Made by a program: the position numbers and the translations under genes. Source: a virus. Taken from it: a stretch of 64,000 nt of DNA. The notes beneath the pieces were generated by a model. It had not been told where the DNA came from and made no database searches. It saw nothing but the letters and a program-made list of their open reading frames with translations. The first letter of the stretch is position 1, and each line of letters begins with the position of its first letter. Location of the stretch: positions 1 to 64,000 of IMG/VR virus record IMGVR_UViG_3300034021_000300; one strand, written 5' to 3'. This document shows positions 1 through 64,000 of the stretch, piece by piece.

Positions 1-1
1 T

Positions 2-3000
2 TCTACACAACCTCGTACAGATGGTAGATTTAATGCCTTTTATACTACAACCAAAGAAAGTGAAATTTTTGATACTTACCAAGAAGCAGTAGATTGGATT
101 AATGCTAAATATGATGCAGAACTAGCTGCTTTAGAAACTAAAACAGAAGTTCCTGTTACTGAACAACCCACCAGTGTAAGAGAAAGACGTAAAAATAAAA
201 GCGATGAAATAAATAATGATATAAATGCAGAAGGGCCTTTTAAAGTAAGTGAACTACCCGCTGAAACAAAAATTAAATTTGAAGAGGCTTTAGCATATTT
301 ACGAAGTATATTACCTTTTGAAGTAGGAGATATTGATGCTATTGCTGATAGATTAACTAACAATGGTATTACTTTTGGTGCATTTATAGATAATGTAATA
401 TATCTTAATAAGGCTGCTGAAGCAGGCACAGAATACCACGAAGCATTTCATGGTGTAATGAGTTTATTTAGCACAGAAGAAAGAGCAAAGTACCTAGAAG
501 TAGCTAAGAAAGAACATAAAATTACTGACAAGGCAAGGGCAGAATTTGTTTTACAACGTCCTGTATACCAAAACTTATCCAAAGAAGCCTTAGATAAAGT
601 AATGCTAGAAGAATATCTAGCTGATAAGTTTATGGCTTGGAAACAAGGTAAAAAAGAGCCTAATGGTTTTTTTGCCAAAATGTTTGATAAAATCAAGAAA
701 TTTTTTGATAGTATAAAAGATTACTTTGGAGGTAACCTTGATTCTTTATTCCATAGAATAGATAGCGGTAAATACAAACATAGAACTATAGGTGGAAACA
801 AATTACCTATGTTTATGGCTTTGCCTTATAATACTGAAAAAATAAAAGGTACTGACGAAAAGATTATAAAAAAATTAAACAGTACAGAAGAGTCTGATTT
901 AATTAATACTATAAGAGTTGAAGTAGGCGAACTTATTACAGAAAGTCTGGCTAGTAAAGATGTTTACACAATTAAACAAGCTTTTGATAAAGTACTTGAG
1001 ATGCGTGATAATCTTTATTTAGATAAAGCTGATGAGTTATCTGAAGAAGAAGGTGATGAGTATTACCAAAAAAATTCAGGCTTATTTAAAATAACTGGTG
1101 TTAAAGAAGCTGTATTTGAAAAAGTAAAATCACAAATACAATTTTTACTTTCTGTAGATGAAGAAATTGCTGAACGTATTTTAAGTAAAGAAGAAGAAGA
1201 GGATTTAAGAAACTATGAAGCATCTGCTTTACAGAATACAGGTATAAGCAGTATGACACAGTATGTAAGAATACTTATTGCTACTGCACACATAAATGCA
1301 ATAGATAAATATGGTGTGCCTTATAAGAAAGGGATTAATCCTTCTACTATATACAATAGCATTAGCAGGACACTACTAAATACAGCTCCTGAAAACTTTA
1401 TGAGAAAGCTTGAAATTTTCTCAGAATACAATCCTGAAGTAAAAATATTTACTGATTACTTAAAAGATAAATTAAACTGGAATAATGAAACTAACAATCC
1501 AGGATTAAATAATGATGGAGAATTAAAAAATGAACATATATGGAATGCCTTTAAAAAAGCCTTTCATAAATTTAAGGTAGAGTCTATGATGACTAGGTTA
1601 TCTTCAAACGGTGAAACTAAAGTAAGTAGTAGTAATGCTAAAGACGTAGATACACAGCAAATAGAAAGATGGCAAATAGGTTATAGAAACTTTATAGAAA
1701 AGAACTTTACTAAATTAAATATTGCAGATTTTATTTACTTTAATGCAACTTCTCCAATTACTGATGAACAACTTGAAGAGGAATCAAAAAAAGCAAAAGC
1801 AACATTAGATAGTATAGGTATAAAATTATCTCCTTTATATTTACAATACTCTTTACTTGTAACAAAGAAAGAACGTACTGATAAACAACAGGAGCTAATG
1901 GATTTGTATGAAAACTTCTACGGATTAAATGGAAGTGATGGTAAGTTTTTAAAAGAGCTTATAACAGATTTTATAAATACAGGACTTAATCCTTTTACCA
2001 AAGGAGATGAAGGTATGATGGCTAGGTTAAAAGCTCTAGCTATGGAAAATGCTTCATTTGATGAAACAGCAGGTAGCTCTACTTTTCAAGCTGCTGATGG
2101 AGAACTTAGGGGAGATACTTCTTTAGGTTCATTCTTCTTAAAAAGAGTAGCACAACTACAAAAACCTGAAGCAAGGGCAGAAGATTTAGAAGAATTTACC
2201 AGATTCTACGCTAATCAAGAAGATGAATGGATGATTCCACTACATCATTTAGCTACCTTAGATAATCCTTTATATGAGCATGCTGAAACATTTGATAAAA
2301 AGTTTGTATTTACAAACATTGATGGTATAAGGGCAACAGAATATGATGAGCAGGGCAATGAGATAAATAAACAAGAAGGTACTGTATTTAAAAATATGGT
2401 TCCTTTGGAAAAACTACTTACTTTCATGTCTTTGTATTCTACTACAAAAGTAAAAACTACAAAAGAAGGGAAGAAAATAAACTATGCCTACTATTACCCA
2501 CAAGTAATAGAAGCTGCAAGTACAGGTTATGCAATATTACTTCCTGTAAAACCTTATTATGATAAAGGATATAAACCTGCATTTTACCAAGCATTACTAA
2601 GTTTTGTAAAGAATGAGCATGCACGTATTAAGTATGTACAAGAAAATAAAGATTTGCCTTCAATAAGAAACTTTAATGTTGGAGAAAAGAATGGGTTAAA
2701 ATTCTTTGAAAACTCTTGGATTTCACCTGAATTATCTGAAAAGCTAATAGCTTTAAATTCTGTAGATGAAATGTCTGTAGAGTTAAAGAAAGAGTTAAAA
2801 GATAACATTGATCAATTTGTACAACAAGACTACTTACTTACTGTAGATACATTAGTAAGAGAAGGAGCAATAATTGAAGTAGAAGGAGAATTTTACACAA
2901 GACTATTGCCAGAAGCTTTTAGAACTGATAAAAAAATAACAAAAGACGAAAAGACCTATCAAAAAGTAAATACAGAAAAGATAAGGTCAATGCAGGCTAA

Positions 3001-6000
3001 CTACCTTATTAATGGGCAGGCTTTTAATACTTTATTGCATGGAGACTTAGCTTACAAAATTAAAAGTCCTGAAGACCATGTAAAAAGGTTAAAAGGGGCA
3101 CATGGAGCTTTAACTTCTTTATACGGAAGGCAAATAAAATTTAAAGTTATTCCTGACATAAAAAAAGAAAAAAGAAAAATAGTAGTTGATGGGTTACCTA
3201 AATTTGTAGAAGTTACAGAAGCAGAAAGAGCAAAAGCAAGAGAAAAAATTATAGCAGACAATCCTAATTTATCTGAAAAAGAGATAGTAAAGAAAATAAA
3301 AGAAAAACTTGAACTTGATGAACATAACCTTGCAGATGCACAGGCATATACTACTTTAGACTTTCAAATTGCTCGTTTAAAAGAATTAGGTAAAACTTCA
3401 CCTGCAATAGTTAAGATACTTGAAAAAGTAAGGAATGGTGTAGAAATTACAAGGAAAGAGCTTGAATTACTAGAAGGGGCTGACTCTTTACTTAATCCTA
3501 AAAAAGACTTAGCTTATGCACTTAACGCTAATTTAAAGATGTCTGTCCTTACACTAACTAGAGAACTTGTTTCATACAAATCTAAAGGAGAGTGGCTTGC
3601 TATACCAGGGCGTGAAAAAGAGCATAAGATACTAAATGATATGGTAAAGAATACCATAGATTTAGTAGCCCATGAATCTGCAAGTAAAGGCACTACAATC
3701 ATAGATGAAGTAAGAACTTTAAATGGGGAATACTATGGTGAGCAAGTATTAACTAAAGGAGTTAAACAGAAAATAACTGATGGTACACAACAGCTAGCTT
3801 TAATTTGGTCAGAATTACCACAAGAACTTGAAAGCCTTGTAGAAAAACTAGACGAGGCTGAACAAAACAGGGTAATACAATCAACAGAGTTTGCACTTTC
3901 TTTACTTAAAGAAAAAGATGAAACAACTCTTAAAAAAGTTTTACCTAACTGGTATAATAGTTTAGTATCTACAGGGGCTTCTCCACAATTATTAGAAATA
4001 TTTAAACCTAATGCTGCTGGAGAACCTACATTAAATCCTAACATATCTATATCTGTAGCTAAATTTACTGCAATGTACTTAGCCCATTGGTCTAATCACG
4101 CTTTAAAACAAAAAGTTGCAGGCTCTAAATTTACTCTTGTAACTCCATTTAATGTAATGGTAGATAAAGATGATAATGTAGTAAGAGTAGATCAGTTTAA
4201 ATCAGGTGCAAAATATACTAAACCAAGACCTCTGGCTTACAACAAAAGAGGTAAACTAAATGGTAGAGAAATAGTTTATTCAGAGTGTATTGTATCTGCT
4301 TATTACAAAGAATTGTATAATCTAAAAGAAGGTGATGAAATACCTGAAGATTTGGCTTATATGATGGGTTACCGTATTCCTACAGAAGATAAAGCCTCTA
4401 TGGGCGTGCTTAAAGTAGTAGATTTCTTACCTGCAATATATGGTAATGCCATAATGATTCCTGAAGAATTGCAATACCTTTCAGGTGCTGACTTTGATAT
4501 TGACTCTCTGTTTGTACAAAAATATGATATATACGAAAAAGATGGTAAGTTCTACAAATATGGTAGTGCCACAACTACAGAAGGTCAATTTGAAGAGTTT
4601 TTAAATTATGTAAAAGATGAAACTGATGTAGTTGATTACCAAAAAACTTTGTTAGAAGCTAACGAAGAATACCAAGATCTTTTAAAACAAGAAAAGGAAC
4701 TACAAAAATTAATAGAAGCTAGGAATGAAAATATTGCAGAGTTAGACGAAAAACTAAGGGAGGCAAATGATTTTATACCTCTATCTTTATATGAAGAATC
4801 TGAAAAAGAAATTACAAGGTCTTGGGTACTCCCCGCAAAATCTAAAGAAATAGCTGAACAAAAAAGCTTAATAGAACAAGCAAAAGAAATACAACAAAGA
4901 AAGCAAGAAATAAAAGCTAATAAACTAGCAAGTGCCTTACGTTATTATGAATTACCTGCAAGTAAAACTGCTTGGGCAGCTGCTGTAAAAGAAGGTAAAT
5001 ATCCTGATGGTAAATTTAAAGCTGTTCTTAATAACGATTTGCTTACTTACAAATTAGAAATGTTAGGTAATGAAAAAGTACAAAATACTTTGGCTTCTGA
5101 AAAAACATCTAACGAACCTTTATTAAAGCTACAAGAAACGCTAGCAATGCAATTTCCTGCTACATTTGATAGTGGTAAGCAATCATTAGGATTCTTTAGC
5201 TTTAATGATTTAGCAGTAGCTATGGCTAATAATGATGCAGGTTCTGATGGTATTGGCCCAGCAGCTGTATTTAATGTACTATACCAATACTTAGCTAAAC
5301 AAGGTGTAGGTATAAAAGATGCTCAAAGATTTGCAATAAAAGAAGGCTTTACTGTAAGAAAATATTATCAATTTAAAGGGTTTTCTTTTAAAAAGGACGG
5401 AGTATATAGAAATGCTGAAGACAAAAGGATTGTAAAAACCATTTCAGCAATCATTTCAGCAATGACTGACAATGCTAAGGAACCTATTGCAGCAAAGTTA
5501 AATCTTAACTTAGAAACATTAGGGCCTGTACTTGTAATGTTAGGAACTGGTGTAAAACTAAGCACAGCTATAAAAATAGCAAACTCGCCTAAAGTAAAAC
5601 AACTATCGCAAGAAATACTACAAAGTAAGTCTAACTTTTCTGATGTATCTGCGTATAGTATTGTGCAGAATGCAAAAGCAGAAGTGGCTGATGTAGATTT
5701 TACACAAGAAACCACAGTATTAGACGAAGAGTTGCTAGACCTTTTATTAAAAGATGGGGAAGATATTGGAACAACATCTGATATTGCATTAAAATTGTAT
5801 TTAAATGCACGAGAAATATCAGAAGATATATTAAAAGGGCGTGATATACTTTCTCTACGCAAAGGTGTACCTGCTACTTTTGGTGAAGTAGATAAAATAA
5901 TAACTTCTTTAAATAAACTAAGAGATGGAAAAACTCCTGCAACACTAGGATTAAGTAGATTACTAGACGTTAAACCTATTGAAGCCTTAACCAAAGCACT

Positions 6001-7498
6001 TGAAGATTTAAATAGTGTTGCACAACAGTTATTTACAATGCAACACCCATATATTAAAGAAACCTTTAATGTGGTAAAACAAGAAGTTAAAAGGTCAGAA
6101 AGTAAAGATGTATCAAATAAGATATATAGCGATTTAAGTTCTTTTATGAGTTTGTCAATTTTTAGAAAATACTTAGAAGACTATGTTCCATCTAAAAAGA
6201 ATGAAGTTAAATTTATAGAAACATTTAAAGAAGTATTTACAGAAGATGTTTTGTTTGAAAAAACATTGCTAGAAGAAGTAGAAGATTTAAAAAAGAATGC
6301 TAAAAAATATAATTTACAGAACAATAGGTTTTTAAAATATCTATCTACTGAACCAAGGTTAATAAAAAGAACTGTAGATAAAATAGAAGGTAATACACGT
6401 CAGTTAAGAGATTCGGATTACCAATTAGAACTTATTAATGGCTTTGATGATTTATACGCAAATCCTTTAACAAGAAAAACAGCTGTAAAACTATTTGCTT
6501 ACATACTACTTAAAGATGGTGCTAGATATAGAAATGCTTCATTCCAATCTGAGATACCTTCTTACATGTTTAAGATATACTCAAACGCTTTAGATGCGTT
6601 TAGAAGTAACCCTAGTATGGTTGATGTAGTTAAACTTGGAAATGAATTTATAAAGTTATACAGTTTAAACCTGGATAACAGAAAAAGCCTGTATAAAATA
6701 TCAAAAAGTAATCCTCTATTAGGTAAAGGTAAAAAAGATGGCTCATTCAAAGAAGAAGCAGGACAAGTAGCTATATCAAGGATAGAAAATAGTGTGTTCC
6801 CAGAAATAGCTGCTGCTTATAACTTTGAATATAATTCAAAAGATGATGTATATAAACCTGTACCTTTCTTAATGGTTGGTAATAATTTAAAGGTTATTTC
6901 AGAAATAAATGGAAAAGCTGTAACTAATTTATCTGATTTACGTGAAGGAGATAATTTTGTATATAAAGCTGCAAAAGATGTATTTGGTATATACAGCCTT
7001 ACCCCTTCAAAAAGAGGTATATCAGGTTATAGTTTCCCTTTAGAAAAAGCAATAGATTTATTTGGAGCTAAAGTTACAGAAGCAAAAGAAGAAGAAGAAG
7101 CTGAAAGTAGCGCAGGAATATCATTAGAAGAATTTTTACAGGCTAATAATTACTCTGATTTTAAAGAACCTGCTCCTGCTGAAAGAATAGTAACTGAGGC
7201 AGAATATAAGGAAATAAAAGCTGCTGAACCTGTTACTCCACCAACTGTAAAAGCTGCTCCTAAAGTTACCTCTGTATCAGAACAGCTTAAAGAATGGGGT
7301 GTTACTTTTATAGAAGGAATGGATCCATCTGGATTATTTCCTATGACAAAAGTAGAGTTTCATAAAGACACAGAGCAGAGAGTAAAAGATATAGTAAATA
7401 GAAATTTAGATAGTGGTATTCTCTCACAAAGTGCTATCTTAGCAGATATTTTAAAAGCAGGAAAAACAGAAACACTTAAAAAAGCAATAGAATGTTAA
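2..7498 (+). CDS. Giant virion RNA polymerase of crAss-like phage (5' end missing)
   Basis: The frame is open from base 2, so the gene begins outside the window and at least 2498 residues are encoded here. The catalytic motif DFDID (codons 4490-4504, context LSGADFDIDSLF) is the metal-binding aspartate triad of the single-chain, two-barrel RNA polymerases of crAss-like phages (Cellulophaga phage phi14:2 gp66 type), which travel in the virion and transcribe early genes after ejection. An HExxH zincin-like motif (HEAFH, codons 437-451) lies about 1350 residues before it, followed by a basic amphipathic stretch (near 660-740), so the protein may join a protease-like domain to the polymerase. Long charged helical stretches fill the rest. 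The stop overlaps the next ATG by 7 bases, so the two giants are co-translated. Seen: motifs, size, overlap. Inferred: packaging in the virion. Confidence 0.9.
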   Translation, partial: STQPRTDGRFNAFYTTTKESEIFDTYQEAVDWINAKYDAELAALETKTEVPVTEQPTSVRERRKNKSDEINNDINAEGPFKVSELPAETKIKFEEALAYLRSILPFEVGDIDAIADRLTNNGITFGAFIDNVIYLNKAAEAGTEYHEAFHGVMSLFSTEERAKYLEVAKKEHKITDKARAEFVLQRPVYQNLSKEALDKVMLEEYLADKFMAWKQGKKEPNGFFAKMFDKIKKFFDSIKDYFGGNLDSLFHRIDSGKYKHRTIGGNKLPMFMALPYNTEKIKGTDEKIIKKLNSTEESDLINTIRVEVGELITESLASKDVYTIKQAFDKVLEMRDNLYLDKADELSEEEGDEYYQKNSGLFKITGVKEAVFEKVKSQIQFLLSVDEEIAERILSKEEEEDLRNYEASALQNTGISSMTQYVRILIATAHINAIDKYGVPYKKGINPSTIYNSISRTLLNTAPENFMRKLEIFSEYNPEVKIFTDYLKDKLNWNNETNNPGLNNDGELKNEHIWNAFKKAFHKFKVESMMTRLSSNGETKVSSSNAKDVDTQQIERWQIGYRNFIEKNFTKLNIADFIYFNATSPITDEQLEEESKKAKATLDSIGIKLSPLYLQYSLLVTKKERTDKQQELMDLYENFYGLNGSDGKFLKELITDFINTGLNPFTKGDEGMMARLKALAMENASFDETAGSSTFQAADGELRGDTSLGSFFLKRVAQLQKPEARAEDLEEFTRFYANQEDEWMIPLHHLATLDNPLYEHAETFDKKFVFTNIDGIRATEYDEQGNEINKQEGTVFKNMVPLEKLLTFMSLYSTTKVKTTKEGKKINYAYYYPQVIEAASTGYAILLPVKPYYDKGYKPAFYQALLSFVKNEHARIKYVQENKDLPSIRNFNVGEKNGLKFFENSWISPELSEKLIALNSVDEMSVELKKELKDNIDQFVQQDYLLTVDTLVREGAIIEVEGEFYTRLLPEAFRTDKKITKDEKTYQKVNTEKIRSMQANYLINGQAFNTLLHGDLAYKIKSPEDHVKRLKGAHGALTSLYGRQIKFKVIPDIKKEKRKIVVDGLPKFVEVTEAERAKAREKIIADNPNLSEKEIVKKIKEKLELDEHNLADAQAYTTLDFQIARLKELGKTSPAIVKILEKVRNGVEITRKELELLEGADSLLNPKKDLAYALNANLKMSVLTLTRELVSYKSKGEWLAIPGREKEHKILNDMVKNTIDLVAHESASKGTTIIDEVRTLNGEYYGEQVLTKGVKQKITDGTQQLALIWSELPQELESLVEKLDEAEQNRVIQSTEFALSLLKEKDETTLKKVLPNWYNSLVSTGASPQLLEIFKPNAAGEPTLNPNISISVAKFTAMYLAHWSNHALKQKVAGSKFTLVTPFNVMVDKDDNVVRVDQFKSGAKYTKPRPLAYNKRGKLNGREIVYSECIVSAYYKELYNLKEGDEIPEDLAYMMGYRIPTEDKASMGVLKVVDFLPAIYGNAIMIPEELQYLSGADFDIDSLFVQKYDIYEKDGKFYKYGSATTTEGQFEEFLNYVKDETDVVDYQKTLLEANEEYQDLLKQEKELQKLIEARNENIAELDEKLREANDFIPLSLYEESEKEITRSWVLPAKSKEIAEQKSLIEQAKEIQQRKQEIKANKLASALRYYELPASKTAWAAAVKEGKYPDGKFKAVLNNDLLTYKLEMLGNEKVQNTLASEKTSNEPLLKLQETLAMQFPATFDSGKQSLGFFSFNDLAVAMANNDAGSDGIGPAAVFNVLYQYLAKQGVGIKDAQRFAIKEGFTVRKYYQFKGFSFKKDGVYRNAEDKRIVKTISAIISAMTDNAKEPIAAKLNLNLETLGPVLVMLGTGVKLSTAIKIANSPKVKQLSQEILQSKSNFSDVSAYSIVQNAKAEVADVDFTQETTVLDEELLDLLLKDGEDIGTTSDIALKLYLNAREISEDILKGRDILSLRKGVPATFGEVDKIITSLNKLRDGKTPATLGLSRLLDVKPIEALTKALEDLNSVAQQLFTMQHPYIKETFNVVKQEVKRSESKDVSNKIYSDLSSFMSLSIFRKYLEDYVPSKKNEVKFIETFKEVFTEDVLFEKTLLEEVEDLKKNAKKYNLQNNRFLKYLSTEPRLIKRTVDKIEGNTRQLRDSDYQLELINGFDDLYANPLTRKTAVKLFAYILLKDGARYRNASFQSEIPSYMFKIYSNALDAFRSNPSMVDVVKLGNEFIKLYSLNLDNRKSLYKISKSNPLLGKGKKDGSFKEEAGQVAISRIENSVFPEIAAAYNFEYNSKDDVYKPVPFLMVGNNLKVISEINGKAVTNLSDLREGDNFVYKAAKDVFGIYSLTPSKRGISGYSFPLEKAIDLFGAKVTEAKEEEEAESSAGISLEEFLQANNYSDFKEPAPAERIVTEAEYKEIKAAEPVTPPTVKAAPKVTSVSEQLKEWGVTFIEGMDPSGLFPMTKVEFHKDTEQRVKDIVNRNLDSGILSQSAILADILKAGKTETLKKAIEC

Positions 7499-10400
7499 TT
7501 TGCCCTTTAAATTCAAAAATAAACGAACTAACAGTATCATTAGGTAACTACTACGATGCTATGCAAGTGTATCTACTGTCTGAAGGTAAATACCCCTCAA
7601 AAGAAGATGCTTTAAAAATACGTAATAGGTTTAAAAATACACCTTTTTATTCTAGTATATCTCAGTACGAAGATAACTTAAGTATATATAAAAACTTTAC
7701 TACAAATGGCGTAGTTCAGGGGTTAGATAAAGCAGAATTAGCTGAAGTAGAAAAGATATTTAGAAACAGGGGGTTTAAAATTACTGTACCTTTACACATA
7801 GTACAGGGCTCAAAAAAACTAAGAGATAGAGAATCTTGGATGTTTATAGCAGATACTCCTATGTATCAAGCAGTAGAAATAAGTAGAGAAGAGCTTTTAC
7901 AAGATGAGGGCTTAATAGAACAAGACAAAGCTGAAGATAAAATAGCATTTAATAAAACTACTACAGAAAATAAAGAAGCTAAAACTGTTGTAGTAAAGAT
8001 GTTAGATAAACTTGCTAAAAAGTTTAATACACCATACGAAATAATAAATGCTAAAAAAGCTAAAAGTTTATATAACAATTATAATGGTGAAAAAGCTTTC
8101 TACTATAAAGGTAAAGTATACATATTAGAAGATGGCATTACTCTAGAGAATGCTTTACATGAGTTTTCTCACCCTTTTATAAGAGCCATAGCTCAAAAAA
8201 ATGTAGAGCTTTTCACTAACATAGTAGAAGAAATACTTTCTACACCTGAAGGTAAGGCTATATATAATCAAGTAAAAGAGTTATACCCTGAACATGTAGT
8301 TGATGGTGAATTAAATTATGAAGGATTTGAAGAAGTAGCTGTACGTGCTTTAACAGCAGAAGCTCAAAAGCAGTATACTAATCCTTCTTTTGAAAGTGCT
8401 GTACAAAGGCTTATAAAAGCTATAAAGAACCTTCTTAGAGGATTATTCTCTACTAATGCTGTAGATAGTATTGATAGTAATACTTCTTTAAAAGAACTTG
8501 CTGAAATATTGTTAGGTGATGATGCATATAGTTTAGATTTAAAAGATGGTACTTTTGCAGCAAATAAATCTGTTAAGTACGAAATATATAATGGATTACC
8601 ATTTACCGAAGAATCTTTAGCAAGAATGAGTGATGGTGAAAAAAGGATTACAGTAAGAACCAAAGTACATCCAACAGGTATATATGAATATAATGGGCAG
8701 AGATTCAAAATACTTAATCTTGGTCAAAAAAATATAAAAGACTTTAAAACTCCTGAAAGGGTAAAAAGAAAATTCAGAGAAGAGTATAAAAAAGGTATGT
8801 TCAAACATATAGATAACTTTTTTGATGGAAAAACTAATTTATTTGTGTATCAAATAGAAAAGATTGATAATTCTATAGTAAATGAGTATGTAAAAGAAGA
8901 ACCTCTTGATGAAGATCTTGTATTTACTAATGCTACTACCAATGCTACATTAAAGGCCATAAAAGATTGGTTAGTTTCTAAAAAAGATTCTGCACTAAAA
9001 CATAAATCTGATACAGGGCTATGGTCTAAGATTAAAAAAGTAGAAGATATAGAAGAACAGCTTAAGCAATTAAGTTTAGCTGAAATTATGGGCAGTATAG
9101 TTGATGATGTATACAGTGCTCTTGCAGACCCCAATAACCCAAATAGTTACTTATTGCAATTTAAAAAAATTATACAAGAAGTAGCTTCAGCAGAAACAAG
9201 AGAAGATGCTGAAAAGGTAGTAGAAAAAATAGGAGCTTACAAAGAGTATGTAGCAGGTTTAAAAATTATTGATGATTTACTTAACTACCAATTAGCAGAA
9301 GAAAAGCCGAATGAGGGCTCTACCCTTGCTAAACTAAATGGTATAAAAAATGCTTTATTTGAACTTGATAAAAAAATAAAAGATACAGCTCCTTACGTAT
9401 TAGCTATAGCTAACAAAGGTTCTATAAATGAAGAACTTCGTAAGAATATAGAAGCTTACTGGCCTATGATAAAAAAACTAGAGTCAGATATAAGAGAATT
9501 AGAAGCTAAAGGAGAGAAAATAAAAGCAGCTGCCCTTAAGTCTAAAAAAGAAGATTTAGAAAGAAAGTTAGGGTTTCCTTTGTTAGGAGATTTAACACAA
9601 ATCTATTTAGAAGGAGGTAATGATATAAATTTCTTTGAAAGAATGGTTAAAACTGTTGCTAATACCGCAGATGCTGCAATAGGATTGTTCTATAAAAGGT
9701 ATAAAGAAGAAATAGATAAGGGAAGAAAAAAGATAAATGAACTTACTAAATCTACTTACTACAAATACAAACAGTTTACAGAAGGTAAATCAATAGATAA
9801 CTTTGAGCAGCTGTATGAAAAAATGACTGAAGATGTAGATGTTCTTAGATATAATGAAGATAGCGGACAATATGAAACCTTTACAGAAAAATGGTTTATA
9901 TCAGATTTTGACCAAAATGCATATAATCTTAAAAGAAAACAAGCTTATGATTTAGCAGCGCTAGAAGAAAAGAAAGCCAGAGATGCAGCTGCAAATGGTG
10001 ATAATGAGGGGTATAAAGAAGGAATGGCTACTGCAAGAAGAATAAGGGCTAACTTTAGAAGAAATAATACTATAGCACAAGATAAATTAGAAGGCAGGGA
10101 TAAAGTAATAGAAATACTTCTACAAAAAGAAAAATTATTTGATAACAGTGCGGAAGGTAAAAGTCAGTTTTATGCTTGGGTAACTAACCATCTTTACAAC
10201 GAAGAGTTATATATAGAGTATGTTTCACAAGAAGATCCTACTAAAATTGCAGAGTATGGTAAAAGATTGCTAGATAGTTATGTACAAAATAAAGGTACTA
10301 AAGTATCAGGAATGTTTTTAGTACCTGATAAAACTAAATTTCCCAATGCTAAGTATAATGCATTATCTACTGAAGATAGAAAATACTACGACCATCTTTT

Positions 10401-12192
10401 AAGTGTATACAAAGAATCTCAAAAGCTACTACCAGAATTTGAAAGACCTGGGCTAAGAGTACCTTCTGTAGAAAAAGACATTAAAGATATTCTTATTGAA
10501 CAAAAAGATGTAAAAAAATCAGCAATTGCTACATGGGAAAGAAACTTTAAAAATCACGTAGAAGATGCTTCTAAAGGTATTGTCTACAAAGGGCAAACCA
10601 AAAGAATACCTATTTATTTTAACCAAAGTATGGCCGCTGATACAGTAAGTATGAATCTTACCGATACAGTAATGAAATTTGCTGAAATGGCTGAACAGTT
10701 TAAAATAAACTCTTCTTTAGAATCTTTAGCTCTTCTTACCAAAGAAACAATAGCTGAAAGAACTGTAGAAAAAAAGACTTCAACAGGAAAGAAAATATTA
10801 AGTGCCTTACATAAAAAAATGTATGGAGAAGAAGTTGTGGAACCAATAAAATTTGCAGAAACAGAAGCATATAAAATGTTTGAAAGCTGGTTAGACAGTA
10901 ACTTCTACAATGAACGTAGGTATGCTGCAAATTTAGGTACAGTACGTTTAGATAAAGTAGTTGATACAATGATGGCTGCAAATGCTTTATCTGTACTAGG
11001 AGCTGATGGACTTAAAGCACTTTCTAACAGACTTACAGCAGGTGTAAATATTGCAATAGAATCTTTGGGTAATAAATATTTTACAACAAAAACACTTGCA
11101 AAAGGTAAAGCTAAAGTAGGTCAATTAATGTATGCAACAGCTGGTGAAGAAAATCTTTTAATGGATACATTGAGGGGTGTAAAAACAACACACTTTGGAC
11201 AAATGCTAGACATATTCCAAGCTATACAAGGTGAGAATGATGCGGTAGAAGAAATAGGAGGTTCTATGGTAAAAAGACATGCTTCTACATCATTACTAAT
11301 GGGAGGTTTATCAGCAGGTGAATTTATAGCGCAAGCTAATATGTTTGCAGCAATAGCCTATGATATTAAAATAAAAACAAAATCTGGTGAAGAAATAAGC
11401 CTATTAGATGCCTATGTAAAAGAAGCTGATGGTATAGTAAGACTTCGTAAAGATGTAGAATTTACTGAAGAAGATGAACAACTTTTACGTAATAAAATTA
11501 ACGCCATAAACAAAGAATTACATGGGGTCTACAATAAAATAGATGAAGTAGAAGCCAAGAAAAATTGGGTTGGCAGAGCCTTAATACAATTTCGTAACTT
11601 CTTAGTACCAAATGTAGAAAGAAGATTTCAAGAGCTGCATGTAAACTTTGAAATGAATGATATAGTAGAAGGGTATTATAAAACTCTGTACAGAAAAATG
11701 GTTACAGAAAGAAACTTTAAAATTTGGCAAATATATAATGATCCTTCTCTAACTGAAAATGAACGTAATAACCTTAAAAAGGCAGTAGTAGAATTAACCT
11801 CTTACTTTGTACTTGCAGCAATTGTTTCAATACTTGCAGGTATGGGAGATGATGATGATGAACTAAAAGATAACTATGCATACAATGTAGCTCTTTATTC
11901 CGCCCTAAGACTAAAAGGTGAGATAGGATTCTTTATACCAGGTATTAATTTAAAAGAGGGTTATAGAATTATTAAATCTCCTTCTGCTATTAATACTCTG
12001 CTAGAAAGAAGTGTTAAGTTTGGGGGCCAGCTAGTTACTGATCCATTTGCAGAGTATGAAAGAAAATCAGGGCCTTGGGAAAAAGGAGATTCTAAACTGA
12101 AAGCTAGATTTTTAAAACTATTCTTTGGGTATAACGGATCAAACCTAGATCCAAGTATTGCAGTAGAAAATTTTAAAGGACTTTCAAACTAG
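7492..12192 (+). CDS. Giant virion cargo-like protein with zincin (HExxH) motif
   Basis: This 1566-residue protein starts at an ATG overlapping the polymerase stop. Residues around 223-227 read HEFSH in the context LENALHEFSHPFIRAI, a zincin-type HExxH helix. Residues about 375-465 resemble a compact ASCH/YopX-like beta domain (TVRTKVHPTGIY, then YNGQRFKILNLG); this is a weak impression. The middle is long charged helix. Near the C-terminus a hydrophobic segment (TSYFVLAAIVSILAGMG) precedes an acidic DDDDE run. Very large helical proteins next to the polymerase are known virion cargo in crAss-like phages, ejected with the DNA. The protease activity is untested: only the motif is seen, and a third zinc ligand was not identified. 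Confidence 0.75.
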   Translation: MLICPLNSKINELTVSLGNYYDAMQVYLLSEGKYPSKEDALKIRNRFKNTPFYSSISQYEDNLSIYKNFTTNGVVQGLDKAELAEVEKIFRNRGFKITVPLHIVQGSKKLRDRESWMFIADTPMYQAVEISREELLQDEGLIEQDKAEDKIAFNKTTTENKEAKTVVVKMLDKLAKKFNTPYEIINAKKAKSLYNNYNGEKAFYYKGKVYILEDGITLENALHEFSHPFIRAIAQKNVELFTNIVEEILSTPEGKAIYNQVKELYPEHVVDGELNYEGFEEVAVRALTAEAQKQYTNPSFESAVQRLIKAIKNLLRGLFSTNAVDSIDSNTSLKELAEILLGDDAYSLDLKDGTFAANKSVKYEIYNGLPFTEESLARMSDGEKRITVRTKVHPTGIYEYNGQRFKILNLGQKNIKDFKTPERVKRKFREEYKKGMFKHIDNFFDGKTNLFVYQIEKIDNSIVNEYVKEEPLDEDLVFTNATTNATLKAIKDWLVSKKDSALKHKSDTGLWSKIKKVEDIEEQLKQLSLAEIMGSIVDDVYSALADPNNPNSYLLQFKKIIQEVASAETREDAEKVVEKIGAYKEYVAGLKIIDDLLNYQLAEEKPNEGSTLAKLNGIKNALFELDKKIKDTAPYVLAIANKGSINEELRKNIEAYWPMIKKLESDIRELEAKGEKIKAAALKSKKEDLERKLGFPLLGDLTQIYLEGGNDINFFERMVKTVANTADAAIGLFYKRYKEEIDKGRKKINELTKSTYYKYKQFTEGKSIDNFEQLYEKMTEDVDVLRYNEDSGQYETFTEKWFISDFDQNAYNLKRKQAYDLAALEEKKARDAAANGDNEGYKEGMATARRIRANFRRNNTIAQDKLEGRDKVIEILLQKEKLFDNSAEGKSQFYAWVTNHLYNEELYIEYVSQEDPTKIAEYGKRLLDSYVQNKGTKVSGMFLVPDKTKFPNAKYNALSTEDRKYYDHLLSVYKESQKLLPEFERPGLRVPSVEKDIKDILIEQKDVKKSAIATWERNFKNHVEDASKGIVYKGQTKRIPIYFNQSMAADTVSMNLTDTVMKFAEMAEQFKINSSLESLALLTKETIAERTVEKKTSTGKKILSALHKKMYGEEVVEPIKFAETEAYKMFESWLDSNFYNERRYAANLGTVRLDKVVDTMMAANALSVLGADGLKALSNRLTAGVNIAIESLGNKYFTTKTLAKGKAKVGQLMYATAGEENLLMDTLRGVKTTHFGQMLDIFQAIQGENDAVEEIGGSMVKRHASTSLLMGGLSAGEFIAQANMFAAIAYDIKIKTKSGEEISLLDAYVKEADGIVRLRKDVEFTEEDEQLLRNKINAINKELHGVYNKIDEVEAKKNWVGRALIQFRNFLVPNVERRFQELHVNFEMNDIVEGYYKTLYRKMVTERNFKIWQIYNDPSLTENERNNLKKAVVELTSYFVLAAIVSILAGMGDDDDELKDNYAYNVALYSALRLKGEIGFFIPGINLKEGYRIIKSPSAINTLLERSVKFGGQLVTDPFAEYERKSGPWEKGDSKLKARFLKLFFGYNGSNLDPSIAVENFKGLSN

Positions 12193-12210
12193 CTGGAAAT
12201 TTTTTGATAA

Positions 12211-12244
12211 GAAGGGCTACTTTAATTAGTAGCCCTTTTCTTTA
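12211..12244. terminator. Bidirectional intrinsic terminator between convergent blocks
   Basis: A perfect 8-bp stem GGGCTACT (12214-12221) / AGTAGCCC (12228-12235) with a 6-base loop is followed by TTTTCTTT on the plus strand. It closes the plus-strand giant gene operon. On the minus strand the stop codon of the last early gene lies in the loop. It can serve both converging transcripts, although the U-tract is better on the plus strand. Confidence 0.85.
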
Positions 12245-12464
12245 ATATCTCTAATTGTTCTTCTGTTAAAATACCTTTAGGTAAATTATCTATTGCCATT
12301 GGAATATCTCCACCTAACATTGTTTCTTCAAATAATATATCAAAAACACTTTTCCACTCAATAGGAACTACCCAAGAAGATGAAATTCTTTCAATAAGTA
12401 ATATCTTCTTCTTAGCTTTCTTAGCTAAATTCCTTTTTCTTTTCTTATTTTGATAGCTATTCAT
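12222..12464 (-). CDS. Small lysine-rich protein, last gene of the early block
   Basis: An 80-residue protein with a very basic N-terminus (NKKRKRNLAKKAKKK, residues 5-19) followed by a mixed alpha/beta stretch. The basic head suggests nucleic-acid binding, but no family is recognised. Its stop is inside the loop of the convergent terminator and its start overlaps the upstream gene by 8 bases. Confidence 0.6.
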   Translation of the reverse strand: MNSYQNKKRKRNLAKKAKKKILLIERISSSWVVPIEWKSVFDILFEETMLGGDIPMAIDNLPKGILTEEQLEILKKRATN

Positions 12465-12639
12465 CTTTAAATATTATTACTTTAACTCTGTAAGGGCCTT
12501 TAGGTTTAAATATTTTATGCCATAATCTTAAATACCAAGGGTAAATAACCTGCATTTTTTGAGTTCTATGATTTTGTATAATATCTTTATTTTTAAAATA
12601 AGGTTTATCAAAATACATATACATTTGATTACTTTCCAT
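12457..12639 (-). CDS. Small hypothetical protein
   Basis: A 60-residue protein rich in aromatic and basic residues (MYFDKPYFKNKD, then WYLRLWHKIFKPKGPYRVKV). No family recognised. It overlaps both neighbours by 8-11 bases, which supports it being a real gene of the early polycistron. Confidence 0.55.
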   Translation of the reverse strand: MESNQMYMYFDKPYFKNKDIIQNHRTQKMQVIYPWYLRLWHKIFKPKGPYRVKVIIFKDE

Positions 12640-12949
12640 CTAATTTTTCTTTAAACCATTGTATTACATCATACCCTACCATAGGTTTATCAGTAAGTGT
12701 ACTAAAATCTTCATTAAACTTTTTTTCTAAAGCTTCCCAATCTTCAGGAGTTTCATCTAACCATTCTAAATTTCTAATTTCAGTTATTGGAGTAGGTATA
12801 GAATCTTCATCATATAACCATAAAGAATTATCTATTGTTAATCTAGTATAAACTGATGCTTGTTTTTTCTCATATAAACCATAAGTAAATTTCCAAATTA
12901 CTTTTTGTTCAATATTAGGCAAGCTCTCACTAGCTTTTATCCATTTCAT
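12629..12949 (-). CDS. DUF551-like small protein
   Basis: A 106-residue protein opening MKWIKASESLPNIEQ and carrying a later W-rich stretch. This matches the WI..SE.LP opening of the DUF551 proteins common in phages of many bacteria, whose function is unknown. The gene at 13139-13342 has a similar opening (MKWIDISKEKP), so the two may be distant paralogues. It overlaps the next start. Confidence 0.6.
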   Translation of the reverse strand: MKWIKASESLPNIEQKVIWKFTYGLYEKKQASVYTRLTIDNSLWLYDEDSIPTPITEIRNLEWLDETPEDWEALEKKFNEDFSTLTDKPMVGYDVIQWFKEKLDGK

Positions 12950-13136
12950 ACTTAGTATATTTAATTATTTGTCCAGAAGAAGTTATAACAGCCATACTAC
13001 CTTCAAACATTATAACATCTCCTACATTATGTATTGCTATGAAGTTACTGCCAAAAGGTATTACCCCTGTTTTCATAAAAGCTTTCTTTCTTTTATTAAG
13101 GTAGTAGTTATACCTAATGTTTTTTATCCAATTCAT
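12930..13136 (-). CDS. Small hypothetical protein
   Basis: A 68-residue protein with a basic N-terminus (MNWIKNIRYNYYLNKRKKAF) and a beta-rich C-terminus. An upstream in-frame codon at 13163 would overlap the preceding gene. The ATG at 13136 lies directly after that gene's stop (13139) and is preferred. No family recognised. Confidence 0.55.
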   Translation of the reverse strand: MNWIKNIRYNYYLNKRKKAFMKTGVIPFGSNFIAIHNVGDVIMFEGSMAVITSSGQIIKYTKYEMDKS

Positions 13137-13138
13137 AT

Positions 13139-13342
13139 TTAATCTTCCTTTAACCAATAACATTCTGTAAGTTCTTCCAAGCTATAAGTTTCTCCATCAA
13201 AAGCTTCTGAAAAATACTCCTTACCTTTTTTATTATAATAATAACCTACAAGTTTTTCTTCTGCATTATTACCATAGTAAATCTTAAAAAAGTACTTTAC
13301 ACCTTCTTGTGGTTTTTCTTTACTAATGTCTATCCATTTCAT
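13139..13342 (-). CDS. DUF551-like small protein
   Basis: A 67-residue protein starting MKWIDISKEKPQEG, followed by alternating beta strands and ending ECYWLKED. The opening resembles DUF551 proteins and the gene at 12629-12949. Its ATG shares bases with the TGA of the 57-residue gene upstream (ATGA overlap), so the two are translationally linked. Confidence 0.55.
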   Translation of the reverse strand: MKWIDISKEKPQEGVKYFFKIYYGNNAEEKLVGYYYNKKGKEYFSEAFDGETYSLEELTECYWLKED

Positions 13343-13512
13343 TTCTTAACTTTTATATCATTACCTTTTTGATATAGTCTAATAAACTGTTCTTCATAAT
13401 ACAATACTAAAGTACGTTTACTAAAATCATGCTTATTAATAACATCTAGTATCATACTTGTATATGTAGGATTATTTACAAACTTCTTAAATAAAGCTTC
13501 TTTATCTTTCAT
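13339..13512 (-). CDS. 57-residue hypothetical protein
   Basis: The frame encodes 57 residues (MKDKEALFKKFVNNPTYTS... to NDIKVKK). It fills an otherwise empty 170-base gap exactly. Its ATG overlaps the stop of the upstream gene (TAATG) and its TGA overlaps the next ATG. Both junctions are typical of this operon and are the main support. No family recognised. Confidence 0.6.
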   Translation of the reverse strand: MKDKEALFKKFVNNPTYTSMILDVINKHDFSKRTLVLYYEEQFIRLYQKGNDIKVKK

Positions 13513-13694
13513 TAGTGTACAATTATATCATTTGTAGTTACCATATATTGAACATTAGATATATTATGTCCAAGAGCTTCTATTTTATCTTCAATATATT
13601 CATCGTACATATCATCTACTAATTCTGTAGGAATTACTAAGGTATAACAATGACACTCGCCTGTCATAAAATCTAGTATAATTAACTTTTCCAT
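13512..13694 (-). CDS. Small hypothetical protein
   Basis: A 60-residue protein starting MEKLIILDFMTGECHCYTL. A longer frame reaching 13739 runs deep into the preceding gene, so the ATG at 13694, overlapping that gene by 13 bases, is chosen. It looks like a beta strand pair followed by an acidic helix. No family recognised. Confidence 0.55.
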   Translation of the reverse strand: MEKLIILDFMTGECHCYTLVIPTELVDDMYDEYIEDKIEALGHNISNVQYMVTTNDIIVH

Positions 13695-13942
13695 ATTAAT
13701 TCTAATTTTTCTATACAAATTGTAGCTCCATAAGAACAAAAATCTGTTGCTGTATAAAAACCATTTTTATATTTATTAAGTTTAGTATTTCTTACTGCAA
13801 AATTATGCTTAATATAAGTTTTTGCAATTTCTACAGCCTCTTTTTCATCAGCCATCAACCCCAACTCAGTAGTTTCTATATCATCAGCATCTCTTGTAGT
13901 ATCAGCATAATTAACAGTTTTGTATATTCTAAATACTTCCAT
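13682..13942 (-). CDS. Small hypothetical protein
   Basis: An 86-residue protein (MEVFRIYKTVNYADTTRD...) with a beta opening, a central helix (EKEAVEIAKTYIKHNF) and a beta C-terminus. Unknown family. Its start abuts the stop of the lipoprotein-like gene at 13942, consistent with coupled translation. Confidence 0.55.
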   Translation of the reverse strand: MEVFRIYKTVNYADTTRDADDIETTELGLMADEKEAVEIAKTYIKHNFAVRNTKLNKYKNGFYTATDFCSYGATICIEKLELIWKS

Positions 13943-14187
13943 TAGTTTATAATTTTAACTCGTTCATTATTACTTAATATAACAATGTACACACCATCAT
14001 CTAATTTAGACACTTCTTTACCTACTACATCTGTTATACATTCAATCTCTGGTACTTCAATGTTAGGTGCTATAGAGTCTACACAAGTACTCATATACCT
14101 TGTAGTTAGCTTTGGATTACCATTACAGCAAATTCTACAGCTCTGTAGTAGAAGTGTTGTTAGAATCAATATTATTAGTTTTCTCAT
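13942..14187 (-). CDS. Predicted small lipoprotein
   Basis: An 81-residue protein with a lipoprotein signal: positive start (MRKL), hydrophobic core (IILILTTLLL) and lipobox LQSC, giving a mature N-terminal cysteine near residue 17. The mature part has four more cysteines. Lipid-anchored phage proteins in other systems often block superinfection at the host envelope; this role is only inferred. The start overlaps the upstream gene by 4 bases. Confidence 0.65.
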   Translation of the reverse strand: MRKLIILILTTLLLQSCRICCNGNPKLTTRYMSTCVDSIAPNIEVPEIECITDVVGKEVSKLDDGVYIVILSNNERVKIIN

Positions 14188-14450
14188 TCTATTTCTATTT
14201 TATAAGTTTCTCTTGGTTCATTACATATATTAGCACATATAATGTTAGCTACCTTATTATGGAAATGTAAATCATTACGTAAATATAATTTACCATCTTC
14301 TTTTATTACTGTCCAAATACATTTTGTTGGATGTGCTAACAATACTTTAGCTTCAGGCCAAGTACTAGGTACATATAATTGTTTAAGTCCTACCTCTGAC
14401 TCATTAAGAATCAGAGGGTTAAACTTTTCTTTAAATTCTTTAAAATCCAT
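14184..14450 (-). CDS. Small hypothetical protein
   Basis: An 88-residue protein (MDFKEFKEKFNPLILNESE...) with a central beta region (CIWTVIKEDGKLYLRN). No family recognised. It shares 4-base or shorter overlaps with both neighbours. Confidence 0.5.
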   Translation of the reverse strand: MDFKEFKEKFNPLILNESEVGLKQLYVPSTWPEAKVLLAHPTKCIWTVIKEDGKLYLRNDLHFHNKVANIICANICNEPRETYKIEIE

Positions 14451-14638
14451 TATAATTCTATAGCTTTATCTGAAATTATTCTTGATAATGCAAGAGCTTC
14501 CATTTTAGTTAAATATAATCTTTTACTACTATTATCTGCAACTTCTATTATTTCTAATACTAAAGTTCCAAATTCATCTTTTTTAATAATTACTTTCTGT
14601 TCTTCAGTATGTAGTGTTGTCTCTATAACTGGTTCCAT
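14450..14638 (-). CDS. Small hypothetical protein
   Basis: A 62-residue protein with a beta-rich N-terminal half (VIIKKDEFGTLVLEIIEV) and a C-terminal helix (TKMEALALSRIISDKA). This resembles small phage modulators but no family is recognised. Start and stop each share a base with a neighbour. Confidence 0.5.
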   Translation of the reverse strand: MEPVIETTLHTEEQKVIIKKDEFGTLVLEIIEVADNSSKRLYLTKMEALALSRIISDKAIEL

Positions 14639-14844
14639 TATAACTCTAATTTATTTCGTATATCAAATGTACAATTTTTTAACAACTTTACCTGATTTGA
14701 AGAGAAATGTTTTACTTCTCCTGAAGATTTAACTACTCCAACAAACACACTATTCTCTAATGGGCCATAGTCTATAAATAGTATTAACCACACATCACCT
14801 AAACTTGTTTCAGCTTCTAATGGTTGTCTAAGTTCTAATATCAT
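14638..14844 (-). CDS. Small hypothetical protein
   Basis: A 68-residue beta-rich protein (MILELRQPLEAETSLGDVWLILF...). Unknown family. It overlaps the upstream gene by 17 bases. Confidence 0.5.
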   Translation of the reverse strand: MILELRQPLEAETSLGDVWLILFIDYGPLENSVFVGVVKSSGEVKHFSSNQVKLLKNCTFDIRNKLEL

Positions 14845-15079
14845 CTCTGTAGTTATTTATTTCCAACTTATACTTATTTATGATTGCTTCTCTTAATTCT
14901 TTTATTTCATACTCAAATAACTCTGTTTCTATGGCTTCTTCATCCATAAATTCTACCTCAAAAGTACCATTATAATTGTGAGTAAGTACAAAGTTATACT
15001 GGGTATCTGCTATTTCTGCAAAACCTGAGAAATAAAGTTCTTTATTAAATGGTTCTGCTTCTAGTTCTATTTTAAACAT
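14828..15079 (-). CDS. Small acidic hypothetical protein
   Basis: An 83-residue acidic protein (MFKIELEAEPFNKELYFSG...). Predicted beta strands, then an acidic helix and a basic tail (INKYKLEINNYRDDIRT). The acidity could suit DNA mimicry, but that is speculation. No family recognised. Confidence 0.5.
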   Translation of the reverse strand: MFKIELEAEPFNKELYFSGFAEIADTQYNFVLTHNYNGTFEVEFMDEEAIETELFEYEIKELREAIINKYKLEINNYRDDIRT

Positions 15080-15082
15080 ATT

Positions 15083-15931
15083 TTAAAATATATATCTTAT
15101 GTTATTAATATTAAAGTATTTAGAATAAAGCTTTTTAAAATCTTCTACCATTTTAGCTTTAATCTGATACTTATACCTTATGTTATTATCAGCATAAGTT
15201 GAATTTTTAGATTCTTGTATATCTGGTTTCCAACATAACTTATTTACTTCTTCAGAATTATTAGTATAAGAAGTAACATTGTAAGTTAAAAATATACATT
15301 CACAAGGTACATCAATATTCTTTTCTTTCAAAGTTTTAAAAAGATTATCATACTCCTCTAACCAACCTTCTTCATAGATTATAGGACTAAAATTAATATG
15401 TACTTCCATATGTTCTTGTAACTTAGGGATACAATTAATTCTATCTTCTATTAAATCTGTATTTGGTTCTAAAACAGTACTATACTTCTGGGGCATTAAA
15501 CTTACTCTAATTCTATTTTTGTGTTTAATTAAAGAATACTTTTCTACTTTAAACATTGTAGGATACTTAGTAGCAAAAGTACTTTTAGCTCTAGCATGAT
15601 AATTAAAGTAATCAAAAACTTTTTGCCAGTCATAATGCTTACTTAGTAAAGGTACATCAGTTGAACAGCCAATGTCAAACGTATAATATTGATTATCAGT
15701 TTGATTAGGTACTTTAGGCCAAGGTTTATTTTCAATCCAATTATTTACAGATTTTAATATAGATTCTGTATTCTGGTTTAAATAAACCTTATCCCTATTA
15801 AATCTTCCTACATAGCAGTAACTCTTCATACAACCTCCTAAACACCCGTATACAAAATTAGGAGTAATAGCATCTGCTGACCTTCCATTGTCTCGTGTAA
15901 TAAGTGTTTTAGTTTTTTGTTTTACTATCAT
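15083..15931 (-). CDS. Radical SAM / spore photoproduct lyase-like protein
   Basis: A 282-residue protein with an N-terminal cysteine cluster, GCLGGCMKSYCYVGR (about residues 29-43), in the position where radical SAM enzymes of the spore photoproduct lyase group hold their 4Fe-4S cluster. The later parts (TFDIGCSTDVPLL near 106-118, and the strand RIRVSLMPQKY) fit an SPL-like TIM barrel. Such enzymes repair UV photoproducts in DNA. The spacing here is CX3CX4C rather than the usual CX3CX2C, which is odd and should temper the call. It lies in the accessory end of the early operon next to uracil-DNA glycosylase, so a DNA-repair role is plausible. Confidence 0.6.
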   Translation of the reverse strand: MIVKQKTKTLITRDNGRSADAITPNFVYGCLGGCMKSYCYVGRFNRDKVYLNQNTESILKSVNNWIENKPWPKVPNQTDNQYYTFDIGCSTDVPLLSKHYDWQKVFDYFNYHARAKSTFATKYPTMFKVEKYSLIKHKNRIRVSLMPQKYSTVLEPNTDLIEDRINCIPKLQEHMEVHINFSPIIYEEGWLEEYDNLFKTLKEKNIDVPCECIFLTYNVTSYTNNSEEVNKLCWKPDIQESKNSTYADNNIRYKYQIKAKMVEDFKKLYSKYFNINNIRYIF

Positions 15932-16203
15932 TTTCTTTTAAGTATATTAACAGGTTCTTTGCCCTTTTCTATTAACTTCTTATCTACAGCAATGGCTGCT
16001 TCTCTCTTATCAAGAAAATACTTACTCCATTTAAACCTTGATATACGTGCTTTAAAGAACTCTTTTTCTTTAATTTTATAGCCTAATACATACTTATAAT
16101 CAGTTGTTCCTTGATACTTAGCTATACCAGCTAATTGACCTATAGACATATTCTTAAATCCAAAGAAATCTCTTATAGCCCCAAGTTCATTTTGTTCTAC
16201 CAT
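15928..16203 (-). CDS. Small basic hypothetical protein
   Basis: A 91-residue basic protein with the sequence FKARISRFKWSKYFLDKREAAIAVDKKLIEKGKEPVN, which resembles the AP2-type DNA-binding fold tail seen in phage HNH proteins (aromatic strand, then DKREAAIAVD helix). This is a weak likeness. It overlaps the genes on both sides by 4-7 bases. Confidence 0.5.
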   Translation of the reverse strand: MVEQNELGAIRDFFGFKNMSIGQLAGIAKYQGTTDYKYVLGYKIKEKEFFKARISRFKWSKYFLDKREAAIAVDKKLIEKGKEPVNILKRK

Positions 16204-16889
16204 ATTATTTCAGTATTATTATTCTGTTTAAGTATCTTGTTTATTTCTACAAAATGATTACACTCCCAAGTACCACCTGTGTAACTAGCAGATGACGGAT
16301 GTTTTGCTTTAAGTATGTAATTAAACTTAGGGTTAATGTACTTTTCATATTGTTGTGCCTTAGCTCCCCATAAACAATAGATTACTCCTGTATTATACTC
16401 ACTTAATGCTTTTAATACTTCCACAGTAAAAGGTTTCCATAAAGATAGATGACTTTCAGGTTTACCATCTTCTACAGTCAAGGCTGTATTTAAAAGTAAT
16501 ACACCTTGCTTTGCCCAACACTCTAAATTAGGCTCTTTATGTAACATAAGTCCTTTATACATAGTTCTTTCTACAGCTCCATATATTTGTACAAGGCTTG
16601 GTTGCATTCTTTTACCTAATTCTTGTGCATAGCTACAACTAAATGCTAGACCATCTGCTACATCCTTAGTGTAATAAGGGTCTTGACCAAGTATACAAAT
16701 TTTAACTTCATTAAAAGGAGTGCTTCTAAACGCTTTAAAAACATTATCTGAAGAAGGATAAATAGCAGCCTCCTTACGAGAAGCTGCTATTTTATTACCT
16801 AAATCTTTAAACTCTTTTGTTTCTATATAATGGTTTAATCTATTGTACCAACTCTGCGTAAATGTTTGAATCAACCATTGTTTTTCCAT
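16197..16889 (-). CDS. ung: Uracil-DNA glycosylase, family 1
   Basis: A 230-residue protein that removes uracil from DNA by hydrolysing the N-glycosidic bond. The water-activating motif GQDPYY (residues 68-73) replaces canonical GQDPYH, with Tyr at the last position. The DNA-intercalation motif is AKHPSSAS (about 193-200) in place of HPSPLS. VLLLNTALTVEDGKPESH and IYCLWGAKAQ match the core beta strands. Family 1 enzymes are about 220-230 residues, so this is full length. The start overlaps the preceding gene by 50 bases, which is unusually long; a later start is possible but no good ATG precedes the core. It probably guards phage DNA against deaminated cytosine. Confidence 0.9.
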   Translation of the reverse strand: MEKQWLIQTFTQSWYNRLNHYIETKEFKDLGNKIAASRKEAAIYPSSDNVFKAFRSTPFNEVKICILGQDPYYTKDVADGLAFSCSYAQELGKRMQPSLVQIYGAVERTMYKGLMLHKEPNLECWAKQGVLLLNTALTVEDGKPESHLSLWKPFTVEVLKALSEYNTGVIYCLWGAKAQQYEKYINPKFNYILKAKHPSSASYTGGTWECNHFVEINKILKQNNNTEIIW

Positions 16890-17595
16890 CTTCTATCTCT
16901 ATATAATCTTTTATAAATTTATGTAACTCTGTATGCTTCTTAATGTAATTAACTGGTGAAGATTCTTTCAATGCAAATGTACCATAATTGTAGAACTCCC
17001 ACAAAGAGTCTTTTGCACCATAATCAAATGTTGGTGTAATAATCTCATTACGTACTGTTGCTACTTGATTTGGTAGAAGGATTTCTTTCTCTATGTAAAG
17101 CCTACCTAACAATTCAGCTTTTGTACGTAAATCTAAAGTTACTTGTTTAAACAAATCTCTATCTTGCTTTAGTTGCTCAAACTCTTCTTGTACAGAATTG
17201 ATAGCTTCACTAATCTTCAGAGTTAATTCTGTTTGTACAGTACCCATATGTTTCCTTTTGTAAGAACTTAATGTACCTGAAATAGCACCATTACTACATA
17301 CAAATACTCTGGCACCTGCTGCATAACCTACAGTCATAGATTTATCATAACTATTAGTAAAAGCCAGCATAATCTCCATTTCTGAATCTAAACTCTGTAT
17401 GCCATACTTAGCTATAATCCTTTGACCATTACTAGATGTATTATACTGACGTGTAGTTACATATAAATTATTCTTATCTAATTCTTCCAAGGTAGTTTCT
17501 ATAAGTTGTTTATGGCTTACAGGTACATACTTACCTTCTTTTGCTGGTAGTGGAATGCTAATCAGCTCTAATTCTTGTTTATTAAAATTGTTCAT
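16840..17595 (-). CDS. DUF932-like protein
   Basis: A 251-residue protein with features of the DUF932 group: KYVPVSHKQLIE near the start, FVCSNGAISG near the middle, a central coiled helix, and LWEFYNYGTFALKESSP near the C-terminus. DUF932 proteins are common on phages and plasmids and have no settled function. It lies directly upstream of the uracil-DNA glycosylase gene and overlaps it. Confidence 0.65.
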   Translation of the reverse strand: MNNFNKQELELISIPLPAKEGKYVPVSHKQLIETTLEELDKNNLYVTTRQYNTSSNGQRIIAKYGIQSLDSEMEIMLAFTNSYDKSMTVGYAAGARVFVCSNGAISGTLSSYKRKHMGTVQTELTLKISEAINSVQEEFEQLKQDRDLFKQVTLDLRTKAELLGRLYIEKEILLPNQVATVRNEIITPTFDYGAKDSLWEFYNYGTFALKESSPVNYIKKHTELHKFIKDYIEIEDGKTMVDSNIYAELVQ

Positions 17596-17743
17596 CTTTT
17601 TCTCTATCTAATGTATATTTAAGAATTTTAATTTCATCTAAATGTTCAAGTAGGTATTCTACTACTTGTTCAGAGTTTTCCCTGAAGAAACTGCTGTCTT
17701 TGATTATCTCATTAACAGCAGTAATTAATTCTTCTTTATTCAT
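17582..17743 (-). CDS. 53-residue acidic hypothetical protein
   Basis: A short helical, acidic frame (MNKEELITAVNEIIKDSSFF... to REKDEQF) fills the gap between two genes. It overlaps the upstream gene by 8 bases and the downstream start by 14 bases, as is usual in this block. No family recognised. Confidence 0.55.
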   Translation of the reverse strand: MNKEELITAVNEIIKDSSFFRENSEQVVEYLLEHLDEIKILKYTLDREKDEQF

Positions 17744-18407
17744 TCTCAAAGTTTTTGTTTAATTCTATCTTTGTTTTCTTATACCTTACCTTTTCTAACT
17801 TATATACTTCATTTTCAGTTGGTAGTGAAAATAATTCCTGGTCACCCAAATCAACTCTACTTAATGTTTTAGTAGATGTACTTCTGAAATACAATTCTTC
17901 AGTCCAGTTACTTAGATTATATTCTATAACTTCTTTAAGTGGTTCTAGCTTATTAAGAACAGGGAATAGTAGATTACAGAAATCTATTCTATGATTCTCT
18001 TCTTTAACTATATATAATCCTCTCAAAGGGTCTTCATAACCTAATTCATAGCAACGAAGCACTTGCATTTTATAAGTATTACTGAATTGACTATACTTAC
18101 CTTGCTTAAACAACTTATATTCTTCTTTGTAGTTTTCAGGAACAGAGAAACAATATAATATATCATCTCCTGCATGAATATCTTTAACAAAGTTTCTTCT
18201 TTCCATAAGTCCTGCTTCAAGTTGTAAGAACTCTTTCTTAGGGCTGTATTTGTAATGTAAAAAGAAATGGTTATTTAGTTCAGGTTCTATATCTACTCCA
18301 ATATAAGTATTCTTAAATAGTTGACCACCAACACCTAGTCCAGATGCTTTTAAATGAAGTATAGGTAAAAGGAATAAGCAACTATGGTTGTAAGGGAATA
18401 CCTTCAT
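17736..18407 (-). CDS. Hypothetical protein, 223 residues
   Basis: A mixed alpha/beta protein (MKVFPYNHSCLFLLPILHLK...) with a basic tail (YKKTKIELNKNFENE). The N-terminus is hydrophobic but interrupted, so it is not a clear signal peptide. No family recognised. It overlaps the next upstream gene by 26 bases. Confidence 0.5.
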   Translation of the reverse strand: MKVFPYNHSCLFLLPILHLKASGLGVGGQLFKNTYIGVDIEPELNNHFFLHYKYSPKKEFLQLEAGLMERRNFVKDIHAGDDILYCFSVPENYKEEYKLFKQGKYSQFSNTYKMQVLRCYELGYEDPLRGLYIVKEENHRIDFCNLLFPVLNKLEPLKEVIEYNLSNWTEELYFRSTSTKTLSRVDLGDQELFSLPTENEVYKLEKVRYKKTKIELNKNFENE

Positions 18408-18684
18408 ATAAAGCTTTCATTTCTTTGTATATTGCTAAATCTTCATCTGTAAGACTATCTTCTGTTATTTTAACTACACGGTAATTTCTGTCCCAAGAAT
18501 TAATATAGTTTTTGTACGTATTCTTAACACCATTTTTTTTAAAATCTTGTAAGGTATATTTACGTACTTCATAATATTGTACACTAACTCCTGTATTTTT
18601 ATGATAAATAGAAGGAAATGTACAGTTTCTATAGGCTACAGCAATTAAATCTCCTGGTTTTAATTTATTTATTATGTTGCTCAT
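18382..18684 (-). CDS. Hypothetical protein, 100 residues
   Basis: A small basic protein with a beta-barrel-like opening (NKLKPGDLIAVAYRN) and a helical acidic C-terminus (TDEDLAIYKEMKALYEG). No family recognised. It overlaps the nuclease gene upstream by 20 bases. Confidence 0.5.
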   Translation of the reverse strand: MSNIINKLKPGDLIAVAYRNCTFPSIYHKNTGVSVQYYEVRKYTLQDFKKNGVKNTYKNYINSWDRNYRVVKITEDSLTDEDLAIYKEMKALYEGIPLQP

Positions 18685-19621
18685 ACAATTTAGTTTCTAC
18701 AATACTACCTTCCAAAGGATAGTACCAATTATTAGTTTCTTCTCTTACTTTAGCTTCATTAGCTAAAGCTTCTACTCTTTGTTTTGCAGCTACAAAGTCT
18801 TCTTTACTTACTTTCCATAACATAGGATATTCAGGGTAAGAAGCATTTACTACAAGGAATTGAAAATAGTCCATTGTATTAGTATTATAATGGTCTTCTT
18901 CTATACCTATACCTGTACCAAATAAAGCAGCTTGTATATCATAGTTAAACATCTTTATGTTATTCTGAAAGTCCATAAGATTATTTGTAACCATCTTTAA
19001 ATCAGTTACAAGGGTTCTATCTCCCGTACTTACAAAGTCAGGACAGAACTTACAACCACCAAGATATTCAGAATAATACATCTTTTGTTTATCATGCAAT
19101 AATATGGAAGAAGTCATAGGATTATCTTTTAAGCATTGCAACACATACTGAGCTTTTTGGTACTCTTGAGGTGTTACTATATCTTTTTCAAGACTTTCCA
19201 ACATTATCTCATAATACTCCCTACCTTCTGTTTCAAACCTAAGTCTTACTTTAGCTAAAGTATCTCTTTTAAAGCCTGCTTTTCTGTAAGAATATTCTTC
19301 TGCTGTTTCTTCTCCAAGTACTGAAGGATTAGTGTAAGCTTCAACAAGACTTTCCACATAATCTTTCATTTGTCCTGAAGGTATAGTAAAAGGTCGCATT
19401 ATAAATAAATCTTCAAAAGATTCAGGAGCACTAACAAGAGTATCCATAAGGTTACCCATAATCATAGCTCTTGTCTTAGGAATAGAAACATGTTCTTTAT
19501 CTACATACTTCTTCTTATACAACATTCTGTCTTTAGCAAAGAGAGAAAGCCTGGAATAACTCCAGGCATCCATCTCTCTAAACTCTTGTTTTTCTAACTC
19601 TCTAATCATTCCAAAAATCAT
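18665..19621 (-). CDS. PD-(D/E)XK superfamily nuclease
   Basis: A 318-residue protein. Early residues (WSYSRLSLFAKDRMLYKKKY) match the conserved SxxxxF...K motif of RecE/Cas4-like exonucleases. The catalytic core reads CPDFV (about residue 189) then LVTDLKMV (about 200-207), a D...DxK site. A Q-containing helix (NYDIQAALFGTGI) follows as in RecB-type nucleases. It probably trims DNA ends in recombination or replication. crAss-like phages regularly carry such a nuclease near the replication genes. The start could also be the fifth codon (MIRELEK). Confidence 0.75.
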   Translation of the reverse strand: MIFGMIRELEKQEFREMDAWSYSRLSLFAKDRMLYKKKYVDKEHVSIPKTRAMIMGNLMDTLVSAPESFEDLFIMRPFTIPSGQMKDYVESLVEAYTNPSVLGEETAEEYSYRKAGFKRDTLAKVRLRFETEGREYYEIMLESLEKDIVTPQEYQKAQYVLQCLKDNPMTSSILLHDKQKMYYSEYLGGCKFCPDFVSTGDRTLVTDLKMVTNNLMDFQNNIKMFNYDIQAALFGTGIGIEEDHYNTNTMDYFQFLVVNASYPEYPMLWKVSKEDFVAAKQRVEALANEAKVREETNNWYYPLEGSIVETKLYEQHNK

Positions 19622-20525
19622 TTGAATCGTAAGCTAAATGCTTCATTTGAATTTCTTCGTTTATTACTCCAATAACTTCATACTCACAAGCTCTGCCTTT
19701 CATATTGTTATAATCTGAAGGGATTGCCACTACATCTCTTGGATTTACCTTAACCATAATTAAAGTATTACCGCTATAAGTAGAAGCATAGCCCCATGAA
19801 GCAAAATGCAGACCATTGGAACAAGTTTGGTTTCTATTGTTATCTACAGCTTGTCTAGGCATACTAACTATTTGACCAACACTATTATCCATAGTACCTG
19901 TATAGTTATCCACAAGCTTAAACTCTTTGTTAGAGTTTTCCAACCAAGCTTTAAATCTTGCTTTTATTTCTCCACCAACAAATAAACCTTTTGCACCTCT
20001 ACAGTTACCTGCTTTATCAAAGTATAACCCTGCAAATTCTTCAGGAACTTCTGCTGTATGGTCTACTTTATCTACTTTCTTGTAAGACACAAAACAGCCA
20101 TCACTAGTAATAGGAAGGCCATTATGCTCCAAGAATAAATAAAGCTCTTCAATAGCTCTAAATTCTGGATTTAGTTGACAATTTTCCCAGAACTTAATAA
20201 GAGCATCAATAGGCAATTCATCATCTAAGAAAGACATAATACGCTTTTGTAGTACTTCAGGTAAAGGTCTTTCTATTCCTTTAACAAATAGTTTACCTAA
20301 ATCTTCTACATACTCTATACGTCCATCAACTTTATGTGCTACACGTTTATATGGAGTTAAAGCAATCCATAATTCTTCTAAATTCTCTACACTTTCTTCT
20401 TTTTGACATTCAGTCAATAATCTTATAATATAATTCCTATGGTCTTTAGATTTAATCTTTATTAACCTGGGAGCACCATTAATGTTAATGGTAATTGTTT
20501 GTTCACTTGCAATGTAACTAATCAT
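19602..20525 (-). CDS. rIIB-like protein
   Basis: A 307-residue protein resembling T4 RIIB. The sequence DDELPIDALIKFWENCQLNP, then LYLFLEHNGLPITSDGCFVSYKKV, then NYTGTMDNSVGQIVSMPR and CSNGLHFASWGY follows the conserved order of the family. In T4, RIIA and RIIB act together at the membrane and in exclusion of lambda lysogens; the role in crAss-like phages is unknown. It follows the rIIA-like gene directly, overlapping by 8 bases, as expected for a functional pair. Confidence 0.75.
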   Translation of the reverse strand: MISYIASEQTITININGAPRLIKIKSKDHRNYIIRLLTECQKEESVENLEELWIALTPYKRVAHKVDGRIEYVEDLGKLFVKGIERPLPEVLQKRIMSFLDDELPIDALIKFWENCQLNPEFRAIEELYLFLEHNGLPITSDGCFVSYKKVDKVDHTAEVPEEFAGLYFDKAGNCRGAKGLFVGGEIKARFKAWLENSNKEFKLVDNYTGTMDNSVGQIVSMPRQAVDNNRNQTCSNGLHFASWGYASTYSGNTLIMVKVNPRDVVAIPSDYNNMKGRACEYEVIGVINEEIQMKHLAYDSNDFWND

Positions 20526-22274
20526 TGATTTCTTCTAGTTTTAGTTGATTTGTAGGTACTTCTTCTTTTAACTTACCTTTTTCTCGTAAATAATCTTTTA
20601 CTAAAGGTAATGATTCTGCTGTTAACTCTACATACTTAAATAACTCTGCACCTTTCATAAAGTTGTTATAATGGTGAACAAGATTAATATCTCTATTATA
20701 CCAACCATTCTTAAGTCCTATGTCTTTAAGTTCGTCTAATAGTTCAAAATCGTCTAATCTTGTAGTAGGAACATTCTGTAACTTACGCATTATATTAGCA
20801 TAATAAGGATTCAAACTATTCATAAATCCATTATGTTTAACCCATTGGCTCCTTATACCATTCTTATTGACAAACTCTCTTAAAACAGCTCTGGTGACTA
20901 ATTCTCTTAATACTGGATGATCTTTCATAACATCTTTAATGTGTATTGCCCTTCTTTGTGTAAAATGTTTTATGTTAGGGACTGAAATGATATAACCTTT
21001 GTATTGCTTATCTAATAATCTCCTACATAACTTAAGAAAAGCATCTAATCTTGGTTTATCTTCCTGGTTACCAACAAATACATAATCTGCAAAGTCTTTT
21101 TCAGTAAGTTTAACATCAGCTCTATTCCACATTAAATCATCATCAGACCAACGTGGATAATTAACTTCTACAGCAGGATATACACCATTCTGACGAACAT
21201 TAGCTACTTTACCTAACTTCCTTTGTTCTTTACGATAAGCAAGAAACTCATCTCTCTTTTCACTTAGCTTAGGAAGAGCATCTACTTCTTTCATTACATC
21301 TTCACAGAAATACACAAGGTCAGCAACTAACTCTTGTTTAGGAGTTATAGCAGGTATATCTACCTTTATAGCTCTTGCATTCAGTCCTAACCATTCTTGC
21401 ATTTCTTTATCCCATACACCATCTTCTTGGTATAATGTATAAAGATTAGGTTCATAATGATGGCTGTAAAAGTTTGTAGAAGAAGTATAAGCTCTACGAG
21501 AACTAGTATTCCAGTAATTACTGTTTACTTTATTAACTATCTGTGCATAATAACCTTCTTCTATCAGCATAAAAGGTCTGTAGTTATTAAATACTACATC
21601 TTCAAAGTCAGACCATACAAAGATTTTACCACCATCATACTTATTAATCTGTACTTTAGGTTTAATCTGCTTTTCCAAGAGATTATTAAATTCTCTGAAA
21701 GTTGTACAGTTCTTGATAGATTCTATGTAGCCTTCTTTAAGCTTCTCTTTTACTTTGGCAAACTTAGCTTTTAATAACTCTATTGTTTTACCTGTATAGT
21801 CTAAATCTTCCCTTGACAAAGTAACTTTTACTTCACCTATGTTACATTTAACTACAACACCATCTAAATTACGTAGATTACTAAATTCTTCTAACTGAGG
21901 ATTACGTAAATCTATGTTGTAAAGTATTTTACCATTAAGTAAACGTAAATCTTCACTTCTGTTGGTAAGAATAAAATCATCATCTTCGTATGTAACTTCT
22001 TTCTTTAAGTCTACTGATAGATTCTTAGTTTCTATGTTACAGAATAGTAACTGATTAGTAATGGCTTGTTCAAATAAATACTTATCTCTTTGTTTTACAG
22101 GTATGATAATTTCAGTACCATTTCCCCTCTGCGTAGGTTGGCTAAACATCAGAGTAATACTACCTAAATCATCTTCATCTATATAACAATTATACTGATA
22201 CTCTGTACCATCATAATAAGTCTTTACATAGTAACTATCTGTGTAACTAAAGGCACTTTTTGAACCGATTCCAA
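20518..22274 (-). CDS. rIIA-like protein, exon 2 (C-terminal part)
   Basis: This exon supplies the last 585 codons of a split gene whose first exon is 23247-23607. It opens with the second half of the GHKL G2 box (GIGSKSAFSYTDSY), which has no ATG of its own; the first ATG is at 22149, 42 codons inside, so taking that ATG would lose a conserved motif. Joining the exons restores GGFGIGSKSAF and gives 705 residues, close to T4 RIIA (725). The remainder is helical with a basic C-terminal third. RIIA-type proteins pair a Hsp90-like ATPase fold with RIIB. Confidence 0.8.
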
Positions 22275-22508
22275 CGTATTATTCCTATATTTCTATAGGT
22301 ACGGACTATATCTTCATTATTTCTAATGTAGGACGCTTTTTCATATAAGGACTAACTTATACTACTTCCTGTTATTAAGCAGACTATACTGCTCAGGTAG
22401 TCTCTGAACCTTCTAAGAATGTATTCTTAGCTTGGCTGCTGATTGACATATCTTTCTTTTAAGACTTAGTTTTCCAGCAATTCATCCTATTTAACGTGAG
22501 CTTGTTAG

Positions 22509-23207
22509 TTATTTACTTTTAATAAATAATACTTCATATTTTTTACGTATATTATCGTATCCAGGAATTTTACTCCAGTCTATATTAAAATAAGGTTTAA
22601 ACTTCCTCTCTAAATGTAAATTATATTTTTGAAATTCTTCAATTAATAGTTTTACAAATGGTTTTTGAGAAATTCGTATCATATAATAATCTTTATCTTT
22701 TCTATAATAAAGGCTAGATTTTATTCCTAAATTTTCTAATTTTAATACTATTGATTCAAATAATTTTTGATTTTTACCTATAACTTCCATTCTAATTCTT
22801 CCTTTATTGTCCTGAAAGATAGTACCATCACCATCAAAAAGCCCTAATAAATAAGAAAAAAATAAATCATCATTTAGTATTGGTAAAAATACATTATTAG
22901 CATTTTCATAACTTTTTCTTTCAAGAATGCCATGTAATTGTAAATCTTGAAATAACTCTTTACAATAACAATAAATATAATAAGAATGATTTTTATCAGC
23001 TCTTTTTTCTATTCTAGGTTCTGTAAAAAACGGAAAAATATTATAAATCTTATCTAATAATTCTTTATCAGATTGTTTAAGTTTTATTTTAGTTTGATAA
23101 GCACCACTTCGTTTATTATAAAATAAACAGCCATCTGCCATTATTAAACCTAATAAATATGCTTTTTCTTTTGAGTCAATTATTTTAAATTGTCCTTGAT
23201 ATTTCAT
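22509..23207 (-). CDS. LAGLIDADG homing endonuclease (intron-encoded)
   Basis: A 232-residue protein with two LAGLIDADG helices, LLGLIMADGC (about residues 18-27) and LLGLFDGDGT (about 113-122). It is therefore a single-chain two-motif enzyme that would cut an intronless rIIA allele and spread the intron. Both motifs keep the acidic metal-binding residue. The ATG at 23207 is chosen because the in-frame codons upstream are a TTG start and overlap a TATATTTG promoter-like site. The ORF sits in the P1 loop of the intron. Confidence 0.9.
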   Translation of the reverse strand: MKYQGQFKIIDSKEKAYLLGLIMADGCLFYNKRSGAYQTKIKLKQSDKELLDKIYNIFPFFTEPRIEKRADKNHSYYIYCYCKELFQDLQLHGILERKSYENANNVFLPILNDDLFFSYLLGLFDGDGTIFQDNKGRIRMEVIGKNQKLFESIVLKLENLGIKSSLYYRKDKDYYMIRISQKPFVKLLIEEFQKYNLHLERKFKPYFNIDWSKIPGYDNIRKKYEVLFIKSK

Positions 23208-23211
23208 AGGA

Positions 23212-23219
23212 CAAATATA
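23212..23219 (-). promoter_or_regulatory. Promoter-like -7 box of the LAGLIDADG ORF
   Basis: TATATTTG is an exact match to the Bacteroidota -7 consensus TAnnTTTG. A TTG at 23240-23242 lies 20 bases upstream. The ATG starts 4 bases after the box, the same arrangement as at 50215. It would let the endonuclease be expressed apart from the rIIA message. Confidence 0.5.
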
Positions 23220-23246
23220 CAAAAAATATTTAATATCTACAAGTCA

Positions 23247-23607
23247 ACCCACCAATAGAATTATTATCAGTTCTTTTAGTAGAACTAAGGTACTTACCAA
23301 ATATATTGGTTACTCTATCTTCACTTAAGCCTATTCCGAAGTCTCTAATAATTAACTGAGTATCAATACCTAACAATTCTGAAGCATCAACCCATTCTAT
23401 TTCTACAGGTTTATCTACTCCATACTCTGTATGTGCATCAATGGCATTACTTACATATTCTCTAATGATGGTATACTCTTTATTCTGATACAGATTATCT
23501 CGTAACATCTTAAACAGAAGTCCAAAGTTATCTGAATCTATACTATATTTAATACTCTTTAATTCTTCTGATTTTATTACGTCCTTACTTTCTTTATCTA
23601 TAATCAT
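23247..23607 (-). CDS. rIIA-like protein, exon 1 (GHKL ATPase N-terminus)
   Basis: This exon encodes the first 120 codons plus one base. It shows the GHKL N-box (REYVSNAIDAHTEYG, about residues 49-63), the G1 box (IRDFGIGLS, about 93-101) and the ATP-lid approach (KYLSSTKRTDNNSIGG), where the intron interrupts the G2 box. Read through without splicing, the frame ends six codons into the intron at 23230, giving a 125-residue fragment lacking the rest of the ATP pocket. See the exon 2 entry for the joined protein. Confidence 0.8.
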
Positions 23608-23611
23608 AATT

Positions 23612-23881
23612 TTACTTTAAAGAATCTCCAAATTCATATTTTAAAACAGTAGAAACATACGTATGATATATGTATGCCCTTCTTTTATAACCATCTAAAT
23701 CACTTGCCCAAACAGTTATATCTTTTACTTCTTCAAAATCACAATCTGGCTTTAACTCATTCATTCTACTCTTTAAATAATCTGCTACATCTCTATAAGG
23801 AGCTGTAGCTAACATATCTAGCACCTCATATCCATATGTAACCACAATAAGGTCTTTAAGCTCCTGTTTTATCTCTATCAT
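23612..23881 (-). CDS. Small hypothetical protein
   Basis: An 89-residue protein with an N-terminal helical half (MIEIKQELKDLIVVTYGYEV) and an aromatic C-terminus (GYKRRAYIYHTYVSTVLKYE). No family recognised. It lies between rIIA exon 1 and the GIY-YIG gene without gaps. Confidence 0.5.
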   Translation of the reverse strand: MIEIKQELKDLIVVTYGYEVLDMLATAPYRDVADYLKSRMNELKPDCDFEEVKDITVWASDLDGYKRRAYIYHTYVSTVLKYEFGDSLK

Positions 23882-24319
23882 CTATTCTTTTCTATTATTA
23901 ATCCCCTTAAAAAAACGTGCCATTATATTACCATTAAATGCATCTGTACTAAGTACATCATACTGTACCTGCACCACCATTTCTCTGTACGAGAGATGTT
24001 GTTTACTATGGCAAAATTCTAGTATTTCTCTTTTAAACTCTTTTTCTTTACCTTCAGCAATCATAGCAGAAATTTCCTTGTTTGAGCCAAAATATGTTTC
24101 CCAATTAGACTGCTTTACAGTAGTTTTAAAGGTCTTTCTAGTCTTAGTAGCTACTTTCTCCTTCTTAGATATTTTAGTACGTCTCTTAGCTTGTAAAAGT
24201 TTTTTTCCTATGTATATTCTAGAACTGGGTTTATGTGTAATTTTATAGATAAATCCACATGCCCATTCTGGAATATCTTCAGGAGTTATAGGTTTTCCTT
24301 TATAATACCATTTACTCAT
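23882..24319 (-). CDS. GIY-YIG-type nuclease-like protein
   Basis: A 145-residue protein. GFIYKITHKPSSRIYIGKK (about residues 22-40) matches the GIY...YIG core, followed by a lysine/arginine-rich stretch and SNWETYFGSNKEI (about 70-82), a phrase common in phage relatives of this group. It could be a free-standing homing endonuclease or a phage DNA-processing nuclease. It is not inside a visible intron. Confidence 0.65.
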   Translation of the reverse strand: MSKWYYKGKPITPEDIPEWACGFIYKITHKPSSRIYIGKKLLQAKRRTKISKKEKVATKTRKTFKTTVKQSNWETYFGSNKEISAMIAEGKEKEFKREILEFCHSKQHLSYREMVVQVQYDVLSTDAFNGNIMARFFKGINNRKE

Positions 24320-24320
24320 A

Positions 24321-24584
24321 CTACTTTATATTAGATTCTGGGTAAGCGCTTGTTACACTATGTACATCTACATAAGGGTCATTATGTGTCCAAGGGTATT
24401 GATGAAATGCTTTAGCATTTTCAGCGGCAGCTTCAAGAGCAGCTTTTACATGTAATTTAGCAAATTCTCTAAGCTTATTAGGTATATCTATAGCATAATA
24501 CATTTTATATTCTCCAGTTTCTTCATAATCTGATTGTAAATCTTTACAAAACTCTTCTGCTGTTGGTATTTTATTTTCTTCCAT
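24321..24584 (-). CDS. Small hypothetical protein
   Basis: An 87-residue protein with a helical middle (NKLREFAKLHVKAALEAAAENAKAF, split over residues 31-55). This helix form is common in small phage proteins of Bacteroidota. No function known. It overlaps the primase gene by 14 bases. Confidence 0.5.
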   Translation of the reverse strand: MEENKIPTAEEFCKDLQSDYEETGEYKMYYAIDIPNKLREFAKLHVKAALEAAAENAKAFHQYPWTHNDPYVDVHSVTSAYPESNIK

Positions 24585-25548
24585 TTATTAAGTTATTTAT
24601 CATTTCAAATCCTTGTTCTTTGTATTTCTTTACTAAATCTGAAGGGTCTTTAGGTTCACCTGTTTCATTGTGTATATAATCTATTTCATATTCCTCTGAC
24701 TGTCTTTTGGCAAACTTAATTCCCTCTTCATCATTATTCAAGTAAAGCAATACTTTAGTAAACCTTTGTTTCAGTTCTGTAATTACTTCATCTTTTATGT
24801 ATGTATTCTCTGAAGGTGGAGCAATACTTACATATCCTAACTTACTTAATATTATTCTATCTTTCCTAGAGCTTGTTATTATCAGCAAATCACCTTTTTC
24901 TGGTAGTTTATTATACCCATCAATACAACTGCTATTCCAATTCATACGCCACTTATTATACTTAGTAGCCTTTGGTATATATATCTTCTTTTTATCATCA
25001 AAATAATAACAGTAAGCCACGTTATTATACTTAGGAAGATAATTGTAGTATATGTACCCATCAATCAAACATTGTTGTATTGGCAGAGTATCTTCTAACT
25101 CTCCTATTGTAATTAAGTATTGACTCCAAAAATCTATATCCTGTTGTGTAAACTCACGAGTAGTTACTTCAATAGATACAGGTAATTTAGGAGCAGGAGA
25201 AATCCTTGTTCCAGTAATGATAGGTTCCTTTATCATTCTTAAAGGTGGTTCTCCTGCTAATCCTAAATTAAAATCAACATTAATTTGGGCTAAGGCTTGA
25301 TAATAATTTAATCCTAATAGTTTCATTACAAAGTTTACACAATCCATTTGTGGGCCATCTCCAAAATCCTTACATCTCAATCCACTTTGTGTATTTGTAA
25401 TAACAAAACTAGGGTCTGTATCTCTTCTCCAAGGACTTCTATACTTTCTATCTAATACAAATCTACCAAAGTAATTCAAGAATATATCATATTCTGTTAC
25501 TCTGCTAAATACATTCTCTCTTGTTAGTTCTTCCTTGAATATGAACAT
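24571..25548 (-). CDS. DNA primase (TOPRIM), crAss-like type
   Basis: A 325-residue protein that should make RNA primers for replication. The N-terminal region (RSPWRRDTDPSFVI, then CKDFGDGPQMDCVNFVMKLLG) resembles the phage primase fold that precedes TOPRIM but lacks a clear zinc ribbon. TOPRIM signatures follow: LIITSSRKDRIILSKLG (degenerate EGxxD region, about 223-239), LLYLNNDEEG (DxE-like metal site, about 272-281) and PKDPSDL. It sits in the replication cluster just downstream of an SSB-like gene and a terminator. Confidence 0.75.
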   Translation of the reverse strand: MFIFKEELTRENVFSRVTEYDIFLNYFGRFVLDRKYRSPWRRDTDPSFVITNTQSGLRCKDFGDGPQMDCVNFVMKLLGLNYYQALAQINVDFNLGLAGEPPLRMIKEPIITGTRISPAPKLPVSIEVTTREFTQQDIDFWSQYLITIGELEDTLPIQQCLIDGYIYYNYLPKYNNVAYCYYFDDKKKIYIPKATKYNKWRMNWNSSCIDGYNKLPEKGDLLIITSSRKDRIILSKLGYVSIAPPSENTYIKDEVITELKQRFTKVLLYLNNDEEGIKFAKRQSEEYEIDYIHNETGEPKDPSDLVKKYKEQGFEMINNLINGRK

Positions 25549-25557
25549 TCTTTAAAA

Positions 25558-25589
25558 TAAAAAAGGGGTACAGATTTCTCCATACCCCT
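25558..25589 (-). terminator. Intrinsic terminator after the SSB-like gene
   Basis: On the minus strand a 7-bp stem AGGGGTA / TACCCCT (25583-25589 with 25564-25570) and 12-base loop are followed by TTTTTTATTTT. It lies between the SSB-like gene and primase, so primase would be made only by read-through. This would keep SSB output above that of primase. Confidence 0.8.
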
Positions 25590-25604
25590 AAGTTGAATGA
25601 TTAA

Positions 25605-26144
25605 TTAAAATGGTGATACAGTATCTACAGGAGTAGCTGTTTCTTCTCCTTCTTTCTTAGGTTTGTAGTTATCAAACACTTGTTGTAGTTCTACAAGTTG
25701 TGCTTGCTCTTTTGGAGTCCAAGAAAGTTCTTCAGCAGACTGTGCAGCAAAACCACCATAAGGTAGGTTAGGATATACAGTACCTTTATCTGTGTTTAGT
25801 TTACCTGTAACACGAAGGTATGCTGAAGTATTTACAAGACCATTAAGAGTAGCTACAAGTTGGTCATAAGACATTTGTGTTTCGAAAGGCTTACGAAGAA
25901 ACTGGCTTAGTAAGTGTTTAATACGAGGTAAAGCAGCTTGAGTTATAAAGAATGACTCACGAAGATTACCACTTGCTGAAGTAAATGTAACATTTGCTAC
26001 ATCTTTAGCATTATCACCTTCACCTACTGATTTAATCTCTAATTTTTCTACTGTAAACTTGTCAATAGTACCTGGACGTACTAAAGTTGAACCTTGTGAA
26101 GCTACTGCTTCTGTTGCTGTGCTAAAATCTAAAACTTTGCTCAT
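25605..26144 (-). CDS. Putative single-stranded DNA-binding protein
   Basis: A 179-residue protein with a beta-rich core (FTVEKLEIKSVG, then DVANVTFTSASGNLRESFFI) and an acidic tail ending DTVSPF. A flexible acidic tail with terminal Pro-Phe is typical of SSB proteins. Its place in the replication cluster and the strong terminator after it fit an abundant SSB. The family is assigned from form and context, not from a signature motif. Confidence 0.55.
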   Translation of the reverse strand: MSKVLDFSTATEAVASQGSTLVRPGTIDKFTVEKLEIKSVGEGDNAKDVANVTFTSASGNLRESFFITQAALPRIKHLLSQFLRKPFETQMSYDQLVATLNGLVNTSAYLRVTGKLNTDKGTVYPNLPYGGFAAQSAEELSWTPKEQAQLVELQQVFDNYKPKKEGEETATPVDTVSPF

Positions 26145-26147
26145 TTG

Positions 26148-26354
26148 TTATTTGTTTTTAATTGTTTTGTTATATTTAAAAAATTCTATTCTTGTGTAAG
26201 TACTATTTTTTATTATTGTTAATAATGATATTGGCTCTTCTTTTGAAGCTATATCTAATTCTAATAGATTAAAGTTAAACTTATAAGCTGTTAAAACTAT
26301 TGATATAATACAAAATTGCCATCTACTAGTACCAAATCTTAGTGTTAATCCCAT
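26148..26354 (-). CDS. Small hypothetical protein
   Basis: A 68-residue basic protein (MGLTLRFGTSRWQFCIISIV... ending YNKTIKNK). Its ATG overlaps the stop of the ATPase exon 2 (TAATG), which supports translation. No family recognised. Confidence 0.45.
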   Translation of the reverse strand: MGLTLRFGTSRWQFCIISIVLTAYKFNFNLLELDIASKEEPISLLTIIKNSTYTRIEFFKYNKTIKNK

Positions 26355-26718
26355 TATTCGTTGTAGTATTTATAGATTGTTTCTTTTACATACCCTAAAT
26401 CATTAGGAATGTATTTATCTGCAAACATACCTACAGGTGATTTACAGGTGCTTTCTCCATCTGTTTGAGTCATAAACTGATACTTCATTTTACCTGTCTT
26501 AAAATCTTCTAAAATAGGTCGTGCGTAAAGTATTGTAGTAAATAAGCCATCTAAATATATGGAATTGTCAATTAGCTTACCGCTTGTCTTAATCTTTAAT
26601 TTACCGTCTTCACCCTTCTCTTGGTGAAACAGGCAAAATACATCTACATTTTCAGGCAACTTACGTAGTTTATCTACTATCTTCCACATTTTTTGTGCTA
26701 CTTCCGTAAATTTTTCAT
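26354..26718 (-). CDS. P-loop ATPase (Sak4-like), exon 2
   Basis: This exon gives the C-terminal 120 residues of the split ATPase. Joined to exon 1 at 27478 it restores KAKDKGYEKFTEVAQKMW in frame, 234 residues in all. It includes a strand-like stretch DVFCLFHQEKGE that fits a RecA-fold sensor strand, and a C-terminal LGYVKETIYKYY. The ATG inside MKNTRFNDEK at 26740 belongs to the intron and is not the real start. Confidence 0.75.
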
Positions 26719-27477
26719 CGTTAAACCTTGTATTTTTCAATACAAGCCAGACTATATCTTAATTAATTTGCTTTGTAATTTATAGCTTCTTCAAAAGTCA
26801 TTTTACTTCTAAAAATTCTTTGGTAAAGGGAAGTATATTTAATACCTAATTTTTCAGCCCAATGTTTTAATACCATTGTTTCTCCATTATAAGTATAAAC
26901 TCTGTTAAAGCCTGTTCTATTTGCGCTTTGTGTTTTCCAAGTAGCCCACCTACAATTATCAGGCGAATAATCTTTAGTAGAATCTATTCTGTCTAAAGTA
27001 TACTCAGGGCCAGGAGCTACTCCCATGTCATCAATAAAATTGACAAAAGAGTTTAACCACCTATCACAAACCTCAATATTTAACTTTTTATACTTTCCCA
27101 TATTTTCATTACATTTAGCATAGCACCTAGCTTTCATAGCTTTCCAAGCTCTATACTCTTTTGTAATTTTACCATCAGTTTTTCCTCTGTAAATACCTTT
27201 TCTCATGTTATTAAAGTTTTAGTAAATATACTAAATCTTTTCTTACAAAACAAATTAATTCTACCCGTTTCCATATATTTCTATATGTACTCTACTAAGT
27301 TCTACAAATGTAGCTTTTCGATAGTCGTTGAACTTTACTCCCATAAGGAGTCTTAGCTGCTGATTGCCCAATCTTTACCTCTTTTACTATACTATAGTCA
27401 TTACTGCTATAGGGAGTGTGTAAAGCTCTAAGGGTATTCCAGTCAATTAGAGTAGTTTTATAAGGGCATGAAATTCC
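26719..27477 (-). other. Group I intron in the P-loop ATPase gene
   Basis: A 759-base intron. Minus-strand elements: P AATTGACTGGAA (27437-27448), Q AATCAGCAGCTAAGACTCC (27347-27365), R GTTCAACGACTATC (27320-27333) and S AAGATATAGTCTGG (26747-26760). The exon end AGGGT pairs with GCCCT a few bases into the intron, giving a U-G wobble at the 5' splice site after 27478. The intron ends with G at 26719 and the frame is restored. The HNH ORF lies between R and S, so in the P8 region. Splicing is inferred. Confidence 0.85.
26763..27206 (-). CDS. HNH homing endonuclease (intron-encoded)
   Basis: A 147-residue protein of the phage HNH type: RWLNSFVNFIDDMG (about residues 48-61), then LDRIDSTKDYSPDNCRWATW (about 71-90), with the D-R-I-D, N-C-R-W-A-T and Q-N-R residues of the family. 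A C-terminal helix pair (LKHWAEKLGIKYTSLYQRI) is a NUMOD-like DNA-binding end. It stops 2 bases before the S element of the intron. TAGTATATTTACT about 20 bases before the ATG is a promoter-like site. Confidence 0.85.
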   Translation of the reverse strand: MRKGIYRGKTDGKITKEYRAWKAMKARCYAKCNENMGKYKKLNIEVCDRWLNSFVNFIDDMGVAPGPEYTLDRIDSTKDYSPDNCRWATWKTQSANRTGFNRVYTYNGETMVLKHWAEKLGIKYTSLYQRIFRSKMTFEEAINYKAN

Positions 27478-27817
27478 ACCCTTTGTCTTTAGCCTTAGCC
27501 ATCATATCAAAAGCCATAAGATAATTTCCGTCATCAATCACATAATTTACTATATCTTTACGATTTGCAGAGCAGTAGTCTATTAGTTTAAGGATTTCAT
27601 CCATATTATCCCCTTGATAATAATTACCTCCTTCAGATATTTTCTTATCTTTTGGATACATTTTGTTAGCTCCTCTTGCAGGAATAGGTTTTGCTGATAC
27701 ATTGATATAAAGTGTTTCGGCAGGATTTAATCCTATTATTCCTATATCTGCGTTAGGAAAAATACTTGTTGATTTGCCATCACCTGATGAACCCACTATA
27801 CCTATTAAATTTGCCAT
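27478..27817 (-). CDS. P-loop ATPase (Sak4-like), exon 1
   Basis: The first 113 codons plus one base of a RecA-fold NTPase. Walker A is GSSGDGKST (residues 9-17) and Walker B is VNYVIDD (about 91-97). Phage proteins of this shape act as Sak4-type single-strand annealing or recombination ATPases or as replication accessory ATPases; which one applies is not settled. Unspliced, the frame ends shortly after GWNF at 27458. It overlaps the gene upstream by about 13 bases. Confidence 0.75.
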
Positions 27818-28101
27818 GTTTTTAATTTATCTTTTTCATATTTTAATGTTAATACTTTTACTTTAAATTTATCTAAACTATCTTTAAAATCATTATATGA
27901 CCTTATGTCATAGTAATAATCATCTTGGCTTTTAAGTCTTTGTAAAGATTTTTTATACTCTACATACTCTCTAAGCTTTTGACAATAATTACAACCACAA
28001 AAAGAATTATGATTTTTAAGTTGATGGTTAAATAAATTAATTATTACTTGTTGGTGGGTTCTCTTGTTTACCTCCTGAAGTAAGTCCTGATAGTTTATCA
28101 T
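27805..28101 (-). CDS. Small hypothetical protein with CxCxxC motif
   Basis: A 98-residue protein if it starts at MINYQDLLQEV. A frame reaching 28137 would overlap the upstream gene by 101 bases. CGCNYC (about residues 36-41) could bind zinc. The C-terminus is basic helix. Start uncertain, as even the chosen ATG overlaps by 65 bases. Confidence 0.45.
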   Translation of the reverse strand: MINYQDLLQEVNKRTHQQVIINLFNHQLKNHNSFCGCNYCQKLREYVEYKKSLQRLKSQDDYYYDIRSYNDFKDSLDKFKVKVLTLKYEKDKLKTWQI

Positions 28102-28420
28102 AATCTTGCTGTAAGTTATTAGCCAAACAATCTTCAAATACTTTTTGTAGTTGTTCTAGTTTAGATTTTAACCCAGTAACAGCTTGAAACTTTTTTTCAG
28201 AATATTGAGAAACTTTAGAACCATCTGGATTAACTAACACAGAATCAGGCTTATCTTCTTTTTTTATTTCTTTTTGTAAATTATCAATAGCACCTACTGC
28301 CTTAATAAGAATATTAGACCTACGTTCTATTTCCTGATTTACAAAATGGCTTATTAAAGAATCTTTGATTACCTCTGATTGTGTAGCCAATTTCTCTGCC
28401 ACAGCTAGTTTAACATCCAT
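28037..28420 (-). CDS. Hypothetical coiled-coil protein, 127 residues
   Basis: A helical protein (MDVKLAVAEKLATQSEVIKD..., EIERRSNILIKAVG..., GLKSKLEQLQKVFEDCLAN) with a polar glycine/proline tail. No family recognised. It starts on the last base of the next upstream stop. Confidence 0.55.
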   Translation of the reverse strand: MDVKLAVAEKLATQSEVIKDSLISHFVNQEIERRSNILIKAVGAIDNLQKEIKKEDKPDSVLVNPDGSKVSQYSEKKFQAVTGLKSKLEQLQKVFEDCLANNLQQDYDKLSGLTSGGKQENPPTSNN

Positions 28421-28683
28421 TATTGAATAAAGTTTACAAAGTTAATTAATTTACCTTTAAGAAATTGAATCTCTTCATCTGTCCAAATAGATGTTTCTAC
28501 TAACTGATTGTTACCTTTACCATCTTTCATCCAATACTTAAGTTTAATACCTAACGTAGTGTTAAGTACATCAACTGCCTGTAATAGATTTTCAGGTGTG
28601 TTTACGTTAGTAAACTTATCCAAACTTGGATCAAATTTTACCTTTTCCTGTACTGGTTGTTCTGTTACTTCTTGTTCTTCCAT
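28420..28683 (-). CDS. Hypothetical protein, 87 residues
   Basis: An acidic-start protein (MEEQEVTEQPVQEKVKFD) followed by a helix-rich region (PENLLQAVDVLNTTLGIKLKY). No family recognised. It lies between the helicase gene and the coiled-coil gene in the replication cluster. Confidence 0.5.
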   Translation of the reverse strand: MEEQEVTEQPVQEKVKFDPSLDKFTNVNTPENLLQAVDVLNTTLGIKLKYWMKDGKGNNQLVETSIWTDEEIQFLKGKLINFVNFIQ

Positions 28684-28704
28684 TTTTAATTGTTATTTAA
28701 GTTA

Positions 28705-29763
28705 TTATTTAATTTTATCCATTTCTATAAAGGTACTACTAGCACCATCAAACTGCAAAGGAACATAAACATTAGCTAATCCATAGTGCCTGTCTTTTAA
28801 GAACTTTAAAGACCTGTATCTATCTCCTAACTTAGTTATATCATAACCTCTATGCTCTTTTAACCCATACCTATCAGGAGCAAACAATCCTATAACTAAA
28901 TCAGCATCACGTTGAGTTTCTTTGTTATTACCTAAACCATCTAAAGAAGGCTCAAGTTTTTCAATTATTATCTCACCTTTATAATACTCTGCTTTTTCTT
29001 TAGCTGCTTCCTGCTGTTGTAATATAACTGCAACACAATTATACCTTTTGCAAAAACCTTTAAGTACATACTCTTTACTGAAATAACTCATTGCTTCCCA
29101 ATCATTCTGTTTTACTCCACCAATAGTATCAGGTATTAGAAGATTAATTTGGTCAACAACTACAAAATAATAAGTATCAGGAAAATTATGTTTATAGCCT
29201 ATTGTAATAGGTTTTCCATCTTTATCTAATTTTGTAATATTAGAACCAATAGCAGGATTTTCAAAGAACTCTCGTACATGCTTATAAATACCAAATCCAT
29301 TAAATATGTAATCTATTACTTCTACGTGTTCTTCTATTTCATCTACTAACTTCTCACACTCTAATACTTTAGCTTCTACATCATCAGATATAGTATGCTC
29401 CCCCTTAGATTTTAGTTCAGGTACAGAAATAGATATACTGTATTTTTGGTACAAAAGCATAGATAAAAAGGAAAGCCAAAAGTCTTCTTCAGTTTCTTCT
29501 AATGCAAAGTATTTAACCTTTACTTTAACTTCAGGATTAAGTTTGATAAATCTAAATACACTCATAACAGTCATAAACTTAGTAAACTTTGTTTTACCTA
29601 TACCGCTTGATGCTGTTAGAATAGTATACATACCTTTATCCCAACCTGGATATACTTTAGCCAATCTAGGAAAAGGAGGAGTAATTGTAGTTACTTTACC
29701 TTCTCTTTTTAGTTGTTTGTTCTTTTGTATCGTACCATAAATCTTTTTAAATATCTTTCCCAT
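28705..29763 (-). CDS. DnaB-like replicative helicase (SF4, RecA fold)
   Basis: A 352-residue ATPase that should unwind DNA at the fork. Walker A is ASSGIGKTKF (about residues 51-60); the next strand FALEETEEDFW (about 93-103) matches the catalytic-glutamate strand H1a of DnaB-type enzymes; Walker B is YYFVVVDQINLL. A late QQQEAA stretch fits the H3 motif and DADLVIGLFAPDRYG the H4 region. The usual N-terminal primase-binding domain is absent or very short. ATG at 29763 is preferred over a GTG at 29778. It overlaps the gene upstream by 17 bases. Confidence 0.8.
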   Translation of the reverse strand: MGKIFKKIYGTIQKNKQLKREGKVTTITPPFPRLAKVYPGWDKGMYTILTASSGIGKTKFTKFMTVMSVFRFIKLNPEVKVKVKYFALEETEEDFWLSFLSMLLYQKYSISISVPELKSKGEHTISDDVEAKVLECEKLVDEIEEHVEVIDYIFNGFGIYKHVREFFENPAIGSNITKLDKDGKPITIGYKHNFPDTYYFVVVDQINLLIPDTIGGVKQNDWEAMSYFSKEYVLKGFCKRYNCVAVILQQQEAAKEKAEYYKGEIIIEKLEPSLDGLGNNKETQRDADLVIGLFAPDRYGLKEHRGYDITKLGDRYRSLKFLKDRHYGLANVYVPLQFDGASSTFIEMDKIK

Positions 29764-30265
29764 AGTCAAATTTAGCACTATCTACAATAATATCATCTAA
29801 ATATTTCTCATAAGTCCTTCTATTAAGCCAAGTATTTACATCTTGCATAAAAGGTAAACTGTTACCAGCTCTCCTATAATCTAATTCTCTATCTAAAGCA
29901 GCTATTACTGTATCTTTATCAGCAGGAAGCTTTTCAAACTTTTTTCTGCATTCTTCAGCTTCTTTAGTATCTAGTCCTTTAGATTTAAGTATTCTATAAC
30001 CTGGCCCTCTACCATTAGGTACTTTAATAGGATATTTAGTCCAGAATAAAGCAAACTTATCTCCTTTATCAAAGAATAGGTCTAAAGCTTTTTCACGAAG
30101 AATTATTCCTTCAGTAAGTACCTTTATATACCCTTTTTCTTCTAATCTTGAACTAGACCAATCTAATACATATCCTTCTGTATCTTGATTGTTAGCTCTC
30201 AAAAAGAGATAAGAATAGTCATCAGGACTTATTCCTAAGTCTCTTACTTTATGTAATATGTCCAT
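29747..30265 (-). CDS. Putative replication accessory protein (helicase-loader-like)
   Basis: A 172-residue protein. FALFWTKYPIKVPNGRGPGY and the ending MQDVNTWLNRRTYEKYLDD resemble C-terminal regions of phage replication proteins that load helicase (a short FW.KYP motif, then ..tWLn.r.yE). It directly precedes the helicase gene and overlaps it, which fits a loader role. The assignment is inferred from pattern and context. Confidence 0.5.
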   Translation of the reverse strand: MDILHKVRDLGISPDDYSYLFLRANNQDTEGYVLDWSSSRLEEKGYIKVLTEGIILREKALDLFFDKGDKFALFWTKYPIKVPNGRGPGYRILKSKGLDTKEAEECRKKFEKLPADKDTVIAALDRELDYRRAGNSLPFMQDVNTWLNRRTYEKYLDDIIVDSAKFDYGKDI

Positions 30266-30267
30266 AT

Positions 30268-30579
30268 TTACTTACTTTTAAGATAACTTACAACACATTG
30301 CCATACAGCTAAGATAGGAGTTTCGTGTGTTGCTTCTGTTCCATTGGTTTGGTCGTCTAACATAGCAAAGCCGTATTTCCCATTACTGTTAGCTAAATAT
30401 CCGTTTGCCCAAAAATAACAGTTGCTTGAACACTCAAATATTATCTTCAACACAACAGGCATTAGCCTATCCCAACTTTCGTGGTATTTTGGCAAAACTC
30501 CCCTGTGTTTTATTTCAGGATTTAATCCCTCGTATTGAAGGATTAATTTATTACCCTCAATTATTTGTTGTTCCATCAA
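30268..30579 (-). CDS. Hypothetical protein common in Bacteroidota phages
   Basis: A 103-residue protein with KYHESWDRLMPVVLKI and a C-terminal GTEATHETPILAVWQCVVSYLK. This is the pattern of a small family scattered through Bacteroidota prophages; function unknown. Base composition is somewhat richer in G and C than neighbours, hinting at separate ancestry. An internal ATG one codon later is an equally good start. Confidence 0.6.
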   Translation of the reverse strand: MMEQQIIEGNKLILQYEGLNPEIKHRGVLPKYHESWDRLMPVVLKIIFECSSNCYFWANGYLANSNGKYGFAMLDDQTNGTEATHETPILAVWQCVVSYLKSK

Positions 30580-30779
30580 AATAAATCTTTTTTCTTTTTA
30601 AATAAATCCTTGAAATAGAACTTACCTATATTATAACCTACATATACATTAGGTATCTTGTCGTATCTTTTCAGATATTTGACATAAATACCACCTTCAT
30701 CTTTACCTATTTCGTATATCCAAAAGTGCCATTCTTTCCATAGCAAATATACAAAAATTGCTCCTACTATCCAAATCAT
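30576..30779 (-). CDS. Small membrane-anchored protein
   Basis: A 67-residue protein with an N-terminal hydrophobic segment (IWIVGAIFVYLLW) and a basic, aromatic cytoplasmic tail (KFYFKDLFKKKKDLF). It overlaps both neighbours by 4 bases (ATGA type). Unknown function. Confidence 0.55.
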   Translation of the reverse strand: MIWIVGAIFVYLLWKEWHFWIYEIGKDEGGIYVKYLKRYDKIPNVYVGYNIGKFYFKDLFKKKKDLF

Positions 30780-31201
30780 ACTATCAATTTATCTAATTCA
30801 TCTAACAACTCTATTGACTTGGTTTCCAATGCTTTATTAGTAATAAATAAGTTTTCATAAGCTTCCCAAGAATGGTCAGCCAAACAATGAGATTTACCAA
30901 TTAACCTCATTACTTCATTGTTACTTGAAACTTTATTTCCAAAAGCATTACCTGCTGGAAGTTGCATTTTAGCTGAAATACCTTTCTTAACTAATAAAGC
31001 TCTGAATAACCAAACATATTGTTGTCTTATCTGTACTACCTCCCTCTTTCTTGTAGAAGATTTCAGAGTATCTATAGAAACATTATTCTTGGCACAAACG
31101 AACCTTAATACAGTACTTGCATTAATGTGGCCTGTCTTTGCACCATAAGTAAAAGAACTTCTATATACATCATTTAACCCTACAAATATCTCATACTTCA
31201 T
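30776..31201 (-). CDS. DnaA domain IV-like DNA-binding protein
   Basis: A 141-residue protein resembling the C-terminal DNA-binding domain of DnaA: SIDTLKSSTRKREVVQIRQQ (about residues 40-59) matches the basic-loop helix, and a later IGKSHCLADHSWEAYENL (about 103-120) resembles the IG..hg..dHsTV signature. DnaA domain IV contacts origin boxes. No ATPase domain is present, so it may bind the phage or host origin or act as a competitor. It sits among replication genes. Confidence 0.6.
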   Translation of the reverse strand: MKYEIFVGLNDVYRSSFTYGAKTGHINASTVLRFVCAKNNVSIDTLKSSTRKREVVQIRQQYVWLFRALLVKKGISAKMQLPAGNAFGNKVSSNNEVMRLIGKSHCLADHSWEAYENLFITNKALETKSIELLDELDKLIV

Positions 31202-31398
31202 AATCTATTATAAATTAATCTTAAATCTTCTTCATCTTCTTCTACTGTAGGCTCTAACACCTGTTGTAGTTGTTCTTTTGTAACTTCTTTATTAAATACT
31301 GTCCTGAAATACAAAACCAGAGACTCCACATTATTAGTAATCTCTGGTTTACGTAAACTTGCTAAACTATGTAATGCTAAGATTTCTTCTCTTTGCAT
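31198..31398 (-). CDS. Small acidic hypothetical protein
   Basis: A 66-residue helical protein (MQREEILALHSLASLRKPEIT...) with an acidic C-terminus (EPTVEEDEEDLRLIYNRL). ATG 31398 is preferred over 31422, which overlaps the preceding gene more. No family recognised. Confidence 0.5.
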   Translation of the reverse strand: MQREEILALHSLASLRKPEITNNVESLVLYFRTVFNKEVTKEQLQQVLEPTVEEDEEDLRLIYNRL

Positions 31399-31850
31399 AT
31401 TTCTATTAATTTTACTAAACAAGCTAAACGGGCTTCTTCGTAAGTATCAAAACAATCATCCCAATTTTTCTTAAGTTTACCTTCGTAAATGTACCAAACA
31501 ACAGTACTAGAAGGTGTCATTTTAGGCATAATTACAGAATAAAGACTTTTATTTCTTAACCACTCTTCTGCTTGTTGCCAAAGTGGTGCAGCAGTAAAAG
31601 GATTATCTAAAAAGAATTTTAACAACATAGGATTATGTGCAGCCTGAAAATTTGCAGGATTGTTCAAATCACTATTATAAATCCACTCTTTAGTATCTTC
31701 TATATAAGGAAGATTATCTGCATATTCACTTCTAGGGAAGTCAAAAGGATTTCTTAGTCTTCCTTCATTATCATAAGTAGTAAAACAAGGTTCGTTAAAA
31801 CCCAATTCCTTTAAAGCTACTGCTTGTTCGTAAGGCAAAAATTCATTCAT
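31377..31850 (-). CDS. Hypothetical protein of Bacteroidota phage type
   Basis: A 157-residue protein. AEEWLRNKSLYSVIMPKM (about residues 92-109) and the C-terminal DTYEEARLACLVKLIEICKE resemble a family frequent in Bacteroidota phages and prophages, usually with a W..EK....I.....Y.......Y.ea...a pattern. Function unknown. Confidence 0.6.
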   Translation of the reverse strand: MNEFLPYEQAVALKELGFNEPCFTTYDNEGRLRNPFDFPRSEYADNLPYIEDTKEWIYNSDLNNPANFQAAHNPMLLKFFLDNPFTAAPLWQQAEEWLRNKSLYSVIMPKMTPSSTVVWYIYEGKLKKNWDDCFDTYEEARLACLVKLIEICKEKKS

Positions 31851-31861
31851 ATTATTAGTTT

Positions 31862-32104
31862 TTAAAATTCATACTCAGGTTTCCACGTATAAGAATGTAA
31901 CTTATAATCTCTACCAAACTTACTTGGCATATCCTTACTTATAAATACAGGCTCTTTCAATTCTTCAGGAGGATAAGTAGATACACCTTTCTCACCTACT
32001 ACATTAACTTGTAAAGTAGTATTGTTTTTAATAGCATCTTCTACATCATAACTACGAATATCTATACAACCTCTAAATATCTTTTTTACTGTTAATGTTT
32101 TCAT
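31862..32104 (-). CDS. Small hypothetical protein
   Basis: An 80-residue beta-rich protein (MKTLTVKKIFRGCIDIRSYD...). ATG 32104 follows the upstream stop directly; ATG 32113 (three codons earlier) overlaps it. No family recognised. Confidence 0.5.
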   Translation of the reverse strand: MKTLTVKKIFRGCIDIRSYDVEDAIKNNTTLQVNVVGEKGVSTYPPEELKEPVFISKDMPSKFGRDYKLHSYTWKPEYEF

Positions 32105-32105
32105 A

Positions 32106-32402
32106 TTATTCACTTAACCATTTAAATAATTCTTTGTATGTATCAAATTCGTATACTTTAACTTCTGAGTTAACTAAGGAAGTTACTAATTCAGAAAGAG
32201 ATTCAGTAGTTTCTGCGTAGTAACCATTACCCTCTGTAACCCCATCTGTACATAAAACCATATAATCTCCTGACTCAAATTCACTTCTGGTTATGAACCC
32301 CCTATCTCCAGCAGTATCAAGAACCCCATAATATTTAATTGGAGAGACTTTTGAAGCTTCTATTGTTTTTAGTTTAGTTTTTACTGTTATTACTTCTTTC
32401 AT
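32106..32402 (-). CDS. Hypothetical protein, 98 residues
   Basis: A beta-rich protein (MKEVITVKTKLKTIEASK...) ending in a helix (YKELFKWLSE). The ATG overlaps the TGA of the SF2 helicase gene in ATGA form; an ATG two codons upstream is also possible. No family recognised. Confidence 0.5.
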   Translation of the reverse strand: MKEVITVKTKLKTIEASKVSPIKYYGVLDTAGDRGFITRSEFESGDYMVLCTDGVTEGNGYYAETTESLSELVTSLVNSEVKVYEFDTYKELFKWLSE

Positions 32403-33427
32403 ATCCATTTTATTTTATGTTTAGGTATTTGTGCTAAAGCTGACTCACACCACACTGAATCTTGAGTATCTTTAGCTACTGTAATGTAAATCTGAGCTTT
32501 CTTATCTCCTTCAAGATTACAAGTCCTTAGTATTTTCTGTACTTGCAGCTCTTCATTAGATTGTATTTGATGTATTACAGCATGTTTTAGTCCTACTCCT
32601 GTAAAACCCATACTCAACATCCCTATACAACTTAGTTTATTTACTTTCTTTTTTTGAAACAACTCTAAACTATCTTCTTTAGATTTACTATGATAAGAAT
32701 GTTTACAGAGTTTATCAGCTACTTCAGTTAGTGTAGTAAATACTAATACTCTCTTTAAAGGCTTTATAAGGCTCTGTGCTGCTTTTAATTTACTTTCTAA
32801 TCTATAGATATACTGAGCTCTTTTTAATGCAGCATTGTTCTTTACATGCACATATTTAGCATCAGAAAATGATAGCATTTTAAAGTATTCAAAAGTTTTA
32901 GTAAGTTTATTGTAAGCTGTTCTTTCTTCAGGAGTTAATGTAACTTCTTTTATGAATATTTCATAGTCACTTATAATGTTGTGGTCTATGGCTTGCTCTA
33001 TACTATAATCATACTTAACAGTTAGCCCTAGTTCTTGCCTTATTTTCTGTTTATTCTTATTACCCAAAGTACCTGTTGCACCAACAATTCTCTTTGGTTT
33101 TCTACTTTTAATGACTTTATACTGATTATCTGAAATCTGATGGCACTCATCTATTATGAGTAAATCTAAATCCATTGGAAGCTCTTCTGAAGACCTTATA
33201 TTAAGTAATGTAGGAGTAAATCCTAAATCCCATTTAAGTATTTCAGCTCTCCAGGAATCTAAGATAGAATTAAAAGGAGCTACAACAGCTATCTTTTTAT
33301 CTTCTTTACCTCGTATAGAATCTATTAAAAGCTTTGTCTTTCCTACTCTACAAGCTACTACTATCAAACAATTATAATTATTATCTTTAATAGCCTGAAC
33401 AGCTTCTGCTTGAATTTTATTCCTCAT
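32399..33427 (-). CDS. SF2 (DEAD/SNF2-like) helicase
   Basis: A 342-residue helicase. Motif I is a variant Walker A, VVACRVGKTKLL (about residues 22-33), with Cys-Arg-Val before GKT; motif II is LLIIDECHQ (about 88-96); motif III is GATGTLG. The second domain shows LVFTTLTEVADKLC, then CIGMLSMGFTGVGLKHA and QKILRTC (motif VI-like). crAss-like phages often carry a UvsW/SNF2-like helicase of this size. It probably works in replication restart or recombination. Confidence 0.8.
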   Translation of the reverse strand: MRNKIQAEAVQAIKDNNYNCLIVVACRVGKTKLLIDSIRGKEDKKIAVVAPFNSILDSWRAEILKWDLGFTPTLLNIRSSEELPMDLDLLIIDECHQISDNQYKVIKSRKPKRIVGATGTLGNKNKQKIRQELGLTVKYDYSIEQAIDHNIISDYEIFIKEVTLTPEERTAYNKLTKTFEYFKMLSFSDAKYVHVKNNAALKRAQYIYRLESKLKAAQSLIKPLKRVLVFTTLTEVADKLCKHSYHSKSKEDSLELFQKKKVNKLSCIGMLSMGFTGVGLKHAVIHQIQSNEELQVQKILRTCNLEGDKKAQIYITVAKDTQDSVWCESALAQIPKHKIKWI

Positions 33428-33923
33428 TTCCTAAACTACAGTGTTTTGCTTTGTTTTGTAATACTTTTCTAGTTCCTTTAATAAAGTCTTCTTTTAATTT
33501 ACCTTGAAATAGATTACCACAAACTTCAGTAATTACCTCAAGTATAGGTGTAATAGCTTTAGTATCAGCAATTCTAGCTCTAACAACTACTTCCCAATCT
33601 TTAGGGATACTACCATGATTAGTATAAGATACTCTTGGTATTTTTAGACCTCGTTTAATACTTACACTAGGTGTAGTATAAACATCTATTTCATTATCAT
33701 ACCAATCTATTTCATTAAAATGTACTCCTAACCATAATAGTTTCTTAGTTCTAATACTCTTCCAAGCAGTACTTACTTCTTTTACAAGTACTTCTTCATT
33801 AACATATAAAGGGCTCTTACGTTCAGCACCATAAAAGTCTGAATACATCTCTACAACTAATTCTTCATTTTCTATTCGTGTAATAGAAATAAACAGACTA
33901 TCTTCTTTAAATAGATTCTTCAT
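33417..33923 (-). CDS. Hypothetical protein, 168 residues
   Basis: A mixed alpha/beta protein (MKNLFKEDSLFISITRIENEE...) with a central VVVRARIADTKAITP and a basic end. It sits between the helicase and polymerase and overlaps both sides, suggesting a replication-linked role, but no family is recognised. Confidence 0.5.
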   Translation of the reverse strand: MKNLFKEDSLFISITRIENEELVVEMYSDFYGAERKSPLYVNEEVLVKEVSTAWKSIRTKKLLWLGVHFNEIDWYDNEIDVYTTPSVSIKRGLKIPRVSYTNHGSIPKDWEVVVRARIADTKAITPILEVITEVCGNLFQGKLKEDFIKGTRKVLQNKAKHCSLGNEE

Positions 33924-34089
33924 CTTCTTTTATCTTTTCTTTTTTATATTCATACCTACTACACTCAAGCCAATTGTCTGTTATATTTTCTTTTCCATTC
34001 AAGGTTTTATATAATCTAACAGTTGGGCAAGGATTAGGTTTTTCTTTGATTATTTCACAAAGAGGTTGATTGTCTTTTATTGTACTCAT
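33907..34089 (-). CDS. Small hypothetical protein
   Basis: A 60-residue protein with three cysteines and a lysine/glutamate-rich end (YEYKKEKIKEDEESI). Unknown. It starts shortly after the polymerase stop. Confidence 0.45.
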   Translation of the reverse strand: MSTIKDNQPLCEIIKEKPNPCPTVRLYKTLNGKENITDNWLECSRYEYKKEKIKEDEESI

Positions 34090-34095
34090 GTTTAG

Positions 34096-36060
34096 TTATT
34101 TACACCAAAATACAGAAAGTTCAGGTGTTGCAGTTAATTTTACTCTTTTACAAAATACATCAGCAGCCCTATTCATAGATTCTTCTACTACTTTAGACAT
34201 TTGCTCTGCTAATTCTAAAGGAACTTCTAAAACATTCTCATCATGTACTGTATTAACAAATTTAACAGTATTAAAAAGATTGTTCTTTTCTATATACTCA
34301 AATATATACACACAACTTAACTTAGTAATAGTAGCTCCTAGTCCCTGTACAGGATAATTCAAAGACTTTCTTTCAAAGTCTCCTTTTAGCCTAAAGTACT
34401 TTTTAACTTTTTCTACTTTATCTGCTGTTTTGTTTGCCCTGTATTGCTCCCAAAATTCCCTTGTTAGTTGTTGTTTTATCTGAGAATACTCTTCATATTG
34501 AGCTGTAGGAAAATAATACTTTAATCCTGTTTCTTGTGATATTAAGATATAGCCCCTATCAATAGATTCTTTCTTTACTCTATCAAAGTAAGCTCTTAAT
34601 CCAGGAAATGCTTTAAAGTAAGAATCATATATTTTATCCCCATCTTCTTTAGGTATATTAAGGTTTTCTGCTATAGTTATACCTGTACCCCCGTAATTAA
34701 TGGCAAATCCCGCAGATTTAGCAAATTGTCTTTTCTTCTTATGTTTTTCCTTTACCTCGTCTAAAGTTAATCCCTCTAATTCAGGATACATCTTTGAAGC
34801 CACGAAAGAATGCATATCAGCCAGCCCTTCATCATAGAACTTAAGAATATTAGCATCTAAACATTTATTAGCTAAAATAATTTGCTCTTGTCCACTATAG
34901 TCACTTATAATTAATGTATTACCTTTTTCAGCAATGAAACAACTTCTAGTAAATGGGTCACTTGGTATGTTTTGTAAATTAATATATTCTGCTCCATTAT
35001 CTTTATTTTTACCTCCTGAAGATAATCTACCTGTATCCATTATCTGGTTAAAGTTAGTATGTATCCTACCAGTTGCTTTGTTTATGTGTTTCAGAACAGT
35101 TTCACCATAAGTACTTATAAGTTTAGCAGCTTTACTATATTCTCTGTACAAAGGTATTATAGGGTGATTTAATTTAGCTACCACTCCATCTTCAACAGAC
35201 TTTTTACTTACTCCTTGGTCTACAATAGTTACATTCATTCCAAGATGCTCAAAAAGCTCTATTACTTGTTTAGAAGAAGCCCAATTAATTCTTGTATTTA
35301 CATTTTCATCAAACAAACTTAATTGGTTATCTATAAACTTAGTAATATTATTCTGTATTAAAAAAGTATTTAAAGCTTCTACACATTTATTATAATGCTC
35401 TTTATCCTTTTTACACTTCTCTAGCCATTTATCAGAATCTAGTTTTATACCAGAATACTCAATATAAGCCAAAACTTTGACAAATAGATTTTGAAGGTAA
35501 CAGTCTATATATTCTTTCTTTTCGTATAATTGTTCTATTTGTTTATCTCTGATAATACCAAGGTATTTACAGTCCATAGCACAATACTTAATTACCCTAG
35601 CTGTTAGACCTTCTCTATGTATTAGACCCCTTTGAGATTTATCAATATCATTTGTATGTGCGTATTTCTCACCTAAAGCGCCTAAATTCTTTTTAGCAAA
35701 CTTATCCCCAAGAGTAATTACCCTTTCCGCCAAATAGGTATCATAAACTATTTTAGGATATATGCCATGATAATATAAAAATCTTAAGTCAAACTTTAAG
35801 TTCTGTCCTAAAATTAGTTTACTTTCTATAAGTTCTTTAAATAACTCTGGCTTATAATACTCTACATCTATTACAAATTGATTGTCAAAATCCCCTAATT
35901 GAAGTGTCAACAACCTTTTAGTAAAGGGGTCAAAGCCCATAGTCTCTGTATCTAAGAAGATTTCATGCTTATCTTTAAAATAGCTGAATACATCTTCTAT
36001 TTTACACACTTTATAATCTTCATTAGAAAACAATTCTTCATTTCCTAATAAGTATATCAT
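34096..36060 (-). CDS. DNA polymerase, family A, with 3'-5' exonuclease
   Basis: A 654-residue replicative polymerase. The exonuclease domain has IFLDTET (DxE, residues 37-39), ILGQNLKFDLRFL and KYCAMDCKYL (Exo III YxxxD). The polymerase domain has motif A LIISDYSGQEQIIL (about 385), motif B RQFAKSAGFAINYGG and motif C TVHDENV (HDE, residues 606-608). The frame extends to 36141, but those residues are cysteine-rich and overlap the next gene; ATG 36060 forms an ATGA junction with its stop, so it is preferred. There is no 5'-3' nuclease domain, as is usual for phage enzymes. It is the core of the phage replisome. Confidence 0.92.
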   Translation of the reverse strand: MIYLLGNEELFSNEDYKVCKIEDVFSYFKDKHEIFLDTETMGFDPFTKRLLTLQLGDFDNQFVIDVEYYKPELFKELIESKLILGQNLKFDLRFLYYHGIYPKIVYDTYLAERVITLGDKFAKKNLGALGEKYAHTNDIDKSQRGLIHREGLTARVIKYCAMDCKYLGIIRDKQIEQLYEKKEYIDCYLQNLFVKVLAYIEYSGIKLDSDKWLEKCKKDKEHYNKCVEALNTFLIQNNITKFIDNQLSLFDENVNTRINWASSKQVIELFEHLGMNVTIVDQGVSKKSVEDGVVAKLNHPIIPLYREYSKAAKLISTYGETVLKHINKATGRIHTNFNQIMDTGRLSSGGKNKDNGAEYINLQNIPSDPFTRSCFIAEKGNTLIISDYSGQEQIILANKCLDANILKFYDEGLADMHSFVASKMYPELEGLTLDEVKEKHKKKRQFAKSAGFAINYGGTGITIAENLNIPKEDGDKIYDSYFKAFPGLRAYFDRVKKESIDRGYILISQETGLKYYFPTAQYEEYSQIKQQLTREFWEQYRANKTADKVEKVKKYFRLKGDFERKSLNYPVQGLGATITKLSCVYIFEYIEKNNLFNTVKFVNTVHDENVLEVPLELAEQMSKVVEESMNRAADVFCKRVKLTATPELSVFWCK

Positions 36061-36269
36061 ACACTTCCATTTATTATATAAGGTATAGCAGCAGCAAGAA
36101 AAGTCCCTAAAATGACTACTATTATAGCCCCTGCTGACCAAGATAATATAGCATCATCAGTAGCAAACCAAGACCGCATTACAAACCTACCTATCCAATA
36201 AGGTACAAATATAATAGCAGCTATACTGACTATTACAATTATCGTTCTTTCTATCATAACTTTAAACAT
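36057..36269 (-). CDS. Small membrane protein with two predicted helices
   Basis: A 70-residue protein with hydrophobic segments IIVIVSIAAIIFVPYWI and AGAIIVVILGTFLAAAI separated by a short polar loop. Directly upstream of the polymerase start with an ATGA overlap. Function unknown; a tiny membrane protein in an early block could act on the host envelope. Confidence 0.6.
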   Translation of the reverse strand: MFKVMIERTIIVIVSIAAIIFVPYWIGRFVMRSWFATDDAILSWSAGAIIVVILGTFLAAAIPYIINGSV

Positions 36270-36523
36270 TTATTACAGTAATACTTTTCTCCTTCTTCTA
36301 ATGGTTCCCCATTAAACCTTTTACTACACCATTCGCATTGTAAAGGCTTTAATTTGATTCCAAGATGTTCTTCAGTATTCTTATCCCAATTAGCCAATAA
36401 AGTCTTTCTAAGCTCTTGTATTTGCCTTACAATAGATAATTCAGAAGGAGTAAAGCTAGACATATTAAATGTTAATCCAGATACTCTAGCTTTAGACCAA
36501 TTTCTTTCTCTTGCTTTATTCAT
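36254..36523 (-). CDS. Small zinc-ribbon protein
   Basis: An 89-residue protein ending with two CxxC knuckles, CEWCSKRF and YYCNKCLKL, separated by about 18 residues, a typical zinc ribbon. The N-terminal half is basic and helical. Likely DNA- or RNA-binding. It abuts the gene upstream at 36523. Confidence 0.6.
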   Translation of the reverse strand: MNKARERNWSKARVSGLTFNMSSFTPSELSIVRQIQELRKTLLANWDKNTEEHLGIKLKPLQCEWCSKRFNGEPLEEGEKYYCNKCLKL

Positions 36524-36699
36524 TATAAATCATCGTTTAACCTATCTATTGACCTTTGAAATAGATTATAGACAGTACCTGCATTATAAACATGTTTTAA
36601 TTTATCTTTAACAAGTTTTCTTAAACTTTCCATAGTATGGTCATGTGCTATTAATTCCTTAACAGCGTTAAGTATTTCTTCTGTTGTTTCTTCTATCAT
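36523..36699 (-). CDS. Small helical protein
   Basis: A 58-residue protein (MIEETTEEILNAVKELIAHD...) with acidic start and basic end, almost all helix. ATG 36699 is used because bases upstream encode a separate 27-residue membrane peptide whose TGA overlaps this ATG. Confidence 0.55.
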   Translation of the reverse strand: MIEETTEEILNAVKELIAHDHTMESLRKLVKDKLKHVYNAGTVYNLFQRSIDRLNDDL

Positions 36700-36779
36700 T
36701 TTTCTTCTTTTAAGATTATAAATATTGTAGGCAATACTACAAATATAAATATACAAGCACCTAGTAGTAGTATTTGCAT
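36696..36779 (-). CDS. 27-residue membrane micro-protein
   Basis: A tiny frame, MQILLLGACIFIFVVLPTIF then IILKEEK, entirely a transmembrane segment with a charged end. Its ATG comes 3 bases after the upstream stop and its TGA overlaps the next ATG, the arrangement used throughout this operon. It fills the gap exactly. Unknown function; confidence is limited by size. Confidence 0.45.
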   Translation of the reverse strand: MQILLLGACIFIFVVLPTIFIILKEEK

Positions 36780-36781
36780 TG

Positions 36782-36982
36782 TTATTCTAATGGTTTAAAA
36801 CTAACTTCTATTATAGCATACAATGTTCTGTATATTACAATAACAGGTAGGCAAATTAGGTATATAATTATAGGAAATATGTATGTAGGTTTTATTTTTT
36901 CGCCCCTATTAGCTAATGGTCTTATACACCATGCGTATATTATAAATACAAGTGCAGTTAATATTATTTTTGTTGGTGTCAT
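36782..36982 (-). CDS. Small membrane protein
   Basis: A 66-residue protein with two hydrophobic stretches (IILTALVFIIYAWCI and YIFPIIIYLICLPVIVIY) around a basic loop. Third membrane gene in a row with the two below it. Unknown function. Confidence 0.55.
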   Translation of the reverse strand: MTPTKIILTALVFIIYAWCIRPLANRGEKIKPTYIFPIIIYLICLPVIVIYRTLYAIIEVSFKPLE

Positions 36983-37009
36983 ATCCTTATTTGTTAAAGT
37001 TGGTTAAAA

Positions 37010-37156
37010 TTATATGTTTATTTCTAAAAATGTAAGGTCTGCCCTAATGCTTGCATCCGTTTTGTAGGGCAGTTTCCATCCGTCAAACACTATACAGGTA
37101 TTCCACCAACTTATCGGGGCAAAACATATAAATCTTATGTAAAATCTTGGTTTCAT
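37010..37156 (-). CDS. 48-residue hypothetical protein
   Basis: A short protein, MKPRFYIRFICFAPISWWNT then CIVFDGWKLPYK and a polar end. The ATG at 37156 follows the upstream stop directly; a longer frame to 37225 overlaps that gene. Unknown. Confidence 0.4.
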   Translation of the reverse strand: MKPRFYIRFICFAPISWWNTCIVFDGWKLPYKTDASIRADLTFLEINI

Positions 37157-37157
37157 C

Positions 37158-37412
37158 TTATTTGCTGTTAAAGTTGGTTTCGTAGTATTGTTCAAAATCT
37201 TGAATAACATAGTTGTGTCTTTCATACGTTACACCATTGGCAAATCCGTTTTCCCTTGCTTTTTTCATCTGCTCACGCTCTTTGGGGAGTTTGGCTTGTG
37301 CCTTTACAATTGAGTGCAAAAAGCCCGATGCTATATTTGGGCTATCTTGTTCTTGTGCTTTTTGCATTTCTATTTGCAATTCAGCTATCAATTCCTGTAA
37401 CGCTGTTTCCAT
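37158..37412 (-). CDS. Hypothetical protein of Bacteroidota phage type
   Basis: An 84-residue helical protein (METALQELIAELQIEMQKAQ..., ARENGFANGVTYERHN). It marks the left end of a run of genes (37158-38998) that is richer in G and C than the rest of the early block, so the run may have been acquired as a unit. Confidence 0.6.
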   Translation of the reverse strand: METALQELIAELQIEMQKAQEQDSPNIASGFLHSIVKAQAKLPKEREQMKKARENGFANGVTYERHNYVIQDFEQYYETNFNSK

Positions 37413-37428
37413 GTTGTTTATGCTTTGT

Positions 37429-38325
37429 TTAAAACCTGTTAGTACTTAGGTATTGCTTGATGGCTTCGGCTGCTTTTTGGGCTTCTTGTTCTGTTTTAAA
37501 GCAGTTGCCAGCTAATATTCTTGGTCTGTCTAAATCGTGGTGAGTATAAATTGTTTTCCTAACCTTAAACCAATCATTTATATAGTAATAATCCTCAAGT
37601 AATTTTGGTTGCCACCTCTGCTCTGTTTCAATTGGTGCTAACTCTGCCCATTTGCCGTTATACCATATACATTGGCTTACTTTATTTGGTTTATCTTTAG
37701 TATATAAAGCATTGTTTTCTTTTGAGTACTCATAATCGCCATCCGTTATGCCTATCTCTTTATTAGATACAGCGTTTTTAAACTTCGTACCAACAGGATA
37801 TTTCTTCTCTGCTATGACTACTAAGTGGGCTTGTATTTCTTCGGTCGTGGGTTGGTAAACATAGATAGTGCCTATTGTTATAAGCCCTCCATATGGCGAT
37901 TGATTATCTACTCTTAAATCACCATTTTTTAATATTTCAATAACCAAACCACAATTTCCAATTTCATCTTTTACCCACTCCCCAACTTTAGGTTTCCATT
38001 CTTTGCCCTGTTCTTGGGCTAAAAATTCAGCGTGAGTAGCAGGTTTAAAAAATGGTTGATGTTTTATTAAATGTGCATAGTCATCTTTAAATCCCGTGTT
38101 GTCTATGATGATACCATTAACTACTTGGTATATTTTCCCTGCTGTATATAGTTCGCCTTGCCAAGAAGTACACCTCACATAATAACCCTCTGTTGTATCA
38201 ATAGGCTGATAGGGGGTAAATTCTTTTTTACAATTTGTAATAATGGGAAGAATTGTTGAAAGGTTTTTTAAATAAGCCTCAATAGCCTCTATTCGCTTTA
38301 AGTCCTGTTCTGTTAAGTTAGTCAT
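37429..38325 (-). CDS. Hypothetical protein with YPVGTKF / NGKWAEL domain
   Basis: A 298-residue protein. After a helical head come beta-rich units: EGYYVRCTSWQGELYTAGKIYQV split at residues 45-67, WKPKVGEWVKD (about 130-140), KKYPVGTKFKNAVS (about 174-187) and WYNGKWAELAP (about 230-240). The last two signatures recur in the 541-residue protein at 40761-42386 (YPIGTKF, YENGKWAEI), so the two are paralogues or share domains. Such proteins are common in Bacteroidota phages; function unknown. Confidence 0.55.
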   Translation of the reverse strand: MTNLTEQDLKRIEAIEAYLKNLSTILPIITNCKKEFTPYQPIDTTEGYYVRCTSWQGELYTAGKIYQVVNGIIIDNTGFKDDYAHLIKHQPFFKPATHAEFLAQEQGKEWKPKVGEWVKDEIGNCGLVIEILKNGDLRVDNQSPYGGLITIGTIYVYQPTTEEIQAHLVVIAEKKYPVGTKFKNAVSNKEIGITDGDYEYSKENNALYTKDKPNKVSQCIWYNGKWAELAPIETEQRWQPKLLEDYYYINDWFKVRKTIYTHHDLDRPRILAGNCFKTEQEAQKAAEAIKQYLSTNRF

Positions 38326-38560
38326 TTGATGTGGGTTTAAGGGTTTGTAGTGATTTTAATAATTCGTCTAATACGAGGGCGGCTAATGGGTCTTGATAGC
38401 AAGTCCTTTCTAAAGCAATTTGTTTCTCTACTGCTTGCTTATAGGCTGTTACGCCATCAATGTAAGCAAGTTTATAATCTTGTTTTTCAATTTCGCTGTT
38501 AGGCTTCAATATATTAGCCTCGTATTCTGATTGTTCAATCCACTCGTAGTTTAGTGTCAT
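38318..38560 (-). CDS. Hypothetical protein, 80 residues
   Basis: A helical protein (..WIEQSEYEANILKPNSEI..) ending LAALVLDELLKSLQTLK. The family is scattered in Bacteroidota phages. Part of the G+C-richer run. Overlaps its downstream neighbour by 8 bases. Confidence 0.55.
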   Translation of the reverse strand: MTLNYEWIEQSEYEANILKPNSEIEKQDYKLAYIDGVTAYKQAVEKQIALERTCYQDPLAALVLDELLKSLQTLKPTSND

Positions 38561-38580
38561 GGTGTTTGTTTTAAAGGGTT

Positions 38581-38817
38581 TTACTCTCCATTGTTAGTGT
38601 TGTTAGTGTTGAATAAAGTGTATAGTTCGGTGGTGGTTTTTCGGCTCTTATCTTTAATATAACATAGCTTTGGCGCACCATCAGCTATTGTGTTGTTTCT
38701 TATCCACTCAGCAAACGCAATAGCCTGTTCTTGCATGGCTTGTTTGGCTCTTTCTTGCGTTATTTCACGCATACCATTTGCGGTTGTAGAGGCTAATACA
38801 ATTTCGTCTTTGTTCAT
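38581..38817 (-). CDS. Hypothetical protein, 78 residues
   Basis: A mainly helical protein with ERAKQAMQEQAIAFAEWIRN (about residues 22-41) and a threonine/asparagine-rich tail, a pattern common in small Bacteroidota phage proteins. Its leader, AAAACCAAGTAACAATG, is identical to that of the gene at 38837-38998. Confidence 0.55.
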   Translation of the reverse strand: MNKDEIVLASTTANGMREITQERAKQAMQEQAIAFAEWIRNNTIADGAPKLCYIKDKSRKTTTELYTLFNTNNTNNGE

Positions 38818-38836
38818 TGTTACTTGGTTTTACAAT

Positions 38837-38998
38837 TTAGACTGATTGGTGTAAATATTTTGTTTTTGGATATAATGGTATTGAAACATTAGCCATTACA
38901 GCCCCGCAATCATTACATTTTAAATACTTTTCTTTTGCATCTTCTTTTGGAGAAAATGGAGAAAGATTGCCATTGCACCGTAAACAGTTTACTTTCAT
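38837..38998 (-). CDS. 53-residue zinc-ribbon protein
   Basis: A short frame starting MKVNCLRCNGNLSPFSPKED with knuckles CLRC and CNDC about 20 residues apart, so it is a zinc ribbon. The gap it fills is otherwise empty, and it shares an identical 17-base leader with the next gene. Confidence 0.6.
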   Translation of the reverse strand: MKVNCLRCNGNLSPFSPKEDAKEKYLKCNDCGAVMANVSIPLYPKTKYLHQSV

Positions 38999-39025
38999 TG
39001 TTACTTGGTTTTAGATAGTTTGTGT

Positions 39026-39217
39026 CTAAAGTAATAAATATAATACTATTATTCCTAATAATATTACTAATATTACTAATCTTTTAGCTTCTTTCTTATG
39101 TTTCAATAAGTATCTTTCAGCTTTATATCCTTGAGAATTTAAACTCATAGAATGAAACCATACTCCTCTTATTATAATGTAACATATAATAGCTGTTATT
39201 ATTAATAGTAATTTCAT
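39026..39217 (-). CDS. Small membrane protein
   Basis: A 63-residue protein with an N-terminal (LLLIITAIICYIIIRGVWF) and a C-terminal (LVILVILLGIIVLYLLL) hydrophobic segment around a basic centre (YKAERYLLKHKKEAKR). ATG 39217 is chosen since the frame upstream (to 39322) runs through strongly folded non-coding sequence. Confidence 0.55.
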   Translation of the reverse strand: MKLLLIITAIICYIIIRGVWFHSMSLNSQGYKAERYLLKHKKEAKRLVILVILLGIIVLYLLL

Positions 39218-39229
39218 AATTCTTTTATA

Positions 39230-39351
39230 AAAAACTTCTATAGTACATCTTATAGAAGTTATTAGTAATTCCAGTTTCACATAAGGAATTATTAAACAGG
39301 TTAAAGAACTGTCAATATGCACCCTGTTTTAATGCTCAAAGATAAAACTGG
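39230..39351 (-). other. Structured intergenic segment (nested inverted repeats)
   Basis: Nested inverted repeats are seen: CCAGTTT (39271-39277) with AAACTGG (39345-39351), and inside it ATTAAACAGG (39291-39300) with CCTGTTTTAAT (39323-39333, one bulge). A further 10-bp hairpin AACTTCTATA / TATAGAAGTT lies at about 39234-39261. It follows the tRNA and precedes the small membrane gene, so it could be a processed or regulatory RNA. No known family recognised. Confidence 0.5.
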
Positions 39352-39407
39352 ATTGGGTTAGTAAGACATAATAAGTCTTAGTGTTGCAGTTTTTCTTTGA
39401 TTATTAG

Positions 39408-39481
39408 TCTCCCTGACAAGATTCTAACTTGTGACTTTCCCATTAGAAGTGGGATACTCTATACAGCTGAGTTACAGGGAG
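39408..39481 (-). tRNA. tRNA-Arg (anticodon UCU)
   Basis: A 74-base cloverleaf on the minus strand. Acceptor CTCCCTG / CAGGGAG (7 perfect pairs), T8 A9, D stem ACTC / GAGT, anticodon stem TCCCA / TGGGA with loop CTTCTAA and anticodon TCT, variable AAGTC, T stem ACAAG / CTTGT with loop TTAGAAT, discriminator A. CCA is not encoded. The T loop is non-canonical (TTAGAAT rather than TTCGAAT) but otherwise the fold is complete. It reads AGA codons, which look abundant in this AT-rich genome. Confidence 0.88.
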
Positions 39482-39495
39482 ATATATAATATTAC

Positions 39496-40059
39496 TTAAA
39501 GTATCTCTTTAATAAGAGAATCCAATTGTACTTCAATATCTTTTCCAAAGATAAGTGTTTTATTTGCTGTTATCAAATCTAAATCGTATTCTGAAGGATT
39601 ATTTTGGGTCAGGGTATTCTGTATTTCTACTACTATCAATTCATCTTCAAGTTCTTCTTCTATCCAATTACCTAAAACTTCTAATTCATCTTTAAATCTT
39701 AAATCAGAAATAATTACAACAGATTGCTTTTCTCTCCAAATATCAACCATAGCCAATTCTGTATCAAAATTATAAATACTATTTAAAACTTCTTTGGCAA
39801 AAGGATTAAAACTAAAACTAGATTTAATAGCATCAGCAGTAGTTTCTAATAAATTTCTACCAACTTCTTTTTCATCTCTATTCTCCCAATTAAGAGGAGA
39901 TTTTTTAGGAAAAAATGCTTTATCTACTATCTTCTTCAAAGGTTCAGCAAAAGCTAATACTTTATTACTTACACCTTTTTCATCTAATTTCTTAGCTAAC
40001 ATAGCTGCTACTGTGGATTTACCACTACCATTCTTGCCTTTTAGTGCTATAATTTTCAT
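39496..40059 (-). CDS. Deoxynucleoside monophosphate kinase-like
   Basis: A 187-residue P-loop kinase. Walker A is GKNGSGKST (residues 8-16). Later VVIISDLRFKDELEVL (about 115-130) matches the DxRF..E region of phage dNMP kinases such as T4 gp1, which phosphorylate dNMPs to supply replication. It precedes the tRNA and overlaps the gene upstream by 4 bases. Confidence 0.75.
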   Translation of the reverse strand: MKIIALKGKNGSGKSTVAAMLAKKLDEKGVSNKVLAFAEPLKKIVDKAFFPKKSPLNWENRDEKEVGRNLLETTADAIKSSFSFNPFAKEVLNSIYNFDTELAMVDIWREKQSVVIISDLRFKDELEVLGNWIEEELEDELIVVEIQNTLTQNNPSEYDLDLITANKTLIFGKDIEVQLDSLIKEIL

Positions 40060-40250
40060 GCTTCTGTATCTAAATTAGTTACATATTTTACAGGAACTTT
40101 CTGTACTATGTTAATCGCACCTTTAAGATATACATAATGCCCATATAATTCAGCTCTATGTTCATCAGTAATTACTTCTTTCAACTCTCTGTTTAATAGA
40201 ACTTGTAACTTTTTATGTAATTGTCTTTTATACCTAGTAAGTTTGTCCAT
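40056..40250 (-). CDS. Small basic hypothetical protein
   Basis: A 64-residue protein with a basic helical start (MDKLTRYKRQLHKKLQVLL) and a beta-like end. Unknown family. Start and stop overlap conventions fit the operon. A long inverted repeat lies just upstream. Confidence 0.5.
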   Translation of the reverse strand: MDKLTRYKRQLHKKLQVLLNRELKEVITDEHRAELYGHYVYLKGAINIVQKVPVKYVTNLDTEA

Positions 40251-40263
40251 AATAATAGTATAA

Positions 40264-40355
40264 AAAGCAAGCCAAGTACCACCTAATCAGTTAAATACCT
40301 ACAGTGTGCAGTAACTGTTTTTGTTAGTAAATAATTTCTCAGCTTGGCTTGCTTT
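40264..40355 (-). other. Structured intergenic segment / long-stem hairpin
   Basis: A perfect 13-bp inverted repeat, AAAGCAAGCCAAG (40264-40276) and CTTGGCTTGCTTT (40343-40355), encloses 66 bases. Inside are CAGTTA (40288-40293) and TAACTG (40312-40317). On the minus strand the outer stem is followed by TTTTATAC. It may end transcription of the gene upstream or be a stable RNA domain. No known family recognised. Confidence 0.55.
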
Positions 40356-40366
40356 ATAGTTTTTAA

Positions 40367-40750
40367 TTAAGCTTTCTTTTCAGCAGGAACTGAATAAATT
40401 GCTGCTTCATCAGCCTTAAACTCTGCAATTTCTTCTTGCAAAGCTGCAATTTGGTTTTCATAACCCAAGATTACATTACGTTTAGCACGTACTTGTTTTA
40501 GGTAAGTAACACAATAGCTTTCTGCACCTTCTGTAGTGTTTACACTATCAGGATTTACATTAAGGATTGTTTCGTTAAGATCTTCTTTGGCATCAACAAT
40601 CTTTTCTTCAAGAGTTTCAATTTGATCCTCACGCATAGAAATTTGTTTAGCCAGATGTTTATCTAACTTACCTTCAAAACGAGTTAGTTTTGCTTCATCA
40701 CCGCCTTTAAGAAAGGCTAATACACGGTCTTTTAAATTTGACTTTTTCAT
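40367..40750 (-). CDS. Coiled-coil hypothetical protein, 127 residues
   Basis: A charged helical protein (FEGKLDKHLAKQISMREDQI..., IVDAKEDLNETILNV..., IAALQEEIAEFKADEA) with a strong coiled-coil look. Bounded downstream by the long-stem hairpin. It may be structural or a scaffold for other early proteins; no family recognised. Confidence 0.6.
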   Translation of the reverse strand: MKKSNLKDRVLAFLKGGDEAKLTRFEGKLDKHLAKQISMREDQIETLEEKIVDAKEDLNETILNVNPDSVNTTEGAESYCVTYLKQVRAKRNVILGYENQIAALQEEIAEFKADEAAIYSVPAEKKA

Positions 40751-40760
40751 TGTTTGTTGT

Positions 40761-42386
40761 TTATAAATTAATTATTGATTTCTTTTTGTACTTTTTAACT
40801 ATTGGTAAATCTAATTGTTGATTAATTGGTTTAGCTAAATACTCTACTTCACTAAACTCATACTTTTGCTTTTTAGGCTCTGCAAAAATAGGATATTCTT
40901 CTGGATTTTTAATAAATTCTGAATACAGTTCTTGTTTATACTCAAAATAAGTATCTGTAACTTTATAACCGTGAGCTTTAGCTATTTCTTCTGAAGTTGC
41001 TTTACGCAGGTCTTTTATTTCTATCCAACCATTTCCATCGTATTTAAGCTCTCTATTAAACATACGAACTGCTTTACTACCCTCAAGAGTATCAATCTTA
41101 TAAGCTTCACCAATATTTCTATCATGACAAGTATTATCATTTAATGGTACAACCCAATCTCCTACTTTAAATTCTTCTGTAGTATTAGTTTTAGGTTCTT
41201 CAATTATTTCAGCCCATTTACCATTTTCATAAACACATCTATTGTAAGTAGTATTTCCATACTTAGAATTTATACTACTAGCAAATAAACTTCCACTATT
41301 TGTTACTTGATACATACAGGTACCACTAATTTTAAAATTAGTGCTTGTAACAATACAATGTTCCTTTCTCTGACTTAAATGAGCAGGATAAAACTTAGTA
41401 CCTATTGGATAACGTTGTTTAGCTTGAGAAATTAAATCTTCTTCAATAGATTCTTCTTTAACTTCAGATGGATTAAATCCAATTGGCATTAGTTCCCAAT
41501 CTGTAGGTAAATTAACTTTACTAACAGCACACCCATTATCTATACTATAATTATACCCATTGTCATAAGTTATTTTAGTAAAGTTGCCTTTTTTTATACC
41601 TGTATTTTGAGGACTATCTTTTAAAGCTTTAATATACCTACCAACTAAATCTTCTTCTTTCTTCATATCCTTAATATTAGTAATACCAGATTCAAAAGCT
41701 TTGATTTCTTCAGTAGTGGCTTGTCTTATATTTTTACACCAAGAATTTATTGTACTATTTTTAACTCTATAAGGTATTTCACTAACATCTTGTTGTGATA
41801 GTTCTCCTATATCATCAACTCTAGCATCATTATCAGAATATCTTTCTGTAACTACAACAATACTACCTATCTTAAATTTACCAAATACTAATACTTCTGA
41901 TTCTTTGGGGTTTTGTTGAGCATCAAATGAAGCTTTATCAGAGATTTTATAATCAGTAGCTAAACTTTCTGAATTTCCATCAAATGTAATATAAGCAATG
42001 GAACCTTGAAAACCTTTTAATTTAAGTCTCTCTGTTTTAGGATTATAGCTTTCTACTTCATATATTTTACCTACAACATTAAAATCATTAACAGATAAAT
42101 CAGTATTAGAACCTTTAATACATTCTACATATTCTGGAATAACTTCATATACATTTAAATCAAATTTGCCACCATCTCCTATTCTATAAGAATTAACAGA
42201 AACAGGTTTACCATCTGCTTTTATCCAATTTACTTGCACCCAAAGATAGGTAGACAGAGAAGGAAAATGTTTTTTACTATTAACAATTACACCATACTCA
42301 GCACCTATTCCCTGACCTGCAAATTGAGAATCTTTATCTAATAATACTTTTAAGCCTACTACGGCATTATCTTTTGTTACTTTCAT
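40761..42386 (-). CDS. Large beta-rich protein with repeated YPIGTKF / NGKWAEI units
   Basis: A 541-residue protein, the largest unknown in the early block. Beta-rich modules repeat: GAEYGVIVNSKKHF (about 27-40), FKIGSIVVVTERY (about 170-182), RYPIGTKFYPAH (about 317-328), YENGKWAEI (about 373-381), and FKVGDWVVPLNDNTCHD (about 393-409). KxGdxVv units suggest small SH3-like barrels. It shares modules with the protein at 37429-38325. It is preceded by a terminator-like hairpin. Function unknown. Confidence 0.6.
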   Translation of the reverse strand: MKVTKDNAVVGLKVLLDKDSQFAGQGIGAEYGVIVNSKKHFPSLSTYLWVQVNWIKADGKPVSVNSYRIGDGGKFDLNVYEVIPEYVECIKGSNTDLSVNDFNVVGKIYEVESYNPKTERLKLKGFQGSIAYITFDGNSESLATDYKISDKASFDAQQNPKESEVLVFGKFKIGSIVVVTERYSDNDARVDDIGELSQQDVSEIPYRVKNSTINSWCKNIRQATTEEIKAFESGITNIKDMKKEEDLVGRYIKALKDSPQNTGIKKGNFTKITYDNGYNYSIDNGCAVSKVNLPTDWELMPIGFNPSEVKEESIEEDLISQAKQRYPIGTKFYPAHLSQRKEHCIVTSTNFKISGTCMYQVTNSGSLFASSINSKYGNTTYNRCVYENGKWAEIIEEPKTNTTEEFKVGDWVVPLNDNTCHDRNIGEAYKIDTLEGSKAVRMFNRELKYDGNGWIEIKDLRKATSEEIAKAHGYKVTDTYFEYKQELYSEFIKNPEEYPIFAEPKKQKYEFSEVEYLAKPINQQLDLPIVKKYKKKSIINL

Positions 42387-42396
42387 AGTCTTGTTA

Positions 42397-42453
42397 TAAA
42401 AATAAACCTCTCTAAAAATTCTTCATCCGCATAAAGAATCAAACTTGAGGTTT
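42397..42453 (-). terminator. Two-stem terminator-like hairpin
   Basis: On the minus strand AAACCTC (42447-42453) pairs with GAGGTTT (42404-42410) and, inside, ATTCTT pairs with AAGAAT (42434-42439 with 42418-42423). The outer stem is followed by ATTTTTAT. It would end the message for the 182-residue gene at 42472-43020, which could be a separately expressed unit. Confidence 0.6.
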
Positions 42454-42471
42454 GTATAGTTTAAATTATAA

Positions 42472-43020
42472 TTACGCTTCTTGCAAGCCTAATGTCTCTA
42501 CTGATGTAGATTCAGCACGTAGGAATGTGTGAGAAGGTTTACCAAATACAAGAGAAGTATGACGGTAAACTTCTTTACCATTAGCCATTACTACTTCACC
42601 TGTAGAAGGATTAATCTTTGGGTCAATAGTAAGAGGTTCACCTGCTGCATTACGAGCAATAATAGAACCATTCATACGGTAAGGAGAGTTATTCTCTGTA
42701 CACTGAATGTTTACTTCAACAGGAGCACCTGCTAATTTAGCATACAAATCTTCAGCAAACAAAACTTCGTCTTGTTCAATATAGTCTTGCACTTTAACAC
42801 CACCACTTAAAGCTACATCTTGCTTTGCAGATATAACTACAGTTAGTTTTTGTGTGTTTTTAATACCTTGCAATAACAGAGATGGATTTACCGCCTCAGA
42901 GTTATTTTGGATTTGTTGTACTAATTGGATACCAAGTTGATTCTTTGTAGAACCTTCATTTACCCATACTTTACGAATTAATGCTTTGCCTGTTGCTAAA
43001 GCTGTTTCAAAATTTGTCAT
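42472..43020 (-). CDS. Hypothetical protein in its own transcription unit
   Basis: A 182-residue protein (MTNFETALATGKALIRKVWV...) with beta-rich middle (KLTVVISAKQDVALSGG, EVNIQCTENNSPYRMNGSII). Structured sequence precedes it and a terminator-like hairpin follows, so it may be made in quantity. No family recognised; a DNA-binding or SSB-like role would be a guess. Confidence 0.6.
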   Translation of the reverse strand: MTNFETALATGKALIRKVWVNEGSTKNQLGIQLVQQIQNNSEAVNPSLLLQGIKNTQKLTVVISAKQDVALSGGVKVQDYIEQDEVLFAEDLYAKLAGAPVEVNIQCTENNSPYRMNGSIIARNAAGEPLTIDPKINPSTGEVVMANGKEVYRHTSLVFGKPSHTFLRAESTSVETLGLQEA

Positions 43021-43053
43021 AAAAATTAAAATTAAAATATAAAAAATTGTTCA

Positions 43054-43115
43054 ACTGCTATTCAATATCCAGCAGTCCATATACTTGAGTTATTACGTTA
43101 CACAAGTTTTAACGT
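43054..43115 (-). other. Structured leader with two hairpins
   Basis: ACTGCT (43054-43059) pairs with AGCAGT (43071-43076), and ACGTTA (43095-43100) with TAACGT (43110-43115). The two small hairpins lie in the 108-base gap before the 182-residue gene. They could be leader structure, a weak terminator for the gene upstream, or both. No clear promoter was found. Confidence 0.35.
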
Positions 43116-43128
43116 ACTTTAGCTTTAC

Positions 43129-43488
43129 TTAATCCTCTGCTACAATAGCTTTTTTCTGAGATAGGATAAGTTTTTCAGCTAATATTGTTGTTTCCTTAAC
43201 TGTAAAGTCAGGATTAATGAGAAATAATATATCTTTCTTTTCAGCAAGACTATTATCTTTAAAGAGTAAAGAAAAGAACAATCTGTCTATGGATTGATTC
43301 CTAAAGGCTTTTTCATTCTCCAGGATAGAACGCCATTCAGAACCTAATAAACTTCCATAGTACTTGTCATCAACTAAAAATCTTGTTAGTAATCGTTCTA
43401 TTTCCCAATTTAGTAAGAATCTTACAGGCACAAACTTTCCATTAGCATCTAGCCAACAAAGTTTTCTATCATTAGAGTGGTTTCTCAT
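43129..43488 (-). CDS. Hypothetical protein, 119 residues
   Basis: A helical protein (NWEIERLLTRFLVDDKYYG..., RNQSIDRLFFSLLFKDNSL). Unknown family. Start and upstream stop share a base at 43488. Confidence 0.5.
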   Translation of the reverse strand: MRNHSNDRKLCWLDANGKFVPVRFLLNWEIERLLTRFLVDDKYYGSLLGSEWRSILENEKAFRNQSIDRLFFSLLFKDNSLAEKKDILFLINPDFTVKETTILAEKLILSQKKAIVAED

Positions 43489-43700
43489 TATTCTAAGAAT
43501 TTAATTTTTCGTTTACTTCCAATTAATTTTCTATACATTATATCAGCTTTTACTGTTCTTATGGTAGTATCAGCTATTCTAGAAAGAGAAGCAGCATTTT
43601 CTGCTGTTATTTCTCCATTTTGAACTTTGGCAAATGTATTCATTAGCTCCTCAGTTAATTCTGTAGAGTTTTTAGGTGCTTTTTTTACTGTTGTTGACAT
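43488..43700 (-). CDS. Small phage protein, 70 residues
   Basis: STELTEELMNTFAKVQNGEI then TAENAASLSRIADTTIRTVK, ending in a lysine-rich tail. This EL...F..l..G.i....A..l...a form is frequent in phages and is often found near regulators; function unknown. Confidence 0.55.
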   Translation of the reverse strand: MSTTVKKAPKNSTELTEELMNTFAKVQNGEITAENAASLSRIADTTIRTVKADIMYRKLIGSKRKIKFLE

Positions 43701-43957
43701 AATTCTCTTTTTAAGGTTAATTGTGCTTTTTTAAGAAGTATTAATTCTGTAGGTACTTTGTAATACTTTAAACAAAGAAGTTCTTTTATATATCTTTCTT
43801 CTTTTCTACAAGTATTACAAAAAGAATATTTTGTTTTAGTTCCTTTTAGCCGTTTAAAACACTTTATAGGTTTTACGATACCACAACCAGCACAAAGCGT
43901 ACAAATAGCTTTTTTATTGGAAAACAAAACTTCACTTTGTATGTTAATCTTGCGCAT
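43685..43957 (-). CDS. Small zinc-finger protein
   Basis: A 90-residue basic protein with CTLCAGCGIVKPIKCFKR and FCNTCRKEERY, giving paired cysteine knuckles typical of phage zinc-finger proteins that feed HNH-like or DNA-binding folds. No catalytic HNH residues are visible. It overlaps the neighbouring Arm-domain gene by 14 bases. Confidence 0.55.
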   Translation of the reverse strand: MRKINIQSEVLFSNKKAICTLCAGCGIVKPIKCFKRLKGTKTKYSFCNTCRKEERYIKELLCLKYYKVPTELILLKKAQLTLKRELCQQQ

Positions 43958-44240
43958 CTCTTAAATAAAATAATTTTAAATTGTTGGCAGTTAAAGGAGA
44001 TTTATGCTTAATCAGAATAAAAACTAATTCAGTAAGCCTTTGATTAAAAGAATCTATTTTCTTTTTAATGGTATAACTTTTAACATTACCTTTATTCCAA
44101 ATATTTAAACTTGTATTTATTTTAGTAGATATTTCAGCTCTTTCACCTTTAACAGTTATTCTACAGTATATAGGGGATTTATCATTCTTTAAAACTTTTT
44201 CAGCTCTAATATAAAAAATAATACAAACTTTAGGTAACAT
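43944..44240 (-). CDS. Stand-alone Arm DNA-binding domain (tyrosine recombinase N-terminus)
   Basis: A 98-residue protein resembling the N-terminal Arm DNA-binding domain of Bacteroidota tyrosine recombinases: SPIYCRITVKGERAEISTKI (about residues 22-41), then NTSLNIWNKG, then a helix with INQRL-like spacing. No core-binding or catalytic domain (R...H-R...Y) follows in this or other frames. It may be a recombinase remnant or a free DNA-binding module. Confidence 0.6.
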   Translation of the reverse strand: MLPKVCIIFYIRAEKVLKNDKSPIYCRITVKGERAEISTKINTSLNIWNKGNVKSYTIKKKIDSFNQRLTELVFILIKHKSPLTANNLKLFYLRDAQD

Positions 44241-44243
44241 AAT

Positions 44244-44498
44244 TTATAATGTAGTTATAAAAACATTAAACCTTGGTTTTGATTTAGCCAAATCAGCTAA
44301 CAGCTGTAATTGGTTAGATTTGTAGTTAGCATTTAGTTTTGCTAACTTATGATGCAGTTTCTCCACCTTTAACTCTGCTTTTTCAGCAGTAGTCTTAGTA
44401 AAGTCTACAGATGTAACAGGTGGATGCCATAGTTCGTGCTCTATCATCCATTGAGCTGACCAACTCTTGATTGGTTCTACTTTGTTTTTATGGTTCAT
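44244..44498 (-). CDS. Hypothetical protein, 84 residues
   Basis: Opening MNHKNKVEPIKSWSAQWMIE with a tryptophan-rich middle (HELWHPPVTSVDF) and a coiled helix (AEKAELKVEKLHHKLAKLN). Unknown family; overlaps the upstream gene by 4 bases. Confidence 0.5.
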   Translation of the reverse strand: MNHKNKVEPIKSWSAQWMIEHELWHPPVTSVDFTKTTAEKAELKVEKLHHKLAKLNANYKSNQLQLLADLAKSKPRFNVFITTL

Positions 44499-44782
44499 TT
44501 TGTTTTGTTTATTAAGTGTTTAATAAATTTTATTCTTGGAGCTTTAGCATCGATTGGCCACCAATATTCTCTTTTATACCTATATTTATTTTTAAATATA
44601 AATAATGTATTTTTAAATAATTTAGGCCTTTCTGACTTAAAATGTTTAAGTAAAGCATAGTATTCTTCCATTGTTATTTTACTAAACCATTTTAAATCTA
44701 TTATAGCGCAACAAATACCAGAATGATCATTTGTTTCAAATTCTGTTAAAAGTAATTTATACAACTCGTTTAAGGTTCTCAT
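44495..44782 (-). CDS. Hypothetical protein, 95 residues
   Basis: A basic protein (MRTLNELYKLLLTEFETNDH..., FKNKYRYKREYWWPIDAKAP) with a double-tryptophan end region. This arrangement resembles other small Bacteroidota phage proteins. Unknown function. Confidence 0.5.
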   Translation of the reverse strand: MRTLNELYKLLLTEFETNDHSGICCAIIDLKWFSKITMEEYYALLKHFKSERPKLFKNTLFIFKNKYRYKREYWWPIDAKAPRIKFIKHLINKTK

Positions 44783-44845
44783 CTTGTTTAAATAAAAATG
44801 GGTACTTGGCTACACTCTAAACAAACATAGCCTTTCCCCATAATG

Positions 44846-44983
44846 TTAATAACTAAAAGTGACAATGTATTTATCACCTTCATATCGTAGTTTGTTGATT
44901 ACAGCACCATATAGCTTTTGTAATCTGTCCATAAATGGTTTAAGTGTAGACCATTTAGTAAATGTGAGTGTTCTTTTTTTCAT
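44846..44983 (-). CDS. 45-residue basic hypothetical protein
   Basis: A short frame, MKKRTLTFTKWSTLKPFMDR to KYIVTFSY, fills part of the gap between two longer genes. It is basic and plausible as a small DNA-binding or regulatory peptide. Supported only by position and composition. Confidence 0.4.
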   Translation of the reverse strand: MKKRTLTFTKWSTLKPFMDRLQKLYGAVINKLRYEGDKYIVTFSY

Positions 44984-44993
44984 TGTTGTTTAT

Positions 44994-45182
44994 TTAGTAA
45001 TAATTAGTTACACGATAAGCTACAGTTCTGTTTAACTTAGCTTTAGCTTTAATTCTACTAAGTATATTCATCTGTTCTGTAACAGTAATATACTTTCTGG
45101 CTTCTAATACTCTTTCAAGCAGTTTTTTATTAACCCCCTGATGTATTATATCCATTCCTGTATTATCATTTAGTTTTAACAT
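44994..45182 (-). CDS. Small basic hypothetical protein
   Basis: A 62-residue protein with KKLLERVLEARKYITVTEQM then NILSRIKAKAKLNRTVAYRV, an amphipathic basic helix pair. Possibly DNA-binding. No family recognised. Confidence 0.45.
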   Translation of the reverse strand: MLKLNDNTGMDIIHQGVNKKLLERVLEARKYITVTEQMNILSRIKAKAKLNRTVAYRVTNYY

Positions 45183-45291
45183 AAACTGTATCTATTTTTT
45201 GTTCAAATTTAGTGTACTTAATAAGTTCTCTAAGAATAGTTGGGTAATTTAATCCTGTTACTACCAAAGATGGGCTAATAACAACTATCAC
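45166..45291 (-). CDS. Possible 41-residue membrane peptide (GTG start)
   Basis: A frame starting GTG (VIVVISPSLVVTGL...) with a hydrophobic N-terminus and a polar end. It fills the gap between two genes and overlaps the next start by 17 bases, but lacks an ATG. Marginal. Confidence 0.2.
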   Translation of the reverse strand: MIVVISPSLVVTGLNYPTILRELIKYTKFEQKIDTVYVKTK

Positions 45292-45299
45292 AAAGAGAA

Positions 45300-45620
45300 T
45301 TATTTTAAATGTCCAAACATATTATCTTCTGATGAAAATAATACTTGGTTGATTGGTAATGCTAATATATTACTATCATCGTGTGAATGTAATCCTACTT
45401 TTAACATAGATTCGATAGTTAAAGGCATATTTTTTCTAAACCATTTATTATCATATATGTAAAATACTTCTCTAGGTAATAACCTATCAATCATATCTTG
45501 AATACGTTCAGTAAATATACCATTAGTATTATTAGCATATAAAGCTAATATAGTAGATACATAAGGCCATTGTTCCTTAATTTGTTCTCTGAGCTTTTCA
45601 GCTATTTGTAGTTGAGTCAT
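45300..45620 (-). CDS. Hypothetical protein, 106 residues
   Basis: A helical N-terminus (MTQLQIAEKLREQIKEQWPY) and a mixed C-terminus (YIYDNKWFRKNMPLTIESML). Unknown family. It stops 2 bases before the next gene's start region. Confidence 0.5.
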   Translation of the reverse strand: MTQLQIAEKLREQIKEQWPYVSTILALYANNTNGIFTERIQDMIDRLLPREVFYIYDNKWFRKNMPLTIESMLKVGLHSHDDSNILALPINQVLFSSEDNMFGHLK

Positions 45621-45621
45621 G

Positions 45622-45813
45622 TTAATGAAATTTAGATGTAAATATACCCCATATCATTCTAATTATTAGTATAACAGGAGCAATCATAATTGTAAATATA
45701 AAGCCCCCAACTATACCATCATCACTATGAGAATCTTTAATAAATTGGTTAAAATCAAAACAACCATAACCTATCCAGATTATAATTGTTAATATTATTT
45801 CTAATGTTGTCAT
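45622..45813 (-). CDS. Small membrane protein
   Basis: A 63-residue protein with two hydrophobic segments (LEIILTIIIWIGYGCF and GGFIFTIMIAPVILIIRMIW) and an acidic loop between them (DSHSDDG). Unknown; overlaps the gene upstream by 4 bases. Confidence 0.55.
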   Translation of the reverse strand: MTTLEIILTIIIWIGYGCFDFNQFIKDSHSDDGIVGGFIFTIMIAPVILIIRMIWGIFTSKFH

Positions 45814-46019
45814 AATTGTAATAAGTTTTTAAGTCCAAATCTATTTAACCAATCAGAAGTAAACATGTCTATATTATTAAGACCTGTAAATTTATATTCT
45901 TCTATTGCTTCTTTAGGAATTTTTTGATTAGTAAATTCTTCAAATTCTTTAATACAATCTTCTAAAGACATTTTATTATACTTTCTTGTTAATTCTACTG
46001 CTAATAATAGTGCTTTCAT
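45810..46019 (-). CDS. Small acidic hypothetical protein
   Basis: A 69-residue helical protein (MKALLLAVELTRKYNKMSLE, EFEEFTNQKIPKEAIEEYKF). Preceded by a 310-base non-coding stretch with long inverted repeats. Unknown function. Confidence 0.5.
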   Translation of the reverse strand: MKALLLAVELTRKYNKMSLEDCIKEFEEFTNQKIPKEAIEEYKFTGLNNIDMFTSDWLNRFGLKNLLQL

Positions 46020-46042
46020 AATTAGTTAATTTTAGTTAAAAT

Positions 46043-46157
46043 AAAACTGTAATACTGTAAGGATTTAAAGCTTCACTGATATAAATATCTCCACCTATTG
46101 TTCTTACATATAATATAACTAGCCGATAGTGTTATACTATATTTGTATTACAGTTTT
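46043..46157 (-). other. Long inverted repeat in a 310-base non-coding stretch
   Basis: A perfect 13-bp inverted repeat, AAAACTGTAATAC (46043-46055) and GTATTACAGTTTT (46145-46157), encloses 89 bases. The gap (46020-46329) also holds smaller hairpins near 46176-46198, 46235-46249 and 46267-46287 and a terminator at its right end, and no convincing ORF. It is probably a structured RNA leader or ncRNA. Confidence 0.5.
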
Positions 46158-46299
46158 AATAATATAAATAAACTTATAGCAAGGTTCTTTAGTCCTTGTA
46201 TTGTACTCATCACTCTAATTAAAGAGATATAGATTTACTGCTTTTGCCAGTAGCTTACTGGATAGACACGAGGTTAAAGGAATCGTGACAATACTTAGT

Positions 46300-46326
46300 A
46301 TAAAAAGAGCCTTGTTACAGGCTCTT
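46300..46326 (-). terminator. Intrinsic terminator
   Basis: AAGAGCC (46305-46311) pairs with GGCTCTT (46320-46326) around an 8-base loop. On the minus strand the stem is followed by TTTTA. It directly follows the gene at 46330-46515. Confidence 0.75.
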
Positions 46327-46329
46327 ATA

Positions 46330-46515
46330 TTACAGAAGATTATCACTATCAGGTGATAAGTCTATTTCAATCTTACGAACTTGCATTGCCTCTAATGTTT
46401 GAAGCAATTCAGTCATTTCTTTAGACCTGTTGAAAACATAATCATTTGATTCAGCATTTTTAATGGCAGAATTTTGTAATGATTTCATTTTATTAGGTGA
46501 TATAACTAATTCCAT
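46330..46515 (-). CDS. Small acidic-ended helical protein
   Basis: A 61-residue protein (MELVISPNKMKSLQNSAIKN...) ending in an acidic tail (IEIDLSPDSDNLL). It has its own terminator and a structured leader, so it is a one-gene unit near the start of the early block. Unknown function. Confidence 0.5.
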   Translation of the reverse strand: MELVISPNKMKSLQNSAIKNAESNDYVFNRSKEMTELLQTLEAMQVRKIEIDLSPDSDNLL

Positions 46516-46564
46516 TTTGTGTATGTGTTTGAATGTTATTGCTATAATATTATAAGGTAAAATT

Positions 46565-46675
46565 ATTAATTGTAATACAAGACTGTTTAGTTCTTGTTAT
46601 GGCTTATATGACCATATGTCTTTCAGAGCTCAGCTGTGCCTATCTGATTAACTATATTACATATTACAATTAATA
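46565..46675 (-). other. Long inverted repeat with alternative pairing
   Basis: A perfect 14-bp inverted repeat, TATTAATTGTAATA (46565-46578) and TATTACAATTAATA (46662-46675), encloses 83 bases. The right arm can instead fold locally: ACTATATT (46651-46658) with AATATAGT (46672-46679). The two pairings exclude each other. The gap 46516-46738 has no ORF. Confidence 0.5.
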
Positions 46676-46738
46676 TAGTGTAGCACATAGTGCTTAGAGA
46701 AGAATAACCCTCGTAGAGAGTTATATCTCAAAGTGATT

Positions 46739-46759
46739 AAAGGGACTATTCGTCCCTTT
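46739..46759 (-). terminator. Hairpin at the end of the first early gene
   Basis: AAAGGGAC (46739-46746) pairs with GTCCCTTT (46752-46759) around a 5-base loop. The stop codon of the gene lies in it. The U-tract on the minus strand is poor (the Us are in the stem), so it may be a weak terminator or an RNA end-protecting hairpin. Confidence 0.45.
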
Positions 46760-47024
46760 TCATCATCAATGTGTTGCAGGTAACCTCTTTTACCTCGCCA
46801 TTATCATCTGTAATCTCTACCTGTCTTGGGATTACAGTGAAATGTGCTACATTAATGTCCATTGTAGCATCCTTAGTTTCCTGATTATCCAATGAAATGT
46901 AGAAGGTTAGTTTACGTGAGATACTGTTATTCTCGCCTACTTTCTGAGTAGTGTTAGTAACAATCTTAGTGAAAAACTTACCTGAAAGGTCTGACTTGCG
47001 TGAAAATTCTACTGTAAATAGCAT
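46746..47024 (-). CDS. First gene of the early block, 92-residue hypothetical protein
   Basis: A beta-rich protein (MLFTVEFSRKSDLSGKFFTK...). Its position, first after the divergent control region, suggests very early and strong expression. No family recognised. Confidence 0.55.
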   Translation of the reverse strand: MLFTVEFSRKSDLSGKFFTKIVTNTTQKVGENNSISRKLTFYISLDNQETKDATMDINVAHFTVIPRQVEITDDNGEVKEVTCNTLMMKRDE

Positions 47025-47265
47025 AAGCTGCGGATTTATTAAGTTTGTTTATAGAACACGGTGGATGAGTTTCCCCGCTGAACTTATGAGGGGGTGTTGT
47101 TTGGGGCTGGAACTTAATTCACTACACATACACCATTTCAAAAAATATTTCCAAAAATTTTTAGTGGGGGGTATCAAATATCCTATATAAACATGGGGGG
47201 TATGTTTTTTATTTTAGTAACTTTTTTGTACCTTGCAAGTATAATTGCTATAAAATAATAAGCGA
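47025..47265. promoter_or_regulatory. Divergent control region with repeated G tracts
   Basis: About 240 bases without a gene lie between the outward-facing blocks. TGGGGGGTAT occurs twice (47165-47174 and 47194-47203), spaced 29 bases, and further G tracts lie at about 47090 and 47103. Between the repeats, the minus-strand GATATTTG is a 7/8 match to TAnnTTTG and would serve the early block. TATAATTG (47240-47247) is a 7/8 match for the plus strand. An origin here is possible but not shown. Confidence 0.5.
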
Positions 47266-47598
47266 ATGCACAAATTACATATACCTATATACGAAATACC
47301 TTTATTTGTGTATATAGGATACCCACCTGAAGGTATTAGAAAGAAGTATAATATAGATCCAGGGTTAGATGCAGTAGCTGCTGTACATGAAATAGAAGGT
47401 GCACTTTTAGTATGGTTCCACCCAACAGAATTTATACCATCTTTAGTAGCACATGAAGTAATACATCTTAAGAACTTGATATTCACACATATATCTTTTA
47501 AACAAGATCCTACAAATGATGAAGCAGAAGCTTATCTTGTAGAATACTTAGTAAAAGAAATAGAGAAAGTTTTCAAAAAATACAACCAATCAAAATAA
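47266..47598 (+). CDS. Small zincin-like metallopeptidase domain protein
   Basis: A 110-residue protein with FIPSLVAHEVIHLKNLIF, an HExxH helix (HEVIH, about residues 64-68), followed by NDEAEAYLVEYLVKE (about 85-99), where the E after DEAEAY would be the third zinc ligand in this type. Similar compact zincins occur in many phages; substrates unknown. It is the first plus-strand gene after the control region. Confidence 0.65.
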   Translation: MHKLHIPIYEIPLFVYIGYPPEGIRKKYNIDPGLDAVAAVHEIEGALLVWFHPTEFIPSLVAHEVIHLKNLIFTHISFKQDPTNDEAEAYLVEYLVKEIEKVFKKYNQSK

Positions 47599-47600
47599 TT

Positions 47601-47612
47601 TTCGTATTATTG
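47601..47612 (+). promoter_or_regulatory. Promoter-like site before the structured leader
   Basis: TTCGTATTATTG ends in TATTATTG (47605-47612), a 7/8 match to TAnnTTTG. The preceding TTCG also occurs before the -7 boxes at 50215 and 59960. No TTG at the -33 spacing. Confidence 0.35.
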
Positions 47613-47614
47613 CA

Positions 47615-47800
47615 CATCTCTTTACACCCCACTAGGTAATCATGCAGTGGGCAGACGTAGGATTGTAAGAAGTAGCTTGAGGGAAACCTGTCATAGTGAA
47701 AATGAGTTTTCTCCTACAGAGGTAAAAGGATATAGTAAGTAATTGTTTGCTCTCACCAATGTAAGGTACAGGAAAGAAGAGCTGTAGGTTTAAGACGGGA
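47615..47800 (+). ncRNA. Candidate structured RNA upstream of groEL
   Basis: A 185-base non-coding stretch with strong pairing potential. CCCACT and AGTGGG form a hairpin (about 47633-47656). GTAGGA (about 47659) can pair with TCCTAC (about 47711), while the overlapping CCTACAG can pair with CTGTAGG (about 47782). The two pairings exclude each other, a form typical of switches or attenuators. No known class is recognised and no ORF is convincing. Confidence 0.4.
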
Positions 47801-47916
47801 CAATGAAAGTTATATCTGAAATAGAAATGGGAAGGCCAAAAGTTTTCTCAGGGCTTAAATTATCTTCAAAATTTCAAAAATTTCTTAAAAACTGTAAAAA
47901 AATAGTAAAATATTTA

Positions 47917-47945
47917 TTGCAGGTTGGGTTTTTTGTGTATATTTG
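47917..47945 (+). promoter_or_regulatory. Promoter of the groEL-groES-Tad2-like cassette
   Basis: TATATTTG (47938-47945) is an exact Bacteroidota -7 box, with TTG (47917-47919) 18 bases upstream. The start site would fall near 47950, 10-15 bases before the groEL ATG, which rules out an upstream start at 47924. Confidence 0.7.
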
Positions 47946-47962
47946 CTCAAAACAATTCAAAA

Positions 47963-49528
47963 ATGAGCAAAATAATAGAATTTCACACAAGATCCCTCCA
48001 GAAAGGTGCTAACATTTTAGCAAATGCAGTAAAAGGTACTCTTGGCCCACAAGGAAGGAATGTAATTCTTTCACGTCAATTCAATGCACCACACATTACT
48101 AAAGATGGTGTTAGTGTAGCTTCTTCAATAAAGCTTGAAGATCCAAATGAAAATCTTGGAGCACAACTTTTACAGGAGATAGCTAATAAAACACTGGAAG
48201 TCTCAGGAGATGGTACTACTACAAGTATTGTTTTAGCACAAACCATTCTTAATGAAGGACTAAGACTAATAGCTGAAGGCACAAATCCTGTAAAATTAAA
48301 GAAAGGTATAGAGCTAGCAACAGTAGAAGCTATACAATCCATTAAATCACAATCACTACTATTACAATCAGATTCAATACTTAATGTAGCTACTATATCA
48401 GCTAATAATGACTTTACTATAGGTAAACTAATAGCTGATGCTGTAAATCTAGTAGGAGAAGAAGGGCTTATTACAGTTGAAGAATCAAGGTCTACTGAAA
48501 CATACATAGAAGTTACAGAAGGACTAAAGATAGATAAAGGGTACATTTCACCTTACTTTGTTACTGACCCAAACAAAATGGTAGTAGAATATCAAAATGC
48601 ACTTATCCTGATTACAGATGAAAAGATAACAGCTACTACTCAAATACTTAAGTACTTAGAAGCTTGTGTAAAAGAACAAAGAGCTCTTATTATTATCTGT
48701 GAAGACTTAGTAGATGAAGCTCTTTCTACCCTTGTAGTAAATAGAATGAAAGGTATCAAAGTAGCAGCTATCAAAGCTCCTGCACATGGTGACCATAAGA
48801 AAGAACTACTACAGGATATAGCTACTATTACTGGTGGTCTATACATTACCCAAGATAAAGGACTATCACTAGAATCTTCTCAACTATCTTCTTTAGGTCA
48901 ATCAGATGTAAAAATCTTTAAAGACTCTACCACTCTTATTAATGGTAAAGGCAAGAAAGAAGACATACTTATCAGAGTATCTCAAATTAAAGAACAAGCC
49001 AAACACGCTGAATTACAGTTTGACCAAGATAGGCTGACCAAGAGAGCACAAAAACTTTCAGGAGGAGCAGCTGTATTATACGTAGGAGCAACTACTGAAA
49101 CAGAATTAAAAGAAAAAGCTGATAGAATAGATGATGCTCTTTGTGCTACAAAAGCTGCAATAGCTGAAGGTATAGTACCAGGAGGTGGAACAGCATTTAT
49201 AAAAGCAATAGCTTCTATTTCTTCTTCAAAAGATAAAGACATTCAGTCAGGTATAGACTTAATAAAGAAAGCATTAGAAGCACCTCTTCGTCAAATACTT
49301 CAAAATGCAGGACTAGAAGAAGATCCTATTATTTCTAAGGTAAAGAAAGGCAAACAGTTTAATGCCAAGTCAGAGCAGTATGAAGATCTATTAGTTTCAG
49401 GAGTAATAGACCCAACAAAAGTAGTAAGAGTAGCCTTGGAAAACGCATCATCAGTATGTGCCCTATTCCTAACCACATCTTGTGTAGTAGCAGAAAAATA
49501 TATAGAAACCCCAATGAACTTTAATTAA
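47963..49528 (+). CDS. groEL: GroEL-type chaperonin (phage-encoded)
   Basis: A 521-residue group I chaperonin. The start MSKIIEFHTRSLQKGANILA leads into VKGTLGPQGRNV. The ATP-binding signature GDGTTTS (about residues 77-83) and VPGGGTAF (about 399-406), together with RIDDALCATKAAIAEG containing the catalytic aspartate, are intact. The apical domain keeps APAHGDHKKELLQDIA. The C-terminal GGM repeats of bacterial GroEL are missing, so the protein is about 25 residues shorter. ATG 47963 is chosen since the promoter overlaps any earlier start. Followed by groES, so a full folding machine is encoded, probably to fold phage capsid or giant cargo proteins. Chaperonins are rare in phages. Confidence 0.92.
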   Translation: MSKIIEFHTRSLQKGANILANAVKGTLGPQGRNVILSRQFNAPHITKDGVSVASSIKLEDPNENLGAQLLQEIANKTLEVSGDGTTTSIVLAQTILNEGLRLIAEGTNPVKLKKGIELATVEAIQSIKSQSLLLQSDSILNVATISANNDFTIGKLIADAVNLVGEEGLITVEESRSTETYIEVTEGLKIDKGYISPYFVTDPNKMVVEYQNALILITDEKITATTQILKYLEACVKEQRALIIICEDLVDEALSTLVVNRMKGIKVAAIKAPAHGDHKKELLQDIATITGGLYITQDKGLSLESSQLSSLGQSDVKIFKDSTTLINGKGKKEDILIRVSQIKEQAKHAELQFDQDRLTKRAQKLSGGAAVLYVGATTETELKEKADRIDDALCATKAAIAEGIVPGGGTAFIKAIASISSSKDKDIQSGIDLIKKALEAPLRQILQNAGLEEDPIISKVKKGKQFNAKSEQYEDLLVSGVIDPTKVVRVALENASSVCALFLTTSCVVAEKYIETPMNFN

Positions 49529-49533
49529 TTAAT

Positions 49534-49809
49534 ATGAAAACATCAAATGTAACACCAGTACCTCTTGGAGAAAGAGTCATAGTAGAACCAATAGTAGAAA
49601 AGCAAGAATCAGAGTTATTCTTAGCTGAAACTAAATTACCACCTGCAACACAAGGTATAATAAAAGCTGTATCAGAACAAGTAACTACTTTAAAAGTAGG
49701 AGATGTAGTACAGTTTAGCCCTAATACAGGAGTACCTTTACTTATGGTAGATAATGCCTACCTATTAATGAGAGTAGGAGATATAATTTGTAAATTTGTT
49801 GAACTTTAA
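49534..49809 (+). CDS. groES: GroES-type co-chaperonin (phage-encoded)
   Basis: A 91-residue protein with the GroES order: PVPLGERVIVEPI at the start, a mobile-loop-like segment (SELFLAETKLPPATQG), GIIKAVSEQV, LKVGDVVQFSPNTG, and DNAYLLMRVGDII at the end, as in GroES chains of about 95 residues. The usual loop IVL is replaced by LFL. It lies 5 bases after groEL and is translated with it. Confidence 0.9.
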   Translation: MKTSNVTPVPLGERVIVEPIVEKQESELFLAETKLPPATQGIIKAVSEQVTTLKVGDVVQFSPNTGVPLLMVDNAYLLMRVGDIICKFVEL

Positions 49810-49819
49810 AAATATAACT

Positions 49820-50152
49820 ATGAATTTTGGAGAAGCATTAGCTGAAGTTAAAAATGGAAACCTTGTTGCAAGAGAAGGTTGGAATGGTAAAAAGATGTTT
49901 ATATTTATGCGTCCATACGATAACATAGATATAACTGTAATACCAAATATCAAATCTTTACCAGAAAAAGTGAAGAAATATATGGTAGAGGAATTTGCAA
50001 AAGGCGAAACTCACTTTGTAAGTGGTAACCCTATACAGGTACATTTTGGAGAATACCTGTGTATGAAAGACCCACTAGGTAATATTGTAAATGGTTGGTT
50101 AGCAAGCCAAACAGATATGTTAGCTGAAGATTGGATTGTTTTTGAAGTATAA
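49820..50152 (+). CDS. DUF2829 / Tad2-like protein (putative anti-Thoeris)
   Basis: A 110-residue protein: MNFGEALAEVKNGNLVAREG, WNGKKMFIFMRP (about 21-32) and LGNIVNGWLASQTDMLAEDW, VVFEV-like end. This is the DUF2829 signature (GEAL..lk.G..v.R.GWNGk.MFl...; W.aSQtDmLAeDW). Tad2 proteins of this family bind the Thoeris signal molecule and so block that defence. ATG 49820 begins at the family's conserved start; a longer frame to 49796 overlaps groES. The activity is inferred from family. It is the last gene of the cassette, before a strong terminator. Confidence 0.75.
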   Translation: MNFGEALAEVKNGNLVAREGWNGKKMFIFMRPYDNIDITVIPNIKSLPEKVKKYMVEEFAKGETHFVSGNPIQVHFGEYLCMKDPLGNIVNGWLASQTDMLAEDWIVFEV

Positions 50153-50159
50153 TTGTTTA

Positions 50160-50186
50160 AGAGAGCTACGAAAGTAGCTCTTTTTG
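50160..50186 (+). terminator. Intrinsic terminator of the chaperonin cassette
   Basis: AGAGCTAC (50162-50169), loop GAAA, GTAGCTCT (50174-50181), then TTTT. A perfect 8-bp stem with a GNRA loop. It isolates the cassette from the structural block. Confidence 0.85.
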
Positions 50187-50210
50187 CTTATGCAACTAAT
50201 TAAAAACTAT

Positions 50211-50222
50211 TTCGTATATTTA
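50211..50222 (+). promoter_or_regulatory. Promoter-like site of the late block
   Basis: TTCGTATATTTA contains TATATTTA (50215-50222), a 7/8 match to TAnnTTTG. The first ATG follows after 4 bases, as at 23212, so the message would be nearly leaderless or start at the second ATG (50233). It begins the block running to terminase. Confidence 0.5.
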
Positions 50223-50226
50223 CCCT

Positions 50227-50409
50227 ATGACAATGCCAAGAGTTTTTTCTATAGAATGTGAATCAGTAACAGGACTTATCAAAGCTACATTGAATGTAGA
50301 GAAGATATTTCAAACCTGTATGCTTGAAGGTGAGCATTACCTTACAGAAACTTTTAGCTTGGAAGATAAACACTTTTTAGTTGTTACAGTATGGAACTCA
50401 GAGGAATAA
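50227..50409 (+). CDS. Small hypothetical protein
   Basis: A 60-residue protein (MTMPRVFSIECESVTGLIKA...), beta-rich. The start could be the internal ATG 50233 given the promoter position. It overlaps the next gene by 19 bases. Unknown. Confidence 0.5.
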   Translation: MTMPRVFSIECESVTGLIKATLNVEKIFQTCMLEGEHYLTETFSLEDKHFLVVTVWNSEE

Positions 50410-50687
50410 CAGACCTATATAATACAAAGCTAACAGAAGAAGGGCCAAAAGAGTTTCTTGTAAAAAGAAATGCATCTTTTAAAATCTACTGTGAACCTTT
50501 TCATTTGGGGGCACATGCTGAAGTACTTAACTTACGTACAGGTAAAGTGTTTAAAGACAGGTGTCAGGTACATATAGAAAATATGGGAGTAGTTGTAGTT
50601 AAAATAGCTGCTACCAAACTAAATGAACTGAAAAAGCAACATTCACAAAATAAGACAGTAGGATTTCATGCGCACAAAGGTAATTAG
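50391..50687 (+). CDS. Hypothetical protein, 98 residues
   Basis: A basic, beta-rich protein (KRNASFKIYCEPFHLGAHAE..., CQVHIENMGVVVVKI) ending in a basic tail with histidines. Overlaps both neighbours by about 20 bases. Conserved small genes of this kind precede terminase in crAss-like phages. Unknown function. Confidence 0.5.
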   Translation: MELRGITDLYNTKLTEEGPKEFLVKRNASFKIYCEPFHLGAHAEVLNLRTGKVFKDRCQVHIENMGVVVVKIAATKLNELKKQHSQNKTVGFHAHKGN

Positions 50688-51090
50688 GAACTACTTTGAA
50701 GACTACAACAGCCTGGAAAAGTTTAAAGTAGAATTTCTACAAGAGCTGGATAATTGGAAAGATGAAATGATGTTGCATGATTTACATTACGTAGTACTAG
50801 AAGAAATCTATTTACAGGAAACAGAACCTTCTTATACTTTGCAATACGAATTTTATTTGCAGGGAAGATATAAATACCATTTATCTTTCTCACAAATAAA
50901 AGAACACTCTTTACAAGAAAAGAAGAATATACCTGTAAAGGTATTTGTCACAATGGCAGAGTTTAAAGATTTATTGCTTGCATATATGACAGAATATCCT
51001 GATATTTGTCCAGACAAGAATAAATTAGTAGTAAACGGAGTTACATTTAAACTCTACTTAGAAGAAATAAACAATGGTAAAACCATTTAA
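50668..51090 (+). CDS. Hypothetical protein, 140 residues
   Basis: Mixed protein (YNSLEKFKVEFLQELDNWKD..., YTLQYEFYLQGRYKYHLSFS). No family recognised. It overlaps its neighbours by 17-20 bases. Confidence 0.5.
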   Translation: MRTKVIRNYFEDYNSLEKFKVEFLQELDNWKDEMMLHDLHYVVLEEIYLQETEPSYTLQYEFYLQGRYKYHLSFSQIKEHSLQEKKNIPVKVFVTMAEFKDLLLAYMTEYPDICPDKNKLVVNGVTFKLYLEEINNGKTI

Positions 51091-51562
51091 TATAAAAGTA
51101 AAGAATAAACAAGAATTGTTTTTAGCTTACTTAAAAGCAATAAATTGGACTTTGCCTGAACAGTTAACTGATTCAGAGTTAGAAGTCCTGTCGTATCTTG
51201 TGTATTATAATAACTTCTATGCAGCTGAGATAAAGTCAGATGAAATAAGGTATGACTTACTATTCTCTTCTTCAACAAAAAAGAAGATAAGGGAAGAGTT
51301 TGATATAGATGCACAAAAGTTTGAGACTTACTTAAATAAACTACGTAAAAAAGGTATTATCACAAACAATGCTTTATCTAAACAAGTAGTAATAACAATG
51401 GAAGATAAATTAGAAATACGTTTTACAATGGCTGTAAAAGAAGCGCCAAAACCAATAGAAAATGAAAGACCTTCTTTTGATGCCTTTGTAGATGAAGCAA
51501 TAGAAGTACCTGAATTAAAAGCAGTAACTTTTATAGATGATGATGACTTAGATATATTATAA
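51074..51562 (+). CDS. Winged-helix-like protein, 162 residues
   Basis: DSELEVLSYLVYYNNFY (about 36-52) and IDAQKFETYLNKLRKKGIIT (about 79-98) resemble a winged-helix DNA-binding core; the second part is a recognition-helix-like element followed by a basic wing. The C-terminus is acidic (FIDDDDLDIL). It is conserved in shape near terminase in crAss-like phages and could be a late regulator or packaging factor. Confidence 0.55.
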   Translation: MVKPFNIKVKNKQELFLAYLKAINWTLPEQLTDSELEVLSYLVYYNNFYAAEIKSDEIRYDLLFSSSTKKKIREEFDIDAQKFETYLNKLRKKGIITNNALSKQVVITMEDKLEIRFTMAVKEAPKPIENERPSFDAFVDEAIEVPELKAVTFIDDDDLDIL

Positions 51563-51810
51563 TGAAACTGGATTATAGATTAGAAAGATTAGTAGAAAAA
51601 CATGCCAAAAGGTGTGGTATAACTAAAGCAGAAGCTTTGGAAGTAGTATCTGCTTATTTTACTAACATAAAAGATAAGATTACAGGCTCTTCTTATGAAG
51701 AAGGGTTTGTGGAAATATACATGCCTAAGTTAGGAGAGTTTTGTCCTAACTATCAAAAAATAGAAAAAGTACATGAAGTTATTGAAGCTAGAAAACAATC
51801 ATCTTTGTAG
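51562..51810 (+). CDS. IHF/HU-like DNA-binding protein
   Basis: An 82-residue protein with helices AKRCGITKAEALEVVSAYFT and NIKDKITG, then strands FVEIYMPKLGEFCPNYQKI, the order of the HU/IHF fold. The DNA-binding arms are short. Such genes are reported in crAss-like genomes and may bend DNA in packaging or transcription. Sits just before terminase. Confidence 0.55.
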   Translation: MKLDYRLERLVEKHAKRCGITKAEALEVVSAYFTNIKDKITGSSYEEGFVEIYMPKLGEFCPNYQKIEKVHEVIEARKQSSL

Positions 51811-52318
51811 TATAACTCCTGAAGCATTAGGATTAAAAGCTTTCAGGGATATATGGGAAAGGGATAAAACAAAAAATAAAGACAGGGCTAAACTAGACTT
51901 GTCTTTTGTGTATTTCTTTGCTGATTGGCAGTCTACTTTCAAGAAACTGCCTGTAGAAGATAAGATTATTACATTAGAAAAAGAAGTATACGATAATAAG
52001 TATAAAGCAGACACATTAGTCTTAGCAGCAGCAAAGATGTATGAAGACATACAGAATGAATCTTCTTTTTCTCTTAGACATTTAGAAGCTGTAGAAAAGA
52101 CTGCTGTAAAAATCTCTAACTACTTACAAACAGTAGACTTAGCAGAAAGAGATAGCCAAAAAAGATTAGTATACAACACTAATCAACTACAGAAAACTAT
52201 AGCTGACTTTCCTGAGACAATAAGAAAGATTACTGAAATGCGTAAGCATGTAGAAGTAGAATTAACTCAAGATCCTAATCTTAGGGGAGGAGCACATAAA
52301 TCATCATTTGAAGATTAA
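51773..52318 (+). CDS. Possible small terminase or packaging factor
   Basis: A 181-residue helical, charged protein (KAFRDIWERDKTKNKDRAKL..., SFSLRHLEAVEKTAVKISNY) with an unstructured end. It lies immediately upstream of the large terminase with an overlapping stop/start (TAATG), the place where a small terminase subunit is usually found. The role is inferred from place only. Confidence 0.45.
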   Translation: MKLLKLENNHLCSITPEALGLKAFRDIWERDKTKNKDRAKLDLSFVYFFADWQSTFKKLPVEDKIITLEKEVYDNKYKADTLVLAAAKMYEDIQNESSFSLRHLEAVEKTAVKISNYLQTVDLAERDSQKRLVYNTNQLQKTIADFPETIRKITEMRKHVEVELTQDPNLRGGAHKSSFED

Positions 52319-54327
52319 TGTTAACACAAGAAGATATACTAGCTTTTACTGAAGTACGTAGGCACTTTGAAGAGTACGAAACATATTGTCCTTTTCCTGA
52401 ATCACGTACACCTAACTCACGTTGGATGCAATTCTGGCAGAGAGAACAAGAGCGTATATTAAAAGGTTACGAATACCTTCCTAATAAATTTATTACAGGA
52501 GAACTATACTATTATTTTAACTATAGTATAATGGACAAGACTGTAGAGAAAGATGGTATTACCTATACTCTTATGGGTGCTCCTGATACATGGGACGGAA
52601 CTATTGAAGTAGATACATACTATCAGGAAGCAAAGAAGAATAAAAGAGATTGCTTTATACTAAAAGGTCGTAGGAAAGGTTTATCATATTATGCAGCTAG
52701 CTGTGCCTCAAGGTTATACCATTTTGTAAGAAATAGTAATACATATGTAATAGCAGCCACAAAGCAATACATACTTGGAGCTGACTCTACTATGACCAAG
52801 ATATTTCAGAATGTTGACCACATGTCTGAACATACACCTTTTGGTAAACTACGTCAAAAGATAAATAAAGCTGACCACATAAGGGCAAGTTACTTAGAAA
52901 ATGTAAATGGACAGATAATAGAAAAAGGCTTTAAGTCTAACATTGCAGCAGTAGTATTAGATGACCCACAGAAATTAAGGGGTAAGAAAGGACAATTGAT
53001 TATTGTAGAAGAAGCTGGTTCATTTCCTAATCTTTTGGATGCCATACCTATCATACGTAAATGTATATTAGAAGGTACGCTAAAGATAGGTACCATACTT
53101 GCTTTTGGTACAGGTGGTGATGAAGGCCCAGGTTTTGCAGCAATGGAAACTGTATTTTATAAACCTGATGCATATGGGTTTCACTCAGTAAAGAATATAT
53201 GGGAAGAAGCTAAGTCTTCTCAACCTTGTTGTTTCTTCTTTCCTGCTTACAAAAACTACTTGGGTTTTATAGATGAGAATGGTAACTCTTTGGAGAAAGA
53301 AGCAAAAGATTATATATTACAACAAAGACTAGACAAAAAGAAATTAGGTGTAGATAATAAAACGCTGTTAAAAATGGCAGCTGAAGATCCAATTACACCT
53401 GAAGAAGCCATGCTTCGTACAAAGGGAACTTACTTTCCCATAACTGAAGCAAAGAAAAGATTATCAGAATTATATACAGACAAAGAGTTATCAAAGCACA
53501 ATGTTGGTAGATTAGAGTATAATGAAGATAAAGTAATTAAATGGGTTGATGTACAGGATGCACAACCTCAAAGAGAATGGCCTATATTAGACCCAACCAT
53601 AAATTACATAGAAGTATTTGAATTACCTCAACAAGATAAAAACACACTTGTAGTACCTCGTAACAGATATATAGGAGGTATTGACCCTTACAACCAAGAC
53701 CAGACAACAAACTCTGAATCAGTTGGTTGTATGTTTATAATGGACTTATGGACTGACAGAATTGTATGTGAATATACAGCTCGTCCTGAAAGAGCAGAAG
53801 ATTTCTATGAAACTTGTAGACGTATTTTAGTTTGGTACAATGCAACAGCAATGTATGAAGCTTCAGTAACACTTATGTACAAATTCTTTGAGAGGAAACA
53901 ACAATTGTATTTATTGGCAGATACACCTTCTTACTTACGAGATAGAAATACTTGGAGAGAAGGGTTAGATACTTCAAAAGGCATAAAGCCAACTGAAGAT
54001 GTAAACAAAAGAGGAAGAGAATCACAAAAAACCTGGATGTTATCTGACTTAGATGTAACTACAGGCACAAAGAAGATAGATACAATAAGAAGTATAGGTT
54101 ACTTAAAAGAAGTTATAAACTGGAATAAGGATGGTAACTTTGATAGAGTATCAGCTTTAAATATGTTATTCTTGTATAGAGAAGACCTTACAGATGATGT
54201 TGCAGAAGAAAGGAAAAAACCTAAGTCAAATAAATTCGGTAACTTTTTTACCAAATTTAAAGTACAAAGGAAGTTAACAGACATTTTCGATAAAGAAGAT
54301 TTTGAAACATTTGAGAAATACAGATAA
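52318..54327 (+). CDS. terL: Large terminase subunit (TerL)
   Basis: A 669-residue packaging motor with ATPase and nuclease domains. Walker A is atypical: LKGRRKGLSYY (about residues 115-125). Walker B is QLIIVEEAGSF (about 226-236). The nuclease domain starts near RYIGGIDPYNQDQTTN (about 450-465; D is a metal ligand), with a further stretch ATAMYEASVTLMYKFFE. It moves DNA into the prohead through the portal, which is encoded next with no gap (stop 54327, start 54328). Confidence 0.88.
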   Translation: MLTQEDILAFTEVRRHFEEYETYCPFPESRTPNSRWMQFWQREQERILKGYEYLPNKFITGELYYYFNYSIMDKTVEKDGITYTLMGAPDTWDGTIEVDTYYQEAKKNKRDCFILKGRRKGLSYYAASCASRLYHFVRNSNTYVIAATKQYILGADSTMTKIFQNVDHMSEHTPFGKLRQKINKADHIRASYLENVNGQIIEKGFKSNIAAVVLDDPQKLRGKKGQLIIVEEAGSFPNLLDAIPIIRKCILEGTLKIGTILAFGTGGDEGPGFAAMETVFYKPDAYGFHSVKNIWEEAKSSQPCCFFFPAYKNYLGFIDENGNSLEKEAKDYILQQRLDKKKLGVDNKTLLKMAAEDPITPEEAMLRTKGTYFPITEAKKRLSELYTDKELSKHNVGRLEYNEDKVIKWVDVQDAQPQREWPILDPTINYIEVFELPQQDKNTLVVPRNRYIGGIDPYNQDQTTNSESVGCMFIMDLWTDRIVCEYTARPERAEDFYETCRRILVWYNATAMYEASVTLMYKFFERKQQLYLLADTPSYLRDRNTWREGLDTSKGIKPTEDVNKRGRESQKTWMLSDLDVTTGTKKIDTIRSIGYLKEVINWNKDGNFDRVSALNMLFLYREDLTDDVAEERKKPKSNKFGNFFTKFKVQRKLTDIFDKEDFETFEKYR

Positions 54328-56778
54328 ATGTTAGGACAAGTAAAATTACTCCCAGACCAAATGGTGTCTGATGAAAAGAAAGCTACCAAAGAATGGCAGA
54401 AGAATAATTTAGATGCTTTTGAAAACATTATTATGTTTGAGAATCGTCAATTACGACCTACCTTATATAATAAGTTTAACAACTACAATCTAAAGAGAGG
54501 AGTAATAAACCAAGCAGATTTTGAAAAAATACTAGACCCACAGGGACTAGGATTAAATTCTTTCCCTGCAAGATTAGAGCATATGGGTTTTGGTAATGCC
54601 AAAATAGACCTACTTGTAGGTGAGCATATGAACCGTAGGTTTGATTGGAGAGTTACACTTTCTAATAATGATGCTGAAGGTATATCAGGAAAAGAACAAA
54701 GAATGATGGGTAGGGTAAAACAAGAACTTGTAGATATGTTACAAGGGAACCTACCTGAAGAAGAAGCTCAGGCAAGATTACAAAGGCTTTCTGATTACAT
54801 GAACTATGAATGGCAAGATGTAGCAGAATCAGGGGCTCAGAAGATATTAAAGTATTATTACAAACAACAGGATTTAGATACAATATTTAACAGGGCATTT
54901 GAAGATGCTCTTATTGCAGGTGAACAAATAGTATTTACAGAAGCACTAGGTAAAGAACTCTTTATAAGAAAAGGAGACCCAACAAAAATCTTTACCATTA
55001 TGTCTGCTGAATCAATAGATGAATCAGGACTTGAGGCACTAGTAGAGGTAAGCTACCAAACAGTATCAAATGTACTAGACAATTTTCACCCTTACTTAGA
55101 TACAGAAGCCATAGCTAAACTACAAGCATTCAAAGGTATCTCACCTTTTGGTGGTACATCTGGTTGGACTTACCCTACTTATGGGCCTGTAGGTGAACTT
55201 GCAGTACCTGATAATTCTATTACAGCTTCAGGTATATTTCCTGTATCTGAATTAGAAAGAACTCTGTTTGCAACAAACATAGATGTGAATGGTAATATGC
55301 GTGTTGTGCATTGCTTGTGGAAATCAAAAAGAAAAGTAAAACTACTTAAGTCTTTCAACGAAGAAACAGGACTGGAAGAAGAAAAATATGTACATCAAAA
55401 GTATAAAGCTAATAAGCTCTTGGGAGAAGAAGTAGTAAAAGAAATGTGGGTAAATGAATGGTGGAGAGGTTTTAAGATTGGGTATGATATATACGTAAAG
55501 ATAGAACCTGTACCATTTCTTTCTACATCACTAGACAATATCTCACGTCAAGAACCACCTGTTACTATACAGATATATAATACAAATACTTCAAAGGCAC
55601 AAAGTCTTATGGATATTTGTAAACCTTTTGATTATATGTTAGATGTACTTTACTTTAAAAAGAAACATTTAACATCACTTATGTTACCTGACGTGTTGGT
55701 ATTTCCTACTTCAATGATGCCTGATAACATGAATCTTGAAGAGTTCATCAATTATATACAGACTACTGCAATCATGCCTTTAGATCCTACTGCTGAAATA
55801 GACAATGGAGCATTGGCAGGTAAAGCAGCAGGACAAATAAACAATACAGTAGGAGCACAAATAGTATCAGCAGCTCAAAATGGCCCACTATCAGTAATAG
55901 GTTCACTTATAGATACCACATTACAAAGTATGGATCAAGTAACTGGCATAACACAACAAAGACAAGGTGCTATACAAAATAGAGAATTAGTAGGTAACGT
56001 AGAAAGGTCTGTAACACAATCCTCTCATATAACAGAGAAATGGTTTAGGTTAAATGATAAGTTTAAACTAAGGACGTTACGTAAAGTAATGAATATTTCT
56101 ATTCAACAATTCAAGGAAAACCCAAAGAAATTCCAATACATATTAGATGACCTTACAACATTAGTCTTATCAGATGAAGAGCTTACAGCAATACAAGCTT
56201 CTGAATTTGACTTACATGTAACCAATTCTACTAATGATGCACTGATAATGCAGAAGATAGAAGGCTTGTTCCAAGTTGCAATGCAAAATGGTACAGCTAC
56301 TCTTTCTGATGTACTTGAAATCTATCAAAATGAATCTATTGCTAATGCAACTGCCAAACTTAAACTACGTGAAAAACAAAGACAAGAGAAAGCAGCTGAA
56401 GCAGAAAAACAACAAATAGAAATCAAAAAACAACTTGATTTAGCTGCACAAGAAATAGAAGATAGAAAAGTAAGGTTAGAAGCTGCACGTCTAGAACTAG
56501 AAAGATATAAGATAGATACAGACAGAGAAACTAAACTGGAAGTAGCTCAACTACAAGCTCAATCATTTGACCCTGAAAAGGATTATAATAATAACAATGA
56601 GCCTGACTATTTAGAAATGCGTAAACTAGATTTAGAACAACAGAAGATAGAATTACAACGTCAGTCTGAATCTATAAGAGTTTCTTTGGAGCAACTAAAA
56701 GAGAAGAATAAGAAAGAGATAGCTCAACAAAAGCTAGAAGTAGATAAAATAAAAGCAAGAAAAGGTGGAAGTAAGTAA
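54328..56778 (+). CDS. Portal protein
   Basis: An 816-residue protein at the position of the crAss-like portal, directly after terL. It forms the ring at the head vertex through which DNA passes. The middle has KQMDQVTG-type segments (QSMDQVTGITQQRQGAIQNR, about residues 536-555) typical of portal cores, and GNVERSVTQSSHITEKWFRL. The last 150 residues are a long charged coiled coil (EKQQIEIKKQLDLAAQEIED) that may reach into the capsid as a barrel. A little longer than usual portals because of that tail. Confidence 0.85.
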   Translation: MLGQVKLLPDQMVSDEKKATKEWQKNNLDAFENIIMFENRQLRPTLYNKFNNYNLKRGVINQADFEKILDPQGLGLNSFPARLEHMGFGNAKIDLLVGEHMNRRFDWRVTLSNNDAEGISGKEQRMMGRVKQELVDMLQGNLPEEEAQARLQRLSDYMNYEWQDVAESGAQKILKYYYKQQDLDTIFNRAFEDALIAGEQIVFTEALGKELFIRKGDPTKIFTIMSAESIDESGLEALVEVSYQTVSNVLDNFHPYLDTEAIAKLQAFKGISPFGGTSGWTYPTYGPVGELAVPDNSITASGIFPVSELERTLFATNIDVNGNMRVVHCLWKSKRKVKLLKSFNEETGLEEEKYVHQKYKANKLLGEEVVKEMWVNEWWRGFKIGYDIYVKIEPVPFLSTSLDNISRQEPPVTIQIYNTNTSKAQSLMDICKPFDYMLDVLYFKKKHLTSLMLPDVLVFPTSMMPDNMNLEEFINYIQTTAIMPLDPTAEIDNGALAGKAAGQINNTVGAQIVSAAQNGPLSVIGSLIDTTLQSMDQVTGITQQRQGAIQNRELVGNVERSVTQSSHITEKWFRLNDKFKLRTLRKVMNISIQQFKENPKKFQYILDDLTTLVLSDEELTAIQASEFDLHVTNSTNDALIMQKIEGLFQVAMQNGTATLSDVLEIYQNESIANATAKLKLREKQRQEKAAEAEKQQIEIKKQLDLAAQEIEDRKVRLEAARLELERYKIDTDRETKLEVAQLQAQSFDPEKDYNNNNEPDYLEMRKLDLEQQKIELQRQSESIRVSLEQLKEKNKKEIAQQKLEVDKIKARKGGSK

Positions 56779-57127
56779 ATTTATTGGAAGATTATTCCAT
56801 GCACGTGATACAGCACATCTATATCATTTATCATTAGAAGGCCCAGGAGCTTATGCAGCACATGTAGCAGCAGAAGCCTTTTATGATAAACTATTAGATT
56901 TTACTGATACTCTAATAGAATCACATCAAGGTAAGTACGGGCTATTGTCTTTAACTATACAAGCTTCCTATACAGAAGTAAGCAAAGATTTTATCTCTTA
57001 TCTTAAAGCACTATTGACTTATATTGAAACAGAATGTCCCTTTACAGACTCTGATGAACTCAATATTATAGACGAAATAAAGACTCTTACTAAACAAACC
57101 TTATATAAATTAACGTACTTGAAGTAG
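56765..57127 (+). CDS. DUF5856-like small helical protein
   Basis: A 120-residue protein starting with GTG, overlapping the portal stop by 14 bases. RLFHARDTAHLYHLSLEGPG and AFYDKLLDFTDTLIESHQGK match a small four-helix family conserved in crAss-like and related phages (DUF5856 type), with His and Glu residues reminiscent of ferritin-like folds. Function unknown; the place among head genes suggests a structural or assembly role. Confidence 0.6.
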   Translation: MEVSKFIGRLFHARDTAHLYHLSLEGPGAYAAHVAAEAFYDKLLDFTDTLIESHQGKYGLLSLTIQASYTEVSKDFISYLKALLTYIETECPFTDSDELNIIDEIKTLTKQTLYKLTYLK

Positions 57128-57196
57128 GTTTTATATACAAGTTATATATAATTGCTATATATGCCTATAATTTTAATTTTAATTAATGCAACAAAT

Positions 57197-57208
57197 AGTT
57201 AATATTTG
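57197..57208 (+). promoter_or_regulatory. Promoter-like site before the scaffold/capsid genes
   Basis: AGTTAATATTTG ends in AATATTTG (57201-57208), a 7/8 match to TAnnTTTG, 21 bases before the ATG at 57230, in an AT-rich 100-base gap. No TTG at -33. It could raise capsid gene expression. Confidence 0.35.
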
Positions 57209-57229
57209 TGCGTTTAAAACACATATTTT

Positions 57230-58375
57230 ATGGAAATAGAAAATTTAGAAGTTATTCCTTTTGACCAGATTGGTAAAGAACCAGAAGTAAAAAAGGAAAA
57301 AACAGCAGCAGAAGAAGAACCAAAGAAAACTGAAGTAACATCAGATGATGGTCTTATTGCTTTTGATGACTTAATGAAGCCATCAGATGAACCTGTGGAA
57401 GGTAAAGAAGCTCCAAAGAAAGTAGAAGAAAATACTAATGTACTTTCTAAAACCCTTAAAGCTCTTTACGAGAAAGAAGGATTAGAGTTTAATGAAGAAG
57501 AGTTTGATGGTACTATAGAAAGTTATCTTTCGCTGCAAGAAGATTTATCTGACAGAAAAGCACAAGTAAAACTAGACTCTCATATACAGAACAATCTTAA
57601 CCCTCTTAATAAGAAGTTCATTGAGTTAGTTGATAGTGGTGTAGCAGTTGAAGATGCAGCAGATTTAATGAAATCTCTGAAGACTATCTCACAAATTAAC
57701 AAAAATGATATTGCTTCAGATTTAGAGTTAGCTGAAAAGATACAAAAAGAATACTTGCGTAATACAACTAACTTTCCTCCTGATAAAATAGACAGGGAAA
57801 TTAAGAAGTCTAAAGAGGCAGGTGTATTAATGGAAGAAGCTGAATCTAACTATGATGAGTTAGTTGAAGCAGTAAATAATTACGAAGCACAGCTAAAACA
57901 AGAAGTAGCTAGACAAAGCCAATACCAACAAGCTCAAGCACAAAAGCAACTACAGGACTTACAAGACTTTATTGAAAGTACTGAAGAAATTGGTGGCATA
58001 AAGTTATCTAAGAAACTTAAAGAATCTTGGACTAAGGAATACCAAACAGTGGAAGCTAATGGTCAGAAAGTAAATCCAATATTTGCTACCCGCCAAAAAG
58101 ATGAAGCTAAGTTTGATGCTCTTTTACGTTTCTATCATACCATTGGTTTATTTAAATATGACACTCGCAAAAAGGATTTTATTCCTGATTTAAGTGTTCT
58201 TAAAAATGTAGGTAAAGCTGATGTAATAAAAGAACTTGAAGCAGCTATAACTAATAACAACCAGAAAAGCATAAACAAATCATTTGGTACTACCTCTACA
58301 GATACTATGGAACAGGTAATAAATGATGGGTATGCCAAACTAGCAGAAGCAGTAAAAAACAAAAAAATAAAATAA
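57230..58375 (+). CDS. Probable capsid scaffolding protein
   Basis: A 381-residue acidic, mainly helical protein (KEKTAAEEEPKKTEVTSDD, NYEAQLKQEVARQSQYQQAQ) directly before the major capsid gene. Scaffolds typically have this composition and position, with coiled coil and disordered ends. No protease motif is seen. The call rests on place and composition. Confidence 0.55.
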   Translation: MEIENLEVIPFDQIGKEPEVKKEKTAAEEEPKKTEVTSDDGLIAFDDLMKPSDEPVEGKEAPKKVEENTNVLSKTLKALYEKEGLEFNEEEFDGTIESYLSLQEDLSDRKAQVKLDSHIQNNLNPLNKKFIELVDSGVAVEDAADLMKSLKTISQINKNDIASDLELAEKIQKEYLRNTTNFPPDKIDREIKKSKEAGVLMEEAESNYDELVEAVNNYEAQLKQEVARQSQYQQAQAQKQLQDLQDFIESTEEIGGIKLSKKLKESWTKEYQTVEANGQKVNPIFATRQKDEAKFDALLRFYHTIGLFKYDTRKKDFIPDLSVLKNVGKADVIKELEAAITNNNQKSINKSFGTTSTDTMEQVINDGYAKLAEAVKNKKIK

Positions 58376-58399
58376 CAACTAAAAAACAAATAATTTAAA

Positions 58400-59923
58400 A
58401 TGATTGAAAATTTTGGAACCCTCTCAAAACTAGGCCCTAAAAGTTACATTGGGCCTTTGAAAGTACCTCACTTGGGTGAACTAGGTGAGAAATTTGGCTA
58501 CGATGTAGAAAAAATGGTCTATCGCAGATTGTTTCAATATCTACCTGCTGATGATTATATCGCATTTATGCGTGAATTTCCAGTACATGCCTTAGACACT
58601 AGCAATGATTATTTCTTCTGGCGTCTTGGTGGTACTAATCAAAAGGTAGTAACTCTACTTGACTGGTCTGACTTAGCAGGTGCTAAACCTTCTAAAGTAG
58701 GTCAAAATGGTGCTCAATGGTATATGTACTTTGCTGAGCCTCTATTTAAAATTGGTGATGTAGTTCTTGGTGATACACCTCTTGACTACAATATCATTGT
58801 TAAAGATTTTACAGAGGTTTCTAAAGATAAATATGAGTACCGTGTAGAACTTATTAATCAAGGTTCTCCTCTAATGTCTGTACCTGATTCAGAATTAACT
58901 GTAGGTTCAAACTGGTCTAAAGGCTGGCAATTGTCTCCTAACGAGCGTTCTTACCAAGGTACTGATTTTTATATGAATACCTTTGTTGAGCTTAAAGCCC
59001 CTACTTCATTGCACCGTATGCAATACAAAGTAGATGGTAACATGATTGAGCAAAACAAACCTATGCCTTTTGGTATGGTATTTAAAGATGATGCAGGTGC
59101 TAAAATTTCTGTAGGTGCTTATGTAAACTACTTTGATGCTCTTGCTATCCATCAGTTTGAAATGCAAGCTGCTCGTGCTTTCATTCTTTCTCAAAAGAAC
59201 TATGATAGCTCTGATATGGTTTATAACATTGATGATAAAAACAAATGTGTTATTAAATCATTCCCAGGTTTCTTCAAACAAATTGCTGCAACAAACACTA
59301 TTCCTCAAAACTCTATTAACTTAGACCAAATAGTTGACATTGCACAAGACTTGAACTTGGCTTACAAATATGATGAGCAACTTTACCTAGTAATTGAAAC
59401 AGGTTACTATGGTTACCAAGAAGCTTCTAAATGGTTAGAAAACCGTTCAACTACTTACACTCCTAACTGGACTTTACATCGCATTCAAGAGAATGGTGAT
59501 ATGGGTGGTCAAGGTTTAACTTACCAAGGTGTATTTACTCGTTTCCGTTCTTACAATGGTGTAAACATTGAAATACGTTTCCGTAAGTTCTTTGATGATC
59601 CTGAATTGTGGAAACAAAAAGATCCTTCAGGCTTAGGTCTAGTATCTTCTCGCCACATGTTAATCCGTTCAGGTGTTAAAGCTGATGGTCAATTCCTAGG
59701 TGATAGTGGTATTAAACGTCTATCTGTGAAAGCTTACGAAGATGGTATCTTCCGTTACATTCCAGGTATGCGTAACCCATTCTCTCCAGGTGGTACAGGT
59801 TGGGCAGGTAAATCTTCTACAGTATCTCCTGAAGATGCTTATGAAGTACATGGTATGATGTATAATGGTTGCGTTATAGAAGACCCAACTAAAATACTAT
59901 TCTTGCCACGTAACGTAGCTTAA
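58400..59923 (+). CDS. Major capsid protein, crAss-like (HK97 fold)
   Basis: A 507-residue protein starting MIENFGTLSKLGPKSYIGPL and KVPHLGELGEKFGYDVEKM, then YLPADDYIAFMREFPVHALD, the conserved N-terminal region of crAss-like capsid proteins (about 490-510 residues). It builds the T=9 shell. It uses more C-ending codons than neighbours (AAC, TAC, CGT), the sign of a highly expressed gene. A strong hairpin follows the stop. Confidence 0.9.
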   Translation: MIENFGTLSKLGPKSYIGPLKVPHLGELGEKFGYDVEKMVYRRLFQYLPADDYIAFMREFPVHALDTSNDYFFWRLGGTNQKVVTLLDWSDLAGAKPSKVGQNGAQWYMYFAEPLFKIGDVVLGDTPLDYNIIVKDFTEVSKDKYEYRVELINQGSPLMSVPDSELTVGSNWSKGWQLSPNERSYQGTDFYMNTFVELKAPTSLHRMQYKVDGNMIEQNKPMPFGMVFKDDAGAKISVGAYVNYFDALAIHQFEMQAARAFILSQKNYDSSDMVYNIDDKNKCVIKSFPGFFKQIAATNTIPQNSINLDQIVDIAQDLNLAYKYDEQLYLVIETGYYGYQEASKWLENRSTTYTPNWTLHRIQENGDMGGQGLTYQGVFTRFRSYNGVNIEIRFRKFFDDPELWKQKDPSGLGLVSSRHMLIRSGVKADGQFLGDSGIKRLSVKAYEDGIFRYIPGMRNPFSPGGTGWAGKSSTVSPEDAYEVHGMMYNGCVIEDPTKILFLPRNVA

Positions 59924-59940
59924 ATTTAATTAAACATTTT

Positions 59941-59971
59941 GGGGCTAGTATAAATTTCGTATATTAGCCCC
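59941..59971 (+). promoter_or_regulatory. Hairpin with embedded promoter after the capsid gene
   Basis: GGGGCTAGTATA (59941-59952) pairs with TATATTAGCCCC (59960-59971), 11 of 12 pairs, followed by AAAATTATTTTT, so it can act as a terminator for the capsid message. The right arm TATATTAG is a near -7 box with TTG 18 bases upstream (59939-59941). This layout would let the next gene be re-initiated. Dual use is inferred. Confidence 0.55.
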
Positions 59972-59983
59972 AAAATTATTTTT

Positions 59984-60961
59984 ATGGAAAAAGAAACAAA
60001 AACAAAATCAGCTCCTGCTGATAAAACGGAAGGCATGTCATTTGAACAGATTGTTGCAAATGGTCTTCACCCGTACCTTAAGCCTAAGAAGCTTAAAATT
60101 AAAGCTATCAATTCCTTGAAATTTGAAGGTCAGACTATTTCTGAACTACCTCAAGGTTTTATGATGGACAATCAAACGTATAAACTTGATTTACCTATTG
60201 ACGGTAAAACAGGTCAATTAGTAAAAGTATTTGATACTACTACTAAGCAATTTGTACCTGAATACAATCAGGAAATGACTGAACTAGAGTTCTTTTCAAA
60301 AGAAAAGAATATGGATTTAGCTACAAATGCAAAGAACAATAACTTTTGGAAAGCTTATACAGACCCTGTTACTCGTGATTCACAAAGGGCTTTTACTCTA
60401 GACATTCCTAAGAATGGTATAGAACTAGACCTAACACGTGTAGAAGATTGTCTTAAAGCTAAGATTGCTTATGCAAACAGAAAGTATATTGCACCAAATT
60501 GGGAAGATAGGTTTGATCGTCCTACTTATAAGTTTGCCATAGTTGATGAAAATCGTCAATTTGACAACAAGAAAGAATTGCTTGATAAACGTACTAAAGC
60601 AATACAGTTATATGCAACAGAATATGTAGGCCAAGAAAATAAACTACGTAATTTTATTGTTGTACATAACCCGCTTAAGAAACTTAACAAAGCAACCTCT
60701 TTAGCTACACTAGAAACTTATGTAGGAGAACTGGCAACAGAAAAACCTGATGAGTTCTTTAATGTACATAAAGATCCTTTCTTCTTACTAAAGACTAAGA
60801 TTTATAAAGCTATTGAAGTTGGTTACATTCTGTATGCAACTAAAACTACCTACAAAACAGTTAATGATGAGCCACTAGGTACTATCATGGACATTATAGG
60901 TAAATGCAAAGAAGATGTAAACTTCCTTAATAGAATTGAAAAAGAAATACAAGATAAGTAG
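59984..60961 (+). CDS. Structural protein after the capsid gene, 325 residues
   Basis: A mixed alpha/beta, lysine-rich protein (MEKETKTKSAPADKTEGMSF..., YVGELATEKPDEFFNVHKDP) conserved in position after the major capsid protein in crAss-like phages. Probably a head or neck protein. No clear fold from motif inspection. Confidence 0.55.
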   Translation: MEKETKTKSAPADKTEGMSFEQIVANGLHPYLKPKKLKIKAINSLKFEGQTISELPQGFMMDNQTYKLDLPIDGKTGQLVKVFDTTTKQFVPEYNQEMTELEFFSKEKNMDLATNAKNNNFWKAYTDPVTRDSQRAFTLDIPKNGIELDLTRVEDCLKAKIAYANRKYIAPNWEDRFDRPTYKFAIVDENRQFDNKKELLDKRTKAIQLYATEYVGQENKLRNFIVVHNPLKKLNKATSLATLETYVGELATEKPDEFFNVHKDPFFLLKTKIYKAIEVGYILYATKTTYKTVNDEPLGTIMDIIGKCKEDVNFLNRIEKEIQDK

Positions 60962-60964
60962 AGC

Positions 60965-61798
60965 ATGACAGCAAACGAGTGGAGAGATATTTTTGTAGTT
61001 GAATACGAAAAGATAACATCTAATGGAGCACCAGACATTGAGGATGCACAGTTATCCATTCTCTTCACCAACGCTCAGTTGCACTTTGTTCAAACTCGCA
61101 TAAGCACACTCAATCTAAAGAAAGAAGGCTTAGAGGAAACAGAGGTAAGAATGCAGGGGTTATCAGGGTTAATAACTGATTCTGATGACCCCTTTAATTC
61201 TATAGGCACTACAACAGTATCTTCAGAACAACAAGGTGTATTTTCTAATTACAATTTGCAAGGAACATTCTGGGATTTACCTCAGAACTTTATGTATGCC
61301 ATATATGAAGATGTAACTATTGATAAAATAGATTGCTCAACAAATGATTATGGAATACTAACTGTAGATGTAGTAAGGCATGATGAGATAAAAAGAAACT
61401 CTGTAAATCCTTTTAAAAGACCTTATTGGAATGGTAATGAAGGTACAGCATGGAGAGTAGCCTATCAAAGGAATGACTCAGCATATGGAGCTTCTACAAC
61501 TACCAACCCAACTTACGATCCATTAGTAACAGATGGTTATTCATTCCTTGTAGGACAAACTCCAAAGAGGCATGAACTAATTACTAATGGACAATTTACT
61601 ATTACTGATTACAAACTTAGGTTTCTAAAGATACCTAAACAAATAGTTGTAGATATTACCAATCCTACACTACAAAGAAATTGTGAGCTAGATTATTCTA
61701 CTCACTTGGCAATAATTGGTATTGCAGTTGATATGGCTAAAGAAGCCTTGAATCAACCAAATACACAAATTATTCCAAATATGCAACAAGTTGAATAA
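60965..61798 (+). CDS. Probable head-tail connector (ring) protein
   Basis: A 277-residue protein. The N-terminal helices MTANEWRDIFVVEYEKITSN and PDIEDAQLSILFTNAQLHFV resemble crAss-like collar proteins that sit below the portal. The rest is beta-rich (YAIYEDVTIDKIDCSTNDYG, LRFLKIPKQIVVDITNPTLQ). It starts 3 bases after the preceding stop. Call by place and pattern. Confidence 0.55.
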   Translation: MTANEWRDIFVVEYEKITSNGAPDIEDAQLSILFTNAQLHFVQTRISTLNLKKEGLEETEVRMQGLSGLITDSDDPFNSIGTTTVSSEQQGVFSNYNLQGTFWDLPQNFMYAIYEDVTIDKIDCSTNDYGILTVDVVRHDEIKRNSVNPFKRPYWNGNEGTAWRVAYQRNDSAYGASTTTNPTYDPLVTDGYSFLVGQTPKRHELITNGQFTITDYKLRFLKIPKQIVVDITNPTLQRNCELDYSTHLAIIGIAVDMAKEALNQPNTQIIPNMQQVE

Positions 61799-61830
61799 TT
61801 TTAAGTATAAAGGCTAAAACAAAACAAACA

Positions 61831-62541
61831 ATGAGCGTAACAATTACAGCCCAAGAAATAACAAGAGCAAATAACCCACAACCACTAGGTCAAACAGAAT
61901 CTGGTATTGTGCGTGCAAATGTTTATAATGATGTAGTAACAGACTTAAATACTCTAGCTACAGCCATAGATACTCTTTCACCTTCAGGTGGAGATTTAGT
62001 AGCAACTGATATAACCTTAGATGATGGTACAGTATCAGACCTAGCCATAAAAATAGGTGCAGATTTAAACAACGGTATATACGGTGTATCTGATACACAA
62101 TTAGGTATTGCAGTTGAAGGAACACTAGTAGCAGGTGCTAACACCTCTGGTCTATTCACAAGTAACATTGCAGAACAAATTGTTACAGTAGGTGTAACAG
62201 TAGATGGTCTTTTAATTAAAGATGGTGGTTTTCTAACTACTAAATCTAATGTAACTCAAGGTACTTCTAAAACTACAACTGTAGTTACTTCTGCTAACGC
62301 AGGTACAATAACTACTGTTGCTTTATCTGATGCTGCTGCTGGAACATTTAACTTTACAGTAACTAACCCCCTAGCTTTAGCTGACTCAAACATTCAACTT
62401 ACTGTAAATATGAATGGTTCAACAGGTATAGCTTATGTAACCCATACAAAAGGTGCTGGTAGTTTTGTAATTACTGTAACTAACATAGCTACTGTAGCTG
62501 CTTTTAATGCAGCCATTAAAATTGATTACTTAATTTCATAA
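61831..62541 (+). CDS. Capsid-associated or head-fibre-like protein, 236 residues
   Basis: Rich in Thr, Ala, Gly, Val and Asn with many short beta strands (GTSKTTTVVTSANAGTITTV, FNFTVTNPLALADSNIQLTV). The repetitive T/V/A form suggests a beta-solenoid or fibre decorating the head. A helical start (MSVTITAQEITRANNPQPL). No family recognised. Confidence 0.55.
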   Translation: MSVTITAQEITRANNPQPLGQTESGIVRANVYNDVVTDLNTLATAIDTLSPSGGDLVATDITLDDGTVSDLAIKIGADLNNGIYGVSDTQLGIAVEGTLVAGANTSGLFTSNIAEQIVTVGVTVDGLLIKDGGFLTTKSNVTQGTSKTTTVVTSANAGTITTVALSDAAAGTFNFTVTNPLALADSNIQLTVNMNGSTGIAYVTHTKGAGSFVITVTNIATVAAFNAAIKIDYLIS

Positions 62542-62557
62542 CTAAAAATACAAAAAA

Positions 62558-62968
62558 ATGAAAACTTTTTCAAGAACAATTGAATTAACAGAAGCCCAGA
62601 TAGAAGGGCTAAACACAGGTTCTCCTGTACCTTTGACTTTACTAAGTGCTCCTCCAACAGGTAAAGCATTTGTAGTAACAGGTGCTCAACTTTGGAAAAC
62701 AGCAGGTAATGCTGCAACAGTAGGCACAGGTGAAATTATTATATCTTATGGTAGTGATACTAATGGTGTAATGCAATTCTCTAACGTAGATGCTTCTACA
62801 GGTGCTCTAGGTAACAATGCTCAAGACCGTATTCAAATAGCTTCTCATTTAAGTAATGCTGTAGCTGCTAATGGTGAAACAGTATCTATTTCAGCTAATG
62901 CGGCTATTGCTTGTGCAACAGGTACTACAGCTAAAATTAAACTAGACTGCCAACTAATTGACTTATAA
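62558..62968 (+). CDS. Small beta-rich structural protein, 136 residues
   Basis: MKTFSRTIELTEAQIEGLNT then beta-rich (AFVVTGAQLWKTAGNAATVG, ETVSISANAAIACATGTTAK). It may decorate the capsid as an auxiliary protein. Same A-tract leader style as the next gene. Confidence 0.5.
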   Translation: MKTFSRTIELTEAQIEGLNTGSPVPLTLLSAPPTGKAFVVTGAQLWKTAGNAATVGTGEIIISYGSDTNGVMQFSNVDASTGALGNNAQDRIQIASHLSNAVAANGETVSISANAAIACATGTTAKIKLDCQLIDL

Positions 62969-62992
62969 TTAAAAATATAAAAAATATAAAAA

Positions 62993-64000
62993 ATGAAATC
63001 ACAAAGTGTAATTAAAGACCAATTCAGGCTAATTGTAGCAAAAGACATTGCTCGTACAGCAACAGTTGGTGCTCTAGCCTCTCCAACATCAGTAGCTGAT
63101 GGTGAAGTAGTAGTAACAGATGCAGGTAATGTAATCTTAGATGATGTTACAGTGCTTCTTGCAGATCGTATTAAAATTGTACAAGGTCGTGGTGCTTCTA
63201 AACCTCTATTTGAAACAGCTACTTTTACAGCAACTGAAATTTATCAGTACAAAGCTCAAGCTTTTGAAGATGCTCAACAACAAGTAACTTATTTAGGTTA
63301 TGATGCAGTAGCTAACACAGGTTCAGTAGAAGTATTGAACAACAATGCTTATGCAATGACTATTACCTTCCAAGAAATTACTGTTCCTGGTTTGCAAGGT
63401 TCTTATGTTCCTGTATCAGTATGGTATCAATCAGATGCTACAGCTACTCAAGTAAAAGTAGTAAATGGTTTGTACAACAACCTTATTAGGCAACTAGCCT
63501 TCTTTAACCTTCCTGTAATTCTTGCAGAACGTGTATCTAGCGCAGCTTCTGCTGCTATAACTGGCGCTCCTACTTCTTACACCTTTAGCCAAGGCTCAAA
63601 AACTGTAACTTATGTAGGTACTGACCCTTCTAACACACCAGTAGGTTCTTACCTACGTGTAGCAGTTGATGGTACTCCTTCAGTTAATGACCCTGTTTAT
63701 CGTGTAGATGCTTTAGCAACAGGCACTAATACTGTAACTCTAGATTTTCCTTGGCAAGGTGCTGATGTTACTCTTTTAGTAGCAGATGTAGAGGTTATTA
63801 CAGCGGTAGCTCTTGCAGCAGGTGATATGGGTATCAAACTAACAGGTATTGAACAACCATTTGTACTTGACTCACGTCCAGTAGACAAAGTTCAATTCAA
63901 TGTAGGTATTTCTAACTCACAAGGTGCAGCAAGCTCAACTACTGTAAGTACTACAGCAATTGCAACTTATGGTCATGGTACTTATGCTCTTATTACTACT
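62993..64000 (+). CDS. Structural protein, cut at the right edge
   Basis: The frame is open for 336 codons to the window end. MKSQSVIKDQFRLIVAKDIA then long beta-rich regions (YTFSQGSKTVTYVGTDPSNT, DDVTVLLADRIKIVQGRGAS). Composition resembles the two genes before it and crAss-like auxiliary capsid or tail-tube-like proteins. The full length cannot be seen here. Confidence 0.6.
   Translation, partial: MKSQSVIKDQFRLIVAKDIARTATVGALASPTSVADGEVVVTDAGNVILDDVTVLLADRIKIVQGRGASKPLFETATFTATEIYQYKAQAFEDAQQQVTYLGYDAVANTGSVEVLNNNAYAMTITFQEITVPGLQGSYVPVSVWYQSDATATQVKVVNGLYNNLIRQLAFFNLPVILAERVSSAASAAITGAPTSYTFSQGSKTVTYVGTDPSNTPVGSYLRVAVDGTPSVNDPVYRVDALATGTNTVTLDFPWQGADVTLLVADVEVITAVALAAGDMGIKLTGIEQPFVLDSRPVDKVQFNVGISNSQGAASSTTVSTTAIATYGHGTYALITT

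What the first reader, a model, noticed from the sequence alone, without database searches (positions are those of the whole stretch)
47917..50186. Self-contained chaperonin plus anti-defence cassette (groEL, groES, Tad2-like)
An exact -7 box starts the unit and a perfect GNRA-loop terminator ends it; inside are a GGM-less GroEL, a GroES with an altered mobile loop, and a DUF2829 protein of the Tad2 type. A full phage chaperonin pair is rare; its coupling with a predicted Thoeris blocker in one isolated transcription unit looks like a moron-like module for host takeover or defence escape. GroEL/ES might fold the giant cargo or the Tad2-like protein itself.
Basis: partly seen in the sequence, partly recalled or inferred. 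Interest (0 to 1): 0.82.

Follow-up and report, generated by a model that had tools for sequence, protein, structure and literature searches.

The report
Phage capsid chaperonin with swappable anti-defence slot
A crAss-like phage carries its own protein-folding machine (GroEL/GroES) just before its head genes, and the last position of that transcription unit is a swappable slot that in this phage, though not in its closest relatives, holds a Tad2-type protein likely to soak up the bacterium's alarm molecules.

Summary
In detail: groEL (ATG 47963-49528), groES (49534-49809), tad2-like (49820-50152), a Bacteroidetes-type -7 box (47938) and a GAAA-loop terminator (50158-50186). Phage chaperonins are not new in Crassvirales: a 10-kDa co-chaperonin upstream of TerL is already annotated in crAss001 and others, and GroEL in phi14:2 and cr108_1. 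Five close relatives (91-100% GroES identity) keep groEL-groES and the terminator, but the position after groES differs: an unrelated 118-aa gene (L002), nothing (L003, L006), or a 111-aa gene plus a different Tad2 (33% identical; L004, L005). So the three-gene order is not conserved; Tad2 is cargo in a variable slot. GroEL keeps its ATPase and GroES/client-binding residues; GroES lacks the roof hairpin (as T4 gp31 does) and the capsid protein is 57.7 kDa (gp23 about 56), so capsid folding is the likeliest job. The Tad2 is closest to the long-insert kind solved with cGG and 1',2'-cADPR (8kbk, 8wjd), so 'Thoeris blocker' is probably too narrow. An unplanned lead: Tad2 lies within 1 kb of a Cpn10 gene in several unrelated head-gene clusters (nominal p about 0.002), which would fit counter-defence timed to capsid synthesis.

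The parts
47917..47945 (+). promoter-like element: TTG (47917) - 18 nt - TATATTTG (-7 box 47938-47945)
   Evidence: pattern count; nucleotide homology with L002, L004 and L005 begins exactly at 47938, and these have a different upstream sequence that again holds TTG-N19-TATATTTG
47963..49528 (+). groEL, 521 aa, no GGM tail
   Evidence: D52, D87, D398 and nine apical binding residues identical to E. coli
49534..49809 (+). groES (Cpn10), 91 aa, no roof hairpin, LFL mobile-loop motif
   Evidence: PF00166 42 bits; hhalign to 76 bacterial GroES p 9e-10; roof segment 10 aa vs 19 in E. coli and 14 in Bacteroidaceae
49820..50152 (+). tad2-like (PF11195), 110 aa, long-insert type; occupies the variable slot after groES
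   Evidence: slot comparison
50158..50186 (+). intrinsic terminator, GAAA loop, conserved in relatives whatever the slot holds
49810..50157 (+). variable slot between groES stop and terminator (empty in L003/L006; other genes in L002, L004, L005)
52318..54327 (+). terminase large subunit: start of the conserved packaging/head region downstream of the unit
   Evidence: phrog_6681 E 3e-106; 31-36% to Crassvirales TerL
58400..59923 (+). major capsid protein, 507 aa, 57.7 kDa: proposed main client of the chaperonin
   Evidence: phrog_11589 E 2e-32; mass; client role inferred

Best explanation
A crAss-like phage encodes a complete, probably active group I chaperonin (GroEL plus a GroES without roof) in its own promoter-to-terminator unit, directly upstream of the packaging/head genes. 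It most likely folds the phage's own large late proteins, above all the 57.7-kDa major capsid protein, as T4 does by pairing gp31 with host GroEL. The position between the groES stop codon and the terminator is a variable cargo slot. In this phage it holds a Tad2-family sponge that probably binds signalling nucleotides of Thoeris (cyclic ADP-ribose isomers) and also cyclic dinucleotides of CBASS, and is made together with the chaperonin. SHOWN by sequence: the genes, intact catalytic and binding residues, the conserved core and changing slot, the Tad2 family and fold. INFERRED: capsid as client, co-transcription, ligand binding, benefit against host defence.
For: Family matches. Active-site and apical residues. 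Missing roof and GGM tail, both expected to enlarge the cage; gp31 also lacks roof loops and folds the ~56-kDa gp23 (PMC6318259). Location upstream of TerL, shared with phi14:2 and cr108_1 GroEL and with annotated Crassvirales 10-kDa chaperonins; GroEL lies between tail sheath and tail tube genes in Vibrio phage Va1. Slot states in five relatives with 91-100% identical GroES; no Tad2 on the 96-kb contig of L002. Same terminator in all slot states. Tad2: phmmer E 1e-30 to 8kbi and 3.5e-30 to 8wjd; AF2 model pLDDT 82, Foldseek best hits 8wjd (with cGG) and 8kbi-8kbk; cyclic-dinucleotide binding through a long beta2-beta5 insertion (PMC12043709), whereas SPO1 Tad2 does not bind 3'3'-cGAMP (PMC11722364).
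Against: No transcript or protein data. The capsid client is an analogy: the mobile loop is not lengthened as in gp31, and the cage volume was not modelled. Inter-ring contacts differ from E. coli (A109E, E434K, S463D, V464P), so ring assembly may differ. Tad2 pocket residues could not be checked against ligand coordinates. TM-score of the Tad2 model to its best hits is only 0.61 because the insert is modelled at low confidence. Only one phage in hand carries this particular tad2 allele in the slot.
Confidence: 0.68

Rival explanations
1. A fixed chaperonin plus anti-defence cassette: the three genes travel and act together as a moron for host takeover.
For: Same strand, 5- and 10-nt gaps, one -7 box and one terminator. 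A second, divergent Tad2 sits in the same slot in L004/L005, and GroES-like plus Tad2 are neighbours in the other crass-like contig L007.
Against: L002, L003 and L006 keep groEL-groES without tad2; GroES homologues occur without Tad2 in crAss001, cr116_1, cr125_1, cr55_1 and cr53_1. The chaperonins are long-standing genes of the order at this site, not freshly acquired cargo.
Confidence: 0.1
2. GroEL/GroES exist chiefly to fold the giant virion RNA polymerase/cargo proteins (266 and 179 kDa) rather than the capsid protein.
For: The 2346-aa protein carries the DFDID RNA polymerase motif; phage EL GroEL folds beta-galactosidase, too big for E. coli GroEL (PMC5934643); altered inter-ring residues could favour single rings with larger cavities.
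Against: Proteins of 179-266 kDa do not fit any known GroEL cage whole; position is next to packaging and head genes; relatives of the order with equally large RNAPs have only the co-chaperonin.
Confidence: 0.12
3. The Tad2-like protein acts as the anti-CRISPR AcrIIA7 rather than as a nucleotide sponge.
For: Its best solved relatives are deposited as AcrIIA7 / inhibitor of type II CRISPR-Cas (8kbi, 9kzr).
Against: The same protein was solved with 1',2'-cADPR and cGG bound (8kbj, 8kbk), and Tad2 family members with known action sequester nucleotides (PMC12043709, PMC11722364).
Confidence: 0.06
4. The slot content is neutral: small genes come and go at a recombination-permissive spot and the adjacency of Tad2 to chaperonins has no functional meaning.
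For: Two of the slot genes match nothing in Pfam, PADLOC or NCBIfam, have only an insignificant PHROG hit, and have no relatives elsewhere. A small ORF is also inserted between groEL and groES in L003, and the upstream flank is swapped too.
Against: Tad2 was placed in this slot twice by different alleles (33% identical between flanks that are 91% identical), and Tad2 lies within 1 kb of Cpn10 in four other phage groups.
Confidence: 0.2

Closest known systems
Crassvirales '10-kDa chaperonin' upstream of TerL (crAss001 gp15, cr116_1 gp4, cr125_1 gp89, cr55_1 gp28)
   Same: GroES-like gene at the same place before HU/IHF-like gene and TerL; profile similarity to GroES for crAss001 and cr116_1.
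   Different: Those phages lack GroEL; their proteins are 119-140 aa and far diverged, whereas the window's is a recognisable Cpn10 directly behind groEL.
GroEL of Cellulophaga phage phi14:2 and crAssphage cr108_1 (Steigviridae, Asinivirinae)
   Same: GroEL upstream of TerL in Crassvirales.
   Different: Only about 36% identical to the window's, no adjacent Cpn10 recognised, shorter C-terminal part; common origin neither shown nor rejected (AU p 0.13).
Bacteroides phages SJC03/DAC16 groES-groEL pair
   Same: Nearest phage GroEL, 50-52% identity; GroES with equally short roof.
   Different: Order groES-groEL, not crAss-like phages, Tad2 12 kb away.
T4 gp31 / GroEL capsid-folding system
   Same: Co-chaperonin without roof loops, capsid protein of about 56-58 kDa.
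   Different: T4 uses host GroEL; gp31 has a longer mobile loop; the window phage brings its own GroEL.
HgmTad2/AcrIIA7 (8kbi-8kbm) and SptTad2 (8wjd)
   Same: About 50% identity over the whole length including the insert; same fold.
   Different: Binding by the window's protein is untested; its insert is slightly longer (110 vs 101-104 aa).
SPO1 Tad2 (8smf) and Myroides ModTad2 (9eib)
   Same: Same family and fold.
   Different: Lack the long insertion; bind gcADPR or His-ADPR respectively, SPO1 Tad2 does not bind 3'3'-cGAMP (PMC11722364, PMC13299392).

Membership tests
Group I chaperonin GroEL | curated family score (TIGR02348 equivalog) | tested here: met
   621.6 bits vs cut-off 582.1
Group I chaperonin GroEL | ATPase residues D52, D87, D398 | tested here: met
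   all identical
Group I chaperonin GroEL | apical GroES/substrate-binding residues | tested here: met
   9 of 9 identical to E. coli
Group I chaperonin GroEL | double-ring interface | tested here: inconclusive
   R452 and E461 kept, A109E, E434K, S463D, V464P changed
Group I chaperonin GroEL | GGM tail | tested here: not met
   ends ...EKYIETPMNFN; also absent from phi14:2, Calle_1, Va1, elemo and MT835992, so not a defining feature in phages
GroES/Cpn10 | Pfam PF00166 cut-off | tested here: met
   42 vs 21.1 bits
GroES/Cpn10 | NCBIfam GroES equivalog cut-offs | tested here: not met
   35.1 vs 109 bits, a diverged member
GroES/Cpn10 | heptamer binding to GroEL | not testable with these tools
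   needs biochemistry
gp31-type co-chaperonin | roof hairpin absent | tested here: met
   10 residues vs 19 in E. coli GroES
gp31-type co-chaperonin | lengthened mobile loop | tested here: not met
   mobile loop not longer than in bacterial GroES
Tad2 (PF11195) | Pfam cut-off and fold | tested here: met
   81.6 vs 25 bits; Foldseek probability 1.00 to Tad2 entries
Tad2 (PF11195) | family-invariant residues | tested here: met
   F3 K11 R18 G20 W21 N22 W93 L94 Q97 D99 L101 A102 E103 D104 W105 present
Tad2, long-insert cyclic-dinucleotide type | long insertion before the conserved C-terminal WLASQTDMLAEDW block | tested here: met
   insert aligns through HgmTad2 and SptTad2 with KSLPE and YLCMK motifs
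Tad2 | binding of cADPR isomers or cyclic dinucleotides; anti-Thoeris or anti-CBASS activity | not testable with these tools
   needs binding and plaque assays
Crassvirales | TerL, portal and capsid families plus giant RNAP with DxDxD | tested here: met
moron | accessory gene with its own promoter and terminator, absent from relatives | tested here: not met
   tad2 is absent from relatives but has no promoter of its own recognised; it shares the chaperonin unit's promoter and terminator

The most novel reading that the evidence does not exclude
Tad2-type nucleotide sponges recurrently sit beside co-chaperonin genes in head-gene regions of unrelated phages because the two are needed together: capsid protein is both the chaperonin's main client and a trigger of Thoeris signalling, so the sponge is made when the trigger is made (capsid-timed counter-defence). 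The slot behind groES in this crass-like lineage would then be a dedicated anti-defence cargo site whose other occupants (the 118-aa and 111-aa genes) are unknown anti-defence proteins.
Probability: 0.25. Interest if true: 0.68.

Novelty: new member of a known kind. Interest (0 to 1): 0.42.

Why it matters
It corrects the picture of a rare three-gene cassette to a known order-wide chaperonin locus with an attached variable cargo slot, and gives a small natural series (Tad2, other gene, empty, different Tad2) in near-identical phages in which the effect of one anti-defence gene could be compared directly. The recurrent Tad2-Cpn10 neighbourhood, if it holds in a larger sample, would offer a way to look for anti-defence genes beside phage chaperonins and would link counter-defence timing to capsid production.

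Tried and rejected
Tad2-likeness of cr108_1 gp91 next to groEL: PF11195 E 4e-4, below cut-off, and only the first 28 residues align weakly (hhalign 6%); not used. A single origin of GroEL in Crassvirales: tree with very long branches, window trio within Bacteroidota GroELs, union with phi14:2/cr108_1 not rejected (p 0.13); left open. A structured RNA in the 340-nt leader upstream of the promoter: no Rfam hit at E 1 and the fold is no better than shuffles (z +1.3). Identifying the alternative slot genes: no significant hits in Pfam, PHROGs, NCBIfam, PADLOC, phages or other IMG/VR contigs; an SIR2 hit in the L003 60-aa ORF is E 0.019 and ignored. Sigma-70 and generic terminator scans of 47-51 kb found nothing above shuffled expectation; sigma-70 is the wrong promoter type for Bacteroidota. 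Residue numbering was off by one for GroEL; one search is the corrected table. The article on dual-ligand Tad2 (PMC12159963) is not held, so its pocket residues could not be listed.

Full report
What is there. The window lies in a 94,185-bp virus record. Its TerL is 31-36% identical to Crassvirales terminases, portal and capsid match phage families, and the 2346-aa protein at 458-7498 carries a DFDID motif of the kind reported for crAss-like RNA polymerases (PMC7886860). At 47963-50152 lie groEL, groES and a Tad2-family gene in one direction with gaps of 5 and 10 nt. A Bacteroidetes-type -7 box, TATATTTG, lies 25 nt before the groEL start, and a hairpin with GAAA loop and U-run lies behind tad2.

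The chaperonin pair. The GroEL is above NCBI's equivalog cut-off. The catalytic residues D52, D87 and D398 and nine apical residues that bind GroES and client are identical to E. coli GroEL (roles from established GroEL knowledge). Four positions at the ring interface are changed (A109E, E434K, S463D, V464P), so ring assembly may differ; this was not tested. GroES is a diverged Cpn10 with LFL in the mobile loop and without the roof hairpin: 10 residues where E. coli has 19 and Bacteroidaceae 14. T4 gp31 also lacks the roof loops, a feature thought to let GroEL-gp31 take the ~56-kDa capsid protein gp23 (PMC6318259). The window's capsid protein is 57.7 kDa. GroEL also lacks the GGM tail, as many phage GroELs do. 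Capsid folding is therefore the likeliest job; it is an inference by analogy.

It is not a rare cassette in this order. A 10-kDa co-chaperonin upstream of TerL is already annotated in crAss001 and cr116_1, and a 'chaperonin' in cr125_1, cr55_1 and cr53_1. I checked this by profile comparison: crAss001 and cr116_1 resemble GroES (p 3e-4 and 2e-6) and cr125_1 weakly, while neighbouring genes used as negative controls give p 0.2-0.8; cr55_1 and cr53_1 could not be confirmed. GroEL itself is annotated in the Asinivirinae phi14:2 and cr108_1, again upstream of TerL. Six of seven further crass-like genomes tested have no GroEL, so GroEL is patchy while the co-chaperonin position is widespread. Outside the order, groEL-groES pairs occur in Bacteroides phage SJC03, Flavobacterium immuto and elemo, Cellulophaga Calle_1 and others. 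A GroEL tree puts the window trio on a long branch among Bacteroidota; whether it shares one origin with phi14:2 and cr108_1 is undecided.

The slot. Five IMG/VR contigs carry close relatives. GroES is 91-100% identical and GroEL 93-99.6%. Behind groES they differ: L002 (97% nucleotide identity up to the first bases of the slot gene, 92% from just before the terminator on) has an unrelated 118-aa gene and no Tad2 on its whole 96-kb contig; L003 and L006 have no gene at all, with the terminator directly behind groES; L004 and L005 have a 111-aa gene followed by another Tad2, 33% identical to the window's although the flanking GroES is 91% identical. The terminator is kept in all (z -4.0 to -6.6 in the four tested). 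On the other side, homology between the window and L002, L004 and L005 begins exactly at the -7 box. So the conserved unit is -7 box, groEL, groES, terminator; tad2 is an exchangeable passenger.

The Tad2-like protein. It passes the PF11195 cut-off, keeps every residue that is invariant in 22 aligned relatives, and its best solved relatives are AcrIIA7/HgmTad2 (8kbi series, E 1e-30) and SptTad2 (8wjd, E 3.5e-30); SPO1 Tad2 is much further. An AlphaFold model (mean pLDDT 82, insert 61-71) finds the same entries first, including complexes with cGG and with 1',2'-cADPR. Reviews state that Tad2s bind cyclic dinucleotides through a long beta2-beta5 insertion, separately from the gcADPR pockets (PMC12043709), while SPO1 Tad2 does not bind 3'3'-cGAMP (PMC11722364). 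The window's protein has the long insertion, so a sponge for both signal types is more likely than a pure Thoeris blocker. This is prediction; no binding was tested. Sponges can also be a liability: the Panoptes system is triggered by proteins that remove its cyclic dinucleotide, and SptTad2 gave a slight effect there (PMC12657218). That could explain why the gene comes and goes, but this is a guess.

An unplanned observation. Among Tad2 loci collected by similarity to Tad2 alone, several have a Cpn10 gene close by: L039/L046-L048 (portal, Tad2, Cpn10, scaffold/capsid; 300-600 nt), L193, L220, L243, and the crass-like contig L007, whose GroES-like protein is detected only by profile comparison. 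Searching 100 such contigs whole found Cpn10 in eight, which I group by eye into five kinds; in four the two genes lie within 1 kb, in one about 8 kb apart. Against uniform placement this has nominal p about 0.002. The caveats are serious: the test was devised after seeing the first cases, most contigs are short fragments, three of the four share a portal-to-scaffold layout, and both genes may simply favour head modules. Thoeris is reported to be triggered by phage capsid protein (PMC12043709), so making the sponge together with the capsid chaperone would make sense, but that is a hypothesis.

Verdict. Known kinds of gene at a known place, with a variable slot not described in what I could read and a weak but testable hint of a wider Tad2-chaperonin association.

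Noticed in passing
window 47616-47850: A non-coding stretch about 95% identical to L003 but absent from L002 and L004 at the same place; no Rfam hit and no unusual folding. The flank upstream of the -7 box is itself a replaceable segment.
   Followed up: partly
L004 2215-2916 and L005 5246-5947: A 233-aa gene directly upstream of groEL that by eye resembles very-short-patch/DUF559-type endonucleases (ELDGGQHFE...GY), possibly a homing endonuclease, where the window has the non-coding stretch.
   Followed up: no
L003 7568-7750: A 60-aa ORF inserted between groEL and groES, a second insertion point inside the unit.
   Followed up: partly
L039, L046-L048, L193, L220, L243, L007: Tad2-family gene within about 1 kb of a Cpn10 (or GroES-like) gene in head-gene clusters of apparently unrelated phages.
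   Followed up: partly
L084 7560-7952 (cr108_1 gp91): Protein directly before groEL whose N-terminus weakly resembles Tad2 (PF11195 E 4e-4, below cut-off); may be a degenerate relative or chance.
   Followed up: partly
window 458-7498: 2346-aa protein with DFDID, probably the crAss-type virion RNA polymerase; no Pfam hit.
   Followed up: no
window 20518-22149 (-): Protein matching the RIIA lysis inhibitor family (phrog_612 E 5e-25).
   Followed up: no
phage csAssE-Sib (OR575929), 13798-14076 and 100946-101137: Two Tad2-family matches in one phage genome.
   Followed up: no
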